Source of the DNA: Myxococcaceae bacterium
GTDB taxonomy: Bacteria > Myxococcota > UBA727 > JABDBI01
Direction of reading: 5' to 3'
Assembly: GCA_016000045.1 (NCBI GenBank)
Contig: JAECQY010000006.1
Coordinates: forward strand, 51,653 to 115,652
Length of the DNA stretch: 64,000 nucleotides
Shown here: positions 1-64,000 of the stretch, piece after piece
Layout of the letters: each line of letters begins with the position of its first letter
How positions within the stretch are numbered: the stretch's first letter is position 1
Program-made: the position numbers and the translations under genes
The notes under the pieces: generated by a model
What the model saw: the letters and a program-made list of their open reading frames with translations, nothing else
The model's database searches: none
Told to the model about the DNA's origin: nothing

Positions 1-506
1 GCACCGGAGAATGAACCCAGGTTCACTTGCAGTAGGTATCCGGAGTTGAGCAGATAAGCTAATTTTTCAGCGTGTCGGTGGATATAAGGGTAGCGTTCAA
101 TATGCGCTAAAATCAGCCGGTATCCGGCCATTCGAATGCGAAATAAAGTTTGAAACAAAAAAGGAGGTTCGATTTGATAAGGAAGTTCAACTAAAATCCA
201 GTTGCTGTTTCCGTAAGGAACGACTTGAGCGTGCAAGCAAGCACCGAGCAAGGATTCATCGAGATAGTGCTCGGCGCCTGGCACTCGGATCGGCCCCTCC
301 AAAGCAAGGCAATGGTCCAGTTCTCGATGGATACTGTTCTGTTTCGAGCGCTGATTCAGCCAGTTCTTATCGCGTCTTAGATGGGACGTACACGCGACAT
401 GCGTAACACCCGCATTTTTGAGCCCCATTGCCAGAGCCCTAGACTCTTCGGGAGTCTGAGGGCCATCGTCTACTCCGATCGCAAGATGGCAATGCAAGTC
501 AATCAT
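1..506 (-). CDS. CpsB/CapC-type PHP-family protein-tyrosine phosphatase (C-terminus cut by window edge)
   Basis: About 168 residues are visible. The protein starts with MIDLHCHLAIGVDDGP, the metal-binding H-x-H plus DDGP opening of the CpsB/CapC/YwqE phosphatases, which dephosphorylate tyrosine kinases that control capsule or exopolysaccharide export. Further in are the family-typical LVELPY block and YRLILAHIERYPY, matching the usual 'GYRPILAHPERY' metal-ligand segment, with Ile in place of the usual Pro. The start is the only ATG that keeps the conserved opening. The remaining third lies beyond base 1. It runs head-away from rph with a 58-base gap. Family assignment is firm; the substrate is inferred from the family, as no polysaccharide genes are visible here. 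Confidence 0.82.
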   Translation of the reverse strand, partial: MIDLHCHLAIGVDDGPQTPEESRALAMGLKNAGVTHVACTSHLRRDKNWLNQRSKQNSIHRELDHCLALEGPIRVPGAEHYLDESLLGACLHAQVVPYGNSNWILVELPYQIEPPFLFQTLFRIRMAGYRLILAHIERYPYIHRHAEKLAYLLNSGYLLQVNLGSFSG

Positions 507-564
507 ACTCCCTGCCTATCTTACTTGCATCGGAAGTAGAAAGGGATTTGCTCAAAACGATTCT

Positions 565-1269
565 TTAGCGGGTTGCGCTCAGCGCTTCAATTTGAAGACG
601 ACAAATCTGCGCGATCGCGACGAGGCCTTGTTTGAGAACCTCAAGCGGGAGTTGAGGTTTCATAGGGGCACGTTCCGCGGCTCCTTGAAATTCAACGATG
701 GTTCCATCGTGGCAAGAAACCAAGTTGAAGTCCGTGTCAATCGACACATCTTCTTCGTAGTTGAGATCCGTCAATACCTCATTGCCTTTGATTCCAAGGG
801 AGATGGCAGCGATCTGGCGGATGATGAGGTGGTCCAATTTAAACTGCTTCAGCAAAAGAGACAGAGCGACCCAGCCTCCCGTGATGGCTGCTGTGCGAGT
901 GCCTCCATCGGCTTGAATGACGTCGCAATCAACCACTACCGCTTTCGGACCCAGAGCGTCTAAGTCGATCGCCATGCGCAAGGATCGGCCGATCAGTCTT
1001 TGAATTTCAATCGTTCGGCCATCGGGACCCTTATGATTAGGCCTTGCTTTGCGTTCAGGTGTTGAACCAGGAAGCATGTTATATTCCGCTGAAAGCCAAC
1101 CCTTGTTGAGTTCTTTCCGATGTTGTGGGAGTTGGTTCGATAAGGTTGCCGTGACAAGAACTTTGGTTTTTCCAAAAGAAACCAGAACGCTCCCAGGGTG
1201 GTGTTCGATGTAGTGACTTTGAAAGGTGATGCGTCTTAGGTCTTGCAATTTTCTGCCATCTTGTCTCAT
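565..1269 (-). CDS. rph: Ribonuclease PH
   Basis: Phosphorolytic 3'-5' exoribonuclease that trims tRNA 3' ends. The 234-residue product begins MRQDGRKLQDLR, the usual RNase PH opening, and carries TIEIQRLIGRSLR (about residues 86-98, phosphate and RNA binding), DCDVIQADGGTRTAAITGG (about 114-132) and EEDVSIDTDFN with the catalytic acidic residues. Length matches the family (about 235-240). I chose the ATG at 1269; an in-frame ATG at 1281 would add four residues. The open frame continues further upstream, but that part has no family similarity and overlaps the divergent lipoprotein gene. The two genes start back to back with a gap of about 43 bases. Confidence 0.95.
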   Translation of the reverse strand: MRQDGRKLQDLRRITFQSHYIEHHPGSVLVSFGKTKVLVTATLSNQLPQHRKELNKGWLSAEYNMLPGSTPERKARPNHKGPDGRTIEIQRLIGRSLRMAIDLDALGPKAVVVDCDVIQADGGTRTAAITGGWVALSLLLKQFKLDHLIIRQIAAISLGIKGNEVLTDLNYEEDVSIDTDFNLVSCHDGTIVEFQGAAERAPMKPQLPLEVLKQGLVAIAQICRLQIEALSATR

Positions 1270-1312
1270 AGTCAAACCCATATTAAAGAAACACGTAAAG
1301 GAAAAGAGCGTC

Positions 1313-1852
1313 ATGAGAGTTTTAATAATTTTGTTGCTGGTCGCCGCAACGGGCTGTAAACCGCAGACGCTTCCGAAGGCAACGAAGGTTCTGGACGCAG
1401 GCCAAGGTGACAACCTGGGGGGTACAACTGCCGACCCTACTGATGTTCGAACGATGGCAGAGCGAATGGCTCGGGAGATTCTGTCGATTGATTGGCCCAA
1501 GGCAGGACTTCTTCCTCGTGTGGCTCTGTCGCCGCTTGATAACCAAACGCGTTTTCGCATTGATCCGAAGCTTCTGCAAAATAAACTGGTCAAGGATCTC
1601 ATCGCTTTTTCTAAAGGCCGTGTGGCCTTTTGGGCGCAAAACAGCGAAAAATCTAGGATCGTTGGTACGGACTATTGCCTCAATGGCGAGATGCGCTCCC
1701 TGTCTAAGGCTTCCAAAGAAGGTGTGAGCGACTACATCGTCTACAGCTTTCAGTTGGTCGATGCCGAAACCGGTGTAATTCTTTGGATGGGCGATTACGA
1801 GGCCAAAAAACTTGGAAAAACCGGGACTGGGCGATTGTCGGATGGCGCTTAA
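1313..1852 (+). CDS. LpoB-like lipoprotein (penicillin-binding-protein activator family)
   Basis: A 179-residue lipoprotein: MRVLIILLLVAATGC is a type II signal peptide with lipobox ATGC, so Cys15 is the likely lipidated residue. The body has the LpoB (PF13036) layout: VALSPLDNQTRFRIDP, then DYCLNGEMRSLS and a closing YSFQLVDAETGVILWMGDYE followed by KKLGKTG. In gammaproteobacteria LpoB reaches through the periplasm to activate PBP1b; the role here is inferred. The ATG at 1313 has a good ribosome site (AAGGAAAAGAG) and gives a proper signal peptide. The 3' end overlaps the patatin gene by 11 bases, so the two are probably translationally coupled. Confidence 0.75.
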   Translation: MRVLIILLLVAATGCKPQTLPKATKVLDAGQGDNLGGTTADPTDVRTMAERMAREILSIDWPKAGLLPRVALSPLDNQTRFRIDPKLLQNKLVKDLIAFSKGRVAFWAQNSEKSRIVGTDYCLNGEMRSLSKASKEGVSDYIVYSFQLVDAETGVILWMGDYEAKKLGKTGTGRLSDGA

Positions 1853-3032
1853 CACAGCATTGGTTCTTTCTGGGGGAGGGGCACGTGGAGCTTACGAAGC
1901 TGGCGTGCTTAAATACATCCGAGGTGAGCTTCCGCCTCGCATTCAAGCGAGAGTCCACTTTGATATTTTTTGCGGGACTTCCGTCGGTGCTGTGAACTGT
2001 TGCTTTTTGGCAACCCTGAACCACATGCCTCAAATCCAAGGCGAGGCTTTAGCCGAGATGTGGAAAAGCCTTCGAATCGATGGAATGTATCAAATTGGGC
2101 TTCGAGAAATTTTAAATCTTCCTAAGTTTCTATTTGGATCACGGGGGCGAGGTGAGTTGGATGAGGTTGTAGGCCCGAACCGATTAGGTGGACTTTTTAA
2201 TACTTCTCCCATGGAACGCCTGATGCATCGAGCTGTGCGTTGGCACCAAATAGGAGCGAACCTGCAGTCTGGGGATCTGAAATCGATCGCGGTAGCCGCA
2301 ACGCACGTAGCAGAGGGAAACACGCATGTGTTTTTGCAACGTGCTTCGACTGAAAAATTGGTTTGGGGCTCTGATCGCCAAATTGTTCCCTATGAAGTTG
2401 TTTTGGGTCCTCAGCATGCTTTAGCTTCGGCAGCAATTCCATGGGTTTTTCCGGCGGTTGAGATCGAGGGTGAGATCTACTGCGATGGCGGTATCAAGCT
2501 CAATACACCGATTGCTCCTGCCGTCACCTTGGGGGCCGAACGCATTTTTCTCGTGAGCCTTCGAACGGATGCTTTGTCTCGGACGAAGAAAAAGGAAAGA
2601 ATCGATCGTTATCCTTCCGCTCTCTTTTTGCTGGGGAAGGTCTTGAATGCTTTGATGGTAGACAAAACCGATTATGACTTAGAACGCTTGGAACGTTTTA
2701 ACGTTTTAGCGGGTTTGTGGGACTCAGAAGTGGCTGATAAGATGAAAGCATTTCGAGGAGAACCTTACCGTCAAATCGATAATTTTGTGATTCGACCGAG
2801 TGAAGACATTGGGCTTATTGCTGGTAAGAGGCTGAGAACCGGTGGATTACCAGAGCGAGTGGGTGGGATCATGGGGTGGTTTTTGGATCGAATGGCGAAA
2901 TCGGTAGACGATGAAGGGGCCGATGTCTTGAGCTATTTTTTGTTTGACGCAGAGTATGCAAACGACCTCATTGAGCTGGGCATGCACGATGCTGACGCAC
3001 AGCGGCAAAAATTAATTGAATTTTTTAGTTGA
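1842..3032 (+). CDS. Patatin-like phospholipase
   Basis: A 396-residue serine lipid acyl hydrolase with a Ser-Asp dyad. The oxyanion-hole loop SGGGARGAYEAG sits at residues 10-21, the nucleophile elbow GTSVG at 45-49 (Ser47) and the catalytic Asp215 in CDGGIKLNTP. The ATG at 1842 places the glycine-rich loop close to the N-terminus as in the family and overlaps the upstream lipoprotein gene. There is no signal peptide, so it is probably cytosolic or injected by a secretion system; bacterial patatins range from lipid-turnover enzymes to toxins such as ExoU. The housekeeping context and its arrangement with a lipoprotein favour envelope lipid metabolism, but an effector role cannot be excluded. 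Confidence 0.9.
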   Translation: MALNTALVLSGGGARGAYEAGVLKYIRGELPPRIQARVHFDIFCGTSVGAVNCCFLATLNHMPQIQGEALAEMWKSLRIDGMYQIGLREILNLPKFLFGSRGRGELDEVVGPNRLGGLFNTSPMERLMHRAVRWHQIGANLQSGDLKSIAVAATHVAEGNTHVFLQRASTEKLVWGSDRQIVPYEVVLGPQHALASAAIPWVFPAVEIEGEIYCDGGIKLNTPIAPAVTLGAERIFLVSLRTDALSRTKKKERIDRYPSALFLLGKVLNALMVDKTDYDLERLERFNVLAGLWDSEVADKMKAFRGEPYRQIDNFVIRPSEDIGLIAGKRLRTGGLPERVGGIMGWFLDRMAKSVDDEGADVLSYFLFDAEYANDLIELGMHDADAQRQKLIEFFS

Positions 3033-3090
3033 GCACCTCGGAATAAAGATCTAGGTAGCGCCTGTTTGAATTGACAAACAAGGAGTGCCG

Positions 3091-3732
3091 ATGATGCTTT
3101 CGCCCGTACTTTCGACGGAATCTGACTCTAACCTGAAAGGCTTTGAAGAAGAAGTCATTCCCCACGTTGGCACTCTTTATGGCGCAGCTTTGCGTCTGAC
3201 TCGTTCACCGGGGGATGCTGAAGATTTAGTTCAAGAAACTTATTTGAAAGCATTTCGTTCTTTTGATCAGTTTGAAATGGGCACAAACTCGAAAGCGTGG
3301 CTATTTCGAATTCTAACCAACACGTTTATTAATAAGTATCGCCGAAAAGTCAAAGAACGAGAGATCCTCGATGGAGAAGCGCATGCTCCTACGGTGTTTT
3401 CAACTCTCGACGCTTCGAATCGTTCCACCGATCGAAATCCAGAAAATATTTTGTCCGATCGATCCCTCTCGGATGAAGTCGTCAAAGCATTGGCTAAAGT
3501 GCCGGTGGATTTTCGTGTCATTGTTCTGTTATCCGATGTTTACAATCTTTCTTATAAAGAAATCGCGGAGACCGTTTTGATTCCGATCGGAACCGTGATG
3601 TCTCGGCTATTTCGTGGGCGACGAATTCTGCAAGAACAATTGTTCGATTATGCCGTCAAAGAAGGCGTGATTTCATCGGCTCGAACCTATCGCTTGGAAG
3701 AATACCGTAAGCGTGCTAGCAAGGCGGCTTGA
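3091..3732 (+). CDS. ECF-family RNA polymerase sigma factor
   Basis: A 213-residue sigma factor with only regions 2 and 4. Region 2 is [19 protein letters not shown] followed by [18 protein letters not shown], the core-binding and -10 recognition helices. Region 4 is [20 protein letters not shown] followed by [14 protein letters not shown], the helix-turn-helix for the -35 element. The start at 3091 follows an ideal AAGGAG ribosome site with five bases between; a second ATG follows at 3094. No anti-sigma gene is adjacent: the next gene is ttcA, overlapping by four bases. The conserved segment after region 2.4 recalls ECF factors common in myxobacteria, but the regulon is unknown. Confidence 0.92.
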
Positions 3733-4550
3733 AGGCATATAACTTAGACCATTGGCAAGGCTTCACGATTAGCGAGCACAGCCAGCACCGAACTCGAAAA
3801 TTGCTGAGGCAGATGGTAAAGACCCTCTGCGATTATCAGCTTATCCAAGCCGATGATCACATTCTGGTAGCTGTCTCAGGAGGCAAAGACAGCTATACAC
3901 TCGCTGATTTTTTATGGCAGGCACGAAAACGCGCGCCTTTTGACTTTCAAATGACTGTGGTCCATTTGGACCAGATGCAGCCAGGTTACGACGGAGCGCC
4001 TTTGCGAACTTGGCTTGAGAATTCTGGAATCCCGTTTCAAATAGTTCAGCAAGATACTTACTCGGTTGTGGTTGAAAAAACCAAAGAAGGTGGGACCTAT
4101 TGCTCGCTTTGCTCGCGTTTAAGACGTGGAATTCTTTATGCAACGGCTGAGCGTTTGGGGTGTAACAAAATCGCTTTGGGGCACCATCGGGACGATGCGC
4201 TGGAGACCCTATTATTGAACTTATTTTACGCAGGGAAGCTGCAAGCGATGCCTGCAAGTTATCGAACGGACGATGGCCGATTCGAAGTCATTCGCCCTTT
4301 GATCGAGTGCTCGGAAAAAGAAATCATTTGGCACGCTAAGCGCACAGAGTACCCAATCTTGCCATGCAATTTGTGTGGTTCGCAAGAAGGGCTTAAGCGC
4401 GAAGCCATGAGTGAATTGCTTCAGGAGCTCGAACAAAAAATCCCAGATGTTCGGCAAGTCATGCTTCATGCGCTTAAAAACGTGCAAGCCACTCATTTGT
4501 TGGATCCGGACCTCATGAAGCGGCAAAAAAATCGCTTGGCTATTCTGTAG
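3729..4550 (+). CDS. ttcA: tRNA 2-thiocytidine(32) synthetase (TtcA family)
   Basis: Adds sulfur to C32 of certain tRNAs using ATP and a [4Fe-4S] cluster. Visible features are the PP-loop [14 protein letters not shown], the cluster cysteines in [12 protein letters not shown] and in [11 protein letters not shown], and [16 protein letters not shown], which binds adenylate. The only usable start that keeps the conserved N-terminal segment [17 protein letters not shown] is a TTG at 3729, overlapping the last codons of the sigma-factor gene; the first in-frame ATG would remove that segment. It therefore appears translationally coupled to the sigma factor. The C-terminus ends like other TtcA proteins. 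Length 273 fits. Confidence 0.9.
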
Positions 4551-4758
4551 ATGGCTTCCAATAGCGATGCCTGTTTTCACGGAATTTTGTTGCAGTGATT
4601 GCTATGATTTGGGCAGGGCACGAATGCGTTTGTATGCAAATGAACAACGTACGTAGTATCGGTATCAAGTATGTGTCTGGCTTAGGGACGATTTGACTTT
4701 GGCATAACAAAGATCTAGCTACAGATTGTTTTCTACTGAGTCAAGTTTTGGTTCCTCG

Positions 4759-7700
4759 ATGAAATTTTTTGCCACTATGTTCGCCATTTTAATCGCATGG
4801 AAACCGGTTTCAGCGGAATCGTTCATTTACAGCAACGTAGAAAACTTGAAGGCTCGACAGCTATTTGGATTACTTATTTCCGACCAAGAGCCTGATCCAA
4901 ACCTAGGAGCGCAGGCAGCCGCAGCCGCCATGAGTGCTCTATTGGCTTACATGGCGCCGAGTATTAAAAATATGCCTGGTTACGCGGGTTATTTTGCGGG
5001 CAATTGCTCTGTATTTTTTGACAACAAAACCATTCGTCAAGTAGGTTGTGATATGACTCCTGTGGCGATTGTATTCGTGAATGAAACACAGCAATTCAAT
5101 TCGCCTGTTCGTTTGCCATATGAATATACGACTCAAATTACTCAAAGTCATATTTTATTGGCAAACTTATTGGGCGATTGGACGCGAACCATTGCTCAGA
5201 AGCAGGAGCAGTTTGAGATTCATTTGTTTGAAAAAGTTCAAACGTGTACGCTCTCGCAGAGCCCAACAGAAACAGGGCGATTGACGCTTTCCGATACCCT
5301 TATTCAAACGTTAAGCCCAAGTAAATCGCCTAATCAAACCCTGACAGCAAGCAAAAATATCTCCAATACGCACAGCCAAGCACCTTCTTTCACCCCATCT
5401 TGCTCAGGCAGCCTCACGGATGCCCTCAGCGTTTCACAAACATCGAGTGACAGTGATGGCGCAAGCCTAACTGAGAGTGAAACTAGCCTGAAAACAGCAA
5501 GTCGGTCTTTGTCGAAATCTCAAACAGTCTACCCTGTTTGTTTGATGAATCTCCACGCAGATTCATCGAGCCAAGCGGCTCGGTATCTCGTAGATCCAAC
5601 TTTCTCTGTGGTGAATGATCTGTGGACAGGGCTTCTCTGGGAAAGAGATGTTTCTAAAACTCCCATGATATGGACGGTTGCTGAAAGCTATTGTTCTTCA
5701 TTGTCAACAGCGGGTTACAGCGACTGGAGACTGCCATCGGTAACGGAGTTGCAATCTTTGGTCGACTATACGATTGGCAGCCCAGGTCCAGCTATTGATA
5801 GCACAACGTTCCCGAATACTTCCGCCAATCAAACCTGGACGTCTATCCGGGATGCAGGCAACAGTGGATACTACTGGGTCATTGATTTTCTGTTGGCTCA
5901 AATATCGTCCGATACGGGTGATAACTCGAAAGTAGCTCGATGTGTCCGAGGGGATTCCATCGTTTTGCTAAATCGGTATGTGGACGAAAATGGGTTATCT
6001 TTGAGCAATCAAAGCATGCAAGTTCGAGACGTTCTGACGGGTCTAATCTGGGAACGATCCTGGAATTCTGCATACGTCAATTGGAGTTCTTCAGGTGCTT
6101 TGGGCTCGGCTCAGGCATATTGCGAAACGCTTAAACTGGGTGCGTCCAATTGGCGAATGCCTACGGTGAAAGAGTTAACGAGTCTTATTAACTATGATTC
6201 GTATAGCCCAGCGATAAACTCCACCGCTTTTCCCGCTCCAGCATCGGATTTCTTCTGGACCTCAACTCCGTGCTCAGGTGCTGAAGGACAGGGCTGGATC
6301 GTGAGTTTCAGTCATCATGCTTTGGTGGAGTGTGAGCCAGTTGTTGGGAATACCAACCCTGTTTGGTGTGTGAGAGACTCTGTTTGGGCTTCTGAAGCTT
6401 ACGCGGATGCTACCCATCAAAGGGAGCGATATATCGTTGCTGGGAATGGGACCGAAGCCGTTGTGACGGATACGTTCACTGGGCTTATATGGGAACAAAG
6501 GTCTGCGACAACAGCGATGACTTGGGAAAACGCTTCGTCATATTGTGCTGGTTTGGTTAAGCACGGTCTAGGCTGCTGGAGATTACCGACCAATATCGAA
6601 CTGGTGTCATTGCTAAATTATGATGCGACATCGCGCATTAGTATCAATGAGGTGGTGTTTCCAGGGACTTCATCAAGCAATTTCTGGACGTCTGTTCCAA
6701 CAGAAAGCATTCCTGAAAACTCATGGTCTATTTACTTTGGATATTATGGCCTAGGATATGTGGGCTATGACAAGATAGCTGAAGCGAATGCTATCCGTTG
6801 CGTACGTGGGAGTAATAATCGTCCAGTCGATCGATATACTGACCAGAATGGAGGGGTATTATCCGCTCAGAGTATTCAAGTGAAAGATCAAAAAACAGGA
6901 TTGATTTGGCAAAGGGCTCAAAGCAGTTCTTCGCTTGAATGGAATTCATCGCAATCGATTGGGTCAGCTCAATCGTATTGTCAAAATCTAGCCATTGCAT
7001 CGCAAGGAGCTGGGTCTTGGAGATTGCCTAGTGTCAAAGAGCTTGCGACGTTAGTGGACTATGCTGTGAGTCTTCCAAGTGTTAATACAAGCATTTTTCC
7101 AGAAACTTCTTCATCGACGTATGCCGTTTCCTCTCAATGGGGTGCTGCAACCGGTCTCAGTTACTACGTTAATTTTGCTAATGGAATCGTTAATGGCCAC
7201 TATTACATAGGTTACTCAGACATCGTTCGTTGTATTTTTAATTCTTCTTCTGCCAACAACGGCATGTGGTCTCCACTTGCCTACGAAGACGCTACCCATC
7301 AAACAGCGCGTTACTATATTTCTGGCGCGAGTCCCAATGGCATCGTGACGGATGACTTCACTGGGCTTATGTGGGAGCAACAAGTATCCGGTTCGACCTA
7401 TTTTTGGAACGCTTCCGCACCTTCAGGTTCGGCTCAGGCTTATTGCGCGAACTTAGTGAAGGGCGGATATGCGGATTGGAGGTTGCCGACACTTCTCGAA
7501 CTTCAAACACTTCTGGACTATACTGTTTCAGGCAATGTTGCCATTGAGAGCACGGCATTCCCCGGAACTCCTGATAACTATTACTGGTCCTCAGAACCCT
7601 ATGTAGGTATTGATGATTCGGCTTGGTACATCAGTTTTGGTCCGTCTGTGTATTATCCTGGAAAGATCTGTAGTCAGGGCTACGGCAGTAGTTGTTCGAC

Positions 7701-8154
7701 AATTGGTGGAGGTAATATTCGCTGTGTTCGATCGAGTGTAAGCAAGCAAAGCACCTCAGAACGATATGTTGATGAGGCTGGTATGCTGCTTGTAAATGCC
7801 AGTGTTCAGGTCAAGGACTTGAGCACTGGACTAGTTTGGCAACGGATAGCCACTCAGATAAGGTATACTTGGACTTCTGGGAAAAGTTACTGCAATAATC
7901 TAACAATTGGGGGACAGGTGTGGCGTTTTCCAACAATTCGAGAGTTATCTACGATTCTCAATATTGATATTAGTCAACTTTCTGGCTTACCCATGATCGA
8001 TTCAGATGCTTTTCCTGAGACTCCAGCGGCTTGTACCTTCACGTCCACTCCGTTGCCACAGAACAGTGCGATAGTCTGGTATATTTTTTTCGGTAGTGGC
8101 CGCGCGCTTGCAGAAGCGGTTGATCCAAACTGCTACATCCGTTGCGTACGCTGA
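4759..8154 (+). CDS. Large exported protein with Ser/Thr-rich spacer and six Lcl_C (DUF1566) domains
   Basis: An 1131-residue exported protein. Residues 1-20 are a Sec signal peptide (MKFFATMFAILIAWKPVSA). Residues 20-175 are unrecognised, followed by a Ser/Thr-rich spacer (about 175-265) and six Lcl_C/DUF1566 domains. Each domain opens with TGLLWER, TGLIWEQ or a close variant (near residues 290, 427, 574, 713, 868, 1023) and contains a YC..L...G...WRLP..EL core and a closing RCVR. Odd and even domains differ, so the array is three copies of a two-domain unit. Lcl domains occur in surface and adhesion proteins, so a surface role is inferred. The ATG at 4759 gives the signal peptide; no clear ribosome site precedes it. 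The next gene is another exported or membrane protein. Confidence 0.85.
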   Translation: MKFFATMFAILIAWKPVSAESFIYSNVENLKARQLFGLLISDQEPDPNLGAQAAAAAMSALLAYMAPSIKNMPGYAGYFAGNCSVFFDNKTIRQVGCDMTPVAIVFVNETQQFNSPVRLPYEYTTQITQSHILLANLLGDWTRTIAQKQEQFEIHLFEKVQTCTLSQSPTETGRLTLSDTLIQTLSPSKSPNQTLTASKNISNTHSQAPSFTPSCSGSLTDALSVSQTSSDSDGASLTESETSLKTASRSLSKSQTVYPVCLMNLHADSSSQAARYLVDPTFSVVNDLWTGLLWERDVSKTPMIWTVAESYCSSLSTAGYSDWRLPSVTELQSLVDYTIGSPGPAIDSTTFPNTSANQTWTSIRDAGNSGYYWVIDFLLAQISSDTGDNSKVARCVRGDSIVLLNRYVDENGLSLSNQSMQVRDVLTGLIWERSWNSAYVNWSSSGALGSAQAYCETLKLGASNWRMPTVKELTSLINYDSYSPAINSTAFPAPASDFFWTSTPCSGAEGQGWIVSFSHHALVECEPVVGNTNPVWCVRDSVWASEAYADATHQRERYIVAGNGTEAVVTDTFTGLIWEQRSATTAMTWENASSYCAGLVKHGLGCWRLPTNIELVSLLNYDATSRISINEVVFPGTSSSNFWTSVPTESIPENSWSIYFGYYGLGYVGYDKIAEANAIRCVRGSNNRPVDRYTDQNGGVLSAQSIQVKDQKTGLIWQRAQSSSSLEWNSSQSIGSAQSYCQNLAIASQGAGSWRLPSVKELATLVDYAVSLPSVNTSIFPETSSSTYAVSSQWGAATGLSYYVNFANGIVNGHYYIGYSDIVRCIFNSSSANNGMWSPLAYEDATHQTARYYISGASPNGIVTDDFTGLMWEQQVSGSTYFWNASAPSGSAQAYCANLVKGGYADWRLPTLLELQTLLDYTVSGNVAIESTAFPGTPDNYYWSSEPYVGIDDSAWYISFGPSVYYPGKICSQGYGSSCSTIGGGNIRCVRSSVSKQSTSERYVDEAGMLLVNASVQVKDLSTGLVWQRIATQIRYTWTSGKSYCNNLTIGGQVWRFPTIRELSTILNIDISQLSGLPMIDSDAFPETPAACTFTSTPLPQNSAIVWYIFFGSGRALAEAVDPNCYIRCVR
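5560..8151 (+). repeat. Three tandem copies of a two-domain Lcl_C unit inside the large exported protein
   Basis: The C-terminal 860 residues of this protein are six diverged Lcl_C domains. Domains 1, 3 and 5 follow lead-ins such as ADATHQ.ERYIV and EDATHQTARYYI. Domains 2, 4 and 6 follow NRYVDENGLSL, DRYTDQNGGVL and ERYVDEAGMLL and then QVRD or QVKD. Spacing between the WER/WEQ/WQR motifs is roughly 137-155 residues. The alternation shows that a pair was duplicated as a block. Confidence 0.8.
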
Positions 8155-8238
8155 TCATTCTAAGCACCTAATTTGACGTTTATTCATTTCGGATCTATTC
8201 CTCATGGCTCTTAATTTGAGTGGATCGTCTAAATTTGT

Positions 8239-9690
8239 ATGAAATTGCTGATCGTTATTTTTAGTTTCGTTTCTATATTCGCTGCATGGGCTGTCCAACC
8301 CAACGAAGCTTGCTTTTTACCGGTGTCAAAGCTTGCTGTATCCATGAGCTTTATCGTTCCTTTTGAACCTCCCGCACTTCCACCTCCGGTGACTAAAGCG
8401 AGTCAAGCTATTGCTACCACGTCCAGCGTGATCAATGCAGTTTCAGCGGTTGGAGTAACTCAGTTGTCCCAAACTTCTAGGACGTTTTTGACGTTGGGTA
8501 TCGTATCCTGCAACGATGCTGGTCGTCCCGATCAAGGTTCTCTGAGTTGGCAAGACAGCCCGAGTCAAATATCGATTGGCGATGATGACCTCGAATATCA
8601 TTATGGTGCTGTTGTCGGAAATTGGATTGTGTTCGGTGGGATCAGTGCAATACTTAGCTTAACAGCAATGCGGATAGGTTTTGAGAAGGTACATTACCCT
8701 GGGGTTCTGATTCTTCCTGCGATGATCTTCTTAAGCCCTACCATCACTTCAGCTGTATCATTGCTGCGTGATGGGGATTCCATTCAACAAGCAGTAGCTG
8801 CCTTATCCGTGGGAGCCTGTACTTTGGGCGCTGGATTATTCGGCCTTCGTTTCTTACCCCAATTTTTTCATGCGTCTTGGAGTGAAGACCAAGGAAAATG
8901 GGTTGATGCTTCGGATGGGTTTCGTGGTTTTGTGGCTCGAAACGGTTTGCTGTTTGAAGACTATCGTCCAGGGTATCAGTGGTTCATGTTGGTGGAAGTG
9001 CTTATGTCGACTTCAGTAGGAGCCCTCAAATCATACCAAGCGCTGCAGGAGAATTGTGGCCTATTATTGGATACAGCGGCTAGTGTATATAGTACGTATG
9101 GCCTATTAATTATTTTGTTACACCCAGCCAAGCATCGATATGAACAAATTTTTTATGCTACTGTCGCTGGATCTCAGGCGCTTGCTCTCGTGATTCAAAC
9201 GGTTGCTTCCAAAGCAGGATCTTCGGATACCCAGCAATCTGTCCGCGTAGTCACAGAATCGATTATTACTGCAACAGATTATCTTTTAATGATTAAAAGC
9301 CTTTATGATTTTAGCAAACGTATGAAGAGTATATATACTCATTTTTTCAGAACGATTTCGGTCAGAAGTGTCGACCCAATCCCTGGCTTATTCCAACCGA
9401 GTGTTGATGACCGGGCGCTTGAACTTCTTCCGGTTAATCCAAATACCGAAGCGGTGTTTCCTAAAAGCGATTTGGATCTAGAGCTTCTTGATATGGTGCT
9501 TCAGTACCCAACTGAAATGAACCCGCTGGCTAGCATTTCGCTAGAACAAGCTTCGAGTACTTCTAGAAGTTCGACACCTCTTACTCGACCTAGCAGTCCA
9601 ACGACACCCATATCAGCCGTCGGTGCTCCGCTTCAACATAACATCCTTTTAGAAATGTACCAATTTCTGGATCGCAAAGAGGATTCATGA
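8239..9690 (+). CDS. Unknown polytopic membrane protein with signal peptide and Ser/Thr/Pro-rich tail
   Basis: I do not recognise this 483-residue protein. MKLLIVIFSFVSIFAAWA looks like a signal peptide or first membrane segment. Residues about 130-370 hold roughly six or seven hydrophobic stretches (for example VGNWIVFGGISAILSLTAM, GVLILPAMIFLSPTITSAV and LLLDTAASVYSTYGLLIILL). The last 100 residues are polar and end in a Ser/Thr/Pro-rich stretch (SSTSRSSTPLTRPSSPTTP). It lies 84 bases after the Lcl-repeat gene in the same direction and may belong to the same surface island. No ribosome site is obvious at the ATG. The reading frame is well supported by its length, but the function is unknown. 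Confidence 0.65.
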   Translation: MKLLIVIFSFVSIFAAWAVQPNEACFLPVSKLAVSMSFIVPFEPPALPPPVTKASQAIATTSSVINAVSAVGVTQLSQTSRTFLTLGIVSCNDAGRPDQGSLSWQDSPSQISIGDDDLEYHYGAVVGNWIVFGGISAILSLTAMRIGFEKVHYPGVLILPAMIFLSPTITSAVSLLRDGDSIQQAVAALSVGACTLGAGLFGLRFLPQFFHASWSEDQGKWVDASDGFRGFVARNGLLFEDYRPGYQWFMLVEVLMSTSVGALKSYQALQENCGLLLDTAASVYSTYGLLIILLHPAKHRYEQIFYATVAGSQALALVIQTVASKAGSSDTQQSVRVVTESIITATDYLLMIKSLYDFSKRMKSIYTHFFRTISVRSVDPIPGLFQPSVDDRALELLPVNPNTEAVFPKSDLDLELLDMVLQYPTEMNPLASISLEQASSTSRSSTPLTRPSSPTTPISAVGAPLQHNILLEMYQFLDRKEDS

Positions 9691-9782
9691 GCCAAGGTTA
9701 TCCCAGCTTGCTTGAATACTTCTCGCAGGATCATTGATAGCATAGCGTTTCCAAGTTGCGACAAGTCGGCTAGCAAGAGCTC

Positions 9783-10721
9783 ATGAAAGAATTGTATCCC
9801 GAGATTGAGCCCTTCGATTCGTTTAGATTGCAAGTTTCGGAGCTTCATACACTTTACGTGGAGCAGGCAGGGAACCCGAATGGCAAGCCAATTGTTTTTT
9901 TGCACGGAGGACCCGGAGGGGGAATCGATGCTAAAAATCGGCGCTATTTTGACCCCAACAAATGGCGTGTGATTTTGTTTGATCAGCGCGGATGTGGTCA
10001 ATCCAAACCCTTCTCTTGCCTCGAGCAAAATACGACTTGGGACTTGGTTCAAGATATCGAGACGATTCGTACGAAATTGGGAATAGAACAGTGGACGGTA
10101 TTTGGAGGTTCTTGGGGGAGTACCCTTTCGTTGACCTATGCTTTGACCCACTCTGATCGTGTTCTCGGACTGATTTTGCGTGGGATCTTTTTGCTCAGGC
10201 GTTCTGAAATTCAATGGTTCTATCAATTTGGAGCCAGCGAATTGTTCCCAGACTATTGGGATGATTTTCTAAAGCCGATCCCGATCGAAGAACGGAGCAA
10301 TCTTCTTGAAGCGTATCACAGGCGTTTAAATAGCCCTGATGCGAATATCGTTGCGGAAGCGGCTCGTGCCTGGAGCCTCTGGGAAGGGCGGACGGCTAAG
10401 CTCATACCCGATTCCGATTTTGCGGCTCATTTTGGTGAAGATGAATTTTCAAACGCATTTGCACGCATCGAGAATCACTACTTCTCGCATCAAGGATTTT
10501 TCAAAGAAGATGGTTGGATTCTGAAAAATATGGATCGAATGGCGCATATTCCAGGAGTCATTGTGCAAGGTCGATACGATTTGTGCTGTCCCGTTCGAAG
10601 CGCTTATGATCTATCCAAAGCTTGGCCAAAGGCTCAGCTGATAATTGTGCCGGATGCAGGGCACTCTGCGAGTGAAGACGGAATTCGAGGAGCGTTGATC
10701 GATGCCACCGATCGTTTTTGA
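9783..10721 (+). CDS. pip: Prolyl aminopeptidase (proline iminopeptidase)
   Basis: Alpha/beta-hydrolase that removes N-terminal proline. The 312-residue sequence carries the family blocks FLHGGPGGG (oxyanion hole), FDQRGCGQSKPF, the nucleophile elbow GGSWGSTLSLTYA with Ser in GGSWGS, WSLWEG, and the late QGRYDLCCPV (Asp) and DAGHSASE (His) segments that complete the triad. Length is typical. No signal peptide, so it is probably cytosolic and recycles peptides, which would fit the peptide ABC transporter further along. It overlaps plsC by 20 bases. Confidence 0.93.
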   Translation: MKELYPEIEPFDSFRLQVSELHTLYVEQAGNPNGKPIVFLHGGPGGGIDAKNRRYFDPNKWRVILFDQRGCGQSKPFSCLEQNTTWDLVQDIETIRTKLGIEQWTVFGGSWGSTLSLTYALTHSDRVLGLILRGIFLLRRSEIQWFYQFGASELFPDYWDDFLKPIPIEERSNLLEAYHRRLNSPDANIVAEAARAWSLWEGRTAKLIPDSDFAAHFGEDEFSNAFARIENHYFSHQGFFKEDGWILKNMDRMAHIPGVIVQGRYDLCCPVRSAYDLSKAWPKAQLIIVPDAGHSASEDGIRGALIDATDRF

Positions 10722-11454
10722 ACCGCAAAGGTTCCGTGGCCTAAAGCCAAGTTATTGGTATGCTTTCAAGATGGCTTGGATAGCGTTGTCGGAGTCTTTT
10801 TATTGTGTGGCTGAATCAAAACTACGAAGCCTAAGTTTGCAGGAGTCTGAAAAACACGTTCGACGTTTTTCGGAACGCTTGCTGCAAGCGACTCATACTC
10901 GGCTGGAAGTCAATGGGCTGGAGCATATTCAGCCTAAGCAGTCCTATGTGCTGATGTCAAACCATGCATCTATGATGGATATCCCTGTGCTTCTTTGTGC
11001 GTTCCCGTCGATTCTTCGAATGGTCGCGAAGCAGATTCTGTTCCGAGTGCCTTTCTTAGGAGGCGCGATGTCGCAAGCGGGGTTTATCCCCATTGATCGA
11101 AAGAATCTCAAAATTGCGAAACAGCAGTTGGAGGAGGCTAAAACAAGGCTTCAAGAAGGAATCAGTGTTTGGATCGCGCCAGAGGGAACTCGGAGCATTT
11201 CAGGGGAGCTTTTGCCTTTTAAAAAAGGAGGCTTTCATGTCGCCTTGTCTCTTGGAACTCCGATCTTGCCGGTTTGGATCGAAGGAGCCGATAACGTGAT
11301 GCGAGCCGATTCGATCAGAGTGTGTCCGAGTCAAACTGTTCGGGTGACTTTTGGAGAGCCGATTTTGACTCAGGGTTTTGGCATCGAGAGGATCGACGAT
11401 CTGATCCGCGAAGTTCGAGGAAGTTTGGTTCGGCTTGCAGTTCGATTTGACTAG
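10702..11454 (+). CDS. plsC: 1-acyl-sn-glycerol-3-phosphate acyltransferase
   Basis: Converts lysophosphatidic acid to phosphatidic acid at the inner membrane. The 250-residue protein has acyltransferase motif I NHASMMD (H-x4-D catalytic pair), GFIPIDRKN (motif II), APEGTRS (motif III) and LPVWIEGADN (motif IV). The start codon lies inside the end of the prolyl aminopeptidase gene, so the two are co-transcribed and probably coupled, though they share no pathway. Family identity is secure; it could equally be a paralogous lysophospholipid acyltransferase. Confidence 0.93.
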   Translation: MPPIVFEPQRFRGLKPSYWYAFKMAWIALSESFYCVAESKLRSLSLQESEKHVRRFSERLLQATHTRLEVNGLEHIQPKQSYVLMSNHASMMDIPVLLCAFPSILRMVAKQILFRVPFLGGAMSQAGFIPIDRKNLKIAKQQLEEAKTRLQEGISVWIAPEGTRSISGELLPFKKGGFHVALSLGTPILPVWIEGADNVMRADSIRVCPSQTVRVTFGEPILTQGFGIERIDDLIREVRGSLVRLAVRFD

Positions 11455-11595
11455 GTGTTTAGTTCCAGACGAGCCTAGCAGCGCTTGCAAGCCGATACTG
11501 TCTGAACGTTAAGACGGTTGCCAAATGGAAGAGGCGAGATTTTGTAGAAGATGTTTCGATTGTTTTGCGCCCAGAACAGTTCTTTTAAAGCAAAT

Positions 11596-11901
11596 TCAAA
11601 GAAGAGCCTCTAGTCCTTTCGCCGCAACTATGTTTAACAGTTTAAGTGCTGGTCCTGCAGGGTGCTTCTCACCCGTCTCCCATTTTTTCACAGTGGAAGC
11701 ACTCGCATTCAGATATTTTGCAAAAACAGGTTGGCTTAACTTTTCTTTAATTCGAATTTGCTTGATTTCAGTTGGACTCAAATCGCGAATAGCTGGTAAG
11801 CACATGACATCGAATGTGCGCATTGTTTTGGAGTCCACTAGGTCAATGTCATACAGACCCTTGACTGATTGATGAATTACCTCTGTGATTGTCATATTCA
11901 T
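11596..11901 (-). CDS. XRE-family antitoxin (NadS/HigA-like)
   Basis: A 101-residue protein with a C-terminal helix-turn-helix (IRIKEKLSQPVFAKYLNASA followed by STVKKWETGEKHPAGPALKL), the pattern of NadS/HigA2-type antitoxins that bind their own promoter and neutralise RelE/HigB toxins. The ATG at 11901 follows a good AGGTG ribosome site and overlaps the stop codon of the upstream toxin remnant by four bases (ATGA), the normal toxin-first layout. The antitoxin frame is intact while its toxin partner has lost its middle, so this gene may now be an orphan regulator. Confidence 0.85.
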   Translation of the reverse strand: MNMTITEVIHQSVKGLYDIDLVDSKTMRTFDVMCLPAIRDLSPTEIKQIRIKEKLSQPVFAKYLNASASTVKKWETGEKHPAGPALKLLNIVAAKGLEALL

Positions 11902-12048
11902 GGTTGCACCTCTATTAATTGACCTGCTTGCAGCGCGTGTTTGATTTGTGTTTCATCCAATGCAAACAGTAGTTTGGCATAAGCTTTCAATTCCTCTTTC
12001 TCTGTCTTGTGCCCATCGTTGGAAAAGTTTTGTTTTTAAGATCCTCAT
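11898..12048 (-). pseudogene. Decayed RelE/HigB-type toxin, N- and C-terminal ends only
   Basis: The first codons read MRILKTKLFQRWAQD, the usual start of RelE/HigB toxins of the Gp49/PF06296 type. After a frame change the sequence reads EELKAYAKLLFALDE and ends QAGQLIEV, the usual C-terminus of the same family. The roughly 60-70 residues that should lie between them, including the catalytic core, are missing. The remnant still overlaps the antitoxin start and keeps a promoter upstream. I read it as an internal deletion plus frameshift; it should be non-toxic. Confidence 0.72.
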
Positions 12049-12063
12049 GACGGATTTTCTGCT

Positions 12064-12091
12064 ATTGTAGCACAAAGTGGCATAGTTTCAA
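12064..12091 (-). promoter_or_regulatory. Sigma-70-like promoter of the toxin remnant/antitoxin pair
   Basis: On the minus strand TTGAAA and TACAAT are separated by 16 bases, close to consensus. The -10 box ends about 16 bases before the toxin-remnant ATG. It is probably autoregulated by the antitoxin, as is usual for this family; no operator palindrome was clearly identified. Confidence 0.6.
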
Positions 12092-12156
12092 AGGAAAATA
12101 TGAAACTGTTTGGGACGGCAAGTTATAAAAAGCTTACCGGGAAATTATCTTCGAGT

Positions 12157-12390
12157 TCATGAAACCATTGGCTTCCAAACTCCATTGCTCACCGGTGTAG
12201 ACTCTTCTGGATCAGACCAACAAGGCAGTGTGAAGCGTGTAAAGACCAAATCTTCTTCTGCGTTACTTCGGTATTGGAACTCGGTCCCCAATGGAATGTC
12301 AATGCAAACATCCGGGCGGAGCATGGCAGTCGTTTCCAAGTCTTTTTGCCTACGCCATATGGCTCCAGCTCCGGATAAAACGCGGGTTCT
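12157..12390 (-). pseudogene. Remnant of a cupin-domain protein (C-terminal half)
   Basis: The open frame reads RVLSGAGAIWRRQKD, then PDVCIDIPLGTEFQYRS and ends PVSNGVWKP. These are the second strand pair and C-terminus of small single-domain cupins ('VLSGxGExWRR ... IPxGTxFQFR'). A TGA interrupts the frame just upstream of RVLSG, and no start codon or first cupin half can be read in one frame. The metal-binding first motif is therefore lost. It lies on the minus strand upstream of the toxin remnant. Confidence 0.55.
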
Positions 12391-12429
12391 TCAGCGCATT
12401 AGGCCTTCCAGAACGACAGGTGAAAGTGA

Positions 12430-12576
12430 TCATTTATTCTTGCTCGCGGTGAGATCTCAAATGCGCAGTATCAAAAAGTTGCTGATGTATCCAAGGCCAC
12501 AGTGACTCGAGAGCTCCGTACAAGAGAGCCAAGCAAGCCTGGGACCATCGGCTTGACTAGATCATTCAACTATTAG
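12430..12576 (+). pseudogene. Remnant of a winged-helix C-terminal domain (Fic/AlbA-like protein tail)
   Basis: After a TGA the frame reads FILARGEISNAQYQKVADVS and KATVTRELRT before ending at a TAG. This matches the helix-turn-helix tail (often 'G.ISNxEYQxLxGVSxxTATRDL') of Fic-domain and Schlafen/AlbA-like proteins. Nothing upstream encodes the rest of such a protein, so it is a 5'-truncated fragment. The macin-like gene starts 16 bases after its stop, in the same frame. Confidence 0.5.
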
Positions 12577-12591
12577 AAGAGAGAGGTATTT

Positions 12592-12990
12592 TTGATTTCA
12601 AAGGAGCCTAAAATTAAAATCTGTGTTTTAATATTTTTAACAGTAAGCTTGCATGCGTCAGCTCTCGATCGAAATGAGCATTCAAAAATGATGCTGATCA
12701 ATGCTATTGCTGCAGGTGCTCTAGGAACGGTTTTCATGGTATCTGAGATGGTCAGTATGACCAAAGCCGATTGCTTTGAAGACTGGAGTCGTTGCACTGC
12801 TTGGAGCTCTGGTCTAGGAGGGTATCTTTGGCAGACATGCCCGCAAAGGTGTCATTGTCTCGGATATGATTCAGGATATTGTGCTGAAGTTCCTAATACT
12901 TGTTCATATCTTCCTGCTGGCTCCACAGTTTCCAGATGTCATTGTCATGGAACCAGAGTTGGGCAACAAGCTTCTTGGTGTGGATTTTAA
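12592..12990 (+). CDS. Secreted macin-like cysteine-rich antimicrobial peptide precursor
   Basis: A 132-residue precursor. Residues 1-25 form a signal peptide (KIKICVLIFLTVSLHASA), 26-59 a pro-region with a second hydrophobic stretch, and 60-132 a cysteine-rich domain beginning DCFEDWSRC at Cys61. That domain has ten cysteines with a CFEDWSRC start, LWQTC, QRCHC, GYC, NTC, SRCHC and a closing SWCGF. From memory this is the order and approximate spacing of leech theromacin, an animal macin that permeabilises bacteria. The TTG start at 12592 is supported by AGAGAGG five bases upstream; no ATG precedes the signal peptide. The stop directly abuts the next gene's ATG. Bacterial function (bacteriocin or host-directed peptide) is inferred. 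Confidence 0.82.
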   Translation: MISKEPKIKICVLIFLTVSLHASALDRNEHSKMMLINAIAAGALGTVFMVSEMVSMTKADCFEDWSRCTAWSSGLGGYLWQTCPQRCHCLGYDSGYCAEVPNTCSYLPAGSTVSRCHCHGTRVGQQASWCGF

Positions 12991-13227
12991 ATGAAAAAGT
13001 TTTTCTATTTTGTGCTCTTGGCTTTGATTGGGATCATACTTCTGCTAGTTGGAGAAAATATGAGCTATGTGGATCAATATGGAATGTTGGTTGACTATCC
13101 GATTCTTGTTTTAACTGGAGCATGTTTTTTGATTACTGGAACTGCAATTATTTTTTTTATGATTATTTTTAGGGTATTTACTTATGCAGTAAAAAAACAA
13201 AAACTTTATCTCAAAAAATTAGATTGA
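12991..13227 (+). CDS. Small two-segment membrane protein, candidate immunity protein
   Basis: A 78-residue protein with two hydrophobic helices (FFYFVLLALIGIILLLVG and YPILVLTGACFLITGTAI, extending into IIFFMIIF) and a Lys-rich cytosolic tail (YAVKKQKLYLKKLD). Its ATG follows immediately after the TAA of the macin-like gene, so the two are translated from one message. I do not recognise a family. Small polytopic proteins directly after a secreted peptide toxin are often immunity proteins, which is the working guess; a processing or export helper is an alternative. It converges on engB with a nine-base overlap. Confidence 0.65.
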   Translation: MKKFFYFVLLALIGIILLLVGENMSYVDQYGMLVDYPILVLTGACFLITGTAIIFFMIIFRVFTYAVKKQKLYLKKLD

Positions 13228-13854
13228 ATATAGATTCGGCTTACGGCCCGGGGCCATGAGCCCGTAAATCGTTTCGAGGATCTCAAAACGTCCTAAATTG
13301 GAATGAGCCGAAACAGTGAGGCAGTCATCGACTGAGATTTGGAGCGCTTGGCTAATTCTCAAACGAGCTTCTTTGCGTTTTGAGACCGGAATTTGGTCAA
13401 TTTTGGTCAAAACCGCTTGATACTGGTCAACGTGGCTGCGAAGTTGCCTACTGAGGCGGATATCTTCGGCTATGGGATCGCGTCGGCAGTCTAGCAAGTG
13501 AATCACCATTTTGAGAGGTTGCCGATCGTTCAGATAATCTGAGATTAAGTCCGAAAGTCGGCTTCGCTCTTCGAGCGAGAGTTGGGCGTATCCGAGCCCG
13601 GGCAGATCGAGAATTCGCAGCTCCAAATCTTTGAGCCTGGCTTCAAAAACATTTAAGGCCTGAGTTCTCCCTGGCGTCTTAGAAACTCGAGCCAAAGTTT
13701 TTTGGTTGGCAAGGTAGTTTAAGAAGGAAGATTTTCCTACATTCGAGCGTCCGACGACAGCCATCTCAGGAAGGCCGTCTTGAGGAAGTAAGGCAACCGA
13801 GGGTGCCGATAAAATAAAACGCGCTTTTTCAAGCTTAAGATCTTCCATAACCAT
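13219..13854 (-). CDS. engB: Ribosome biogenesis GTPase EngB/YsxC
   Basis: Essential GTPase for 50S subunit assembly. The 211-residue protein has G1 VVGRSNVGKSSFLN, the switch region with SKTPGRTQALN, G3 LDLPGLGYA, G4 LTKIDQIP and G5 TVSAHSNLG. The start is uncertain among closely spaced ATGs; I chose 13854, preceded by GGATGG, while 13848 or a TTG at 13869 are possible. The 5' end overlaps the end of the ccsA-like gene, so both belong to one minus-strand operon with resB. Confidence 0.94.
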   Translation of the reverse strand: MVMEDLKLEKARFILSAPSVALLPQDGLPEMAVVGRSNVGKSSFLNYLANQKTLARVSKTPGRTQALNVFEARLKDLELRILDLPGLGYAQLSLEERSRLSDLISDYLNDRQPLKMVIHLLDCRRDPIAEDIRLSRQLRSHVDQYQAVLTKIDQIPVSKRKEARLRISQALQISVDDCLTVSAHSNLGRFEILETIYGLMAPGRKPNLYSI

Positions 13855-15094
13855 GCAAACCATCCGCAAACCAACCCAGATTAACCCCTAGAAAGCCTGC
13901 CAGGATAACGAAAAATCCAAAAACAGCAATGACTGCTGAACGAGATTTCGACCAACCGTAGGCAATACGAGAGTGCAAGTAAAGTGCGTAGGTGATCCAA
14001 ATCACCAGAGCGCCTGTTTCCTTGGGGTCCCAACCCCAGTAGCGCCCCCATGCGTAGTGAGCCCAGAGTGCACCGGTCACCAAGACGATTGCCACCAACG
14101 CAAATGCGACCAGCACGTTTGAATAGGCAATGTGGTCAAGCTGCCGAACGCTGGGAAGCAAACGATCGAGATCCTTGGGAAACAGGAGTGATAGACCGAC
14201 AAAGCATTGTCCCAATGCCATGATCGCTAGTAAAGCCAAGTCCCAGACATGGATGGGTGAGTGGAGTGAAAGGAGCGCTAGAATCGTTAAAAGATCAGCC
14301 AGTGCTAGAAAATACGCGTATCGGGCCATTGATTTGTTCAGTAGAATTCCAGCCGATGCCAGGGCCAAGTAAGTGATCATCATCCAGCCAACTCCCGGCA
14401 CAGCGGTTTGTTCGACTTGATAAACTTGGGTGCTGAAGAGCGTGAAACCTCGTCCTAGGACCAAGATAACGGCCATACTTGTTCCTAAAACGCCTCGACG
14501 AAGTCTTGGTTCAGAGCCTGGATTCTGCGTTTTAACCAAATACAAAAAGCTTGCAATCGCTGCAACCGTCCCCGATGCGTAAGCGATGGAGGCGCTGATT
14601 ACGTGAATCATAATCCACCAACTTTTCAGAGCCGGTACTAAAGGCTTAATCGGGCCTGCGTAGAATGCTGCGATCCCCAGAGCCGTTAGGGCCAGCAATA
14701 AAGAAAAAATACCTAACAATGGTGAGCGCCATTGGATTTCGCAGACTAAAAAGACCAACACCAGTCCCCAGGCCATATAACCCATGATTTCATAAAGATT
14801 AGACCAGGGAGGATGCTGCGTGAGAACTTGCCAGTAGGCATAGCCCTCGAGAATTTCACCGGCTCCTTGGATGTAAGCTTCCACCTCGATGAGCCCTGCT
14901 TCAATCCAGCGAAAAGTCATTCCGAGAGTTTGAATCAAAAAACCCGATGCGACCACGGTCGTTGCGATTTGTCTGATCCGCTCCGATTTGATACCGAGAT
15001 TCAAAGCAAACTGAAAGAGCGCTGCGGCGTAAAAGAGCGCAGATAAATTATACAGAGCGATGCTGGTCAACAAAATGATTAAACTCCTTTTCAA
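13835..15094 (-). CDS. ccsA: Cytochrome c biogenesis protein CcsA/ResC type (heme handling)
   Basis: System II cytochrome c maturation: moves heme to the outer face of the inner membrane for attachment to apocytochromes. The 419-residue polytopic protein carries the tryptophan-rich heme motif YAWGRYWGWDPKET (WWD domain), followed by LVIWITYALYLHSRI, and an upstream HVISASIAYASG with the external heme-ligand His. Its N-terminus overlaps resB by 47 bases, and the two proteins act as a complex. The long N-terminal hydrophobic portion matches the CcsB/ResC form found in deltaproteobacteria. Respiration with c-type cytochromes is implied. Confidence 0.9.
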   Translation of the reverse strand: MKRSLIILLTSIALYNLSALFYAAALFQFALNLGIKSERIRQIATTVVASGFLIQTLGMTFRWIEAGLIEVEAYIQGAGEILEGYAYWQVLTQHPPWSNLYEIMGYMAWGLVLVFLVCEIQWRSPLLGIFSLLLALTALGIAAFYAGPIKPLVPALKSWWIMIHVISASIAYASGTVAAIASFLYLVKTQNPGSEPRLRRGVLGTSMAVILVLGRGFTLFSTQVYQVEQTAVPGVGWMMITYLALASAGILLNKSMARYAYFLALADLLTILALLSLHSPIHVWDLALLAIMALGQCFVGLSLLFPKDLDRLLPSVRQLDHIAYSNVLVAFALVAIVLVTGALWAHYAWGRYWGWDPKETGALVIWITYALYLHSRIAYGWSKSRSAVIAVFGFFVILAGFLGVNLGWFADGLHGYGRS

Positions 15095-16340
15095 AAGCTT
15101 CAGGATATCGATAAGAAACGCCAGCGAGAGTCAATTCGAATGTCTCATCTGGTCGGGCTTTTATTTGAGCGAAGTAGCGTCTCTGGTTCATGCAAAATGC
15201 CATGCCGAGGCCGATGAATAGGAGAACAAAGCCCAGAAAGACCACTGAAATTCCCGGGACTTTTCCGACGCTGATCCCTGTGGCATAGGGCGAGTCAAAT
15301 CCGAGGTAAACTACATCCAAATCTCCTCTTCGAACCCACGAGTCAAATTCAGGATACTTTCGAAAGACAACAAACTCGCTATCTTCGTAACGAACTTGAA
15401 GAGCACCTCCGAGGCCTGCGTAATCTTCAAAAATTTCTTTGGCTTCAATACCTTGGGCGGATTCGCCCAATTTTAGCTGATAAGTGTTGAGAGGTCCTCC
15501 ATGGGGACCTATTTTTACGTGAACGCGTTTCTCCCCTTGCAGTGCCTGGTAAGAAGCTTGATAGAAAGTGTACCCCTGGTACTCCAAAGGATCATTGACT
15601 CGAATCGTTTTGGCCAGGATCGGCTTGCTTAAATCTTCTTTTTTGTAGATGGCTAAGTCGGATTCGTATTCCATGGGCGAGCCATCGGCATAGGTTTTGA
15701 GTCGAAAATCGGTGCAAGAAACCACAAACTCAAGATCATGAGTGAAAAGGGCTCCTCCGGGTCCACGGGCTTGAACCAGGTGTTCAAATCCGCCTTCGGA
15801 GATGAGCATGGTTCCATCGATCCCCGCCTGTGTCGCCACAACGGAACCAAACATGATGAAGAGAAGAGCGGTATGAATGAGATAGACTCCGCATCGAGAA
15901 TAGGCTTGTTTCTGAAAAAAGACATGCTGGATTCCGTTCTCTACCCAACTTTCTTCGTTTTTATGGAAAATTATCTTGGGTAGAATTTGGACTGAGATGG
16001 ATTTTTGTTGTGAAAGCTTATTTTTTTGTAAATATTTGTTTGGAAATCGAGCATCGATCCAAATTTTCGGCAGGCGTGCAATGGAGCAGGCAATCAGATT
16101 CAGGGCTAAGAGAAGAACCAAAATTCCAAACCACCACGAATGAAACACATCGCTGATTTCGAAAAGTAAAAAAGCTTTTCGGAGCCAAGGCCGCTGGATC
16201 GATTCAAGATGCTGCGAGAGCGTCAATGTTTGGTCCCAAAACATTCCAAAAAATAAGGCGAAACCAATACCAGACAGGACGGCTACCGTTAACCTCAGAG
16301 AGGCGAACACACGGAACATTGTACCATAGACCCGATGCAT
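15048..16340 (-). CDS. resB: Cytochrome c biogenesis protein ResB
   Basis: Partner of CcsA in system II cytochrome c synthesis. About 430 residues: N-terminal membrane helices with FASLRLTVAVLSGIGFALFF, the FHSWWFGILVLLLALNLIAC segment characteristic of ResB, a large periplasmic domain (about 140-370, including DPLEYQGYTFYQASYQ, also family-typical) and a last helix (VPGISVVFLGFVLLFIGLGM). I chose the ATG at 16340; 16319 is an alternative. The open frame extends upstream into the divergent mraY promoter area, which I treat as non-coding. About 60 bases separate it from mraY. Confidence 0.88.
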   Translation of the reverse strand: MHRVYGTMFRVFASLRLTVAVLSGIGFALFFGMFWDQTLTLSQHLESIQRPWLRKAFLLFEISDVFHSWWFGILVLLLALNLIACSIARLPKIWIDARFPNKYLQKNKLSQQKSISVQILPKIIFHKNEESWVENGIQHVFFQKQAYSRCGVYLIHTALLFIMFGSVVATQAGIDGTMLISEGGFEHLVQARGPGGALFTHDLEFVVSCTDFRLKTYADGSPMEYESDLAIYKKEDLSKPILAKTIRVNDPLEYQGYTFYQASYQALQGEKRVHVKIGPHGGPLNTYQLKLGESAQGIEAKEIFEDYAGLGGALQVRYEDSEFVVFRKYPEFDSWVRRGDLDVVYLGFDSPYATGISVGKVPGISVVFLGFVLLFIGLGMAFCMNQRRYFAQIKARPDETFELTLAGVSYRYPEAFEKEFNHFVDQHRSV

Positions 16341-16402
16341 AGACAGTGGTTTAACTGCAAAGACCTCTTTTGCCAAGAGCGGGAAAATGCTATGTTTGCG
16401 CC

Positions 16403-17509
16403 ATGTTTTTGAACCTTGTCTACCCTTATCACGTATTTTTTCATTTTTTGAACGTGCTAAGGTACCCGTCATTTCGCATCATCATGGCGGCGTTAACAGC
16501 CTTGGTTTTGAGCTTGTTCTTATTTCCTTCGTTTATCCGAAAGATGCAAATTTTCAAATTTGGCCAAGAGATTCGTAAGGAAGGACCCGAAGATCATTAC
16601 AAAAAACAAGGAACACCCACGATGGGAGGGCTCTTGATTCTCTTTTCGGTGCTGATTTCAACGTTATTGTGGTCCGACTTGACACATACTGGGGTTTGGA
16701 TCTTGTTGATTGTCATGCTCGGCTATGGTGCCATCGGGTTTTACGATGACTATCGCAAAATTAGATATCGAAATTCCGAGGGACTCGCTGCACGTTGGAA
16801 ATTGTTCTTTCAGTTTCTGATCGGCTCTGCTGCTTTGTGGGTATATGCTTCCAATGCTGGCTCGATGCCCTTTTCGACTGAAATCAATATTCCGTTTGTG
16901 GCTTTTGAGAAATTTCACCCAGAGCTTTCTGTTGGCGTATTTTTTCTTTTTGCGTTGTTTATTTTACTGGGTACTTCCAACGCGGTTAATCTAACAGACG
17001 GCTTGGATGGTCTTGCTATAGGCCCCGTGTTGATCAGTTGCTCTGTTTTTCTTTTATTAGCCTATTCTGCAGGGACAACTCTGGCAGATTTTAATATTGC
17101 AAAATATCTAGGCATTGCGCCGGTTGTTGGTGCTTCCGAACTGTCGGTATTCTGTGCGGCTGTGATTGGAGCCGGTGTTGGTTTTCTTTGGTACAATGCT
17201 TACCCAGCGCTTATTTTCATGGGAGATGTTGGCTCATTGGCGCTTGGAGGAGTTTTAGGAATTTTAGCCATCTTGACCAAAAATGAGATTTTATCGGCTT
17301 TGTTGCATGGAGCATTTTTGATCGAAGCGCTGAGCGTAATTCTTCAAGTCGCTTCGTTCAAGCTTCGCAAAAAGCGAATTTTTCGCATGAGCCCGCTCCA
17401 CCATCACTTCGAATTGCTAGGCTGGCCAGAACCTCGGATCATTGTTCGATTCTGGATTTTTAGCGCGATGCTGGCTTTACTGGCTTTAGCCTCTTTGAAG
17501 TTGCGATGA
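16403..17509 (+). CDS. mraY: Phospho-N-acetylmuramoyl-pentapeptide transferase
   Basis: Makes lipid I on the inner membrane. The 368-residue protein has ten hydrophobic segments and the family motifs KKQGTPTMGG, GFYDDYRK (catalytic Asp pair), NLTDGLDGLAIGP, FMGDVGSLALGG and PLHHHFELLGWPE. The ATG at 16403 has no ribosome site, but a TATGTT box ends six bases before it, so the message may be leaderless. It starts a three-gene wall cluster (mraY-murD-ftsW) in which murE, murF and murG are not adjacent. Confidence 0.95.
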   Translation: MFLNLVYPYHVFFHFLNVLRYPSFRIIMAALTALVLSLFLFPSFIRKMQIFKFGQEIRKEGPEDHYKKQGTPTMGGLLILFSVLISTLLWSDLTHTGVWILLIVMLGYGAIGFYDDYRKIRYRNSEGLAARWKLFFQFLIGSAALWVYASNAGSMPFSTEINIPFVAFEKFHPELSVGVFFLFALFILLGTSNAVNLTDGLDGLAIGPVLISCSVFLLLAYSAGTTLADFNIAKYLGIAPVVGASELSVFCAAVIGAGVGFLWYNAYPALIFMGDVGSLALGGVLGILAILTKNEILSALLHGAFLIEALSVILQVASFKLRKKRIFRMSPLHHHFELLGWPEPRIIVRFWIFSAMLALLALASLKLR

Positions 17510-18660
17510 CCATGAAATGGGGAATTGTCGGGAACGCCCGCTCTGGAAAGGCAGCGGAGGCCTATTTAAAAAAAATGGGTCAGCTTACCGTGTTACTGGA
17601 TGACAATAATGGGACTTTGTCGCCGGAAGCGGTGCAAGAACTAGACAGCCTGGTCTTGTCACCTGGGGTTCCACGAACCCACTTGGCCGTTCAAAAAGCG
17701 ATCAACCTTGAATTGCCCATTCTGAACGAGATCGACGTAGCGTTTCCTTCTCTGAAAGACTGTCGTTTTGTGGGGATTACGGGGACCAATGGGAAATCCA
17801 CAACCACCGCTCTCTTAGGGCATCTCCTTCGCTGTGTAGAACCACGCACGTTTATCGGTGGAAATCTAGGAAAACCGTTGTGTGAGGCGCTTACGGACGA
17901 TGAGAGCCCTCGATTCGCGGTATTAGAGCTTTCAAGCTTTCAGTTGGAGACGCTGTTTAGACTGAGACTTGATGTAGCTATTTTGCTCAATTTAACGCCG
18001 GATCATTTGGATCGATATCCTTCAGCGGAAGCTTACTATGCAGTGAAGCGCAGCATCTTTAAGCTTCTGAAGCCACAAGGCATCCGGATTTCGGGGCCGT
18101 TTTCAGGGGAAGGTCTTCGATTGCCTCAGACTCTGCTGGGGGCTCACAACGCTCAGAATGCGTGTGCGGCAATCCAAGCAGCTCGTGTGTTGGGTCTTTC
18201 CAATGAAGCAATTCAGAAAGGATTGGACTCCTTTCCAGGCATTGCCCATCGTTTGGAAATCTTAGGGACCCAGCATGGTGTGCTGTGGATCAACGACTCG
18301 AAAGCGACCAATGTAGAGTCGACGCTTGCAGCATTGTCTTGCTTTGAAAAGGGTTTGCATTTGGTTTTGGGAGGTCATGGAAAGGGAGCCAGTTACGCTC
18401 CGATTGTTCAGGCATCGCAAAATCGAGTCAAGCAAGTGTACCTGATCGGCGAAGATGCGCATACGATTCAACAAGCTTTCGGGGAAAAGGATCGGCGAGT
18501 GCTTGGTTGTCGAACGATCGAAGTCGCCTCAGAAGAGATTCGAAAACGAGCTGTGAGCGGAGATGTTGTATTGCTTTCTCCTGCGTGTGCCAGTTACGAT
18601 CAGTTTCGTAACTTCGAACATCGAGGTAATCGATTCCGGGAGTTGTTTGATGGGATCTAG
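17506..18660 (+). CDS. murD: UDP-N-acetylmuramoylalanine--D-glutamate ligase
   Basis: Adds D-glutamate to the peptidoglycan precursor. The 384-residue protein shows the Mur ligase ATP loop GITGTNGKSTTTALL, LELSSFQLET (Mg and substrate binding), LNLTPDHLDRYPS, the HRLEILG and NDSKATNVEST segments and the C-terminal LSPACASYDQFRNFEHRG. The start overlaps the mraY stop (ATGA) and the end overlaps ftsW by 11 bases, giving tight coupling. Slightly shorter than E. coli MurD (438), mainly in the N-terminal domain. Confidence 0.95.
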   Translation: MTMKWGIVGNARSGKAAEAYLKKMGQLTVLLDDNNGTLSPEAVQELDSLVLSPGVPRTHLAVQKAINLELPILNEIDVAFPSLKDCRFVGITGTNGKSTTTALLGHLLRCVEPRTFIGGNLGKPLCEALTDDESPRFAVLELSSFQLETLFRLRLDVAILLNLTPDHLDRYPSAEAYYAVKRSIFKLLKPQGIRISGPFSGEGLRLPQTLLGAHNAQNACAAIQAARVLGLSNEAIQKGLDSFPGIAHRLEILGTQHGVLWINDSKATNVESTLAALSCFEKGLHLVLGGHGKGASYAPIVQASQNRVKQVYLIGEDAHTIQQAFGEKDRRVLGCRTIEVASEEIRKRAVSGDVVLLSPACASYDQFRNFEHRGNRFRELFDGI

Positions 18661-19732
18661 AATTTTGTTGATCAGCACGCTCGTTTTGATCTTTTTGGGG
18701 CTGGTGATGGTCTATTCAAGTTCGGGTGTCACGGCCCATATGAGTCTTGGCGATTCATTTTTTTATCTCAAGCGGCAGGCGATCTATATCGGAATGGGTC
18801 TCATTCTGTTTATTTTTGTACAGTACATAGACACAAATTTTTATCGAAAATATGCGTATGTATTTTATTGGGTCGGGATTGCATTGCTGGTCTTGGTCTT
18901 GGTGCCTGGTATTGGAAAATCCGCAGGCGGAGCCGCTCGTTGGATCTCACTGGGGGTGATTCGATTGCAAGCAGGGGAGGTCTTTAAATTCGCTTTGATT
19001 GTTTATTTGGCGATGTCGCTTGCGAAAAAAGGTGAGCGGATGAGTTCGTTTCGAGTAGGCATTATTCCCCACGTGGTACTTCCGGGATTCGCCATGGTTC
19101 TCTTGCTTCTCGAACCTGATTTTGGAACAACCAGCATCGTGGCATTTGTCACCTTTATGATGCTTTTTGTGGGAGGCGCGCGAGTGGCTTATCTATTTGG
19201 TGGAATCTTGTTCGCGATTCCCATTGGGATTCAAGCAATTGCTTCCAGCCCCTATCGAATGGCGCGGGTGATGGCTTTTCTGGACCCCTGGACGCATCGC
19301 CAAGATGGAGGCTATCAAGTTGTACAAAGCTTGATGACGTTTGGTTCTGGATCTTGGTTTGGAGCGGGTCTGGGAAGAGGTCCAAGCAAACTTTATTTTT
19401 TGCCCGCTGCGCACACGGATTTTATTTTGGCGGCGATTGGTGAAGAACTCGGGTTCCTGGGTATTCTGCTTGTGATTGGATGTTTTGGAGCGATCTTGAT
19501 CGTTGGTTTGTTGACAGCGTTGCGAGCTAAGAATTCATTCGACTGTTATTTAGCCGCTGGAATGACGGCGCTGATGATTTTGCAAGCCATCTTGAATATG
19601 TTCGTTGTGATGGGTCTGGTGCCTACCAAGGGGCTGACGCTACCGCTTGTTAGTTATGGAGGAAGCAGTATGTTGGTAGGCTGCTTGATGATGGGCATCT
19701 TGTATCAACTTTCGAGTAAATATGAACGTTAG
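18650..19732 (+). CDS. ftsW: Peptidoglycan glycosyltransferase FtsW
   Basis: SEDS-family polymerase working with a class B PBP in septal wall synthesis. The 360-residue polytopic protein has GAARWISLGVIRLQAGEVFK, LLLLEPDFGTTSI (catalytic Asp region), WFGAGLGRGPSKLYFLPAAH and LPLVSYGGSSML, all SEDS hallmarks. I call it FtsW, not RodA, because it follows murD. The ATG at 18650 overlaps murD; the open frame extends 29 codons upstream within murD, but those residues are not part of the family. The next gene's signal-peptide ATG lies 26 bases after the stop. Confidence 0.92.
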   Translation: MGSRILLISTLVLIFLGLVMVYSSSGVTAHMSLGDSFFYLKRQAIYIGMGLILFIFVQYIDTNFYRKYAYVFYWVGIALLVLVLVPGIGKSAGGAARWISLGVIRLQAGEVFKFALIVYLAMSLAKKGERMSSFRVGIIPHVVLPGFAMVLLLLEPDFGTTSIVAFVTFMMLFVGGARVAYLFGGILFAIPIGIQAIASSPYRMARVMAFLDPWTHRQDGGYQVVQSLMTFGSGSWFGAGLGRGPSKLYFLPAAHTDFILAAIGEELGFLGILLVIGCFGAILIVGLLTALRAKNSFDCYLAAGMTALMILQAILNMFVVMGLVPTKGLTLPLVSYGGSSMLVGCLMMGILYQLSSKYER

Positions 19733-19757
19733 ACTGATTTTTGGCAACGGAAACGAA

Positions 19758-22124
19758 ATGCGCGTTTTATTTTTAGTTTTGTTTCATGTGGCAGCTACTG
19801 GGTTTTATTCACCGGTTGCTTTACTGCCTCATCAGCAAGCACCCATTGACTATTTGCTGAAGCATCCCGAGATCAAAGGTCTTCTGGTGAATCACTATAT
19901 GGGTACTGGAAAAACCTTTTTAGCCATTGGTTTTGCAGAGCAGTTTCAGGATAAGCCAGTGATTATTCTTGCCCCTCGCTTTATTGAAGGGCATTGGCGA
20001 AATCAGATGAGCCAGTTTAGAGTGGCTCATCCGAATCGATACGAATTTGTATCCTACAACGACGCGCCGGAGAAACTGAAGAATCGAGACTTATCAAACA
20101 CGATTTTGTTGATGGATGAAGCGCATAATCTGCTTCGCCTCATTCAATCGGTTGATTTGCAGCAGAATCAAGACTACAGCCAGCTCTATATTCAGCTTCG
20201 CCAATGTCACCGCATTCTAGCGCTCACAGGAACTCCTATTTACAGCGCAGAGTATGACTTGGCACCGCTTTTGAATTTGGTTTCGGGTAAAGAGTTGTTG
20301 CCCTTCAATGAAGAAGAATTTCGACTCAAGTACACAGAAGTCAATCCCGGTCCATCCTTCTTACGAGGGTATTTATCCGAAAGTATGATTCTTCGTGGAG
20401 CAAGCCCAATTATGCTGGCCTTTGCGGGTGCAGGGCTCTTTGGCTATGTTGGCATCCCGGCGGTTTTCACGGTGGGGATGATCGCGTCCCCTGTGTTCAA
20501 TTCGGTGCTATTGCCACTGGAGAAATACAAGCTCAGGCGACTCAATGTTGAAGAGCTCAAAGCGGTGACTCAAGATTATATTTCCTTCTACGAAATCCCC
20601 AATCAAGATCGCAGCCAGTTTCCATCCCAAGAGCGTCATATTCGAGAAGTGAATTACGATTCGTATCAATTTAAGTTTTTCTTGGATTTTGCTGAGATGG
20701 CTTTGGATGACGATCGTCTTCGAATGCTTCTTAAGGAGCATCGGCCAAATTTGGATGCAACTTATGCAAAAATGAATAGCACCTTGCTCCAAAAGCAGCT
20801 TCGTAATGCGCCCGGTGCAGGACGTGATATCGGCAATTTAGGAGATGAGCCCAGTAAATTCAAAGAGATTTTGAAGGTCATTCAAAAAGGGCCTTTCGAG
20901 AAGACGGTGGTGTACTCGAATTATTTTGAAAACGGGATTCTTACATTTTCGCGTTATTTGGATCAGCACGGCTTGAAGGATAAATATCAAATACTACGAC
21001 CCGATGCGAGCACAGAAGAGCAGCTCAGAATCGTTTCGAACTACAACTCGGGAGATATTCCCATCTTGCTTTTGCATCCGGAAATTACGGAAGGGATCTC
21101 TTTAAAAGGTACTCGGCAGTTCCACATCATGGAGCCTGTTCTGAACTCCACGGTTCTGGAACAGGTAGTCGCCAGAGCGATTCGTTATCAGTCGCATGCC
21201 GATCTTCCTGCTCAGCAACGAAAAGTGGATGTTTATCTGTGGAAAGTGATGTTAGGTGGGTTTAACCTGAAGAACTTTGAGATTGGTAAAAAAAATTGGT
21301 TGAAAAGATACCGGGAGCTGAGTGACTGGAGTGACTTTGGTCGAGGGCTTATACAGGTTGATAAAAATTACTATTTTAAAATGTATTCACCGGACGAATA
21401 TACCTATATTCGGTTGGGTGATCTTTCTGCCAATGTTCGGCGCTTCAAAGAGGTCTTGGAAGACCATTCGATCGAAAAACCGATTGATTTGAGTTTGCTC
21501 AGCAAACCCAGGGAATCGATTGTTTCTCAGATATACCCTGCCGCCGTACTGACGATGAGTTATTTGTTTAATCCGCAGATCCATTGGTTAGGAAACCAAG
21601 AATTAAAAACAATGCCCGTGATGGAATCCACGACCTCCTATCGAGCCGGCATCGAGGTTCCATTGTTTCGTTATTTGAACGCAGGAGGCCACGTACAGTA
21701 TACGGCTTATTCTTTTCCGAGGCAAGAAAGCTCCTTAGTGATGCTCGGTACGGGCCTCGATGTGAAGACCCAGGTCCCGATCGTCTTTAAGAATCAGCGC
21801 ATTGCGCCCTATTTACTGGCTTCGCTAGGCATTAACGGCATCATCGATACGGGAGCTTTGAGAGAATACTCAGAGGCTCGTTCAAGTACCGGAAAACGGC
21901 AGAATGAAACGTCCATTTTTGGCCTGGGACCCGAAGGTTCTATCGCTACTGGAATTGAGTACTACCCGGTCCCTTTGCTCGGCATTTTTATGGAAGGTGG
22001 GGTTCGAGGGTTGATTGGCTTGCATCGCATTGAAGACCGGATCGAGAACATCACGACTTGGGATTTCCGAAGTTATTCGCTGTACGCTTGGAAGCTGCAG
22101 GCAGGACTGAGGCTTGGGTTCTAG
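19758..22124 (+). CDS. Superfamily 2 helicase-like ATPase with signal peptide and C-terminal beta-barrel-like domain
   Basis: A 788-residue protein of unusual build. From the ATG at 19758 the first 20 residues (MRVLFLVLFHVAATGFYSPV) look like a signal peptide; a start at 19722 would add 12 residues. Helicase motifs follow: Walker A MGTGKT (Lys52), DEAH (120-123), TGTP (157-160) and a late QVVARAIR (from Gln469) preceded by LHPEITEGISLKG. Between the two helicase lobes lies a hydrophobic pair of segments (IMLAFAGAGLFGYVGIPAVF onward). From about residue 610 the sequence alternates polar and hydrophobic residues with turns and ends YAWKLQAGLRLGF, like an outer-membrane barrel with terminal Phe. 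The motifs resemble SNF2 and viral D6/D11-type helicases. Location and function are unknown; the signal peptide may instead be a membrane anchor. Confidence 0.7.
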   Translation: MRVLFLVLFHVAATGFYSPVALLPHQQAPIDYLLKHPEIKGLLVNHYMGTGKTFLAIGFAEQFQDKPVIILAPRFIEGHWRNQMSQFRVAHPNRYEFVSYNDAPEKLKNRDLSNTILLMDEAHNLLRLIQSVDLQQNQDYSQLYIQLRQCHRILALTGTPIYSAEYDLAPLLNLVSGKELLPFNEEEFRLKYTEVNPGPSFLRGYLSESMILRGASPIMLAFAGAGLFGYVGIPAVFTVGMIASPVFNSVLLPLEKYKLRRLNVEELKAVTQDYISFYEIPNQDRSQFPSQERHIREVNYDSYQFKFFLDFAEMALDDDRLRMLLKEHRPNLDATYAKMNSTLLQKQLRNAPGAGRDIGNLGDEPSKFKEILKVIQKGPFEKTVVYSNYFENGILTFSRYLDQHGLKDKYQILRPDASTEEQLRIVSNYNSGDIPILLLHPEITEGISLKGTRQFHIMEPVLNSTVLEQVVARAIRYQSHADLPAQQRKVDVYLWKVMLGGFNLKNFEIGKKNWLKRYRELSDWSDFGRGLIQVDKNYYFKMYSPDEYTYIRLGDLSANVRRFKEVLEDHSIEKPIDLSLLSKPRESIVSQIYPAAVLTMSYLFNPQIHWLGNQELKTMPVMESTTSYRAGIEVPLFRYLNAGGHVQYTAYSFPRQESSLVMLGTGLDVKTQVPIVFKNQRIAPYLLASLGINGIIDTGALREYSEARSSTGKRQNETSIFGLGPEGSIATGIEYYPVPLLGIFMEGGVRGLIGLHRIEDRIENITTWDFRSYSLYAWKLQAGLRLGF

Positions 22125-22738
22125 TCTGGCTTAAGGACATGAAGAGATCGGATAGCGACTGCTCCGAATCCCGTTCCTGCTAACCACAGCTGTCCTTGCA
22201 ATTCGTGTGGTTTGAGCTTCTTTCTGCAGATTTGGTAGCCCTGTTTGGATAAGTCATGAGCCAGCTGCTGGCGAGTGATGCCATCGATACCCCCTTCGAT
22301 CAGAGTCACGATTTTGTTTTGAATGAGAAGAAGACTGCTTTTGGTGCCATCCACGACAAAGCCATCTTGATCCAGTAACAAGGCCTCAAAGGCATGATGC
22401 TCTTGAGCGATGCGATAGGCTTTTTGGTAGGCGGAACGGTTATCGGTCTTGTACGGGCCAGGAGAGATCTCGCTTGTCAGCACAACAGAAACGCCATTCG
22501 CATAAATCGCTGGGTCTTGGGGTTGATAGGGCCGAGTTTCGAGTTGATAACCAGAAGGTCTGAGAGAGATACGAGCCAAATACGTTCCTGGTGGAAACTG
22601 AAAAGACAGTTCAGATGGAATGGGAATGCCTAAAGCACTCGCGTGGGCATGAAGGCGATGAAGGTGCTCTTGGAGCCAGAGGGGAGTGCTTTCTTGTACA
22701 AGCAGGGTGGTAAAGACGTAAGTTGAATTGGTAAACAC
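22121..22738 (-). CDS. pabC: Class IV aminotransferase-fold PLP enzyme, probably aminodeoxychorismate lyase
   Basis: A 205-residue fold-type IV PLP protein. The likely PLP lysine lies in GPYKTDNRSAYQKAYRIA; EALLLDQDGFVVDGTKSSLL and GIDGITRQ are the usual phosphate-binding and dimer segments. Short length, and the presence of pabA (31.4 kb) and folA elsewhere in the window, favour the lyase that releases p-aminobenzoate from aminodeoxychorismate. Some related proteins are D-amino acid or branched-chain aminotransferases, and the usual Glu in the 'DG.v.E' motif is Asp here (VVDG). It converges on the helicase-barrel gene with a four-base overlap. Confidence 0.72.
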   Translation of the reverse strand: MFTNSTYVFTTLLVQESTPLWLQEHLHRLHAHASALGIPIPSELSFQFPPGTYLARISLRPSGYQLETRPYQPQDPAIYANGVSVVLTSEISPGPYKTDNRSAYQKAYRIAQEHHAFEALLLDQDGFVVDGTKSSLLLIQNKIVTLIEGGIDGITRQQLAHDLSKQGYQICRKKLKPHELQGQLWLAGTGFGAVAIRSLHVLKPD

Positions 22739-23172
22739 TTGTATAGGTTAGTCAATCGATCGATCAAATCCAAGCACCCATGCAAGTCGAGATACGTCAC
22801 GATATTTGAACAACTGCTGGTTTAAAAATCTGAGATGGATTCAGTGGTACGTATGGATATAGCTCGGTTAGAGTAAAGCGATCTGTTTTGGTCTCTGGAT
22901 CGATGTTAGCCTCAGGTTGTGAAGTGCAAGAAGTATGCGAGTTTCCAAACACAGAGTTGATCTTGAAACCGTAACCAACCTCTCTTGCCATGGCGTTCCA
23001 GCGGGAACGATCGGTTCTTCTGGTGTCTCCATCTATTCAGTTTTTAGCGTGTCTGCCGTGTGAAGCTCATTAAAAAAGACTTCACGTTTTCTGGGGGCAG
23101 GTTGGTGATTATAACGCTTGTCATTAGAGGGTCTAAGGAATACGCTTCGAACGCAATCAATGAGAGCCGTAA
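22739..23172. other. Intergenic stretch without a recognisable gene
   Basis: About 430 bases between the divergent pabC-like gene and the large exported protein. A 64-codon open frame exists on the minus strand (22797-22991) but has no ribosome site, no recognisable domain and nothing in its surroundings to support it. No tRNA, repeat or clear terminator was seen. It probably contains the divergent promoters, but I could not identify convincing -35/-10 pairs. Confidence 0.5.
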
Positions 23173-26100
23173 ATGATTAAGTGTGCTTTTGTTGTTTCAC
23201 AGATTTTCTTGTTTTCGTCGTTTTCTTATGCTGAGCTTACACTAGCGCGTCCGTTTGAGTTTCGGAAAGCTCTGCAAGGCGTAGGTAAAGTAATTCATTC
23301 GCCACCCAGCTTCTCTGGCTTGAGCCTAAGTCTATTTTCGTTGCCGTCTCTGTCAGAGATTGCCTCTATTGTGCGAGAAGGCGTTATTAAGACCCAAGAG
23401 GTAGAGGCAGAGGCTAAGAGAAGACGGGGTGAGTATAAAAGTCTTCTAAGGCGCGAAAAGACATTTCAAGAACGTGTTAAAGAGCGCCAAGAGCGGATCA
23501 AAGAACTGAAACAAAAAATTGAGGAGGCTCGAAATTCTTTAGAGGAAGCAAAAGAGGGAGAGTCCGCTGAAGACATGCTGGCGGAATTGTACGAACTTCA
23601 AAACAAGCCTATCCAACCAGAACTAGAAAAAAACGATAAAAAGACCGGGTTTTCGTCTCTGGGACTTGAACTCGATCTTCTTGAGCAACCGATCAAATCC
23701 GGATCTTATCAGGTACCTGGTATGAGAATGCTACCGTCCGAAGAAAAATCCGTATCGCGATCTGAAACTGCTGTATGCATCACGAATTCGGATGGTCTTT
23801 GCCAGAGCGGGGATCAATGTCCCAATATCAACCGGTTTGATCGCGTTAGTCTACTGAAACACAGAAACAAGCCGAAACCGCTTTGCTCTATTAACAATGA
23901 AGAAGAGCGCTTTGTGCGAGAGTTGGCTGTTAGGGAAGCTCAGAGATCGAAGGAAGAGGCTGAACGACGTAAGGTGCTCGCAAATTTCCCCACTCTCAGC
24001 GAAATCAAGTTTCCACCGGGTGGTTTCTGTAAGCTTATATTCGAAGAAAATCTAGAGGTAACTCTCCAAAATACAAAAGCTATCTCACGATTGTCAGCTG
24101 TTTTTAATGCGCTTGATCGAACGAAATCGAGAATTTGTATCAGCTTTAAGCAGCATGAAGGTGATTACGAATGTCAGATTAAGTGCATTGCACTAGCCAC
24201 CAATGAGTCTGTTACTGGTCAGCTCTATGCACCCGGAATACAAGGCTACGAAACTACAACAACGGCAACGCAAACCGCACTCGCGGTGTTGGCATTAGAA
24301 CGACTCGCTTGTCCACCCTACACACGTCAAGAAGAGTCAAGAGGTCTAGCCAATAAGTGGGTCTGTCGGCTTTTCGAACGAAATCATCAATTGCTTTCAG
24401 GAGCTACTATTGCTCAGACTCCAACTGGACCAATAAGTATTTCTGAAGATATGGCGCGGGTTGAAGCATTTTGTCGAACGCACAATCTATACAATGAAAC
24501 TTGCGATGTTTTAGTGAAATTTTCATATGATGAAATTATTGAACAAAATGGAATTAATTATGCGTTAAGTCTGATGATTGATCAAGTAAAACGCCGAGGG
24601 CGCTTTAGCAATACTTTAGTAGCAGTGATCGGAAAGGCTCTTCGAAAACAATTTGCGCAAGAAAACCCGGATGTATTTCAGCATCAGGCTAAGAGACTCG
24701 AAGATAACTGTGAGGGCTATAAGCTTTGCCAATCAGAGTTTGATCCGCTTAACCCAGCCGATCCGCTTCAGCTGATACAGCTTGGCGCTATCGAGGCAAA
24801 CGCTTTGCTGATCTATGCGGTGAACGGATTTAATTTAGAGTTCGATTGGCACCATTTGGCATTACCAATGCTGGATAGGACGATCATGAACTTTACATGC
24901 CACCCTCTCCCCTTAGAGCTACGAAGGGACAGGGTGGTGTCTAAATACGAGTTGTATCGTTCTTGCTTTGAGCTTGTTGCGTGTGAGGTGGCTCTTTTAA
25001 GTCAACAAACAATAAGACGTGCTCAGGGTGATGCACAAGGTTTGAAGATTCTTGAAAAGTCCGTTGTGTGTGATTCAAGCTGTAGCAGTAGTGCTCTCCG
25101 ACATTTTCTTAACGCTTCGTTTTATGGGCGCAACCTGGATGCTACCATGCTTTGCCTCGGTGGTCATTTGTCGAGTGAAATGAGTCAGGAAGATATGCGT
25201 CCCTTTGGCCTGTTAACCGCAAGGCAATTGTATGAAACCCACGCTGAAGGTACTGACAAGCGTTTTGTGTTTGCGCTTGAACTCTGGGATAGCTCAGGAG
25301 AGTGTCAAGAAAGAAATACTGATTATAGTACTAGGTTATCTTTTGGCGAGTTTAAAGAATTAATTTTTAATGCTGTTGAAAGAAGTAAAATCTACCCATC
25401 ATTTCACGTAGTATGCGATAATGAAATGATTGCTGAACACTTTGCAATGGAGACCGCTTGGTATACGCGCGGTCTCCCATTCAGTATTGTGCCCAGCGGT
25501 TTGTCTGTTTGTTATCTCCAGTCTCGCTGGGAGAAGACAAGGCGTGCATCGAATGGTATTAATTTTGTTACAAATAATGCGACGATGCGAGGTAAGTTTT
25601 CAGAAGAGGTTGATTCTGTTGAAGAACCGGGCGCAAGTAGTTCAGAACCAACTAATCGGATCAACATCGTTGTGTTGTGTGGGCACAGTCCTGATGTTCA
25701 AGAGCAGATTGAGAATATTTCTGAGCATCAACGATCCGGAGTATTAATCCTCGGCTGCTGTAATTTCGATCAAGAATTTCTTCGTAAATTGCTTGGGTCC
25801 TTTACCTCAATTGTTTGTTCTGCTGGTGAACCGAGAGAGGAAGACATCCTTGGCATTGTCTCCGAAACTTGTCAGAACTTTCTTGTGAATGGATTTTCCA
25901 TTGCAGAATCACTTATGTGTGCAAAAAATACCCTAGCTAAGCGAGGTGCTGATAGCGGAAGCTACTCGTTCTATTGCAAAGGATTAGACGTGACTCTTCC
26001 TTGGCCAACAGTCTGCGAATTAACTCCTTTTATGGAGCCATTACGTGCATATTTGACGTGGTTCCAAAACTGTGAACGCCTTGGTCATCAGGTCAAGGAG

Positions 26101-26655
26101 TATAGAGCCCTAGGAGGACTGAATGATGCCCTGGCAGCTCTTTCTCCACCTGTTGAACCTCTGGTGCCTGCTGACTTCGTCAATGTGCGTGGTTTCTCAA
26201 ATGCGTTTTTGGACAGCGCCATTACTCAATGTAACGAAGAAATTTATAACTACATCGATAGAGATGAACTTGTAACTCAACTGATTAATGGCGTAGTAGA
26301 TGTGATTACAAGGAGCAGACCAACCTTTCGTTATGACACGCACGGTCGCAAGCATTTCCGTGGAGGAGGCCCTCAAGGAACAAAATTCACGTGCAGTAAA
26401 GAGGTTGTAAACCCTCAGCTCGAAGAGTTAATAGCGCTACATGCTGCTAGAATTATATGCGATGCGAAGGGACAATCTACGAACTATTATTTGACCTTTA
26501 CTGAAGTGGTTTTTGTAGGATTACCTAATAAACATGGGTTAACGATTCAACTGACCTATATACCAGAGAATAACACGATAGAGTATCATGGCTATCCCAA
26601 CGATTCTGTTAAAAGATCAGCACTTTCTAGGACTGAGGATGGAGAGGAGATATAA
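23173..26655 (+). CDS. Large exported multidomain protein with coiled coil and CHAT/caspase-like segment
   Basis: An 1160-residue exported protein. Residues 1-20 are a signal peptide (MIKCAFVVSQIFLFSSFSYA). Residues 75-130 form a charged coiled coil (KERQERIKELKQKIEEAR), then AELYELQ at 137-143 and MRMLPSEEK near 184-192; these elements match, position by position, the protein at 55.5-57.3 kb. The middle is unrecognised and Cys-rich. Residues 830-930 resemble a CHAT/caspase-fold peptidase: VVLCGH (His838) and VLILGCCNFD (Cys862/863), then FLVNGFSIAESLMCAKNTLA, the usual helix after the active site. The last 150 residues are unrecognised. The CHAT call is inference from the spacing of His and Cys motifs. 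A host-directed or self-processing protease is possible. Confidence 0.65.
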   Translation: MIKCAFVVSQIFLFSSFSYAELTLARPFEFRKALQGVGKVIHSPPSFSGLSLSLFSLPSLSEIASIVREGVIKTQEVEAEAKRRRGEYKSLLRREKTFQERVKERQERIKELKQKIEEARNSLEEAKEGESAEDMLAELYELQNKPIQPELEKNDKKTGFSSLGLELDLLEQPIKSGSYQVPGMRMLPSEEKSVSRSETAVCITNSDGLCQSGDQCPNINRFDRVSLLKHRNKPKPLCSINNEEERFVRELAVREAQRSKEEAERRKVLANFPTLSEIKFPPGGFCKLIFEENLEVTLQNTKAISRLSAVFNALDRTKSRICISFKQHEGDYECQIKCIALATNESVTGQLYAPGIQGYETTTTATQTALAVLALERLACPPYTRQEESRGLANKWVCRLFERNHQLLSGATIAQTPTGPISISEDMARVEAFCRTHNLYNETCDVLVKFSYDEIIEQNGINYALSLMIDQVKRRGRFSNTLVAVIGKALRKQFAQENPDVFQHQAKRLEDNCEGYKLCQSEFDPLNPADPLQLIQLGAIEANALLIYAVNGFNLEFDWHHLALPMLDRTIMNFTCHPLPLELRRDRVVSKYELYRSCFELVACEVALLSQQTIRRAQGDAQGLKILEKSVVCDSSCSSSALRHFLNASFYGRNLDATMLCLGGHLSSEMSQEDMRPFGLLTARQLYETHAEGTDKRFVFALELWDSSGECQERNTDYSTRLSFGEFKELIFNAVERSKIYPSFHVVCDNEMIAEHFAMETAWYTRGLPFSIVPSGLSVCYLQSRWEKTRRASNGINFVTNNATMRGKFSEEVDSVEEPGASSSEPTNRINIVVLCGHSPDVQEQIENISEHQRSGVLILGCCNFDQEFLRKLLGSFTSIVCSAGEPREEDILGIVSETCQNFLVNGFSIAESLMCAKNTLAKRGADSGSYSFYCKGLDVTLPWPTVCELTPFMEPLRAYLTWFQNCERLGHQVKEYRALGGLNDALAALSPPVEPLVPADFVNVRGFSNAFLDSAITQCNEEIYNYIDRDELVTQLINGVVDVITRSRPTFRYDTHGRKHFRGGGPQGTKFTCSKEVVNPQLEELIALHAARIICDAKGQSTNYYLTFTEVVFVGLPNKHGLTIQLTYIPENNTIEYHGYPNDSVKRSALSRTEDGEEI

Positions 26656-26798
26656 GCACTGTCGCCTGTCATTTAGTACTTGACATCTGGTTGAGGCCCC
26701 AAAATTTATTTTCAGGGTAGTTGCTTGAGAGTGGAATGGCCTTATAGCCATATCTGGTATCCAATTCCATCTTTTTTGTCGCGAATTATGGGGGGTAT

Positions 26799-29003
26799 CT
26801 ATTGAGCTGGTAGCAATTCGTCGAAGAGCTCAGGATTGCGATTTCGAGCTCGCTGAATGAGTCGCATCAAGCAAGGACCGCGGTCTGGTTGCTCCGGATC
26901 CAGGATATAGATGGCTTCTTTGGCTCGGGTTAAAGCCACGTATAATAAGCGTGGCTGCTCTTCTTCGGCTTGAGCTCGTTTGATTTGGCGAACCCAGTCA
27001 ATGGGAGTGGGGAATCTTTTTTTTTCTTCCGAGCTTTTGGGGGCACACAATGCGATCGGTCTATTCTTGTGGCTGACGGCTAGGCCAAAGCTCGGGTTGT
27101 ACAGAATCGAATCCAAGTTAGAGGGCTCGGTGCTATTGAGGTCGGCTAGAATCACAACGGGGAACTCGAGTCCTTTAGACTGATGGATGGTCATAATGTT
27201 GATGCAATTTTCCCGTTCATCGAAAACTTCGGCAAGACTCTCTTTGGGTATCTCACCGATGTTTTTCCAGAGTAGCCGGATTTTTTCATCGTAGTTCTGT
27301 TGAGAATCAATAAACATCAGACGAAGTTTTTGAATATTCGCATAACGTTGATCGGCATCCGATTCTCGGGCGATTGCTTCCAGATAGTTGGTCTGTTCGA
27401 TGAGTTGGTCCAGCAATTCACACACTCTGAGCACTCCAAGAGATTGCCTGAGCGTATCGAACACAGGGGGCAAGGATTTTTGGTGCCATTCTAAGAGATC
27501 GGCATCGGTGCATGGCCACAAGGGAGAGCGCATTAAAATAAGCCTTGCTAAGGGATGAAAAGGTTCAAGCAGCACCATGAGTGCGGCCGCGAGATCGGCT
27601 ATTTCTTGCCGCTCGTAAAAACCTTCGCCTCCAAAAATACGAGCCGGAATTCCGGCTGAATTTAAAGCTTCTAAAAGAGGTCTCGCTGCTTTGATTCTTC
27701 GAACCAGAATCGTGAGATCTTTGGGTTGGCGATGCGAAACAACTTCGCTCACTCGATCAACCCAGTTCTGTTTCCAGATGGCTCCCGCATTGTCTAGAGC
27801 AGGGCGATGGGGGAGTAGCATTTCATCAGTCTCGAATTCTTTCAGGCTTGAAGCTGCTATCAAATTCACGAATTCGAGTATTTTGCTTTGAGAGCGGTAT
27901 GACTTCTGAAGCGTATCACGCGTTCCCTGCACGCGGTGAAAGACGGAAGCATCCGCTCCGCGAAAGCCATAAATGCTTTGCTTGGGGTCGCCGACCACAA
28001 ACAGGGGCTTGCTTTTTGAGAGCAAAGAGACCAGCTGTTCTTGGATCGGGCTCGTATCTTGATACTCATCCACTAAAACGATTTTATGCTGCGTTGGATG
28101 TTCTTGAAGATAGTCCCGAGCTAAAACCAAAAGGTCTGAAAATCCAAAAGAACGCTGCTCGACTTTATGTCGACGTAAATTTTGGCTGTAACAAGCGATT
28201 AATTGGCTCAGCGATAAGAGATCCGGCTTTGTGTGATGGCAACAAAGAGCCGAGCCAAGTTCAACCGTAGCCTCGACAAGCGCTTGGCGAAGCTCATCGT
28301 TTCCAAATCGACCGCTGAGTAGCTCTCGGAAGTCGCGATAGCAGGCAGAGATCGCAATCTCATCATCAAGCGAGCAGGCGATGAGTGCCTGATAGGCCTT
28401 TTCTATGCTCTCAAGGCGAAGCGCAGTGGGTTGACGGACAGTTTGATTCTGTTTGAAAGCATTTAAAGCTTGGCGAAGATGGTCGAGAAGCGTGTCGAAG
28501 GATCTGCGTGCTGGAAGAGAGGGAAGCTTTTGGGGGTCTTGGCCTGATTCTTCAATCTGCTGTAGAATATGCACTAATATTTTGCTTAAACCAGGATTTT
28601 CACGGGAACCTCGGAGATTAAATCGTGCGATCAAAGAGCCGATTTCCAATGGGCTCTCGTCGAGCTGTTGTAAAATTGTATTTTCCGCAATCTCGCAACA
28701 TAATCGATGATCATCGTTCGGAGCCAGGAGCGTAAAATTTCCAAAGTGCTTGCTGACAATCTGAGAACACAGCGCATGAAATGTGCTGATGGGGGCGCTT
28801 AAAAGGCCGTTTGCTGGGATCTGAAGTTCTTTAACGCGCGTGATGACGCGCGCTTTCATTTCAGAGGCTGCTTTTTGAGTGAAGGTAATCGCGAGTATTT
28901 CGTGAGGACGATACCTTCGAAGCGCTTCTAAATAAGTTTCAACGAGCGTATAAGTTTTCCCCGTCCCTGCTCCTGCGACAACGATTCGGTTTGAAAGCGT
29001 CAT
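26799..29003 (-). CDS. UvrD/RecB-type superfamily 1 DNA helicase without nuclease domain
   Basis: A 734-residue 3'-5' helicase, probably in DNA repair. Motifs: VVAGAGTGKTYTLVETYLEA (Walker A), LAITFTQKAASEMKARV (Ia), ILVDEYQDTSPIQEQ (II), VVGDPKQSIYGFRGADASVF (III), IMTIHQSKGLEFPVVILADL (V) and LLYVALTRAKEAIYIL (VI). The GDPKQSIYGFRGAD form is that of AddA/RecB rather than UvrD itself, but the protein ends shortly after motif VI and lacks the C-terminal RecB nuclease. No AddB/RecC partner is nearby. The start overlaps the stop of the upstream DMT transporter gene by four bases. Confidence 0.88.
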   Translation of the reverse strand: MTLSNRIVVAGAGTGKTYTLVETYLEALRRYRPHEILAITFTQKAASEMKARVITRVKELQIPANGLLSAPISTFHALCSQIVSKHFGNFTLLAPNDDHRLCCEIAENTILQQLDESPLEIGSLIARFNLRGSRENPGLSKILVHILQQIEESGQDPQKLPSLPARRSFDTLLDHLRQALNAFKQNQTVRQPTALRLESIEKAYQALIACSLDDEIAISACYRDFRELLSGRFGNDELRQALVEATVELGSALCCHHTKPDLLSLSQLIACYSQNLRRHKVEQRSFGFSDLLVLARDYLQEHPTQHKIVLVDEYQDTSPIQEQLVSLLSKSKPLFVVGDPKQSIYGFRGADASVFHRVQGTRDTLQKSYRSQSKILEFVNLIAASSLKEFETDEMLLPHRPALDNAGAIWKQNWVDRVSEVVSHRQPKDLTILVRRIKAARPLLEALNSAGIPARIFGGEGFYERQEIADLAAALMVLLEPFHPLARLILMRSPLWPCTDADLLEWHQKSLPPVFDTLRQSLGVLRVCELLDQLIEQTNYLEAIARESDADQRYANIQKLRLMFIDSQQNYDEKIRLLWKNIGEIPKESLAEVFDERENCINIMTIHQSKGLEFPVVILADLNSTEPSNLDSILYNPSFGLAVSHKNRPIALCAPKSSEEKKRFPTPIDWVRQIKRAQAEEEQPRLLYVALTRAKEAIYILDPEQPDRGPCLMRLIQRARNRNPELFDELLPAQ

Positions 29004-29449
29004 CGCGCAACGAGAAAGACGCCAATCAAGGCGATGATGGCTCCCAGGAGCTTGGTGGCAACAAAAGGCATTTTTTCAACTCCGAGGTCCCACAGCATCG
29101 ATGCGATGGTCTGTGCTGTTACAAAGATGATAAACACGGGCAGAGCGCCAACATGATTCATGCAGTAGGGCAAACCAAAGATGACGGAAAATCCAAATAG
29201 ACCGGGCAATAGATGCCATAGTTTGAAAGAAACCGTGCTTCCATCTCCTGCGAGAAAAGGCCCAAAGCGCGAGGCAAAGAACAAGGTTGCAAAAAACAAA
29301 AGACCCGAGGTCAAAAGGATCATGAGCGCATTGATTCCCAAAACAAGAGATAGGCCGTATTGTTGACCGAGTTGTTTGTTGAGGCCAATCTGAAGGACGC
29401 TCATGAATCCAATGAAAACGGGAGCAATCAGGTAGAATATCATAAGCAC
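29000..29449 (-). CDS. DMT-family membrane transporter (DUF606/YdcZ type)
   Basis: A 149-residue protein with four to five hydrophobic helices covering almost its full length and the DUF606 signature region near the end (FIIFVTAQTIASMLWDLGV followed by GAIIALIGVFLVAR). These small proteins resemble half-size drug/metabolite transporters and usually dimerise. Substrate unknown. It is coupled to the downstream helicase by a four-base overlap, but a functional link is not evident. Confidence 0.82.
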   Translation of the reverse strand: MLMIFYLIAPVFIGFMSVLQIGLNKQLGQQYGLSLVLGINALMILLTSGLLFFATLFFASRFGPFLAGDGSTVSFKLWHLLPGLFGFSVIFGLPYCMNHVGALPVFIIFVTAQTIASMLWDLGVEKMPFVATKLLGAIIALIGVFLVAR

Positions 29450-29492
29450 CTAGGGTATCAGGGAAGTCGTATTTGAGAAAGGGACTTCTAAA

Positions 29493-29942
29493 ATGACAAA
29501 GATGGATGAAGTTGAAGTTTATACAGATGGATCTTGCTTAAAGAATCCAGGCCCAGGAGGCTGGGCTGCTTTATTGAAAGTGGGTGAGCATGAAAAGTTG
29601 GTTTCGGGTTTTCAACCGAATGTGACCAACAATCAGATGGAGCTTTTGGCGGCTATCCAGGGTCTGAAAGCTCTGAAACGGCCTTGCAGAGTGACACTCT
29701 TCTCCGATAGTCAATATGTCGTTCGCGGAATGAGTGAATGGGTATTCAATTGGCAGAGGCGTGGTTGGAAAACCGCTTCGAATAAACCCGTTGAGAATCA
29801 GAGTTTATGGCAAGAACTTGTGAGGGTTGCTCAGATTCACGAAGTTGAGTGGGAATGGATCAAGGCGCATGCTGGTCATGAATACAACGAACGAGTCGAT
29901 CAAGAGGCTCGTGCTCAAGCACAGCTTTGCTGCCAAAGTTGA
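29493..29942 (+). CDS. rnhA: Ribonuclease HI
   Basis: Degrades RNA in RNA-DNA hybrids. The 149-residue protein has all four catalytic acids: Asp12 (VYTDGSC), Glu50 (NNQMELLAAI), Asp72 (LFSDSQYVV) and Asp136 (ERVDQEAR), plus the basic protrusion WQRRGWKTASNKPVEN typical of the E. coli type, and His in KAHAGH. Length and motif spacing are canonical. The divergent DMT transporter gene starts 43 bases away. Confidence 0.97.
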   Translation: MTKMDEVEVYTDGSCLKNPGPGGWAALLKVGEHEKLVSGFQPNVTNNQMELLAAIQGLKALKRPCRVTLFSDSQYVVRGMSEWVFNWQRRGWKTASNKPVENQSLWQELVRVAQIHEVEWEWIKAHAGHEYNERVDQEARAQAQLCCQS

Positions 29943-29964
29943 ACGATCGTGATAAGGAGTCAAT

Positions 29965-30462
29965 ATGCAAAAAACAATGACAACACGAATGGAATTGAAA
30001 TTGGTTGGTATAACCACGAGAACCAATAATGCACAAGTTTTTGGAAGCGATCCTTCTGTTAATAAAATTGCAGTTCTAGCTCAGAAATATTTTAACAATG
30101 GATTAGCCGAGAAGATCAAAGACAGAAAAAATCCTGGAACAACCTTTTGCGCTTATACCCATTACGAAAGCGATGTGAACGGTCATTACACCTGTTTTAT
30201 TGGCGAAGAGGTAAGCTCTTTTGAAAGCGTCGATCAAGAATTTGAGATGCTTACGATACCTGATCAGAATTATGCAAAATTTACAAATCAGCCAGGACCA
30301 ATGCCTGATGCATGCATCGACATGTGGCAAAACATATGGAAAATGGATGTGTCTGATTTAGGTGGTGAACGAGCTTATGTTGCAGACTTTGAAATTTATG
30401 ATGAACGCAGTAGAGATTATAACAACGTAACGCTTGATATTTATATTGGGATTAAAAAATGA
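29965..30462 (+). CDS. GyrI-like small-molecule-binding domain protein
   Basis: A stand-alone effector-binding protein of 165 residues, with no DNA-binding domain. The ending FEMLTIPDQNYAKFTNQPG, then CIDMWQNIWKMD and a closing DIYIGIKK, matches the GyrI/AraC effector-binding fold (SOUL/BmrR-like). Such proteins bind or hydrolyse toxic small molecules or act as regulatory partners. The ATG follows a good AAGGAG site 22 bases after rnhA. Ligand unknown. Confidence 0.8.
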   Translation: MQKTMTTRMELKLVGITTRTNNAQVFGSDPSVNKIAVLAQKYFNNGLAEKIKDRKNPGTTFCAYTHYESDVNGHYTCFIGEEVSSFESVDQEFEMLTIPDQNYAKFTNQPGPMPDACIDMWQNIWKMDVSDLGGERAYVADFEIYDERSRDYNNVTLDIYIGIKK

Positions 30463-30472
30463 GCTTGTTAAC

Positions 30473-30562
30473 TGGCGGAGGAGGTGAGATTCGAACTCAC
30501 GGTAGAGTTTCCCCTACGCTGGATTTCAAGTCCAGTGCCTTAAACCGCTCGGCCACTCCTCC
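30473..30562 (-). tRNA. tRNA-Ser (anticodon TGA)
   Basis: Read on the minus strand, GGAGGAGTGGCCGAGCGG begins an acceptor stem and D arm, CTGGA CTTGAAA TCCAG forms the anticodon arm with anticodon TGA (reads UCA and related Ser codons), the long variable arm is GCGTAGGGGAAACTCTAC, and GTTCGAATC is the T loop. The 5' GGAGGAG pairs with CTCCTCC, the discriminator is G and the CCA end is encoded. About 90 bases, as expected for a class II tRNA. Confidence 0.96.
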
Positions 30563-30622
30563 TGGTTGATTTAAGTCTGAGCAGACTGCCTTGTTGTTTG
30601 CAAAATATCAAGAGGCCATTAT

Positions 30623-30889
30623 CTAAAGCCCCCACACTTTAACGCTCTGAGGCTCAACCTGGTGGATTTTTTGATAAATCTTCTTACCCCAGGGTTTTTT
30701 ACTCTTGGTATCAAACAGCAGAAGGTGTCCCTGGGTGGAATTATTTTTATCCATGTAATCTGCGGTCTGTTCCAATTCATCCGCTAAGGTTTTGGGACCG
30801 TAGTTAATTTTCGTTTCAACGACAAAACGTTGGTTTTTAAACTCAACCAAAAGATCCACACGTTTACGCCCTGTTCGGGTTTGGCACAT
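30623..30889 (-). pseudogene. 5'-truncated AAA-ATPase/PD-(D/E)XK nuclease C-terminus
   Basis: The fragment reads GRKRVDLLVEF, RFVVETKINYG and LEQTADYMDKN, then GHLLLFDTKS. This is the C-terminal PD-(D/E)XK-like nuclease part of the widespread bacterial ATP-binding proteins (DUF1703-like), with Asp of VDLLV and Glu-x-Lys of VETKI as the catalytic residues. The ATPase part and the N-terminus are absent: a stop codon lies just upstream and the sequence then changes to that of the divergent secreted protein. A remnant about 60 bases from a tRNA gene, a common integration point. Confidence 0.68.
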
Positions 30890-30984
30890 GTGGTTGTGAT
30901 TTAAAAATTAAGGGAATAGATCTGCCAGTGCAATCAATAAACCTGGTTTGAGAGCCCGTTTTATCGATTGCATAGGAGTAAAAA

Positions 30985-31323
30985 ATGAAAAAAATGGTCC
31001 TTTCCCTTTTTGTTGTTTTCTTAATGTTCCCAGTATCCCAGGCATTTTCCATGCAAGGCAGCGCCGCGTTAGTTGCGCCACGTGTGGTTGTGCCAACTTC
31101 GGCTTGTGCTTCCCCTTTAGTGGCCTCGACGGGTGGTTTCTTGTATGTAGCGTGTAACAACGCATTATCAACAAGGGTGCAAGTTTATCAAGAAAATACG
31201 ACCTTCCCAGTATTATCAGGCACTACATCTTTCAATGGCGGTTCGTGTTCGTCTATCCAAGCTGGCAACGAGTGGGTGTATTTGACTTGCGCACAAGGCG
31301 TATACGCCATGCCGGCGCTCTAG
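30985..31323 (+). CDS. Small secreted protein with two repeated beta-strand units
   Basis: A 112-residue protein with a clear signal peptide (KKMVLSLFVVFLMFPVSQAF) and a strong AGGAGT ribosome site. The mature part has two similar units: ACASPLVASTGGFLYVACNN and SCSSIQAGNEWVYLTCAQG, each with two cysteines and ending in a hydrophobic-Cys strand, which recalls two blades of a small beta-propeller. No family recognised. It overlaps nothing and may be a true small secreted factor. The following hairpin at 31350-31376 could end its transcript. Confidence 0.7.
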   Translation: MKKMVLSLFVVFLMFPVSQAFSMQGSAALVAPRVVVPTSACASPLVASTGGFLYVACNNALSTRVQVYQENTTFPVLSGTTSFNGGSCSSIQAGNEWVYLTCAQGVYAMPAL

Positions 31324-31349
31324 TTTTGTAAAAAACATCGTTACCTTTG

Positions 31350-31376
31350 CAGGCAGTGGGATTGCTTTACTGCCTG
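31350..31376. terminator. Inverted repeat between convergent genes (possible bidirectional terminator)
   Basis: CAGGCAGT and ACTGCCTG form an eight-base-pair stem with an 11-base loop between the convergent small secreted gene and pabA. No T-tract follows on the plus strand, so intrinsic termination is uncertain. Confidence 0.4.
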
Positions 31377-31390
31377 TATGAGCAGCTTAT

Positions 31391-32005
31391 CTATATATGA
31401 GTGGTCCCTGAGATGCTTTTACTAGTGGATCGGAGCACTGTTTGGGGGCATTGCACGAAAGAACAGAAATTTTGCAGCAATCGAAAACCTTCCGGGGATA
31501 AAAAGCTTTCTGGGTGAAACTGTACCCCAAAAATGGGTTTTTCGCGATGTTGGATGGCCATGATCTGACCGTCTTCGCTTTGTGCGCTCGCCACGAGTGA
31601 ATCTGGAAGATCTTGCAAAACCAGAGAATGGTAGCGTGTAAATTGAGCGGGTTGGCTAATTTGATGAAACAGCCCTTGTCCAGAATGCTTTACCCAATGC
31701 GCTTCCCCATGAATCGCTCGTGGAGCCTTGACGAGAGAAGCACCGAAATAGACTCCAATGGCTTGATGCCCCAAACAGACGCCTAAGATTGGAATTTTTT
31801 TTTGAACTCCTTGTTCAAGCCACTGCATCAGTCTGGAAGAATCGTTGGGAGTACCGGGCCCAGGCCCCAAAACGAGGCAGGAGGCTGTATCCAAGCAAGG
31901 TTTTTCAGAATGATCTTTGACCAATACCTGCGTTGAGATGCGCTTTAAATAGTCCACCAATGTGAAGCTGAATGAATCGTGATTTTCAACAAAGACGAGG
32001 GTCAT
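31391..32005 (-). CDS. pabA: Aminodeoxychorismate/anthranilate synthase glutaminase subunit
   Basis: Class I glutamine amidotransferase that supplies ammonia for p-aminobenzoate or anthranilate. The 204-residue protein has LVLGPGPGTPNDSS (oxyanion), the nucleophile Cys in ILGVCLGHQAIG and the His-Glu pair in FGVQFHPESFLSPEG. No trp genes are seen and pabC-like, folA and thyA genes occur in the window, so pabA is the better name than trpG; many bacteria use one protein for both. It lies four bases after udp in the same direction. Confidence 0.88.
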   Translation of the reverse strand: MTLVFVENHDSFSFTLVDYLKRISTQVLVKDHSEKPCLDTASCLVLGPGPGTPNDSSRLMQWLEQGVQKKIPILGVCLGHQAIGVYFGASLVKAPRAIHGEAHWVKHSGQGLFHQISQPAQFTRYHSLVLQDLPDSLVASAQSEDGQIMAIQHREKPIFGVQFHPESFLSPEGFRLLQNFCSFVQCPQTVLRSTSKSISGTTHI

Positions 32006-32009
32006 TCAA

Positions 32010-32786
32010 TCACAAATAAGCCAGAGATTCCAAGGCGACACGAATCGCCCGGTCTTCCGCTGCTTTCTTTTCGACGTCCGAGATAAATTCATTGTTGGGC
32101 CGGTTCGCGTAAACCGCGCAGATAACGCCTGCACGAAATCCGCGAAGGCTAGCCAGGGTCAAGAGAGCGCTTGCCTCCATCTCCAGGTTTAAAACGCCAA
32201 TTTGAGCAAGTTCTTGCCAAAAATTTGGGAAACGCGGAAAAAACCCCGGTATCTCTCTGCCTTGGGCTCCATAAAAGCTTGGAGCCGTCGCTGTAATCCC
32301 AGCATGGTAGGGCTCTCCCAGATGTTTGCAGGCTTGTGAGAGAGCGGTCAAAACCTCAAAGTGTGCCACGGCAGGGTATTCTTTTCGAACGTAGTAGTCG
32401 GTGGTATTTTCGAGCCGCATCGCTGCTGTACTGAGGATCAGTCCTCCGATTCCAATCTGAGGCTGCAAGGATCCGGTTGAGCCAATGCGAATAAAAGTGG
32501 GATTCTTCACCAATTGAGCAAGCTCTACAACAGCGATTTCCGTGTTGTCGGCTCCGATCCCCGTTCCAATGACACTCACCGCGCGGCCTTGATAAATGCC
32601 TGTGCTGGTCACAAATTCTCGGTTTTGGACTTGATGGTGAATGCGATCAAAGTGCTTGGCAACTTTATGAACTCGATCGGGATCTCCGCAGAGCAGGATC
32701 AAATCCGCTACTTCGTCAGACTTTAAGCCAATATGATATTGTCTTTGTTCCTTTAAAGAGGGAGAATCGGCGGACGAACGAGCCAT
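32010..32786 (-). CDS. udp: Uridine phosphorylase family nucleoside phosphorylase
   Basis: Splits nucleosides into base and ribose-1-phosphate. The 258-residue protein contains YHIGLKSDEVADLILLCGDP, DRVHKVA (phosphate binding), SVIGTGIGADNTEIAVVEL, FIRIGSTGSLQ and NLEMEASALLTLASL (ribose and base binding). The GIGADNTEI form and hexameric-family motifs favour uridine phosphorylase; purine specificity cannot be ruled out. Divergent from deoC and nupC with which it forms a salvage group. Its start codon abuts the upstream part of deoC, which argues for the shorter deoC start. Confidence 0.85.
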   Translation of the reverse strand: MARSSADSPSLKEQRQYHIGLKSDEVADLILLCGDPDRVHKVAKHFDRIHHQVQNREFVTSTGIYQGRAVSVIGTGIGADNTEIAVVELAQLVKNPTFIRIGSTGSLQPQIGIGGLILSTAAMRLENTTDYYVRKEYPAVAHFEVLTALSQACKHLGEPYHAGITATAPSFYGAQGREIPGFFPRFPNFWQELAQIGVLNLEMEASALLTLASLRGFRAGVICAVYANRPNNEFISDVEKKAAEDRAIRVALESLAYL

Positions 32787-32835
32787 GACCCGATTGACTA
32801 GACGCTTTGAACTTGAAAGACAAGCCCCCGTGCGG

Positions 32836-33495
32836 ATGGAGTCCCATAACCTAGCAGCGTTGATTGATCACACGTGTTTAAAGCCGGATGCGACGGAAGC
32901 AGAGATTGAACGTCTTTGCGCAGAAGCGTTGCAGTACGGTTTTGCGGCCGTGTGTGTCAATCCGTATTGGATCCCTCGCGTGAGCGCTCGGCTCGGAGAG
33001 GGGCTTGTGAAACCTATTGCAGTGGTCGGATTTCCCTTGGGCGCCAATCGAACGGCGAGTAAAGCGTATGAAGCGCATGATGCGATTGACAAGGGCGCTC
33101 GCGAGATCGACATGGTGATCAACCTAGGGGCTTTGAAGGGTGGAGATTTCAAAGCGGTCTTGGAAGATATTGAATCGGTTGTTCATCGAGCAGCGCCTTA
33201 TCCGGTTAAGGTGATTCTTGAGACTTGTTTGTTGGATGAGGTTGAAAAACGCTTGGGGTGTCAGTTGGCAGTCGATGGAGGCGCTCATTTTGTGAAGACA
33301 TCAACCGGCTTTTCGACGGGTGGATCCACTCTGGAAGATGTTCGCTTGATGAGGGAAGTGGTTGGCAGTGGTTACGGTGTGAAAGCTTCGGGCGGAATCA
33401 AGTCCCGTGAGTTTGCATTAGGATTGTTGCAAGCAGGAGCCAATCGGTTAGGTTGTTCGGCGTCTGTTGCATTGATATTGAGTGAAAAAATATGA
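32836..33495 (+). CDS. deoC: Deoxyribose-phosphate aldolase
   Basis: Cleaves deoxyribose-5-phosphate to glyceraldehyde-3-phosphate and acetaldehyde. The 219-residue form starting at 32836 has LIDHTCLKPDAT, GFPLGANRTASKAYEA, DMVINLGALKGGDF, the Schiff-base Lys154 in FVKTSTGFSTGGST and GVKASGGIKSRE (proton-relay Lys). A longer start at 32785 would add 17 residues that the family lacks and would overlap the divergent udp start codon. The stop overlaps the start of the nucleoside transporter (ATGA). Confidence 0.93.
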   Translation: MESHNLAALIDHTCLKPDATEAEIERLCAEALQYGFAAVCVNPYWIPRVSARLGEGLVKPIAVVGFPLGANRTASKAYEAHDAIDKGAREIDMVINLGALKGGDFKAVLEDIESVVHRAAPYPVKVILETCLLDEVEKRLGCQLAVDGGAHFVKTSTGFSTGGSTLEDVRLMREVVGSGYGVKASGGIKSREFALGLLQAGANRLGCSASVALILSEKI

Positions 33496-34874
33496 AAATT
33501 GGATTTATCTTGCTGGGTCTTCTAAGTTCTTTTCTGCCTGCTGAAGGCCGCATGTTGGCCCAGCTCCAAGAAGGGGTTGTTGAACAATCTTTAGCAGGTC
33601 GTTTGACTGGGCTATTGGGCTGCGTGGCGATGATTTTGTTCGCTGTTTTGCTTTCATCCAATCGCCGTGCCATTTCGTGGAGACTGGTTTCTTTTGGGAT
33701 CTTTCTACAGTTTTCTTTTGCGTTCTTGGTGCTGAAGATGCGGTGGGGAAAAGATTTTTTTGAAGCAGCGAATAATGGTGTTTTAAAGATTTTATCTTTT
33801 TCAAACGAAGGGGCTCAGTTTGTTTTTGGGAACTTGGTTCACAATGATATAGCGATCGATGGCCTTCCGGAAGGCACGCGGGCGATGGTGCATGTAGGTG
33901 GGATGTTTGCGTTTTCGGTTCTTCCAACCATCGTCTTCTTTTCTGCTTTGACAGCTGTCTTGTACCATATCCGAGCACTCGAATGGTTGGTACGTGGAAT
34001 GTCGTGGGCCATGAGGCGTACGATGCGAGCCTCGGGCGCGGAAAGTTTTTCGGCTGCAGTCAATATTTTTGTGGGTCAAACCGAAGCTCCGTTGTTGGTA
34101 AAGCCATTTTTAGCTAACATGACTCGATCAGAAATCATGGCGGTTATGACCGGTGGATTTGCGAATGTTTCGGGCGGTATCATGGCTGCTTACGTTGCGA
34201 TTTTGATGGGCTATTTCCCCGATATTGCTGGGCACCTTCTGGCCGCGAGCATTATGTCCGCTCCGGCATCGCTCGTTTTTGCCAAGATCATGGTTCCGGA
34301 AACGGCTAAACCTGAAACGTTGGATTCTTGTGGCGTGGTTGTAGAAAAACAAGATGCAAATGTTCTCGATGCCGCTGCACGTGGCACAACCGACGGATTG
34401 TCTTTAGCATTAAGTGTTGCAGCCATGCTTATTTCGTTCATCGCTTTGATTGCTTTCTTAAACTGGGGCATTTCGGCGACAGCGGGATATTTTGGATTTG
34501 AAGGCTTTACTCTTCAGTTTATTTTTTCCAAACTCTTTGCACCTTTGGCTTGGTTACTGGGAGTGCCTTGGTCCGATGCTCCGTTGGTGGGGAGTTTGCT
34601 TGGAACGAAAACGGTCATTAATGAGCTTGTGGCGTATCTCCAGATGGCGAGCGACATTGAGCATTCATCTTTTGGTCATGCCAAGAGCGTGGTGATTGCC
34701 ACCTATGCGCTCTGTGGTTTTGCTAATTTTAGTTCAATCGGTATCCAAGTCGGCGGCCTTGCCACGATGGCACCCAATCGAAGAACCGATTTTGCGAAAT
34801 TAGGCCTTCGCGCAATGATTGCGGGTTCGTTGACTTCTTTCCAAACGGCAGCGATGGCTGGTATGCTGCTCTAA
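33492..34874 (+). CDS. nupC: Concentrative nucleoside transporter (NupC/CNT family)
   Basis: A 460-residue inner-membrane cation/nucleoside symporter. Family motifs include FGNLVHND, VLPTIVFFSALTAVLYHIRA, NIFVGQTEAPLLVKPFLANM, MTGGFANVSGGIMAAYV, LLAASIMSAPASLVFAKIM and LLGTKTVINELVAYL. The N-terminal segment MKIGFILLGLLSSFLPAEG may be a first helix or cleaved signal, as in vertebrate and some bacterial CNTs. Coupled with deoC by a four-base overlap, it brings in the nucleosides that udp and deoC consume. Confidence 0.93.
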   Translation: MKIGFILLGLLSSFLPAEGRMLAQLQEGVVEQSLAGRLTGLLGCVAMILFAVLLSSNRRAISWRLVSFGIFLQFSFAFLVLKMRWGKDFFEAANNGVLKILSFSNEGAQFVFGNLVHNDIAIDGLPEGTRAMVHVGGMFAFSVLPTIVFFSALTAVLYHIRALEWLVRGMSWAMRRTMRASGAESFSAAVNIFVGQTEAPLLVKPFLANMTRSEIMAVMTGGFANVSGGIMAAYVAILMGYFPDIAGHLLAASIMSAPASLVFAKIMVPETAKPETLDSCGVVVEKQDANVLDAAARGTTDGLSLALSVAAMLISFIALIAFLNWGISATAGYFGFEGFTLQFIFSKLFAPLAWLLGVPWSDAPLVGSLLGTKTVINELVAYLQMASDIEHSSFGHAKSVVIATYALCGFANFSSIGIQVGGLATMAPNRRTDFAKLGLRAMIAGSLTSFQTAAMAGMLL

Positions 34875-34898
34875 CTTAAGAAAGTTCAGGTTGGATTC

Positions 34899-35615
34899 GT
34901 GCAGCACTACGCAGTCAGTGACCGAGGATGCAGGCGAGAACGCAACGAGGATGCATTTTGGGTATCCGACCGGATACGCTGTTTTGTTGTAGCCGATGGG
35001 ATGGGCGGGCACGCTGGTGGGCAACGTGCTTCTCGGTTGGCGGTCTCGATTATTGAAAAAGTGGTTCACGATCATTTAGACGAGGTTGAGCTCGAACAAT
35101 ATCCACAGCTTTTAGGGGATTCGATACGAACTGCTTCCAAGCAGATCTATCGGGAAAGCCAGGATAAAACAGAGCTTCGTGGGATGGGTACAACGGTAAC
35201 GGCTTTGTTGCTGAAGAATGGGCGAGCAACGATTGCTCATGTGGGAGATAGCCGAGCCTATCTTATTCGCTCGGGAGAAATCCAGCAACTAACCGAAGAT
35301 CATTCGTTGGTTCAAGAACAATGTCGAGCGGGTTTTCTGACGCCTGATCAAGCGAAATCAAGCCGTTATCGTAACATTATCACTCGTTCTGTAGGCTTTG
35401 AAGATGACGTGGACGTCGATATGACGTCTTTGGATGCCTTAGAAGGAGATGTCTTTCTTCTGTGTACCGATGGCCTGAATACTTTGGTAGAAGATGAGGA
35501 GATTCTTCAGGCGTTGCAAACAGTGGAGCCCCACAATGCTTCTCAACATCTGGTCGATCTGGCGAACAGTCGGGGTGGGCATGATAACACCACCATCGTC
35601 TTAGTTTATGTTTAA
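34899..35615 (+). CDS. PP2C-family serine/threonine protein phosphatase
   Basis: A 238-residue PrpC/Stp-like metal-dependent phosphatase. Visible metal and phosphate motifs: RRERNEDAF, VVADGMGGHAGGQRAS, GMGTTVTALLL, AHVGDSRAYL, LLCTDGLNTLV and GGHDNTTIVLV. Starts with GTG at 34899 (VSDRG begins shortly after, as in the family). No Ser/Thr kinase gene lies in the window. Overlaps the M23 peptidase gene by eight bases, so it is part of a small operon with wall functions and panC. Confidence 0.92.
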   Translation: MQHYAVSDRGCRRERNEDAFWVSDRIRCFVVADGMGGHAGGQRASRLAVSIIEKVVHDHLDEVELEQYPQLLGDSIRTASKQIYRESQDKTELRGMGTTVTALLLKNGRATIAHVGDSRAYLIRSGEIQQLTEDHSLVQEQCRAGFLTPDQAKSSRYRNIITRSVGFEDDVDVDMTSLDALEGDVFLLCTDGLNTLVEDEEILQALQTVEPHNASQHLVDLANSRGGHDNTTIVLVYV

Positions 35616-36171
35616 GTGGATTTTTGCCGGGATGATGCTTGGATTTTTACTGATCCAAAACGAGGGTTTACAACGTGAAAACCAGACCCTATCCAACCAT
35701 AATAGGGCTCTTCAAGATTCTGACTGGGATCGAAGCACCCGTGAAATGCAGGCTTACCTCGATGAAATCGAGCAAATCTTTAAGCCCACGCCGAACGAAT
35801 GGCCTGTTCTAGGTCCGATCTCCAGCGGCTTTGGGTTTCGCTTAGACCCGTTTTCGAATCAAGTCGCGATGCATTCCGGAGTTGATATCGTAGCGCCTCA
35901 TGGAACCTCCGTGGCTGCTTCAGCACCGGGCCGAGTTGTGTTTTCGGGCGACGGCGGAGCCTTGGGGTACTTGATTGTTTTAGAGCATGCAAATTCGATC
36001 CGAAGCTTTTACGGTCATCTCTCCAATACGAGTGTTCGGCAAGGCGAATACGTTGCTCGCAAGCAAAAGATAGGTGAAGTTGGGAGTACCGGTAAGAGCA
36101 CCGGCCCTCATCTTCATTATGCGATTCAAGAATTGGGAGTTTATCGAGATCCTATGGAGTACTTAGATTAG
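35608..36171 (+). CDS. M23-family murein endopeptidase (LytM type)
   Basis: A 187-residue membrane-anchored or secreted peptidase. Residues 1-17 are hydrophobic (FKWIFAGMMLGFLLI), followed by a short coiled coil (18-60) and the LytM domain with zinc ligands His89 and Asp93 (MHSGVDI), catalytic His137 (YGHLSN) and the HLH motif at 168-170 (GPHLHY). All active residues are present, so it should cut peptidoglycan cross-links rather than merely activate amidases. Overlaps the phosphatase gene and abuts panC. Confidence 0.9.
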   Translation: MFKWIFAGMMLGFLLIQNEGLQRENQTLSNHNRALQDSDWDRSTREMQAYLDEIEQIFKPTPNEWPVLGPISSGFGFRLDPFSNQVAMHSGVDIVAPHGTSVAASAPGRVVFSGDGGALGYLIVLEHANSIRSFYGHLSNTSVRQGEYVARKQKIGEVGSTGKSTGPHLHYAIQELGVYRDPMEYLD

Positions 36172-37035
36172 ATGCAGGTCATTCGATGTTCTCAAGATAT
36201 GCTTGATTGGCCGAGTTCTCTAAAAAGAGCGTTTGTGCCCACCATGGGAGCTCTTCATAACGGTCACTTAGCCCTCCTGCGTGAAGCACGTCAGGAATGT
36301 GAAGAAGTCGTTGTGTCCATTTTGGTGAATCCTTTGCAATTTGGTACCGACGAAGATTTTGCTTCTTATCCTCGTACGCTCGAACGTGACTTAGAGCTTT
36401 GTCATGAAGCCGGAGTGGATATTGTTTTTTGTCCTCTTGCTTCAGATATTTATCATCCGGCTTTTGACACTCGGATTTGCGGCGGTTGGTTGGCAAAGCA
36501 ATATTGCGGAGTCAGTCGCCCTATTTTTTTTGAGGGTGTTTTGACGGTTGTGAATATCTTGTTCAATTTGGTTCGACCGAATCGAGCCTACTTTGGAGAA
36601 AAAGATTTTCAGCAGCTGTTCTTGATCCAAAAAATGGTTCGAGATCTTTGGATCCCCGTCCATATTGTTGGGGTTCCTGTTGTGCGAGAGTCAAACGGTT
36701 TGGCTCTGTCCTCTCGAAACGCTTACTTGACACGGGAACAAAGGCAAGAAGCGAGCTGTCTCTATCAAGCAATTTGCACCGTACGAGAATCGGTTCTGGA
36801 AGGTGAAAAAAGCATCGATACGCTTCGGAAAATAGCTCTTAAACAGATATCGCTTGAACTAGACTACTTGGAGTTTGTCAGCGAAATATCTCTGAAGCCG
36901 ATCGAGGGCTTTGTTTCGGAGAATGTTCGGTTGTTGATTGCTGCTTACATTGGCAACAAGCCTCGGGTTCGATTAATCGATAATGGCATCGTGAGCGATT
37001 CCAATGCTTGCCAGTTAGGAAATCGGTCGCTATAG
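36172..37035 (+). CDS. panC: Pantoate--beta-alanine ligase
   Basis: Last step of pantothenate synthesis. The 287-residue protein has VPTMGALHNGHLALL (HIGH-like ATP motif), SILVNPLQFG, FEGVLTVVNILFNLVRP, the FGEKDFQQLFLI segment and VRESNGLALSSRN (KMSKS-like). The ATG immediately follows the stop of the M23 gene. Length is canonical. panB and panD are not in the window. Confidence 0.95.
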   Translation: MQVIRCSQDMLDWPSSLKRAFVPTMGALHNGHLALLREARQECEEVVVSILVNPLQFGTDEDFASYPRTLERDLELCHEAGVDIVFCPLASDIYHPAFDTRICGGWLAKQYCGVSRPIFFEGVLTVVNILFNLVRPNRAYFGEKDFQQLFLIQKMVRDLWIPVHIVGVPVVRESNGLALSSRNAYLTREQRQEASCLYQAICTVRESVLEGEKSIDTLRKIALKQISLELDYLEFVSEISLKPIEGFVSENVRLLIAAYIGNKPRVRLIDNGIVSDSNACQLGNRSL

Positions 37036-37060
37036 AAGGCTGAATAAATAGGAGTTTTCG

Positions 37061-37465
37061 ATGAAAACAGGAAAAATATTCGCATCGGTTATTTCAATTG
37101 TCTTACTTTGGTTTTTCATGGATTTTGTTCTGCATGGAATATTGCTGGACTCACTTTACAAAGAAAGTGCTTCTGTGTGGCGCCCCATGGAAGAAATGAG
37201 TCACGCAGCTGGTTTTGCTGTTTCTGTGATTCAGGCTTTATTCTTTGTTCTCTTTAACCTTGCCGTATCCAAAGTGCAAAATTGGCGTTCAGGCCTTAGA
37301 ATGGGTTTGGGAATTGGAGTTATCGTTGGAGTCTGCATGGCCAATTTCTACCTCTATCTTCCGATCCCGATTGCGTTAGCCCTTGGATGGATGTTCGGAA
37401 ATGCGATCGAATACGGATTTGCAGGAATCCTGGTCGGTTTTTGGGAAGCTCGTTGTTCCAAGTAG
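37061..37465 (+). CDS. Unknown small membrane protein (four predicted helices)
   Basis: A 134-residue protein with about four hydrophobic helices: IFASVISIVLLWFFMDFVLH, GFAVSVIQALFFVLFNLAV, GLGIGVIVGVCMANFYLYLP and ALGWMFGNAIEYGFAGILVG. The gene has a good TAGGAG ribosome site and follows panC by 25 bases. The hydrophobic pattern recalls DUF1761-like proteins, but I cannot assign it with confidence. No function can be proposed. Confidence 0.7.
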   Translation: MKTGKIFASVISIVLLWFFMDFVLHGILLDSLYKESASVWRPMEEMSHAAGFAVSVIQALFFVLFNLAVSKVQNWRSGLRMGLGIGVIVGVCMANFYLYLPIPIALALGWMFGNAIEYGFAGILVGFWEARCSK

Positions 37466-37495
37466 TTGCAGGATGCAGAAACAAGGCGATATAAT
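37466..37495 (+). promoter_or_regulatory. Sigma-70-like promoter for glmU, possibly leaderless
   Basis: TTGCAG and a perfect TATAAT are separated by 18 bases. The -10 box ends six bases before the glmU ATG and no ribosome site is present, so transcription would begin at or beside the start codon. Confidence 0.55.
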
Positions 37496-37501
37496 GCCCG
37501 G

Positions 37502-38803
37502 ATGACAAAATTAGCCTGTGTGGTGTTGTGTGCGGGTCAAGGAACTCGGATGAAGAGTTCCCGCTCCAAAATGGTTCAGACTTGTTTAGAGAAACCGTTG
37601 TGCCGCTGGAGCTTGGATGTTGCATCCTCGCTGGACCCCGAACACTTATTGGCGGTTGTCGGTTTCCAACAAGAGCAGGTTCGGCTTGTTTTGCCGGATT
37701 CTGCACAGACAGTCGTGCAGTCTCAGCAGTTAGGAACGGGGCATGCGCTTCAACAGGCGTTTCGAGCTTTGGAAAAATCGTTCTCCGGCGCAGTCATGGT
37801 GTTGTACGGAGATACTCCTTTGATCCGGGCCGAGACACTTCGTCAGTTGCTCGACTCTTTGCAAGGCAATGAGATGGCCATGCTCACCTCATTCGTTCAA
37901 AATCCAAGGGGTTACGGTCGAATCATTCGCGACAATTCAGGCTTACTGTGCGGAGTGGTGGAAGAAAAAGAGGCCACGCTCGAGCAGCGAGCAATCGCTG
38001 AGATCAATTCGGGGATCTATGTGTTTCGAACAGATTTCCTGCTCAAGCACTTATTCAAACTGACAAACAACAATTATCAGCAAGAGTACTACCTAACGGA
38101 TCTGGTTGCGTGTGCGGCCGGTTCGGTAGCCACCGTATTGGTTGATGAAGCCGAGACTTTAGGGGTGAATGATTACACGCAATTGGCCTATGCTGAGAGC
38201 GTCTTACGCCAACGGATCAATACCCACTGGATGCGCCAAGGGGTTCAAATGGTAGATCCTGTCTCTACTTATATTGGACCCGACGTGACCATTGAGCCGG
38301 ATACGTTCATTGAGCCTGGGGTGCAGATTTCCGGAAAAACTCGAATTGAAACAGGCGCTCGGATTAAAGCCTATTCGGTGATAGAAGAATCGGAAATAGG
38401 AGCTGGTACTCAGGTAGGACCTTTTGCTCATCTTAGATCTGGAAGTCGGCTGGGGGAAAAATGCAAAATTGGTAACTTTGTTGAAACAAAAAAAGCGAGT
38501 TTCAAAAAAGGATCCAAAGTGAATCATTTAGCCTATATCGGAGACGCAGAAGTAGGTGAATTTTGCAATATTGGGGCGGGTACCATTACCTGCAATTACG
38601 ATGGAACTCGAAAGCATTCGATCCAAGTTGAAGATGGCGTTTTTGTTGGATCCAACAGCACTTTGATAGCCCCAGTTAAGCTCGGAAAAGGAAGCTATGT
38701 TGGAGCAGGCAGTGTCGTGACACAAGACGTTCCAGCTCAGGCTTTGGCGCTGGGCCGTGCTCGGCAAGTCAACAAAGAAGGCCGAATGAAGAAAAATAAT
38801 TAA
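37502..38803 (+). CDS. glmU: Bifunctional UDP-N-acetylglucosamine pyrophosphorylase/glucosamine-1-phosphate acetyltransferase
   Basis: Makes UDP-GlcNAc for wall and lipopolysaccharide. The 433-residue protein has the N-terminal nucleotidyltransferase (LCAGQGTRMKSS near residue 8, QQLGTGHALQQA, LYGDTPLI, then NSGIYVF) and the C-terminal left-handed beta-helix with hexapeptide repeats (IGPDVTIEPDTFIEPGVQI onward) and the acetyltransferase signature NFVETKKA, NHLAYIGDAEVG and NIGAGTITCNYDG. A TTG 12 codons upstream is in frame, but the ATG at 37502 fits the family. It converges on a lipoprotein gene with a four-base overlap. Confidence 0.95.
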   Translation: MTKLACVVLCAGQGTRMKSSRSKMVQTCLEKPLCRWSLDVASSLDPEHLLAVVGFQQEQVRLVLPDSAQTVVQSQQLGTGHALQQAFRALEKSFSGAVMVLYGDTPLIRAETLRQLLDSLQGNEMAMLTSFVQNPRGYGRIIRDNSGLLCGVVEEKEATLEQRAIAEINSGIYVFRTDFLLKHLFKLTNNNYQQEYYLTDLVACAAGSVATVLVDEAETLGVNDYTQLAYAESVLRQRINTHWMRQGVQMVDPVSTYIGPDVTIEPDTFIEPGVQISGKTRIETGARIKAYSVIEESEIGAGTQVGPFAHLRSGSRLGEKCKIGNFVETKKASFKKGSKVNHLAYIGDAEVGEFCNIGAGTITCNYDGTRKHSIQVEDGVFVGSNSTLIAPVKLGKGSYVGAGSVVTQDVPAQALALGRARQVNKEGRMKKNN

Positions 38804-39291
38804 AGGCCGCTGACGATCTCAAATCCGCTTGAAACCGAGCGGCCCTTCATCTTCAGCACCAAGCGGTTTACTTCGTTCACTGCCATCCATTTTTCTTCAG
38901 CTGGCATCGCGATCAGACTATGTTGGTTGTAGTAATAGTAGACGTTAAAGGTGTTTTCTTTTCGAACGATACTTTGGATGTGGTAGCGAAGATTGATTTC
39001 TTTGATGTGCGAATAGGTTTCATCCAGCTTTTTTTGAAGCTGAGAAAAATGATAATCATCCGATGGATCGGCGGTTCCGTTGGTTTCTAGGTAATCCGGT
39101 GCGACCATGGCCATAATCTCGGAGACCGAGCGATTGAGAATAGCGGTCTTGTAATTCTCCATAAATTCAGAAATGGCTCGATTTTGTTTGGTGTCAGGAA
39201 TACTCGAGTTCGGGAGCAATCTTGGCTTGCAAGCGGACAAGAATGTGATGAGGACAACAGCCAAGACCCTCACGATCGTTTTTGTTGACAT
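38800..39291 (-). CDS. Unknown lipoprotein
   Basis: A 163-residue protein with a type II signal peptide (VRVLAVVLITFLSAC, lipobox LSAC). The mature part begins with a short linker, then a helix-rich start (RAISEFMENYKTAILNRSVS, EIMAMVAPDYLE) and strands FNVYYYYNQHSLI and NRLVLKMKG. This order is compatible with an NTF2/SnoaL-like fold, often found in small periplasmic lipoproteins; that is only a structural guess. Divergent from the ABC transporter operon, whose promoter overlaps its start. Confidence 0.72.
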   Translation of the reverse strand: MSTKTIVRVLAVVLITFLSACKPRLLPNSSIPDTKQNRAISEFMENYKTAILNRSVSEIMAMVAPDYLETNGTADPSDDYHFSQLQKKLDETYSHIKEINLRYHIQSIVRKENTFNVYYYYNQHSLIAMPAEEKWMAVNEVNRLVLKMKGRSVSSGFEIVSGL

Positions 39292-39314
39292 AGATAAATC
39301 TCCTCTACTATTCT
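39285..39314 (+). promoter_or_regulatory. Sigma-70-like promoter of the peptide ABC transporter operon
   Basis: A perfect TTGACA and TATTCT are separated by 18 bases. The -35 box overlaps the start codon of the divergent lipoprotein gene (TTGACAT). The -10 ends nine bases before the ATG at 39324, again leaving almost no leader. Confidence 0.55.
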
Positions 39315-39323
39315 GTATCCTTG

Positions 39324-40991
39324 ATGTTTAAGATGAGCAACCCAGTTTTTGGGCTCTTGAGTGGGGTCTTTTGGTTCGCTTGTTCCCCCCAAGCAGTTCA
39401 GGTTGAATCTGGCCCTGTTCGGCCGGGAACCGTGATTATTGGTCTTTCACAGGAACCGGACTCGTTATTTGTTCCGTTTAAGGAGATGATGGTCTCAGAA
39501 GAGATCGTGCGAATTGGGAATTACACGTTGACCATTTTCAATGAGAATTGGGATCTGATTCCGTGGGCGGCTAAGGAGATACCAACGCTTGCCAATGGTG
39601 GTTTGCAGCTTTTTATCGAGAATGGTGCAAAAAAAATGCGAACCACTTGGAAGATTCGAGATGATTTTTTCTGGGCAGATGGCAAGCCGTTGGTGGCTGA
39701 TGACTTTATTCTGAACTATGAAATTACACAGGATCCAACGCAAGAAGTCATCGATCGCACCAGCATCGAAGCCATTGAAAAGATGGAGCAAAAAGACCCT
39801 AAAACCTTGGTCATTACCTGGAAAGAGCACTACGCTTATTATCATAATTATCGAAATCACGAAGCGCTTCCAGCTCATATTATCGGGCCGATTTATCGAG
39901 CAAATCCAGAGAAGCTCAAACAACATGAATTTGGGCAGCAGCCTCTTCTTGCGGGTGCGTTTACGATTCATCAGTGGCTACCCGGAGAAACGATCAGGGC
40001 TCGTCGCAACCTTTTTGCCAAGGGTAAGCACCGTCCTAAGCTCGACGAAATCATTTGGCGCATCATTCCTCAGACGAACACGCTCGAATCGAATTTAGTG
40101 GCAGGAGATATCGATGCCATTTCTTCCGTGGGCTTGGATTTAGATCAGGCGCTTAACTTTCAAAAGCGCTTTGGGAAAGATTATCATTTTTACTTTACCC
40201 CAGGACTGCTTTGGGAGCACATCGATTTCAACTTGGACAACCCCATTCTACAGGATAAGCGTGTTCGACAAGCCTTGGCGTATGGAGCAAATCGAGCCAA
40301 AATTGCCGACTTGCTCTTTGCGGGTAAGCAGCCTGTGGCCCATGGAACAGAGCCCGAAAAGTCTCCATTTTATAATGCGGATGTACGAAAATACGCATAC
40401 GATGTTTCGAGAGCGAATCAGCTTTTAGAGGAAGCCGGTTGGCTTTTAAGCAAGCCCAAAGAAATACGTCGAAAAAATGGAAAACCGCTCAAGCTTGTCT
40501 TGATGAGTACTTCGGGCAATAAATCGCGAGAGCGTGTTGAACAGTTGCTTCAAGCGGAATGGCGTAAAATTGGGGTAGAGATTGAGATTAAGAATCAACC
40601 TGCCAAGGTCTTCTTCTCAGAAACCGTTCATAAACGAAGGTTTCAACACATGGCGCTTTATTCCTGGGTGAAAGACCCTGTCAAACTATCGGATACTCTT
40701 TGGCGCTGCGATCATATTCCGAGAGAGTCCAACAGTTTTTTAGGCCAAAATATACCGGGATTTTGCGATGCAAAGGTGGATCAGCTTTTAAAATCAGCTT
40801 CGTTGGAGCTGAATGTGCTTAAGCGTATTCGTTTGGGTCAAGAATTAGAAGCGGTTTTAGCAGAAGAGCTTCCTGCCTTACCGCTCTATTTTCGAGTGGA
40901 AGTAACCATTACTAAAAAAGGCCTCAAAAATTGGAAACCAACCGGAATTTTGCAACCTGTCACTTGGAATGCCCACGAATGGAGTTGGTAG
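39324..40991 (+). CDS. Peptide/oligopeptide ABC transporter substrate-binding lipoprotein
   Basis: A 555-residue solute-binding protein of the DppA/OppA family (SBP_bac_5). N-terminal PVFGLLSGVFWFAC has a lipobox ending at Cys, so it is lipid-anchored. Family features: TVIIGLSQEPDSLFVPF, TTWKIRDDFFWADGKPLVAD (the 'F.DG.P..A.D' block), DFNLDNPILQDKRVRQALAY and AHGTEPEKSPFYN. It is the first gene of an operon with two permeases. The ATP-binding subunits are not in the window and must lie elsewhere. Confidence 0.9.
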   Translation: MFKMSNPVFGLLSGVFWFACSPQAVQVESGPVRPGTVIIGLSQEPDSLFVPFKEMMVSEEIVRIGNYTLTIFNENWDLIPWAAKEIPTLANGGLQLFIENGAKKMRTTWKIRDDFFWADGKPLVADDFILNYEITQDPTQEVIDRTSIEAIEKMEQKDPKTLVITWKEHYAYYHNYRNHEALPAHIIGPIYRANPEKLKQHEFGQQPLLAGAFTIHQWLPGETIRARRNLFAKGKHRPKLDEIIWRIIPQTNTLESNLVAGDIDAISSVGLDLDQALNFQKRFGKDYHFYFTPGLLWEHIDFNLDNPILQDKRVRQALAYGANRAKIADLLFAGKQPVAHGTEPEKSPFYNADVRKYAYDVSRANQLLEEAGWLLSKPKEIRRKNGKPLKLVLMSTSGNKSRERVEQLLQAEWRKIGVEIEIKNQPAKVFFSETVHKRRFQHMALYSWVKDPVKLSDTLWRCDHIPRESNSFLGQNIPGFCDAKVDQLLKSASLELNVLKRIRLGQELEAVLAEELPALPLYFRVEVTITKKGLKNWKPTGILQPVTWNAHEWSW

Positions 40992-40992
40992 G

Positions 40993-42429
40993 GTGAAAGT
41001 CTTGGGAATTCGATTTTTGCAAATGGGGCTCATTCTTGCTGCGTTGAGCGTTTTTCTCTTTGTGTTGATGCTTAAAATGCCGGGAAATCCCGTTGATCTG
41101 CTGATCACCAGCAACCCTCGTATCAAAGCGGAAGATGTGATCCGACTCAAAAAGTTAAAAGGACTCGATCAGCCCTGGTATGTTCAGTACCTGCGTTGGA
41201 TGTGGGGTTATTATGAACCCTTGAAAGCCCCAATGCTGGGTTCTACCTTGCCTCAAAATGCCCATGTGCTTTTTGGCGGCCAATTATCGGGGGGACGTGT
41301 TTGGTATGTCGTTAAAAATGAGTCGGGCCTTGAGTCTGTCGGCACGATTTGGAAAAAACAGCACCCTGTGAGCAAGGTTGGAGTTTTGCCCATACCCAGT
41401 CAAGTGATGGATGTTCCGAAGCATTTTACGCTTGATTTAAATCGTTTCGTGATGGGAGGGGACGAGAAATTGCACTTTGAGCTTATTCACGGCAGTCCAG
41501 GAATGCTTGATTCTTCGGGGGTTTACACTTGGCCAGAAAGAGGTCGAGGTCAAAAGGCAATCCAGTTCTCTGTGCGAAATAAAATAGGAGACCAAGCCTT
41601 CGGAGCTTTTTCCGTTGAACGCGATCCAATGCCGAATCTAAAAATTTTTAATCGAGGATTTATCTTTGTACTATTAGGAGATACACAGGCGATGGGTTTT
41701 TCAAATACCTACAAGCGACCTGTTTGGGAGCTCTTAAAAGGTCGAGTGGCGAATACCCTCGCGCTCATGATTCCGGCAATTTTGCTTTCGCTTTTGATTG
41801 CTTTGCCTCTTGGAATCTATACTGCGCGTCGGCAATACTCTTGGTCTGATTATGGACTCAATTTTTTGGCGTTTATTGGGATATCGTTGCCGGTATTTTG
41901 GTTCGGCATCTTGATTATGTATATTTTTGCTGAGCGTCTTCAATGGTTTCCTGCAGGAGGAATTTTAACTCCTGGAGTTGAAAAAGATGAACTTTGGAAC
42001 CAACTGGTGAACCGTTTTTCGCATGCGGTTTTGCCTGTCTGTGTATTGTCTATCGCGTATGCAGGCAGATGGCTTCGTTACATGCGGGCATCGATGTTGG
42101 AAATTTTGCCTTCCGATTATATTCGAACCGCTCGCGCCAAAGGCTTAAGTGAAAACAAAGTGATTTTTAAGCATGCTCTTCGAAATGCTTTGATTCCCAT
42201 TGTAACCTTGTTGGCCCTCTCGATCCCAGTTTTGTTTGGGGGAGCTGTGTTGACTGAGACGGTGTTTTCATGGCCTGGAATGGGGCGTTTGCAATACGAT
42301 GCAATTTTAAATTCTGACTATTATGTTGCAATTGTTGTGTTTTTAATATCGGCTTTTTGGGTGATGGTTGGTAATCTGTTGGCCGATGGGTTGTATCGTT
42401 GGGTGGATCCTAGAATGAGAAATTCATGA
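40993..42429 (+). CDS. DppB/OppB-type ABC permease with a large periplasmic insertion
   Basis: The inner-membrane channel of the peptide importer. Residues 1-70 give the first helix and the conserved LKGLDQPWYVQYLRWM. The normal continuation resumes near 229 (GDTQAMGFSN, then RVANTLALMIPAILLSLLIA) and includes the EAA-type loop YIRTARAKGLSENKVIFKHA. Residues about 72-228 are an extra beta-rich segment (VWYVVKNESGLESVGTIW and others), absent from ordinary DppB, that would sit outside the membrane. I prefer the GTG at 40993, two bases after the upstream stop; an ATG at 40969 overlaps the preceding gene. 478 residues against about 310-340 usual. Confidence 0.88.
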   Translation: MKVLGIRFLQMGLILAALSVFLFVLMLKMPGNPVDLLITSNPRIKAEDVIRLKKLKGLDQPWYVQYLRWMWGYYEPLKAPMLGSTLPQNAHVLFGGQLSGGRVWYVVKNESGLESVGTIWKKQHPVSKVGVLPIPSQVMDVPKHFTLDLNRFVMGGDEKLHFELIHGSPGMLDSSGVYTWPERGRGQKAIQFSVRNKIGDQAFGAFSVERDPMPNLKIFNRGFIFVLLGDTQAMGFSNTYKRPVWELLKGRVANTLALMIPAILLSLLIALPLGIYTARRQYSWSDYGLNFLAFIGISLPVFWFGILIMYIFAERLQWFPAGGILTPGVEKDELWNQLVNRFSHAVLPVCVLSIAYAGRWLRYMRASMLEILPSDYIRTARAKGLSENKVIFKHALRNALIPIVTLLALSIPVLFGGAVLTETVFSWPGMGRLQYDAILNSDYYVAIVVFLISAFWVMVGNLLADGLYRWVDPRMRNS

Positions 42430-43328
42430 CAAAGACCCATCAACAGCTTATTTGGAAGCGCTTTCGGAATCATCAATTGGCTTTTTATGCCAGCATTGTG
42501 CTGTTGATACTCTGCATGCTTGCGCTGGCGGCAGGATGGATCGAAGCTCTTTTAGGGGTTTCACACGATATGGCCGATTTGTCCTTGATAAATTCTCCGG
42601 CAGGCTGGCCTCATTTGATGGGAACCAATGAATTGGGGCAGGATGTTTTTACACGGCTTCTTTTTGGAGGGCGAATTTCCCTCACAGTGGGCGTTTTATC
42701 TGCCCTGACATCGGCCTTGATAGGCGCGTTGATTGGCCTGCTTGCGGGTTTTTATGGCGGAGTATTGGATTCGGTCTTGATGCGATTCACCGATGCGATG
42801 CTTTCAATTCCGGTATTGCCGTTGATGATTGTCTTCTCAGCCATTGATTTGAAAATGATTTTTGGTAGCGAGAGCATGATGGATGGGAACTGGGCTTCGG
42901 TGCTTAAGCTCATTTTAATTATTGTTTTTTTTGGATGGATGACTGTCGCAAGGCTCGCACGCGCTGCTGCCATGCAACTCAAAACCCTGGAATTTGTGAC
43001 GGCTGCTCGGTCGCTTGGAGCAACGGATATTCGACTTTTGTGGGTTCATATTTTGCCGAATTCCCTAGCGCCGATTATCGTGGCTGCGACCTTGGAAGTA
43101 GGCGGCAATATTTTGTATGAAGCGAGCTTAAGCTTTTTAGGGCTTGGGATCCAACCCCCTGTATCTTCCTGGGGGAACATGTTGAACAGCGCGATGGATT
43201 ATATGAAAACAGATCCAAGCTTAGCGTTCTGGCCTGGTTTTTTTATTTTGATTACCGTCGCTTGCTTTAATTTTTTTGGTGATGGAATGCGAGACGCTCT
43301 TGACCCTCATCGGGTGATGAAGCATTAA
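42426..43328 (+). CDS. DppC/OppC-type ABC permease
   Basis: Second permease of the peptide importer, 300 residues with six helices. Typical motifs: the N-terminal FRNHQLAFYASIVLL, LMGTNELGQDVFTRLLFGGR, LTVGVLSALTSALIGALIGL, the EAA loop EFVTAARSLGATDIRLLWVH, and ILYEASLSFLGLGIQPPVSS followed by WGNML. Overlaps the DppB gene by four bases. Standard in length, without the insertion seen in its partner. Confidence 0.94.
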   Translation: MTKTHQQLIWKRFRNHQLAFYASIVLLILCMLALAAGWIEALLGVSHDMADLSLINSPAGWPHLMGTNELGQDVFTRLLFGGRISLTVGVLSALTSALIGALIGLLAGFYGGVLDSVLMRFTDAMLSIPVLPLMIVFSAIDLKMIFGSESMMDGNWASVLKLILIIVFFGWMTVARLARAAAMQLKTLEFVTAARSLGATDIRLLWVHILPNSLAPIIVAATLEVGGNILYEASLSFLGLGIQPPVSSWGNMLNSAMDYMKTDPSLAFWPGFFILITVACFNFFGDGMRDALDPHRVMKH

Positions 43329-43329
43329 C

Positions 43330-43740
43330 ATGAGCTATATGGTGAAGACTCTTAAAAGGTGGCTTAGACGCTATGGGCTGGCCGAAATATTTGCGATTCT
43401 GGGAGTGTATGCAGGCTACTTTTTGTCCGAGCATTTTGCGGATGTTCATTGGATAGCTGCCTATGCGGGTGCGATGGGAGAGAATGTTGGTTTTTATGGA
43501 ACGCTGGTTGTTCAGCGTGTACGAGCCAAGGAAAATCTATGGCATATCTTGACAGAGTTTGGACCTGCTGAGATTTTAGACAGTCTGATTATCCGACCTC
43601 TTTCTCTTTTCGTTGGAGCAGAGATGATGGGGCCTATGGTAGGGCTCTTGGTAGGCAAACTGGCCGGAGATGTGGTGTTTTACATTCCTGTTGTTCTGAC
43701 TCACGAGTGGATGAGAAAGTATCGATCGCAGCAAGATTAA
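43330..43740 (+). CDS. Unknown small membrane protein downstream of the ABC permeases
   Basis: A 136-residue protein. Hydrophobic stretches lie at LAEIFAILGVYAGYFL, WIAAYAGAMGENVGFYG and GPMVGLLVGKLAGDVVFYIP; a conserved-looking FGPAEILDSLIIRP lies between. It starts one base after the DppC gene ends, so it is probably transcribed with the importer. I do not recognise the family and offer no function. Confidence 0.68.
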   Translation: MSYMVKTLKRWLRRYGLAEIFAILGVYAGYFLSEHFADVHWIAAYAGAMGENVGFYGTLVVQRVRAKENLWHILTEFGPAEILDSLIIRPLSLFVGAEMMGPMVGLLVGKLAGDVVFYIPVVLTHEWMRKYRSQQD

Positions 43741-43741
43741 G

Positions 43742-44299
43742 CTACTGGGATGGGCTTGCTGGATTTTCATCCAAAACGACTGCTTGTCCTGGGGTATTCA
43801 CGGTGATTGCTGAAAAGTCTGTGACCGTTGTGTTGTCGCGCAAAGCAGCTTCTTCCGGGGATTCTTCGGCTGCGTTTTGCTGGGCTGTTGCTCCGAAACA
43901 AGCACTGCTCTCCAAGATTGCGTTCGCTGCTTTTTTGTGAACGGCTTTCAGTTTAGCTTGGTAAAGGGCCATATTCTCAAAGTCGTTGATTCGGGTGGCT
44001 TCTTGAAGTCTGTCGTAAGCGGTCTGAACCATTTGAGCCAATCGTTCGACTATTTCGATCTGGCGATTGACACAGGCTTTTTGATCCGCGAGAGCACCCG
44101 GACGCTCCGCGATTCGTTTCAGTTGAGCTAGCACTTGTTGTATTTCGCTCAGCGGTTTGGGGGTTTTGTTGGGCTGCGTTTCAGAAGACGAACCCGCTGC
44201 CTGGTTGCTTTTGAGTGCTTTTTTCCAAGCTTCGCTTAGTAAACCCTTGGAAAAGATAGGAGCGGAGAGCGCCAGAGTGAAGAGCAATAGAGATCGCAT
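43742..44299 (-). CDS. Unknown exported protein with helical middle
   Basis: A 185-residue protein with a signal peptide (MRSLLLFTLALSAPIFSKG). The middle is a charged amphipathic helix (IQQVLAQLKRIAERPG and VNRQIEIVERLAQMVQ) with a cysteine on each side (DQKACVNR, ESSACFGA), suggesting a disulfide-closed helical hairpin. The tail is low-complexity and acidic. No family recognised. It converges on the preceding membrane protein gene. Confidence 0.68.
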   Translation of the reverse strand: MRSLLLFTLALSAPIFSKGLLSEAWKKALKSNQAAGSSSETQPNKTPKPLSEIQQVLAQLKRIAERPGALADQKACVNRQIEIVERLAQMVQTAYDRLQEATRINDFENMALYQAKLKAVHKKAANAILESSACFGATAQQNAAEESPEEAALRDNTTVTDFSAITVNTPGQAVVLDENPASPSQ

Positions 44300-44338
44300 T
44301 TGACCAGTTTAGCAGATGCTCAGACTGAAAATCGAGCC

Positions 44339-46495
44339 TTATGGAGTGGAGGATCGCGATCGAGTCACAGAATGTACGCCGCGTATGGATTGCAGGCGTT
44401 TCAAGACACACTTGAGTTCTTCTAAATCTTGAACGCAGCATTTAAAAGTGTTGATCGCTTGACCGTTATCCATGGCTCGGCAATTCGCTTCCAAGATATT
44501 AATGTTCATTTTGCTAAAAGCCATAGATATGCTCGCCAGCATACCACCTCGATGATCTGTAATGATTCGAATGTAGATCGGTCGCGCTGTAAAGACTTGG
44601 TTGTTCCAAAAGACTTCGATTCGTCGGTTCTGGTCTAATTCATGAATTTTTTGGCAGTTGCTTCGGTGAATGGTAAGGCCACGTCCGCGCGTTACAAAAC
44701 CGATCACGGGGTCATCTTTGATGGGCATGCAGCATCGAGCGTAATGAACGAGAATGTGCTCAATACCTTCGACTTTAATCCCTGTTGTGGCTTTTTTGGA
44801 AAATCGGTCTATCAATCTTCCCAGGGTGCTCTTGGGTTCATCGGGCCTAATTTGCCCCAGCTGTTCAGAAGGAAATATTTTTTGGATAATATTCCGGGGT
44901 TCCAGTTTGCCATAACCCAAAGCGCTGAGTCCATCTTGACTCAAAAAATCTTGAAGCCCTTCATGCTGAGCCCATTTTTGAAGGCTAGTGCCATATCGAC
45001 GAAATTCTTTTTCTAGTAGTTCACGTCCAATGGCTTCGCTTTTTTCGCGTTCCTGCTGTTTGAGAAGATTGCGAATTTTCGTTCGGGCTTTCGAGGTTTT
45101 GACGTAATCCAACCAAGAGCGATTGGGGAGTTGATTTTTATGCGTGATAATTTCGCAGGTATCTCCACTTTGGAGTACCTGTCTTAAAGGAGCCATTTGA
45201 TTGTTGACTCGAGCCGAGACGCAATGCATTCCCAGATCGGAATGAATCGCAAAAGCAAAGTCTAGAATGGTTGCATTCTGAGGGAGCTCAATCACATCGC
45301 CCTTGGGCGTAAAAACATAAACTTCCTCGGAAAATAGGTCAACCTTGACCGAATCTAAAAACTCATTCGGATCTTTGAGTTCACGTTGCCAGCTCATGAG
45401 TTGCGTTAACCAGGAGAATCCACGATCCGCTGCATCCGTCGCTAACACCGGTTGGCTGAAATTTTCTTTGTATTTCCAATGAGCAGCGATGCCGGATTCC
45501 GCAACTTGATGCATCTCAAAAGTTCGAATCTGCACTTCAATGCGATCTCCCTTAGAGCCAATCAGAGTTGTATGAAGGCTTCGATAGCCATTAGGCTTTG
45601 GCATGGCGATGTAGTCTTTGAATTTTCCGGGTACCGGCTTCCAAATGGTGTGCACCGCTCCCAGGGCTTCGTAGCATTGGCTGATGGAATCGACTGAAAT
45701 CCGAAACGCGATCAGATCGTGAATGTCTTCAAAATTCAAACATTTATCGACCATTTTGCGATAGGTTGACCACAGGTGTTTAGGTCTTCCAGAAATCTCA
45801 AAGTGCTGGATTCCTGAACCGCTCATGGCTCGATGGATATCGGTTAAAATCTCTTCAATGAATCTCGATCGTTCGCGCTTCGTCTTTCCGATTTTTTCTT
45901 TGAGTTCTTGGTAATTCAGAGGTTTTAGGTATTTGAAGCTGAGGTCTTCGAGTTCGACTTTAATCCAGCCAATGCCAAGACGATTCGCAAGCGGAGCGTA
46001 AATCTCTAAGGTCTCTTCCGCAATCAGCTCTTGTTTTTCGGGCTTCATGTATTGAAGCGTGCGCATGTTGTGCAGTCGATCGGCTAGCTTGACCAATAGA
46101 ACCCGAATATCTTTGGACATCGCTACCAACATTTTCCGGAAGTTTTCGGCCATTTTTTCTTCGGTGCTTTTAAATTGCACTTGAGATAGCTTGGTGACGC
46201 CATCGACCAAATGAGCAATGTCTTTTCCAAAAAGGGTCTGAATTTCTTCGAGAGTAGCCAGGGTATCTTCCACCGTATCATGGAGCAAACCCGTGCAAAT
46301 GCTAGCTTCATCGAGCTTGAGCTCTGCCAGGATTTTGGCGACTTCCATCGGGTGGCTTAAGTAGGGCTCTCCGCTTTTTCGAACTTGGCCTGCGTGCACT
46401 TTGGCAGAGTAGACGTAGGCTTTTTGAATCAGGTCCAAATCAGCGGTTGGGTGATAATTTTTTATCATTTCGAAAATATCACTCAAACGAATCAT
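44339..46495 (-). CDS. rel: Bifunctional (p)ppGpp synthetase/hydrolase Rel/SpoT
   Basis: Stringent-response enzyme, 718 residues. The hydrolase HD domain keeps its metal residues (SHPMEVAKIL, GLLHDTVEDT, LADRLHNMRTL), so it can degrade (p)ppGpp. The synthetase domain has FEDIHDLIAFRI and FKDYIAMPKPNGYRSLHTTL. TGS (VYVFTPKGDVIELPQNATI), the Cys-containing zinc-finger region (HYARCCMPIKDDP) and the C-terminal ACT domain (IRIITDHRGGMLASISMAF) follow. It is the only Rel gene in view and has all domains of the single long bifunctional form. Confidence 0.95.
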   Translation of the reverse strand: MIRLSDIFEMIKNYHPTADLDLIQKAYVYSAKVHAGQVRKSGEPYLSHPMEVAKILAELKLDEASICTGLLHDTVEDTLATLEEIQTLFGKDIAHLVDGVTKLSQVQFKSTEEKMAENFRKMLVAMSKDIRVLLVKLADRLHNMRTLQYMKPEKQELIAEETLEIYAPLANRLGIGWIKVELEDLSFKYLKPLNYQELKEKIGKTKRERSRFIEEILTDIHRAMSGSGIQHFEISGRPKHLWSTYRKMVDKCLNFEDIHDLIAFRISVDSISQCYEALGAVHTIWKPVPGKFKDYIAMPKPNGYRSLHTTLIGSKGDRIEVQIRTFEMHQVAESGIAAHWKYKENFSQPVLATDAADRGFSWLTQLMSWQRELKDPNEFLDSVKVDLFSEEVYVFTPKGDVIELPQNATILDFAFAIHSDLGMHCVSARVNNQMAPLRQVLQSGDTCEIITHKNQLPNRSWLDYVKTSKARTKIRNLLKQQEREKSEAIGRELLEKEFRRYGTSLQKWAQHEGLQDFLSQDGLSALGYGKLEPRNIIQKIFPSEQLGQIRPDEPKSTLGRLIDRFSKKATTGIKVEGIEHILVHYARCCMPIKDDPVIGFVTRGRGLTIHRSNCQKIHELDQNRRIEVFWNNQVFTARPIYIRIITDHRGGMLASISMAFSKMNINILEANCRAMDNGQAINTFKCCVQDLEELKCVLKRLQSIRGVHSVTRSRSSTP

Positions 46496-46584
46496 GAGAC
46501 TCTTAAGTTACCACGTTATTGGCGATTATCATACCGAATCTCGGATCTTGGGTGTTTGGCAGGCACTCAAAATGATAGGCTCCA

Positions 46585-46613
46585 TTGACAAAACCCTCTC
46601 TTTGAGGTCTTAT
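46585..46613 (+). promoter_or_regulatory. Sigma-70-like promoter of the rpsP operon
   Basis: A perfect TTGACA and TCTTAT are separated by 17 bases. Transcription would start around 46620, just before the AGGAG ribosome site of rpsP. Confidence 0.5.
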
Positions 46614-46637
46614 CGAGCATCTAGGAGTTTTTTGAAC

Positions 46638-46889
46638 ATGGTTGTTATTCGACTTTCTCGTCGTGGGGCTAAGAATCGTCCGTTTTATGGTGTCATGGTG
46701 GCTGATCATCGTATGCCGCGCGATGGCCGCTTTATTGAGCAAGTTGGATACTACGATCCCAGAGCTGAAAAGGCTCCTATCAGTCTCAAAATGGATCGGA
46801 TTGAACACTGGCAGAAATTGGGAGCAAAACCTTCTGACACAGTTGGGAACCTGATTAAGCGTTTTCGAGCCATCCAGCCTGCTGCTTAA
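46638..46889 (+). CDS. rpsP: 30S ribosomal protein S16
   Basis: An 83-residue ribosomal protein with the S16 signature VVIRLSRRGAKNRPFYGVMV and ADHRMPRDGRFIEQVGYYDP. The ATG at 46638 follows an AGGAG site at 46623-46627; the open frame runs further upstream but those codons do not belong to S16. First gene of the classic rpsP-khpA-rimM-trmD order. Confidence 0.97.
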   Translation: MVVIRLSRRGAKNRPFYGVMVADHRMPRDGRFIEQVGYYDPRAEKAPISLKMDRIEHWQKLGAKPSDTVGNLIKRFRAIQPAA

Positions 46890-46892
46890 ACT

Positions 46893-47162
46893 GTGAAAGA
46901 ACTTGTGCATTATCTCGTAACTTCTTTGGTGGAACACCCAGAAGAAGTTCAGATAGAAGAAAAGCAGTCAGAACAAGATACGACCTATGCTATTCATGTT
47001 TCCCGCGCTGATTTAGGGAAGGTCATTGGCAAAAAAGGCCGAACAGCAAAAGCCATGCGCATTTTGATTTCTGCTTTTGCTGCGCATCAAAATCGTGTGA
47101 TTGGCTTAGAGATAGTGGAGCCTCCTGTTGAGCAAAAATCCGATGAATCCGTTGCCGCCTGA
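46893..47162 (+). CDS. khpA: KH-domain RNA-binding protein KhpA (YlqC)
   Basis: An 89-residue protein with one KH domain: LGKVIGKKGRTAKAMRILIS contains the GxxG loop (IGKKGRT). KhpA works with KhpB/Jag as an RNA chaperone influencing cell elongation in some bacteria. Starts with GTG at 46893, three bases after rpsP, which fits its usual place between rpsP and rimM. Confidence 0.92.
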   Translation: MKELVHYLVTSLVEHPEEVQIEEKQSEQDTTYAIHVSRADLGKVIGKKGRTAKAMRILISAFAAHQNRVIGLEIVEPPVEQKSDESVAA

Positions 47163-47634
47163 TTGGGTCTGTCTAGGAAAAGTCGGACGAGCTCACGGTA
47201 TTGAAGGGGCTCTTATTTGCCGCCTCTTTCATCCAGATGGGGAAGTTCTTCGACCCGGCATCGAGCTTGCTTTGGTGCAAAGGGAAGTTCGTTACTTGAG
47301 TATTGAACAGATTCTACCGGGAGCTCGTGTGCGTCTGCGGTCGATTGACACTCGCACTCAGGCAGAGCAGCTGGTCAACTCTGAAATATGGGTTCGTCGG
47401 ACGGATTTTCCCGATTTAGCTCAAGATGAGATTTACTTGGCAGATCTCGTGGGATTTTCAGCCTTGAATCTCGAAGGAAAGATCTTGGGTGTTGTCTCGG
47501 GATTTAGCGATAATCGCGCGCAAACCCTTGTGGAATTGAATGGTAGCTTTTTGGTGCCTTTCGTAAAGCCAATTCTGTGTTCAGTGGATGAAAAAACGCG
47601 GACCATTTTTTTAGATTATTCGGATGAAGTTTAG
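47143..47634 (+). CDS. rimM: 16S rRNA processing protein RimM
   Basis: Helps 30S maturation by binding S19. The 163-residue protein has the N-terminal domain opening LGKVGRAHGIEGALICRLF and the C-terminal PRC-barrel (DEIYLADLVGFSALNLEGKI, then FLVPFVKPIL). The ATG at 47143 overlaps khpA by 20 bases; a TTG at 47128 would add five residues and has a GGAG upstream. Overlaps trmD by 11 bases. Confidence 0.93.
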   Translation: MNPLPPDWVCLGKVGRAHGIEGALICRLFHPDGEVLRPGIELALVQREVRYLSIEQILPGARVRLRSIDTRTQAEQLVNSEIWVRRTDFPDLAQDEIYLADLVGFSALNLEGKILGVVSGFSDNRAQTLVELNGSFLVPFVKPILCSVDEKTRTIFLDYSDEV

Positions 47635-48268
47635 TTTAGTCGCGCTATTTCCAGAATCAACGCGTTCGATTTTGAACTCTTCCATGATAGCTCGGGCTCA
47701 ACGGCAAGGTTTAGTCGATGTTGAAGAAGTTCCAATCCGAGATTTTGCCAAAGACAAGCATAAAACGGTTGATGATGCTCCTTGCGGGGGCGGAGCAGGT
47801 CAGATTTTGCGTGTGGACGTTGTTGTTTCGGCTTTACGTTCCGTGTTACAAGAAGGCACATCGACACGCATTATCTTAACGGATCCTGCTGGGAAGCAAT
47901 TTAAGCAAGCCGACGCAAAACGCCTGGCTTCCTATGAGCACTTGGTGTTTGTTTGTGGGCGCTACGAAGGAATTGATGCTCGTATTCAGCATTATGTGGA
48001 TGAGTCCTTGTCTATTGGAGACTACGTGCTGACTGGGGGAGAGCTTGCTGCTTTAGTCATGATCGATGCCACGCTTCGGCATATTCCAGGTGTCTTGGGA
48101 AATCCAGAATCGCTCTTGGAAGAATCGCATACCGAAGGCATTGCGAAAGAATACCCTCAGTATACCAAGCCGATTGAGTTTGAAGAACATCGAGTGCCTG
48201 AGGTTTTGCTGTCTGGAAATCATGCATTGATTCAGGCATTTCGATCGGATCGCAGTCACAGCGAGTAG
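47624..48268 (+). CDS. trmD: tRNA (guanine-N1)-methyltransferase TrmD
   Basis: Methylates G37 of tRNAs. The 214-residue SPOUT enzyme has DDAPCGGGAGQILRVD, LVFVCGRYEGIDARI (knot), SIGDYVLTGGELAALVMIDA and HTEGIAKEYPQYTKP. Somewhat short at the C-terminus relative to E. coli (255). The usual next gene rplS is missing here; thyA follows instead. Confidence 0.95.
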   Translation: MKFSLVALFPESTRSILNSSMIARAQRQGLVDVEEVPIRDFAKDKHKTVDDAPCGGGAGQILRVDVVVSALRSVLQEGTSTRIILTDPAGKQFKQADAKRLASYEHLVFVCGRYEGIDARIQHYVDESLSIGDYVLTGGELAALVMIDATLRHIPGVLGNPESLLEESHTEGIAKEYPQYTKPIEFEEHRVPEVLLSGNHALIQAFRSDRSHSE

Positions 48269-48272
48269 ACTT

Positions 48273-48299
48273 CGCACCTGTTTGAATAGGTGTGCGTTT
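48273..48299 (+). terminator. Weak intrinsic-terminator-like hairpin between trmD and thyA
   Basis: CGCACCT pairs with AGGTGTGCG (one bulged T) around an eight-base loop, followed by only three T. It could end the ribosomal operon, or attenuate it, since thyA begins about 18 bases later. Confidence 0.35.
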
Positions 48300-48316
48300 C
48301 ATGGCAACAAGAATGC

Positions 48317-49096
48317 ATGCAAGCGTATTTGGATTTCCTTCAGCACATTCTTTTGAACGGCCAAACCAAAGAGGATCGAACTGGAGTCGGAACACGCAGT
48401 GTGTTCGGTTATCAAATGCGTTTCGATTTGAGCCTTGGGTTTCCTTTGGTCACGACCAAGCAAGTTCATGCGAAGTCAATCGTTCATGAGCTTCTTTGGT
48501 TTTTAAAGGGCGAGACCAATATTGCTTACTTGCAAGATAACGGTATCCGAATTTGGAACGAATGGGCGGATAGCCACGGAAATCTGGGGCCTATTTACGG
48601 TCATCAATGGCGGAATTTTGGAGGCGTAGATCAGATTGCCTGGCTGATTCATGAAATTAAGACCAATCCCAATTCGAGAAGGCTTATTGTTTCTTCTTGG
48701 AATCCTCCCGATTTGCCCAAAATGGCCTTAGCGCCTTGTCACACGCTTTTTCAGTTTTACGTTTGCGAGGGCAAGCTTTCTTGCCAGCTTTATCAACGAA
48801 GCGGCGATGCTTTCTTAGGGGTTCCATTTAACATTGCATCTTATGCATTGTTGACGCATTTGGTTGCTCAAGTTTGCGATCTTCAGGTTGGAGAGTATAT
48901 TCATACCTTTGGAGATGCGCATATTTACTCCAATCATTTCGAGCCAGTGCAGATCCAATTAGCTCGAGCGCCATTGCCGTTGCCTGCATTGAAGCTCAAT
49001 GCCGCAGTGAAAGATATTTTTGCTTTTCAGTTTGAAGATATCGAAATCCTAAGCTATCAGCATCATCCACGGCTATCGGCTCCGGTAGCGATATGA
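48317..49096 (+). CDS. thyA: Thymidylate synthase
   Basis: Makes dTMP from dUMP using methylene-tetrahydrofolate. The 259-residue protein has [20 protein letters not shown] as in the family, [32 protein letters not shown], the nucleophile Cys in [32 protein letters not shown] and THLVAQ. The ATG at 48317 gives the expected N-terminus; an upstream GTG at 48290 would add nine residues. Coupled with folA, which recycles the dihydrofolate it produces. Confidence 0.95.
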
Positions 49097-49533
49097 AAAA
49101 AATCACTCTCATTGCTGCGATGGATAAAAACCGCGTCATCGGTTTTCAAGGAAGTCTTCCTTGGCGATTGATGTCCGAACTTCAGCACTTTAAAGAAAAA
49201 ACACTGGGTAAGCCTGTGATCATGGGCCGAAAAACCTTTGAATCTTTAGGGGGAAAGACTCTGGTTGGCCGAGAGATTCGGGTGGTATCCCATCGGGGTT
49301 TGTCCTTAGAAGCTGCGCTTCAATCTAAGTGTGAAGCACCTGAGCTGATGATTGCTGGAGGAGGAGAAATATTTCGAGCTGCTTTGCCGTTTGCAACCCA
49401 TATGATCTTATCAACGGTTGAGGGAGAATACCCTGGAGACGTTTTCTTTCCTGATTTTTTAGCTTCGGAATGGAATCTCGATCGGGAAGAGCCACGAGAA
49501 GGTTTTTGTGTGAGATATTATTCCCGCAGATAA
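49093..49533 (+). CDS. folA: Dihydrofolate reductase
   Basis: Regenerates tetrahydrofolate after ThyA. The 146-residue protein shows [32 protein letters not shown] (NADPH binding), and [14 protein letters not shown]. Residues in the substrate helix are [10 protein letters not shown] (Glu at the catalytic position). Short for a DHFR by about ten residues, mainly near the C-terminus. Four-base overlap with thyA; converges on hppA. Confidence 0.94.
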
Positions 49534-49587
49534 AACCCTCCGGGACTCTTGTTAACCCGAAAGAGAAAAATTTTGCCAATGCTTGTG

Positions 49588-51672
49588 CTAGCCGAGTTTC
49601 GCAACTGCCGCTAAGAGCAAAAGAGCCACAATATTGGCGATCTTGATCATTGGATTAATCGCAGGTCCTGCTGTGTCTTTATACGGATCGCCTACGGTAT
49701 CGCCGGTAACGGCCGCTTTGTGAGCTTCCGATCCTTTGCCTCCGAAGAAACCTTCTTCAATGTACTTCTTAGCGTTATCCCATGCGCCTCCACCGGAAGT
49801 CATGGAAAGCCCAACAAAGAGTCCTGTGACCACAAGCCCCAAGAGCATTGAGCCCAGGGTGACTAGCGCTTCGCGCTGACCGACAGCACCCCACATGGCA
49901 AAGAACACCAGAACCGGAGCGACAACCGGCAGCAAGCTTGGCAAGATCATTTCATGAATGGCTTTTTTGGTCAAAATATCGACTGCTTTACCGTAATCCG
50001 GTTTTCCAGTTCCATCCATGATGCCTGGGATTTCTTTAAACTGTCGACGGACTTCCAGAACAACCGACTGGGCAGCTCGACCAACTGCCATCATGCTCAT
50101 CGCACCAAACAAGTAAGGCAGCAGACCGCCTAAGAACAGGCCAATCATGACATAAGCATCTTCCAGCGAAAACGAAAGTGTGTGCTGAGGAAAGTAATAG
50201 CGAGCATCTTCAATAAATGCTGCAAATAGAACCAACGAAGCAAAACCCGCCGAACCAATCGCATAGCCTTTGGTCACCGCTTTGGTGGTGTTTCCAACCG
50301 CGTCCAAAGCATCCGTCGTTTTTCGGACTTCCGGAGGCATGTTGGACATTTCGGCAATTCCGCCTGCGTTATCAGTGACTGGACCGTAGGCATCGAGAGC
50401 GACAATCATTCCGGCAACTGCGAGCATGGTGGTGGCTGCTATGGCGATACCGAATAATCCAGCGTTTTGATAAGAAACCAAAATACCTGCGCAAATCACA
50501 AGAGCGGGCAGGGCAGTTGCTTCCATGGAAACGGCAATCCCTTGAATGATGTTCGTACCGTGGCCGGTGACCGAGCTTTCAGCAATGCTTCGAACTGGGC
50601 GATAGTTCGTCATCGTGTAGTATTCGGTAATGCGCATGATAAGCCCGGTGACAACCAAACCGGTCAAGCAGCAATAGAACAAATTGAGCCCGGTGAAAGT
50701 GCCATGAGTGGTTGTCAAAACAGTATCCAGGCCTAACCAGCACTGGCAGATGAGAGCGATGGCAATCGCTGAGGTGACTGCGGTCACTGCGAAGCCTTTG
50801 TAGAGGGCACCCATGATGTTTTGAGAACGACCAAGTTTGACAAAAAAGGTTCCTAAAATGGAGGTTAACAAGCAAGCGCCGCCGATGATCATGGGGAAAG
50901 CCATCATCCATTCCATTTGGTCGCCGCTAAAGTAAGTTCCCGCCAACAACATCGTTCCTACCAAAGTCACCACATAGGTTTCAAAGAGATCCGCTGCCAT
51001 ACCCGCGCAGTCTCCCACGTTGTCTCCCACGTTGTCTGCGATGACCGCTGGGTTTCGAGGGTCATCTTCTGGAATTCCTGCTTCTACTTTCCCCACCATA
51101 TCGGCTCCGACGTCTGCACCTTTGGTGAAGATTCCTCCGCCTAGTCGAGCAAAAATAGAGATTAAAGAAGCGCCAAAGCTCAAAGCGACCAAAGCCTCTA
51201 AAAGTGTACGGGTTTCAAGCTCGTAGGAGCGCAGGACCATGTAGTATCCCGTGATTCCTAGAATTCCCAGGGCAACGACCAGCAAGCCGGTAATGGCTCC
51301 CGATTTAAAAGCAATATCCAAAGCCGGTTGCAGGCCTTTTCGCGCTGCTTCGGCGGTTCGGACATTGGCCCGCACAGACAAATTCATGCCGACGTAACCA
51401 GCAATGCCCGATAAAATAGCACCTATTAAAAATCCAATACCAGCATAAAGACCTAACAGGGCGTAGATGGCAATGAATAGGATCGATCCAATCAGAGCAA
51501 TCATTTGATATTGACGATTGAGATAAGCTTTTGCGCCTTCTTGAATGGCGAGGGCAATTTTTTGCATGGCTTCATTGCCCATGGGAGCCGCAAGAATCGA
51601 TCGAACCATCAACAAGGCGTAAAAGACGGCAAGCGCCCCGCAGCCCAAAACCAGGGTATAGGTATTCATCAT
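49588..51672 (-). CDS. hppA: Membrane-bound proton-pumping pyrophosphatase
   Basis: Uses pyrophosphate energy to pump ions across the inner membrane. The 694-residue polytopic protein has [20 protein letters not shown] and [20 protein letters not shown] (pyrophosphate and Mg binding), [20 protein letters not shown] and the closing [19 protein letters not shown]. The segment [10 protein letters not shown] has Lys where K+-dependent enzymes have Ala, which marks the K+-independent H+-pumping type. It faces folA tail to tail and is divergent from sctV. Such pumps are common in deltaproteobacteria and in intracellular bacteria saving ATP. Confidence 0.95.
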
Positions 51673-51683
51673 AGTGGCTGATG

Positions 51684-51711
51684 ATTAATCATTTTAGCTA
51701 ATGGCTGTCAA
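51684..51711 (-). promoter_or_regulatory. Sigma-70-like promoter of hppA
   Basis: On the minus strand a perfect TTGACA and ATTAAT are separated by 16 bases. The -10 ends 11 bases before the hppA ATG, so the leader is very short. Confidence 0.5.
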
Positions 51712-51772
51712 GTAAAGCTAATTTTAATTTGGATTCGAATAACTAGCTCCTGGATTGTGTTATTTTTTCGAC

Positions 51773-53935
51773 ATGGGTAACTTGATAGACCTTCTGCTTC
51801 AGGGCAATCTTGGTGAGCTCTTTAAGCGCTACTCGGATATCTGTTTAGCATTTTTAGTCGTGACGGTCATGACCCTGCTCATTGTGCCTGTTCCAACTTT
51901 TCTCATCGATTTGCTCATCTGCACCAATATTTCTATTGCCTTAACCATGCTTTTGGTGGCTCTCTATGTTTCCGATGCGCTGCATTTGTCTTCGTTTCCA
52001 ACGATTTTGCTCGTAACAACTTTATTTCGTTTAGGGATTAACGTCGCAACCGCGCGACGCATTCTGCTCGATGCGGATGCAGGAACGGTGATTACGGCTT
52101 TTGGTGAGTTTACGGTGCAAGGGAACTTCATCGTGGGTGTCGTGATGTTTCTTTTATTGATGCTGATCAATATGCTGGTGATTGCCAAAGGCTCGGAACG
52201 TGTCGCAGAAGTGGCCGCACGATTCACCTTAGACGCTATGCCTGGCAAGCAAATGAGCATTGACGCGGATTTGCGAAACGGTTCGATTGATCTGGATACA
52301 GCGCGTAAAAAACGCATGGATCTGGGCCGAGAGAGTCAACTTTTCGGCGCCATGGACGGTGCCATGAAGTTTGTGAAAGGAGACGTTATTGCCGGGATTA
52401 TTATCTTCATTCTGAATATCGTCGCAGGCATGAGCGTTGGTGTCCTGCAAAAGGGCATGACGGTGAATGAAGCCATCGAAACCTACTCGATTCTTTCCAT
52501 TGGTGATGGACTGGTGAGCATTATACCCGCTTTGCTTATGTCGGTGTGCGCAGGCTTAATTGTGACACGCGTCAACTCTGGCGCCGAAGATTCCAATTTG
52601 GGTCAAGATATTGCGAATCAAGTTTTGGCTCAGCCCAAGGCCTTTGCCATTGCTTCTGCGTTTATTACCCTGGTTGGGCAAGTGCCCGGTTTGCCTCGTA
52701 TTCCGTTCACGATTATAGGGCTTACGGTCGGTGGGATTGCGTACGCGCTATTTCGTGCACAGCAGCCTTCTTACGCGGGGGCTGTGGGTGCATCCATGGC
52801 AGATATGGAGCAAATTGTCTCCAAACGGGAGCAAAAGCTTGAAAAAGAGAAGAAAACAGCTTTGCAAAAAGCGAAGGCGCAAGAAGGCAATACCGCCAAA
52901 ATGATGCCCGTTGTGACTCCCATTTCCCTGGAAGTCGCATCCGATCTGGTTCCGTTGGTCGATGACAGCTCAAACTTTTTGGCCGAGTTGATTCCCACGA
53001 TGCGGGATGGTTTGTTTTACGAGCTAGGGATTCGATTTCCTGGAATCCGGGTACGCGGGAGCGATGCTTCCAGTGGGCCGGGGACTTATGTGGTTGCTAT
53101 CAATGAGATCCCGGTAGCTGTGAATACGGTCGATTCCAGGATGTGCTTGGTCAATGATACACCCGATCGATTGAAACTGTTGGGAATCCAAGCAACGATA
53201 GCGGTGAACCCAGCTAATGGAGTGCCTTGTTCCTGGATGCCGAACGCTAAACAGGCATTGGCAGAACAGGCGGGTCTGACAACCTGGGACGCGGCGAGTT
53301 ACATGGTCCTTCACCTTTCAGCTTCACTTCGAAAGCAAGCCGCTGATTTCGTTGGCATCCAAGAAGTTCAAAATATGCTGGACCAATTGGAACAAGCTTT
53401 CCCGGCTTTGGTGAAAGAAGTCATCCCCAAGGCGGTGAATCTATTTCAATTAACAGAGATTTTGAAGCGCCTGGTGGAAGAAGAAATCTCCATTCGAGAT
53501 TTGAAAACCATCTTGCAGGCTTTGGCTGAATGGGGGCCTCACGAAAGCGATCCCGTACTCCTAACCGAGCAAGTAAGAATTTCGATGAAGCGTTATATGA
53601 GTCATAAGTTTACCGGAGGGCAACACACACTGGTTGTCTATCTGTTGGAGCCACAGCTGGAAGAAACGGTGAGTGCCGGAATTCAACATGGCTCTGCTGG
53701 AGGTTATTTGGCATTGGAACCCGAAGTCACAAACGATATCTTGACAGCCATTCGAAAAGAGATTTCAAATTTGCCTGCCACCGCGCAGCAACCCGTCATT
53801 TTGACTCCTCAAGAAATCCGGCGGTATTTTAGAAAATTGGTTGAGATTGAATTTCCGCATCTGGCGGTATTGAGTTATCAAGAATTGAGCTCGGATATCA
53901 ATATTCAACCGATTGCTCGGATTGGCCTGGGCTAG
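51773..53935 (+). CDS. sctV: Type III secretion export gate protein SctV (FHIPEP family)
   Basis: The central export-gate subunit, 720 residues. Residues 1-330 hold eight membrane helices with the FHIPEP signature: SFPTILLVTTLFRLGINVAT, ILLDADAGTVITAFGEFTVQ, AKGSERVAEVAARFTLDAMP and GKQMSIDADLRNGSIDLD. Residues 380-720 form the cytosolic ring domain that docks chaperones and ATPase. The 'DADAG' and 'AAFG.F.V' type segments fit injectisome SctV/HrcV better than flagellar FlhA ('HGHEG'). The ATG at 51773 lacks a ribosome site. No other secretion genes are adjacent, so the rest of the apparatus lies elsewhere. Confidence 0.88.
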   Translation: MGNLIDLLLQGNLGELFKRYSDICLAFLVVTVMTLLIVPVPTFLIDLLICTNISIALTMLLVALYVSDALHLSSFPTILLVTTLFRLGINVATARRILLDADAGTVITAFGEFTVQGNFIVGVVMFLLLMLINMLVIAKGSERVAEVAARFTLDAMPGKQMSIDADLRNGSIDLDTARKKRMDLGRESQLFGAMDGAMKFVKGDVIAGIIIFILNIVAGMSVGVLQKGMTVNEAIETYSILSIGDGLVSIIPALLMSVCAGLIVTRVNSGAEDSNLGQDIANQVLAQPKAFAIASAFITLVGQVPGLPRIPFTIIGLTVGGIAYALFRAQQPSYAGAVGASMADMEQIVSKREQKLEKEKKTALQKAKAQEGNTAKMMPVVTPISLEVASDLVPLVDDSSNFLAELIPTMRDGLFYELGIRFPGIRVRGSDASSGPGTYVVAINEIPVAVNTVDSRMCLVNDTPDRLKLLGIQATIAVNPANGVPCSWMPNAKQALAEQAGLTTWDAASYMVLHLSASLRKQAADFVGIQEVQNMLDQLEQAFPALVKEVIPKAVNLFQLTEILKRLVEEEISIRDLKTILQALAEWGPHESDPVLLTEQVRISMKRYMSHKFTGGQHTLVVYLLEPQLEETVSAGIQHGSAGGYLALEPEVTNDILTAIRKEISNLPATAQQPVILTPQEIRRYFRKLVEIEFPHLAVLSYQELSSDINIQPIARIGLG

Positions 53936-53981
53936 AGACGATTGCCAAGTTGGGTATCTTGAACTAGATTGGGTGGAAACC

Positions 53982-54983
53982 ATGAAATATTTTGTACTCA
54001 CGCTGCTTTTCGCTGGGTCTTTGTTCGCAGAGCCGGAAGTTCGGATTATGATTGAATCTTCAGCCAAACTTCTGAAGATTGGTAGCGATACATTGACTCC
54101 TGGCAAAACAGGAATCGTTTTGAATGGAAAAGAAAGAGGTACTTACTCCCACAAGATAGAAGGTGAGCTTCTTTCCTATCAAGGACGGCAATTTAGAAAT
54201 CATTTGGAAGTCAGGCAATCCAACCATAAACTGACACTGACGCATACTTTGCCGATGGAAGCTTATATCACAGGCGTTATTTCCAGCGAACTCCCAAACT
54301 CTTGGCCGCTGGAAGTTTTGAAAGCTCAGGCAATTGCAGCTCGAACTTATGCGATTTGGCAGATGTATCGCAAAGAGCATTTGGAATCGAGTGTTCTTGA
54401 CCAGGTTTATCACGGTGTGCACCGCGAACACGCATTGGCCAAGCAGGCCGTGGAAGAGACTGCTGGCCAGGTACTCACGTACGACTCGAAGCCGGCGCAT
54501 ACTTATTTTCATGCTTGTTGTGGAGGGCATACGGCGAGTTCGTTGGAGGTATTTGGAAGCGACGAGTCTTATTTGCAGGGTGTGGAATGCCGCTATTGTC
54601 GCTCGGCTCCTACTTTTCGTTGGTCCTATTCTCTTTCGCGCTCAGAGTTGGACAAAAAGCTTGGATCAAAAATCAAAGATCTGCAAGCTTTCGGTGAGAC
54701 CCAATCGGGTCGCATCAAAAGCTTTCGCTTTAAAAGCAAGCCTCAATTGCCAGATATGAAAGGAACTGATTTTCGCAGAGCGATTGGTTATAACGCGTTG
54801 CGCTCAACGCTTATTACCAAAACTTCGTTTGGATGGAGGCAGGCCGAATTCAAAGGGCGTGGCCATGGCCATGGAGTGGGGATGTGCCAATGGGGCGCTT
54901 TGGGGATGGCCAAGTTGGGAAAAGAGGCCAAAGAGATTCTTGAGCTTTATTATCCAGGTACGGAAGTCCGAAAGCTATATTAG
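53982..54983 (+). CDS. SpoIID/LytB-domain protein (probable peptidoglycan lytic transglycosylase)
   Basis: A 333-residue exported protein with signal peptide MKYFVLTLLFAGSLFA and a GGTGGA ribosome site. The SpoIID core has YITGVISSELPNSWPLEVLK with the catalytic Glu, QAIAARTYA, TYFHACCGGHTASS with cysteines and His of the zinc-like site, and GRGHGHGVGMCQWGALGMAK. Outside spore formers such proteins trim denuded glycan strands at division sites. The 3' end of sctV lies 46 bases upstream. Confidence 0.9.
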   Translation: MKYFVLTLLFAGSLFAEPEVRIMIESSAKLLKIGSDTLTPGKTGIVLNGKERGTYSHKIEGELLSYQGRQFRNHLEVRQSNHKLTLTHTLPMEAYITGVISSELPNSWPLEVLKAQAIAARTYAIWQMYRKEHLESSVLDQVYHGVHREHALAKQAVEETAGQVLTYDSKPAHTYFHACCGGHTASSLEVFGSDESYLQGVECRYCRSAPTFRWSYSLSRSELDKKLGSKIKDLQAFGETQSGRIKSFRFKSKPQLPDMKGTDFRRAIGYNALRSTLITKTSFGWRQAEFKGRGHGHGVGMCQWGALGMAKLGKEAKEILELYYPGTEVRKLY

Positions 54984-55135
54984 CGGGGTTAGCTAGAGAC
55001 ACATGCGATGAGCTCTTGAAACAATTGTGGGCGATTTTCGAATAAAAAAATACTGGACGATGGAGAACTGTCAGATCATTCCATCGAGGCGAAGCAGCCG
55101 CTTAGTCATGGCCTTTTGGAGGATATACCTGAAGC

Positions 55136-55574
55136 CTACTTAATATCTGGCTCGGGCTGCTCGAAACATAGTTCAAATTTCTCATCTGGATTGACCCAAC
55201 TCAAATTGAGAGGAAAATCAGTATTCATTTCAGGATAATGTGCCAAAAGCAGTACTTCGTCTTCTTCATCGCAGCTTGTGTAGTCTACTTGTTCTCGTTC
55301 GGCAGACGTTTTTATCTTATTTGTGTTCCAGATTATTCCTAGGGGATAATATTTTCCATCAGAATCTGCAAAAGCCACAACAGAGCCACAATCTCCAGGT
55401 GCTGAAAAACAAGTTCTATTGTTTGATTTGATATATATACTTTGAATTTCCTTGTCTTTGTCCCCAATTGGAACTTTACCTTTCTTTATTTCTGAATTGT
55501 TTAAAATAATTATGCCATCTGTTAATCCAGTTGAATGTCCAATTTTAAAAACACGATATTGCGTGTTTTTTTTT
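55136..55574 (-). pseudogene. Frame-shifted C-terminal continuation of the zinc-finger protease (trypsin-like core)
   Basis: Reading the minus strand one base out of frame from the A9 run gives KKNTQYRVFKIGHSTGLTDG, then FSAPGDCGSVVAFADSDG and a plausible C-terminus at 55136. VFKIGHSTGLTDG is the conserved strand of trypsin-like (S1-type) proteases ('VFKVGRTTGLT.G') and GDCGS stands in the place of the catalytic GDSGS, with TGT (Cys) for Ser. The upstream frame supplies the matching His and Asp. Either the gene is switched on by slippage or one A too many has inactivated it. Confidence 0.68.
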
Positions 55575-57266
55575 GATCAATTCTTCAAGTTTAGATAGAT
55601 AAATAAAACTTGAAAATGCAACTAAATTAAAAGATTCTGGAGAAGCTTTTAAAAACAATAAATCCACATCTTGATGTCCAAATACGGCTCGAGAGCCGAG
55701 TTCTTTTATGGACACTGTTTCATTTTTTGATAGGTTCCTTTCTTTGGCATGATAACCCGTCAAGGCCAACTTTTCATTTACACCTCTTGTTAAGATACCT
55801 CCAATTGTAGTGCCAAGGCCTTTGGAGATAAACTTAGAGCAAAAATCATTTCCTGCTGACTCGCAAGAAAAGCACGCACCTCGTCGAGTGGACGTTACAA
55901 AGTTCAAAGTAAAAAATTTCTCATACGGTTCAAATCTCCTCCGCAGAGCATCGGGTTCTCGAGTATTATGAGGGACATTGATAATTAATGTTTCCGAATC
56001 ATAGTTAAAGCTGCAGGGAACTACAGAGCCAAGCAATCGATCAAGCAATTTTTTCAGTTCTGGAGCCATTCTAGAACCCTGGTCGTAATCTTCGAAATCA
56101 CTAGGCCTAAAATTTGCTAAAGAATCAGGAGTTAGGTCTTCGCCAATCGAATCCATAGGCTCCAAGCAGGCTCGCATACATAATTCCCGGTGGGATTTCC
56201 AGGCCGCTTTTACAAGTTCTTGGATCTCTTTTTTAGTGACAGGAGAAATATTTTTAGTGTCTTTCGCAATAGGAGCAGCGAGTGAGTCCAAAAGCTCCTG
56301 CTTTGCCTGAGTACTGTTTAAGATTTTACGAAATATTGTACGATATCGACGTGGCCAGTATGGTTTTTTTTCAGAAAAATACATGATTTCTTTGAATTGA
56401 TTGGTTGCGGCATAGTGCTCTCTTGCTGATAAAGAAACATTGGCAACACCCCCAGCTTGACTGGACAAATGCTCGGATTTAGTGCCAAGAAGTCTTTCAG
56501 ACACATCATCATGTCCATGCTGATGTGTGTTATTCAAGCAACTGGCACAGACAGTTACACCACAGGTTTTGCAAGAATATTTCCACCGAGTTAGCCCAAA
56601 GCTTTTCTTGCAGGAATGGCAAGAAGTTGAAGACTCTCCAGATTTCGATTCAACAGATTCTTGAACGTCGTGCTTTTCATGGGAATCAGCAGGCTTTGGA
56701 GAACTTGGTAGCAGTCGTATGTCTGGTGGCGTATAAGGGGCAGAATTAGGGGATTGTTCAAGAACTTCCGGCCTAAAATCAGACAAGGGTCCATTCTCGT
56801 TTGCGATTTCTGAAAAAAGCTCTGGTTTTACAGGCGCTGTTTGAAGTTCATAAAGTTCAGCTTGCATTTCTTCTTCAGACTCTTCTCCAGTGGGATTAAA
56901 ACCAAATTGCCGTACCTTTTGAATTTTAGATTTGAGCTGTTTGATTTTCTCATCCCGTTCTCTTACAATTTGCTCATAAGATTTTTGACGATTAAATAAT
57001 TTGAATTTCCAATCTTGTTTTTCTATATCTTTTTTTATTTTCTCGGCATTTTTAAAACTATTCTGAATAAAGTATGAAATATCGGCCATAAATGAAGACG
57101 GCATTAAGCCCTGAGAAACGCCAAAAACACGGTTTTGATACGCGAAAAATTTGTTCGCCTCTTTCACTATTTGATGCATCGGGCTAGAGAGGCTCGCTGC
57201 TCTTTCTGCGTAACAAATAGATGAGGCTAAAAAGATTTGTGAAATAAAAAAAGACAACTTATTCAT
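55545..57266 (-). CDS. Exported coiled-coil, FYVE-like zinc-finger protein with interrupted trypsin-like domain
   Basis: 573 residues as encoded. Residues 1-20 are a signal peptide (MNKLSFFISQIFLASSICYA). A coiled coil follows (about 95-120), AELYELQ at 136-142 and IRLLPSSPK near 183-191, aligned with the 23.2 kb protein. Residues 216-252 hold a C-x2-C...C-x2-C-x4-C-x2-C cluster (Cys216, 219, 232, 235, 240, 243) with His248/250/252, which resembles a FYVE or related treble-clef finger, though the R(R/K)HHCR lipid-binding motif is absent (WKYSCKTCG). From about 485, TTIGGILTRGVNEKLALTGY with His506 and GHQDVDLLFLKA (Asp533 or 535) match the first two residues of a trypsin triad. The ATG at 57266 follows GGAG. 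Frame ends at the A9 run. Confidence 0.72.
   Translation of the reverse strand: MNKLSFFISQIFLASSICYAERAASLSSPMHQIVKEANKFFAYQNRVFGVSQGLMPSSFMADISYFIQNSFKNAEKIKKDIEKQDWKFKLFNRQKSYEQIVRERDEKIKQLKSKIQKVRQFGFNPTGEESEEEMQAELYELQTAPVKPELFSEIANENGPLSDFRPEVLEQSPNSAPYTPPDIRLLPSSPKPADSHEKHDVQESVESKSGESSTSCHSCKKSFGLTRWKYSCKTCGVTVCASCLNNTHQHGHDDVSERLLGTKSEHLSSQAGGVANVSLSAREHYAATNQFKEIMYFSEKKPYWPRRYRTIFRKILNSTQAKQELLDSLAAPIAKDTKNISPVTKKEIQELVKAAWKSHRELCMRACLEPMDSIGEDLTPDSLANFRPSDFEDYDQGSRMAPELKKLLDRLLGSVVPCSFNYDSETLIINVPHNTREPDALRRRFEPYEKFFTLNFVTSTRRGACFSCESAGNDFCSKFISKGLGTTIGGILTRGVNEKLALTGYHAKERNLSKNETVSIKELGSRAVFGHQDVDLLFLKASPESFNLVAFSSFIYLSKLEELIKKKHAISCF
55566..55574 (-). repeat. Nine-A homopolymer that decides the frame of the protease
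   Basis: The coding strand has ATC, nine A, then CACGC. With nine A the protein stops nine codons later; with eight A the frame runs through the protease active site. Such runs are typical sites of slipped-strand variation, transcriptional slippage or sequencing error. Confidence 0.7.
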
Positions 57267-57565
57267 AGCAGCTCCAGTTCGTTTGTCGTTATTTGATCTG
57301 AACGGTACTCCTACAACAGTTTTTGCGCAACAGTTTACTTTCTCCTCGAAATTCACTACCGATAAGGGGCTGGCAGGAGTCCAAGTAATTTCTTGATGAA
57401 GGTCTTGTTTTTGAGCTTGTCTGATTAAATCAACGGCTCCGACCAGGCCTGCTGCATAGTCATATGGCTTCGATCAACAACCCGCTTCAGACCGTGATTG
57501 CAAATCTGAGCGATCGGCTTTAGTCGTGTAGCCTGAATCATTTTGTGGAACTATTTGGAGTCGCT
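57267..57565. other. Divergent intergenic region of the effector island, with an unassigned open stretch
   Basis: About 300 bases between divergent starts. On the minus strand an open stretch continues upstream of the protease start to about 57475 (reading PYDYAAGLVGAVDLIRQAQK) and may be the end of a lost gene. I could not identify a family. Promoters of both genes must be here, but none is convincing. Confidence 0.4.
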
Positions 57566-59716
57566 ATGAATGGAGTTGCAGGTTTCTCAACCCGAACTGC
57601 TTGTTGTTTTCTTTTATGTTTTTTTTCGTTTTGTTTACTAGCGATGACAAATGATTCAGGCGGTGATTTCGTAGAAGAACAACCTAAACAAAATGCCACT
57701 CAACTGCCTGGCAATACGAACGCTGCTTGGTTGCCCGTATCCGTGCCATGGCAGAGAGCCCCCCACGTTTCGCTACCCATCTTTCCTCTGTTATCGGCGC
57801 TATCTTTTCTCGATTGGCCACAATTAGTGGACAACTCTTTACAGGAATTTCTTCGTCGTTTATCGCGTTGGCGTCCTCGGACAGTTAATAACAGGCTGGA
57901 GACACCACGCCATAGGCTTGCATGGACTCGAGACGTGCGAGAAGGTCGTGCTGGGGCCGGAGGCTTAACAACGACGGAAGTACGAGAAAGCTATCAAGGG
58001 CCATTTTCTCCAAACCAGTTCCGCACGAGTCGACAGGGGACCTATTTTCGGGATGATGTTGGCTGGAATCGCATCGAAGAGAGGACGATCTGTGATACAG
58101 GTAGCGGGTTGATTTATCGACGAGTATTGCAGCAACATTCGAACGAATTTGCGTTTCAGGCAGCAGCGCCGCGCTTGTATCTTAACGACCAGGGTAGCCG
58201 ATCCGAAGATACGGTTCCATACGCCGACTTAGTGGGATCAATCTTGGCTACTGACAACCGGGCATTCGCGACGAATATACTCAGGGTGCTCAAGAACTCA
58301 GAGAAGCCGCTGCAAGGGAATACCGTAGAGGCTGCAAGAAAGGTTGCTCAGCGAATACTCGTATCAGAACGGCCTCAATCGGAGGCCGCGTTGGCTTTGG
58401 CCTATACCGAAGTTTATAGACTGAAACACAGTGGATACGACTCAGCAATGGACGTTTTTGGAAGGGGCGGAAGCTATATTCCGGCACGTACAGGAGCCCA
58501 AGAACGGAGCCAAGATTACACACTGGAGCAAGTCAAATATTCGTTTGATGTAATCGCAAGATTTAAAGCCGAAAAAAATCATCTGAAAAATGAAGACTCG
58601 GTTGTGAAGAAGCTGCGAAAGCTAGTCACCATTTTCGGATACGATATGAGACAGGAAATTATCAACAGACCTCTGTTCGGAGAATGTTTTTCAGAGGCTC
58701 GGGCTTCACGTTGTACACCGGAATTACCCGGGCATCGCGCGATCTCAGTTTCTGGAGAAGGCAATGCCTGTCTTTTGCGCTCGGTGTTGATCGGTGTTTT
58801 TCCAGAGCAAAGACAGCGGATAGCGAATTTGCCCAGCAGCGAGATTCGGAAGCAAGTTCGGGAGGCAATCAATGCCAGCCTTGCAGATCCAGAGACAGGC
58901 CGTTTGTTATTTCAAGATTATGAGGACTACCTCGATTTATTTGGTCGGCAATCGCTGTCTGACAGCATGACACACGAGTCTTACTTAAATCACTTTGTCA
59001 GTCGTGAAACGTTTGAAGGGCGAGAAATGATTGCTCTCTTGGCGCATGTGTATCAGCGAAGGATTTACGTTCATAATCAAGACCGGTATCTCGAAGAACA
59101 ATTTGGTGACTCCAGGCATGAGCCCCTGCATTTGCATTTCACCGCGTATCTTGGAACAGAGCCATTTCCCAATCACTACGATGCGTATGTTCCTGTTCGG
59201 TTCATTAGCGAGCTGGAAACTTACGCTGAACGAACACTGTCCAGCGTTACCGCGGTGGCAGGTCGAAGGTTGGATTCAACAAACACAGAAGTTTTAAGCG
59301 CTAGAGCCTTTGAAATCATTAGTTCGTTAGAAACCAATTTTGAGATCTCTCAAGAATCAAGAGAAGCGTTACTGGTTGAATTGGAAAATATTTTGCGGTC
59401 TCCCTTCATCAGCGAGGCCTTTAAGCAGTTTCTTAGGCAAAAGCTGCAGAAGTTGATGTTGAGGCAATCGTTGCAGCATAGTTCTAGAAATTGGAATGAT
59501 GATTCAGAACCTCCACCTGCTGCAGGAGGATCAAGTATTTTATTGGCAAGGAGTCTCAGAAACAGGAGGGAGTTACCGTTCGCTGCAACAACGAGTTCTG
59601 CTACTCAACAGACTTCTTTGCAAGTGAGCGCAGGCGAACAGCAACGGATGGACGCGAGTATTCCTCTTTCGATTCCTCTAAGAGCGAGCCCGCTTTTATC
59701 AGCAGCTAGTAGCTAA
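57566..59716 (+). CDS. Exported OTU-like cysteine protease, copy 1 (candidate deubiquitinase effector)
   Basis: A 716-residue exported protein. Signal peptide: MNGVAGFSTRTACCFLLCFF with CLLA before the mature start. Residues 40-390 are an unrecognised, conserved N-terminal part. Residues 390-545 form an OTU-type protease: SGEGNACLLRSVLIGVFPEQ with Cys402, ESYLNHFVSRETFEGREMIA, LLAHVYQRRIYVHNQD, and PNHYDAYVPV with His537. The order of Cys, aromatic/acidic patch and HYDAY matches OTU enzymes that cut ubiquitin chains, although the usual D-G-x-C reads E-G-N-A-C. The tail is helical then low-complexity. GGAG precedes the ATG. A close paralogue follows. Ubiquitin is absent from bacteria, so a host target is inferred. 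Confidence 0.78.
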   Translation: MNGVAGFSTRTACCFLLCFFSFCLLAMTNDSGGDFVEEQPKQNATQLPGNTNAAWLPVSVPWQRAPHVSLPIFPLLSALSFLDWPQLVDNSLQEFLRRLSRWRPRTVNNRLETPRHRLAWTRDVREGRAGAGGLTTTEVRESYQGPFSPNQFRTSRQGTYFRDDVGWNRIEERTICDTGSGLIYRRVLQQHSNEFAFQAAAPRLYLNDQGSRSEDTVPYADLVGSILATDNRAFATNILRVLKNSEKPLQGNTVEAARKVAQRILVSERPQSEAALALAYTEVYRLKHSGYDSAMDVFGRGGSYIPARTGAQERSQDYTLEQVKYSFDVIARFKAEKNHLKNEDSVVKKLRKLVTIFGYDMRQEIINRPLFGECFSEARASRCTPELPGHRAISVSGEGNACLLRSVLIGVFPEQRQRIANLPSSEIRKQVREAINASLADPETGRLLFQDYEDYLDLFGRQSLSDSMTHESYLNHFVSRETFEGREMIALLAHVYQRRIYVHNQDRYLEEQFGDSRHEPLHLHFTAYLGTEPFPNHYDAYVPVRFISELETYAERTLSSVTAVAGRRLDSTNTEVLSARAFEIISSLETNFEISQESREALLVELENILRSPFISEAFKQFLRQKLQKLMLRQSLQHSSRNWNDDSEPPPAAGGSSILLARSLRNRRELPFAATTSSATQQTSLQVSAGEQQRMDASIPLSIPLRASPLLSAASS

Positions 59717-59828
59717 GCTTCGTAGGCATCAGAACTTGCTTGAATTGAAGAACCATGATTAAAAATGGGGCAGATAGGTTTTACTTTTGTACCTTGGATA
59801 TTGGTTTTGAAACTGTTTGGAGTTTGCT

Positions 59829-61985
59829 ATGAATAAGATGGCAGGTTTATCAAGCCTACGCGCTTGCTGTTTGGTCTTTGGATGTTTTATTTCGCCTTGT
59901 TTACCAGCCATGACAAACGATTCTGGGGGTGGTTTCGCAAAAAATCGTCATGGACAGAATGCTGCTCAGCCTCAGGCTAATACCAACCTTGCTTTGTTGC
60001 CGATACCGTTGCCATCGCAGAGAGTTTCTCAAACTGTGCAAGCTCTTCCGCCTATTTTCCCTCTGTTATCGGTGTTGCCTTTGCTCGATTGGCCACAATT
60101 GGTGGACAATTCTTTACAGGAATTTCTTCGTCGTTTATTGCGCTGGCGTCCTCGAACAGTGGATGGCAAGATAGATACGTCGCGTCGCAGGCTTGCTTGG
60201 ATTCGAGATGTACGAGAAGGACGTGTCAATGCTGGAAGCTTAACAACGGTGGAAGTACGAGAGGACTATCAAGGGCCGTTTTTTCCGGATCAGTTCTGCA
60301 CGGATCAGCAAGGGGTTTATTTCAACACCGGCATGAATTGGATTCGAGTCGAGGGAGATACACTTTGTGATAGTGATGATGGATTGATTTATCGACGGAT
60401 ACTGCGTCAACGCCCAAAACAAATTGCGTTTCGGATAGCAGCGCCGCACTTATGTCTTAAAGACTCTGGTGGCCAATTCGAAGATACAACCCAATACGCT
60501 GACCTAGTTGCGTCGATTTCCGCTGCTGACAGAAGCGAATTTGCGACGAATGTACTGAGGCTGCTCAAAGACTCCAATAAGCCGTTGCGAGGGATTACCG
60601 TAGAGGCTGCGACAAAGGTTGCTCGGCGAATATTGATGGCAGAGCGACTTCAATCGGAGGCGGCGTTAGCTTTCGCGTACACGGAGGTCTACAAATTGAA
60701 ATATCATGGGTATCGTTCAGCAACGGATGTTTTTGGGAGGGACGGAAGCTATATTCCGGCACGCTTAGGAGATGAAGAACGGAGTGGAAATTACACACTT
60801 GAACAGCTCAGAACCTCGTTTGATTCGATCTCAAGACTCAAGGCCCAAAAGGATCGCATCAGAAACGAAGACTCGGTTGTAAAAAAACTGCGAAAGCTGG
60901 TTGCTATCTTCGGATACGATACTAGCCAAGAAATGATCAACAGACCCCTGTTTGGTGAATACTTTCCAGAGGCTTCAGTTTCGGAGCGCATACCGCAATT
61001 ACCCGGGCATCGTGTTGTTTCAGTTTCCGGAGAAGGTAATGCCTGTCTTTTGCGCTCGGTGTTGATCGGTGTTTTCCCGGATCAAAGAGGTCGGATAGCC
61101 ACTTTGTCAAGCAGGGAGATACGAAACCAAGTTCGACAGGCAATTGGTGCCAGGCTTGCAGATCCAGAGACAGTTCGTCTGCTATCCCAAGATCATCGAG
61201 ACTACCTGGACTTATTTGGTCGGCAATCGCTGCCTGACAGCATGACACAGGAATCTTATTTAAATCACTTTGTTAATCGTGAAACGTTTGAAGGGCGAGA
61301 AATGATTGCTCTTCTGGCGCATGTGTATCAGCGAAGAATTTACGTTCACAATCAAGACCGGTATCTTGAAGAACAATTTGGTGATTCCAGGCATGAACCC
61401 CTGCATTTGCATTTCACTGCCTATCTTGGAACGGAGCCATTTCCTAATCACTACGATGCGTACGTGCCTGTACGCTTCATCAGCGAGTTACAAACTCCAA
61501 CTGAACAGATACCTCCCGGAATGACTGCATCGACAGACCCAAGCTTTGATTTCATGAACACAGAAGCCTTAATCGCTAGAGCCCTTGAAATAGTGAATTT
61601 GCTAGAAGCCAATTTTGAGAGTGGTCAAGAACCGAATGGAGAATTGTTTGTTGAATTGGAAAATATTTTGCGGTCTCCCTTGATTTGCGACCCTTTACAA
61701 CGATTTATCAGGCAAAAGCTACAGAAGATGCTGGGACAATCGTTGCACCGAGGTTATAGAAATTGGGATGACGATTCAAGGCCCCCACCTGGTGCGGGAG
61801 GAGCAGGTACTTCATCCACCAGAAGTTTTAGGCACAGGAGTGGATTATCATCTGCAACAACAAGTTCTGGTACCTGGCAGGCCTCTTCGCAAGTGAGCAC
61901 AGGCAAACAGCAACGGATTGACGCGAGCATTTCCCTTTCGATTCCTTCCAGGACAAGGCCATTTTTACCAGCAGCGAGCCACTAA
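59829..61985 (+). CDS. Exported OTU-like cysteine protease, copy 2 (candidate deubiquitinase effector)
   Basis: A 718-residue paralogue of the preceding gene, alike from signal peptide (SLRACCLVFGCFISPCLPA) to tail. Cys406 and His541 have the same 135-residue separation as in copy 1. The OTU core (RRIYVHNQDRYLEEQFGDSR onward) is almost identical in both, while the N-terminal part and the Ser/Thr/Pro-rich tail diverge more. The leader TTTGGAGT..GCTATGAA is shared with copy 1, so the duplication included the ribosome site. Both copies keep intact frames, suggesting selection on both. Confidence 0.78.
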   Translation: MNKMAGLSSLRACCLVFGCFISPCLPAMTNDSGGGFAKNRHGQNAAQPQANTNLALLPIPLPSQRVSQTVQALPPIFPLLSVLPLLDWPQLVDNSLQEFLRRLLRWRPRTVDGKIDTSRRRLAWIRDVREGRVNAGSLTTVEVREDYQGPFFPDQFCTDQQGVYFNTGMNWIRVEGDTLCDSDDGLIYRRILRQRPKQIAFRIAAPHLCLKDSGGQFEDTTQYADLVASISAADRSEFATNVLRLLKDSNKPLRGITVEAATKVARRILMAERLQSEAALAFAYTEVYKLKYHGYRSATDVFGRDGSYIPARLGDEERSGNYTLEQLRTSFDSISRLKAQKDRIRNEDSVVKKLRKLVAIFGYDTSQEMINRPLFGEYFPEASVSERIPQLPGHRVVSVSGEGNACLLRSVLIGVFPDQRGRIATLSSREIRNQVRQAIGARLADPETVRLLSQDHRDYLDLFGRQSLPDSMTQESYLNHFVNRETFEGREMIALLAHVYQRRIYVHNQDRYLEEQFGDSRHEPLHLHFTAYLGTEPFPNHYDAYVPVRFISELQTPTEQIPPGMTASTDPSFDFMNTEALIARALEIVNLLEANFESGQEPNGELFVELENILRSPLICDPLQRFIRQKLQKMLGQSLHRGYRNWDDDSRPPPGAGGAGTSSTRSFRHRSGLSSATTSSGTWQASSQVSTGKQQRIDASISLSIPSRTRPFLPAASH

Positions 61986-62099
61986 GGATAGGCTAGGAAT
62001 GCTGGTGATGTTCGCTGATGGGTCTCCTTATGAAACGGGTATATGGATCAGGAGAACATCCTTTTAAATGAGAAAACTCGTGCTTGAGTTGCGATTTTA

Positions 62100-64000
62100 T
62101 TAGAGTAGACCCCTCCAGACAATGCCGGGAAAAGGAAGACCCGGCAGTGTGCTGTTCCACAAAGTTCCATTGATGATTAGGTTATCTCCCGTTAAACCTT
62201 GCGCCAAACCAGGTGCCCATCCTGTCTGATTGCATGAGCAATTGATTTCATACATGACGGACGGTAGATTTCCTTGGGGGATAGCAAATAAACAGCCCCA
62301 ACTTGTAATATTGCTTTCAATCAGATACAATGAAACATTATTCTGTACAAAAGGGTGGTTTGCGCTACCTAAAGCGGCAAAGGAAATCTCGTTAGGGCCT
62401 ATGGAGCGAATCTGTGTCCTGTACAATTCAAGATGTATGGCGTTAAGTGAAGCCACTCCATTACTGCTTGCAACAGTGGCAGACCAACATGGACTCGCCG
62501 AAGAGTTAGCCCAAACGGAACTATTGCTGGCTGATAACAAAATCGATGCAACCGTTGCAGTGGCCGCAGGGCCAAATGCTGATTCGTAAGCTCCCATGGC
62601 GAATGCAGCAGCCGGAGAATCACTAGAAGATCCCGTCATGGCAAACGCTAGGCTTCTGTCGAGGATGATACTGCAGTTATTGATTTGTATTGAAACGAAA
62701 TCAAAAGCCCACGAGGAACATAAAATAGCTATCGAACCAGTCGGCGTTTCGGTCGCGGCTCCACCCATTGCAGTAACGTTGCTATTGGTCACTTCGAATC
62801 TTAAGTTGGTTCCTGTAATCCATGTGGAGCCTGGGTTATAATAGCTCATATGAGTTACCACGGCTATTGCGGCGCAGGGCGAACCTCTTCCATTAGCTCC
62901 CAGTGCGCTGACATTGCTGTCTATCGATGTAAATGTGGAATTTTCGATAATGAATCCGAAAGCTCCGTTTCCATACGAGCCCACCAAAGCAACTGCCGCT
63001 GCCATCGCGGAGTTAGTTGTCAGATGACTGTCAGCCATAACACGAGAGTTATTGGACGAAAACTTAAGCCCACCCCAAACTGTTGAAACTGAATTGCCGC
63101 AAGTAGATAGAACTGCAAGAGCGGCACTTGAAGCTCCAGAGGAAACAGCAGATATAGTACTGTTTATAGCAGACAATATGATGTCAGAAAGGATGGTTGA
63201 ACAAGATGTCGGGTAGATAACGGCCGCCAAGGCATTTCCAACCCCAATTGCTGTGACAGTGCTTTGATCGATACAGAGCGACAAGTTAGTTGCGTTTTGG
63301 CTCGGTTGCCATATGAGCGCCGAAGCTGTGCCTGCGGAGACGATAGAAATCGTAGAGTGCTTAAGTCTCAAATCTATATTAGACATTGAGGCTATATTAC
63401 TGCTTACAAACGGAGCAGATACCTCTGCAACAACTCGGTCTAAAGTAAAAGAAAAATTTCCCAACAAACCGGTTGTGGATGATAGCGCAAGTGATGCTGC
63501 GCTAGTTGCTGAAATCTCCCTAAAAATGATTGTAATATATAGCCCGTTTGTAATTCCAGAAAATTCCATTGTAACTGGTTGTGTCATACTACAGCGATAA
63601 AATACGATTGGAGAAGGAAGGAGGCGATGTACATAGAGGGTTGTATTTCGCAATGCTCCGCAATTAATCGATGTCTCGCTATTACTGCTTGTTTCGCTCA
63701 CGCTGAATGGTCTGGTTGAACTGTTAGTTGAAGTTAAACAGCCGGAGGTGGATGCATATGAATCAGTGGGTTTCAAAGTTTTTGAATGAGTTTCTCTTCT
63801 GGTTGAGGATTCGGTCAGGCTCTTACTGTTAGATGTTGTGTGAGTTTGAGAGCTGGAAATCGATCCATTGGAGCTATCAGTGCCGGTGAGAGAAAATGAG
63901 ATGGCTTCACTGCTTGACGCCGAATGAGAGGTTGTTTCTGGCAACTGAAAATACAACCCATACTGCACAGCAGGGTGTTCAGATGGCGAGTCTCCAATCG
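62100..64000 (-). CDS. Repeat-rich exported surface protein, N-terminus beyond the window
   Basis: At least 633 residues; the frame is open through base 64000, so the signal peptide lies outside. The visible start is a Ser/Thr-rich spacer about 100 residues long (SSSEAISFSLTGTDSSNGS and similar). Then come about eight degenerate units of 40-50 residues with motifs such as STVTAIGVGNALAAVIYP, NSTISAVSSGASSAALAV, NSNVTAMGGAATETPTG and SSVWANSSASPCW. The repeating N-S-x-hydrophobic strand followed by an Ala-rich strand suggests a right-handed beta-helix, as in polymorphic or pertactin-like surface proteins. No autotransporter barrel is visible at the C-terminus, which ends GIVWRGLL. It converges on the OTU pair. 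Confidence 0.7.
   Translation of the reverse strand, partial: IGDSPSEHPAVQYGLYFQLPETTSHSASSSEAISFSLTGTDSSNGSISSSQTHTTSNSKSLTESSTRRETHSKTLKPTDSYASTSGCLTSTNSSTRPFSVSETSSNSETSINCGALRNTTLYVHRLLPSPIVFYRCSMTQPVTMEFSGITNGLYITIIFREISATSAASLALSSTTGLLGNFSFTLDRVVAEVSAPFVSSNIASMSNIDLRLKHSTISIVSAGTASALIWQPSQNATNLSLCIDQSTVTAIGVGNALAAVIYPTSCSTILSDIILSAINSTISAVSSGASSAALAVLSTCGNSVSTVWGGLKFSSNNSRVMADSHLTTNSAMAAAVALVGSYGNGAFGFIIENSTFTSIDSNVSALGANGRGSPCAAIAVVTHMSYYNPGSTWITGTNLRFEVTNSNVTAMGGAATETPTGSIAILCSSWAFDFVSIQINNCSIILDRSLAFAMTGSSSDSPAAAFAMGAYESAFGPAATATVASILLSASNSSVWANSSASPCWSATVASSNGVASLNAIHLELYRTQIRSIGPNEISFAALGSANHPFVQNNVSLYLIESNITSWGCLFAIPQGNLPSVMYEINCSCNQTGWAPGLAQGLTGDNLIINGTLWNSTLPGLPFPGIVWRGLL

Follow-up and report, generated by a model that had tools for sequence, protein, structure and literature searches.

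A macin-type peptide gene of probable animal origin in a bacterial genome, with an abutting gene for a small membrane protein

The macin gene and its surroundings

The window analysed here, a stretch of 64,000 nucleotides, is part of a bacterial contig of 115,652 bases, which belongs to a genome of 1.32 Mb (99.6% complete, a draft of 11 contigs). Within it, the open reading frame at 12592-12990 almost certainly encodes a macin, and its stop codon is followed directly by the gene for a small membrane protein. The features of the locus are:

10702..11454, forward strand: acyltransferase gene, bacterial flank (Pfam Acyltransferase)
11596..11901, reverse strand: HTH protein of antitoxin/repressor type, possibly mobile-element debris (HTH_3, phrog_2104, MqsA/NadS-type matches below cut-off)
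12579..12586, forward strand: GAGAGAGG, possible ribosome site for the TTG at 12592, with a 5-nt spacer (from the sequence)
12592..12990, forward strand: macin precursor gene, 132 aa, TTG start, a single uninterrupted frame in the ORF list
12592..12663, forward strand: predicted Sec signal peptide, residues 1-24, ending A-S-A (hydropathy and reading of the sequence)
12600..12606, forward strand: AAAGGAG, resembling a ribosome site, 6 nt before an in-frame ATT at 12613 as a possible alternative start (from the sequence)
12688..12759, forward strand: second hydrophobic segment, residues 33-56 (hydropathy; the database form P0001 starts there)
12772..12987, forward strand: ten-cysteine macin domain, residues 61-132 (cysteine count and spacing; alignment to other macins)
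12991..13227, forward strand: 78-aa membrane protein with two hydrophobic segments, candidate immunity protein
13219..13869, reverse strand: GTPase (MMR_HSR1), presumably of YsxC/EngB type, bacterial flank, adjoining ccsA-resB-mraY also in the relative G004

The macin domain starts with CFEDWSRC, ends with SWCGF and contains ten cysteines with the spacing 6-14-3-1-7-6-11-1-11; from Cys61 to the last residue it is 72 amino acids long, one fewer than the 73 of the initial annotation, which had the cysteine count right. The only Pfam family found in the frame is Macin PF14865, which scores 38 bits (cut-off 27; E 2.5e-9) over positions 2-59 of 60. Among solved structures, only hydramacin-1 from Hydra (PDB 2k35, E 1e-10, the best match) and theromacin from the leech (PDB 2ln8, E 3.5e-6) match significantly in sequence, and a four-sequence profile finds both with E-values of 4.9e-18 and 3.9e-10, respectively. 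A profile of 24 macins that leaves out the window gene, made up of 23 animal-named sequences and P0017 (EukProt, without an animal name), scores the window domain at 80.8 bits, while the best of 1000 shuffles with fixed cysteines reaches 22.3 bits; the likeness to macins is thus not an accident of cysteine count. The macin-like domain of the initial annotation is borne out by all three kinds of match, the profile check having been set beforehand.

Two further likenesses to leech theromacin had been proposed and also hold: the eight letters CFEDWSRC are identical in theromacin 2ln8, and each of the ten cysteines is aligned in order with a cysteine of Hirudo theromacin, gaps falling in loops. 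A third, a theromacin-like C-terminal end, is contradicted by the sequence of Hirudo theromacin, which ends in CWA; the SWCGF end is present in macins of mussels, Tigriopus and Allacma and in unnamed environmental sequences. The ten-cysteine macins of mussels, copepods and springtails share both Pfam family and cysteine order with the window macin. Macin disulfides are described, in the accessible text of PMC5116183, as including C1-C7 and, in ten-cysteine members, C5-C10, and the window domain has cysteines at the positions of both pairs. The macin fold is a cysteine-stabilised alpha-beta fold with an additional helix at the N-terminus. For the window macin, structure prediction yielded a model of moderate quality that matches defensin-type folds weakly; neither hydramacin nor theromacin is among the six structure matches listed, a weak comparison that is not to be read as absence. 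The macin has no family in NCBIfam, PHROG or PADLOC.

The N-terminus of the precursor, MISKEPKIKICVLIFLTVSLHASA, reads as a Sec signal, both by hydropathy and by eye. Between this signal and the macin domain lies the second hydrophobic segment, possibly an old animal signal peptide, an anchor or a pro-region, and the database form P0001 (100 aa) starts at the internal ATG 12688. With two hydrophobic segments, the export topology is uncertain. A second segment that spanned the membrane after cleavage of the first would leave the macin inside the cell, which is unlikely for a domain with ten cysteines, so that either this segment would be translocated or the inner start would be used. Proteins of the DsbA family, with two matches in the genome (the family occurs also in 8 of 14 control genomes), could make the disulfides. 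Promoter and terminator scans around the gene gave nothing above shuffles, and the short repeats there look like chance.

The 78-aa protein belongs to no Pfam family over the cut-off, its match to DUF3955 (21.2 bits) falling just below the cut-off of 22, and no family is listed for it in NCBIfam or PADLOC; plasmids gave no match. Of 58 genomes searched, its own alone has a full-length copy, and the other 57 gave two matches, both weak and partial (E 0.0013 and 0.008). The protein has no known immunity relative.

The neighbours of the macin gene are common bacterial genes, namely those for an acyltransferase, the YsxC-type GTPase, a cytochrome c assembly protein, ResB and a MraY-type transferase. 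The order ysxC, ccsA, resB, mraY is kept in the relative G004, the only one of six compared loci to reach this block; in the other five, only mraY and murD are matched. The macin, the 78-aa frame and the upstream HTH gene are without a match in all six. The macin pair thus lies at the edge of a conserved block, as judged from the single genome G004. Just upstream of the macin gene, a broken piece at about 12435-12530 (forward strand) appears to resemble the winged-helix end of a Fic-type protein.

Distribution and origin of the macin gene

With the macin sequence alone as query, 5.8 billion proteins yielded nothing beyond the macin protein itself, and alignment-based searches returned 12 and then 41 macin relatives. 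Twenty of the 41 carry the name of an organism, all of them animals, another 20 carry no such name, and one is the window sequence. Molluscs are represented by the mussels Sinanodonta, Potamilus and Sinohyriopsis, the abalone Haliotis and the snail Bulinus; the other named relatives come from the copepods Tigriopus and Apocyclops, the springtail Allacma, the rotifer Adineta, the corals Montipora and Orbicella and the leech Helobdella.

Amongst 195 genomes of the phylum, a macin over the cut-off occurs in one, that of the window. Sub-cut-off matches to PF14865 in relatives (10 of 97 besides this genome, E <= 0.1) were rejected as chance, since at E <= 0.001 the window's own genome stands alone amongst the 195, and a second match in that genome (13.2 bits, below the cut-off) was likewise treated as chance. 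Scanning the GTDB r220 contigs with alignment patterns gave 78 stretches, none confirmed as a macin relative; the two patterns used do not cover some variants, CWDDWSRC for example, and the window's own genome may be absent from that collection. Three scans of IMG/VR gave 5, 43 and 92 pattern stretches with no confirmed relative, and phage and plasmid collections gave no macin match. A viral or phage carrier was rejected on these results.

In phylogenetic trees built from 70 columns, the window macin falls into a clade of seven rows together with two springtail and four unnamed environmental macins, with support of 99/91 in the 40-row tree and 98/91 in the 38-row tree. The cysteine spacing 6-14-3-1-7-6-11-1 is found in 7 of 45 macins, and these are exactly the members of the clade. 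By AU tests on the same 70 columns, removal of the window gene from the clade is not rejected (p 0.20), nor is its union with the leech macins (p 0.11); its pairing with Hydra alone is rejected (p 7e-5). The window gene branches within animal sequences and is missing from its bacterial relatives, the pattern of an animal-to-bacterium transfer. The trees and the shared cysteine spacing make a transfer from an arthropod-like animal likely; taken with the AU results, they give good support to an animal origin but not to any precise donor. An animal origin is accordingly considered highly probable and an arthropod-like donor likely. The possible acquisition from a host animal in the initial annotation is favoured by taxon distribution and trees, and the candidate donors move from leeches to arthropod-like animals.

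It is improbable that the environmental members of the clade (P0006 and P0013-P0015) are all bacterial, macins having passed between bacteria for a time and the window gene having come from another bacterium. These four are the closest relatives of the window macin and lie on unnamed contigs of 645-1152 bases; however, they have a springtail-type cysteine layout and, as read by eye, a short eukaryote-like signal peptide, and no relative is confirmed in GTDB (whose patterns miss some variants) or in the viral, phage and plasmid collections. Much less credible is descent from a myxobacterial ancestor of defensin-type peptides. Such an origin of defensins has been proposed, in the accessible text of PMC5116183, from AdDLP of Anaeromyxobacter, a cysteine-stabilised myxobacterial peptide, and Myxococcota is also the probable lineage of the bacterium studied here. 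AdDLP, however, as described there, has four cysteines rather than ten and stands as a proposed defensin ancestor, not as an animal-derived gene, and the window sequence is nested inside the animal macins with a cysteine spacing common to only 6 of the 44 others. Cysteine number, tree and the single occurrence in the phylum led to the rejection of this ancestry.

At third codon positions the macin gene has a GC content of 0.31; the 23 other frames of the window, the 78-aa frame apart, range from 0.32 to 0.52, 22 of them within 38-52%. The 78-aa gene has 29% GC overall, and the low values of both genes fit DNA that has come in from elsewhere. In codon index the macin gene (0.81) differs little from the 23 other frames (0.75-0.80). 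That a piece of DNA from a host animal became attached to the bacterial contig in assembly, as the low GC and the draft state of the genome might suggest, is hardly believable in view of the GTPase gene about 230 bp downstream, the HTH and acyltransferase genes about 0.7 kb and 1.1 kb upstream, the uninterrupted frame, the ribosome-site-like sequences before its starts and the abutting next gene; the 90%-identity cluster of the protein moreover has two members on two contigs, the second possibly not an independent assembly. Misassembly was therefore judged unlikely, in keeping with the bacterial setting and unlikely contamination noted at the outset.

The host bacterium

The closest named records to the MraY of the window are from a Myxococcales MAG (68%) and a Deltaproteobacteria MAG (62%), and in a tree of 28 rows the window sequence groups with both MAGs and four family genomes (SH-aLRT 100). 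The label Myxococcota, taken from record titles, is scattered in this tree (10 rows, 5 changes), and for this reason Myxococcota is given here as the probable host lineage. Genomes of the family span 0.3 to 1.8 Mb. Two of them, G003 and G005, have sizes of 0.3 Mb (a single contig, 87% complete) and 0.5 Mb, an extreme degree of genome reduction in what is probably a lineage of Myxococcota.

Two genes in the window bear on lifestyle:

51755..53935, forward strand: type III secretion export gate SctV (TIGR01399 equivalog, 764 bits against a cut-off of 692)
55545..57356, reverse strand: 603-aa protein with a FYVE zinc finger, a eukaryote-type domain (PF01363, E 1.4e-7, 32 bits against a cut-off of 27.8)

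FYVE domains in eukaryotes bind PI3P on endosomes. The genome also contains an export-apparatus subunit (PF01313) and a full-length ATP/ADP translocase (621 bits), a family present in 7 of 8 family genomes and in none of 14 controls, while flagellin is found in none of the 8. Ankyrin repeats occur in 6 of the 8, including the window's own genome, but also in 5 of the 14 controls; U-box proteins occur in 2 of the 8, not in its own genome, and in none of the controls. Taken together, these markers suggest that the bacterium lives within eukaryotic cells. None of them is proof by itself, since ATP/ADP translocases have also been found in free-living bacteria, according to the accessible text of PMC5381601. 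A host-associated lifestyle is likely, given the ATP/ADP translocase, SctV and FYVE. In the literature on intracellular Myxococcota, the accessible part contains no group recognised as this lineage.

Several other proteins of the window and of its relatives were recorded. In the relatives G001 and G004 there are genes for a RING-H2 protein (L095:3923-4885) and a U-box protein (L096:7617-8591), both eukaryote-type ubiquitin ligase domains. Tandem genes at 57545-59716 and 59817-61985 (forward strand) encode proteins of 723 and 722 aa, 67% identical and, by eye, apparently secreted; they have a weak match to OTU-type cysteine proteases (E 0.0037, below the cut-off) and are possible eukaryote-directed deubiquitinases. 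A 1142-aa protein at 4726-8154 (forward strand) combines six Lcl_C domains with a serine/threonine-rich stretch, and a 622-aa frame at 62100-63968 (reverse strand) is rich in Ser, Thr and Asn, has an unusual GC content of 0.55 at second codon positions and belongs to no family over the cut-off; by eye, its S/T-rich start resembles a part of the Lcl_C protein.

Possible functions of the macin and its neighbour

Compared with theromacin and the other animal ten-cysteine macins, the window macin differs in being bacterial, in its bacterial-type signal with a second hydrophobic segment, in the abutting membrane gene and in its net charge of 0; hydramacin-1 differs from it in having eight cysteines and a charge of +7. 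The domain contains no lysine and three histidines, which might charge the peptide at acid pH. Net positive charge is found in 40 of the 45 macins examined, four of the 45 rows holding extra downstream residues, and low charge recurs in P0013, P0034, P0035 (-1) and P0038 (0). In the accessible text of PMC6780910, macins are cationic peptides that exert their effect by means of a positively charged belt, and animal macins aggregate bacteria before permeabilising them. The window macin lacks the net positive charge of the cationic antimicrobial macins, which weakens a plain reading as a membrane-lysing antimicrobial peptide; the family, however, as the four other low-charge members indicate, does not require positive charge, so a net charge of 0 need not mean lost activity.

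The reading favoured here, to which we give a probability of about 0.45, is that of a secreted weapon with self-immunity. The macin gene would have been acquired from an arthropod-like animal host, its precursor would be exported by Sec and folded by DsbA-like proteins of the cell, the peptide would act on rival microbes, and the 78-aa membrane protein would shield the producer. Weapon and immunity are favoured because the membrane gene abuts the macin gene, both genes are foreign in composition and both are missing from relatives; the 78-aa protein would be the likely self-immunity factor.

In colicin V, too, a peptide gene adjoins the gene for a small membrane immunity protein. The likeness is one of gene arrangement, and the secretion system of colicin V is different. 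Actifensins and laterosporulins are defensin-like bacteriocins (PMC6989792, accessible text) and resemble the window macin as cysteine-rich defensin-type peptides made by bacteria; actifensin, unlike it, has six cysteines, is not a macin and, in the same text, is encoded in an operon with ABC transporter genes. A wider and more tentative proposal is that an intracellular, ATP-importing bacterium has combined a captured arthropod macin, an immune peptide of its own animal host, with a bacterial export signal and a protective membrane protein into a two-gene bacteriocin-immunity cassette that would defend its niche in the host.

The main rival to a weapon is a mimic aimed at the host. The bacterium would secrete a version of a host macin without net charge, which would either occupy the targets or partners of host macins as a decoy or signal growth or repair, and would kill no bacteria. 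We consider this unlikely, though several observations are in its favour. The window macin has lost charge and lysine yet keeps the cysteine scaffold and the W-S-R-C core, the bacterium shows signs of host association (a T3SS gene, FYVE, the ATP/ADP translocase), and nerve repair and proliferation are further activities of leech macins (PMC6780910, accessible text). The low charge, however, is shared with P0013, P0034, P0035 and P0038 and so is not special to the bacterium, and immunity accounts more readily for the abutting membrane gene. It also counts against a mimic that we know of no receptor for one. A weapon with its own immunity protein therefore remains the preferred reading.

No report of a bacterial macin was found in the accessible literature, which leaves out most subscription papers and so is no proof of absence; a survey of springtail antimicrobial peptides (PMC10051947) makes no mention of macin, theromacin or Allacma in its accessible text. 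With family genomes down to 0.3 Mb, the lineage seems to be a branch of host-dependent bacteria that has been little described. Known gene transfers between bacteria and animals run mostly from bacteria to animals, and an immune effector of animals in a bacterium would be one of the few transfers in the reverse direction. It would make testable whether bacteria arm or disguise themselves with the antimicrobial peptides of their hosts.
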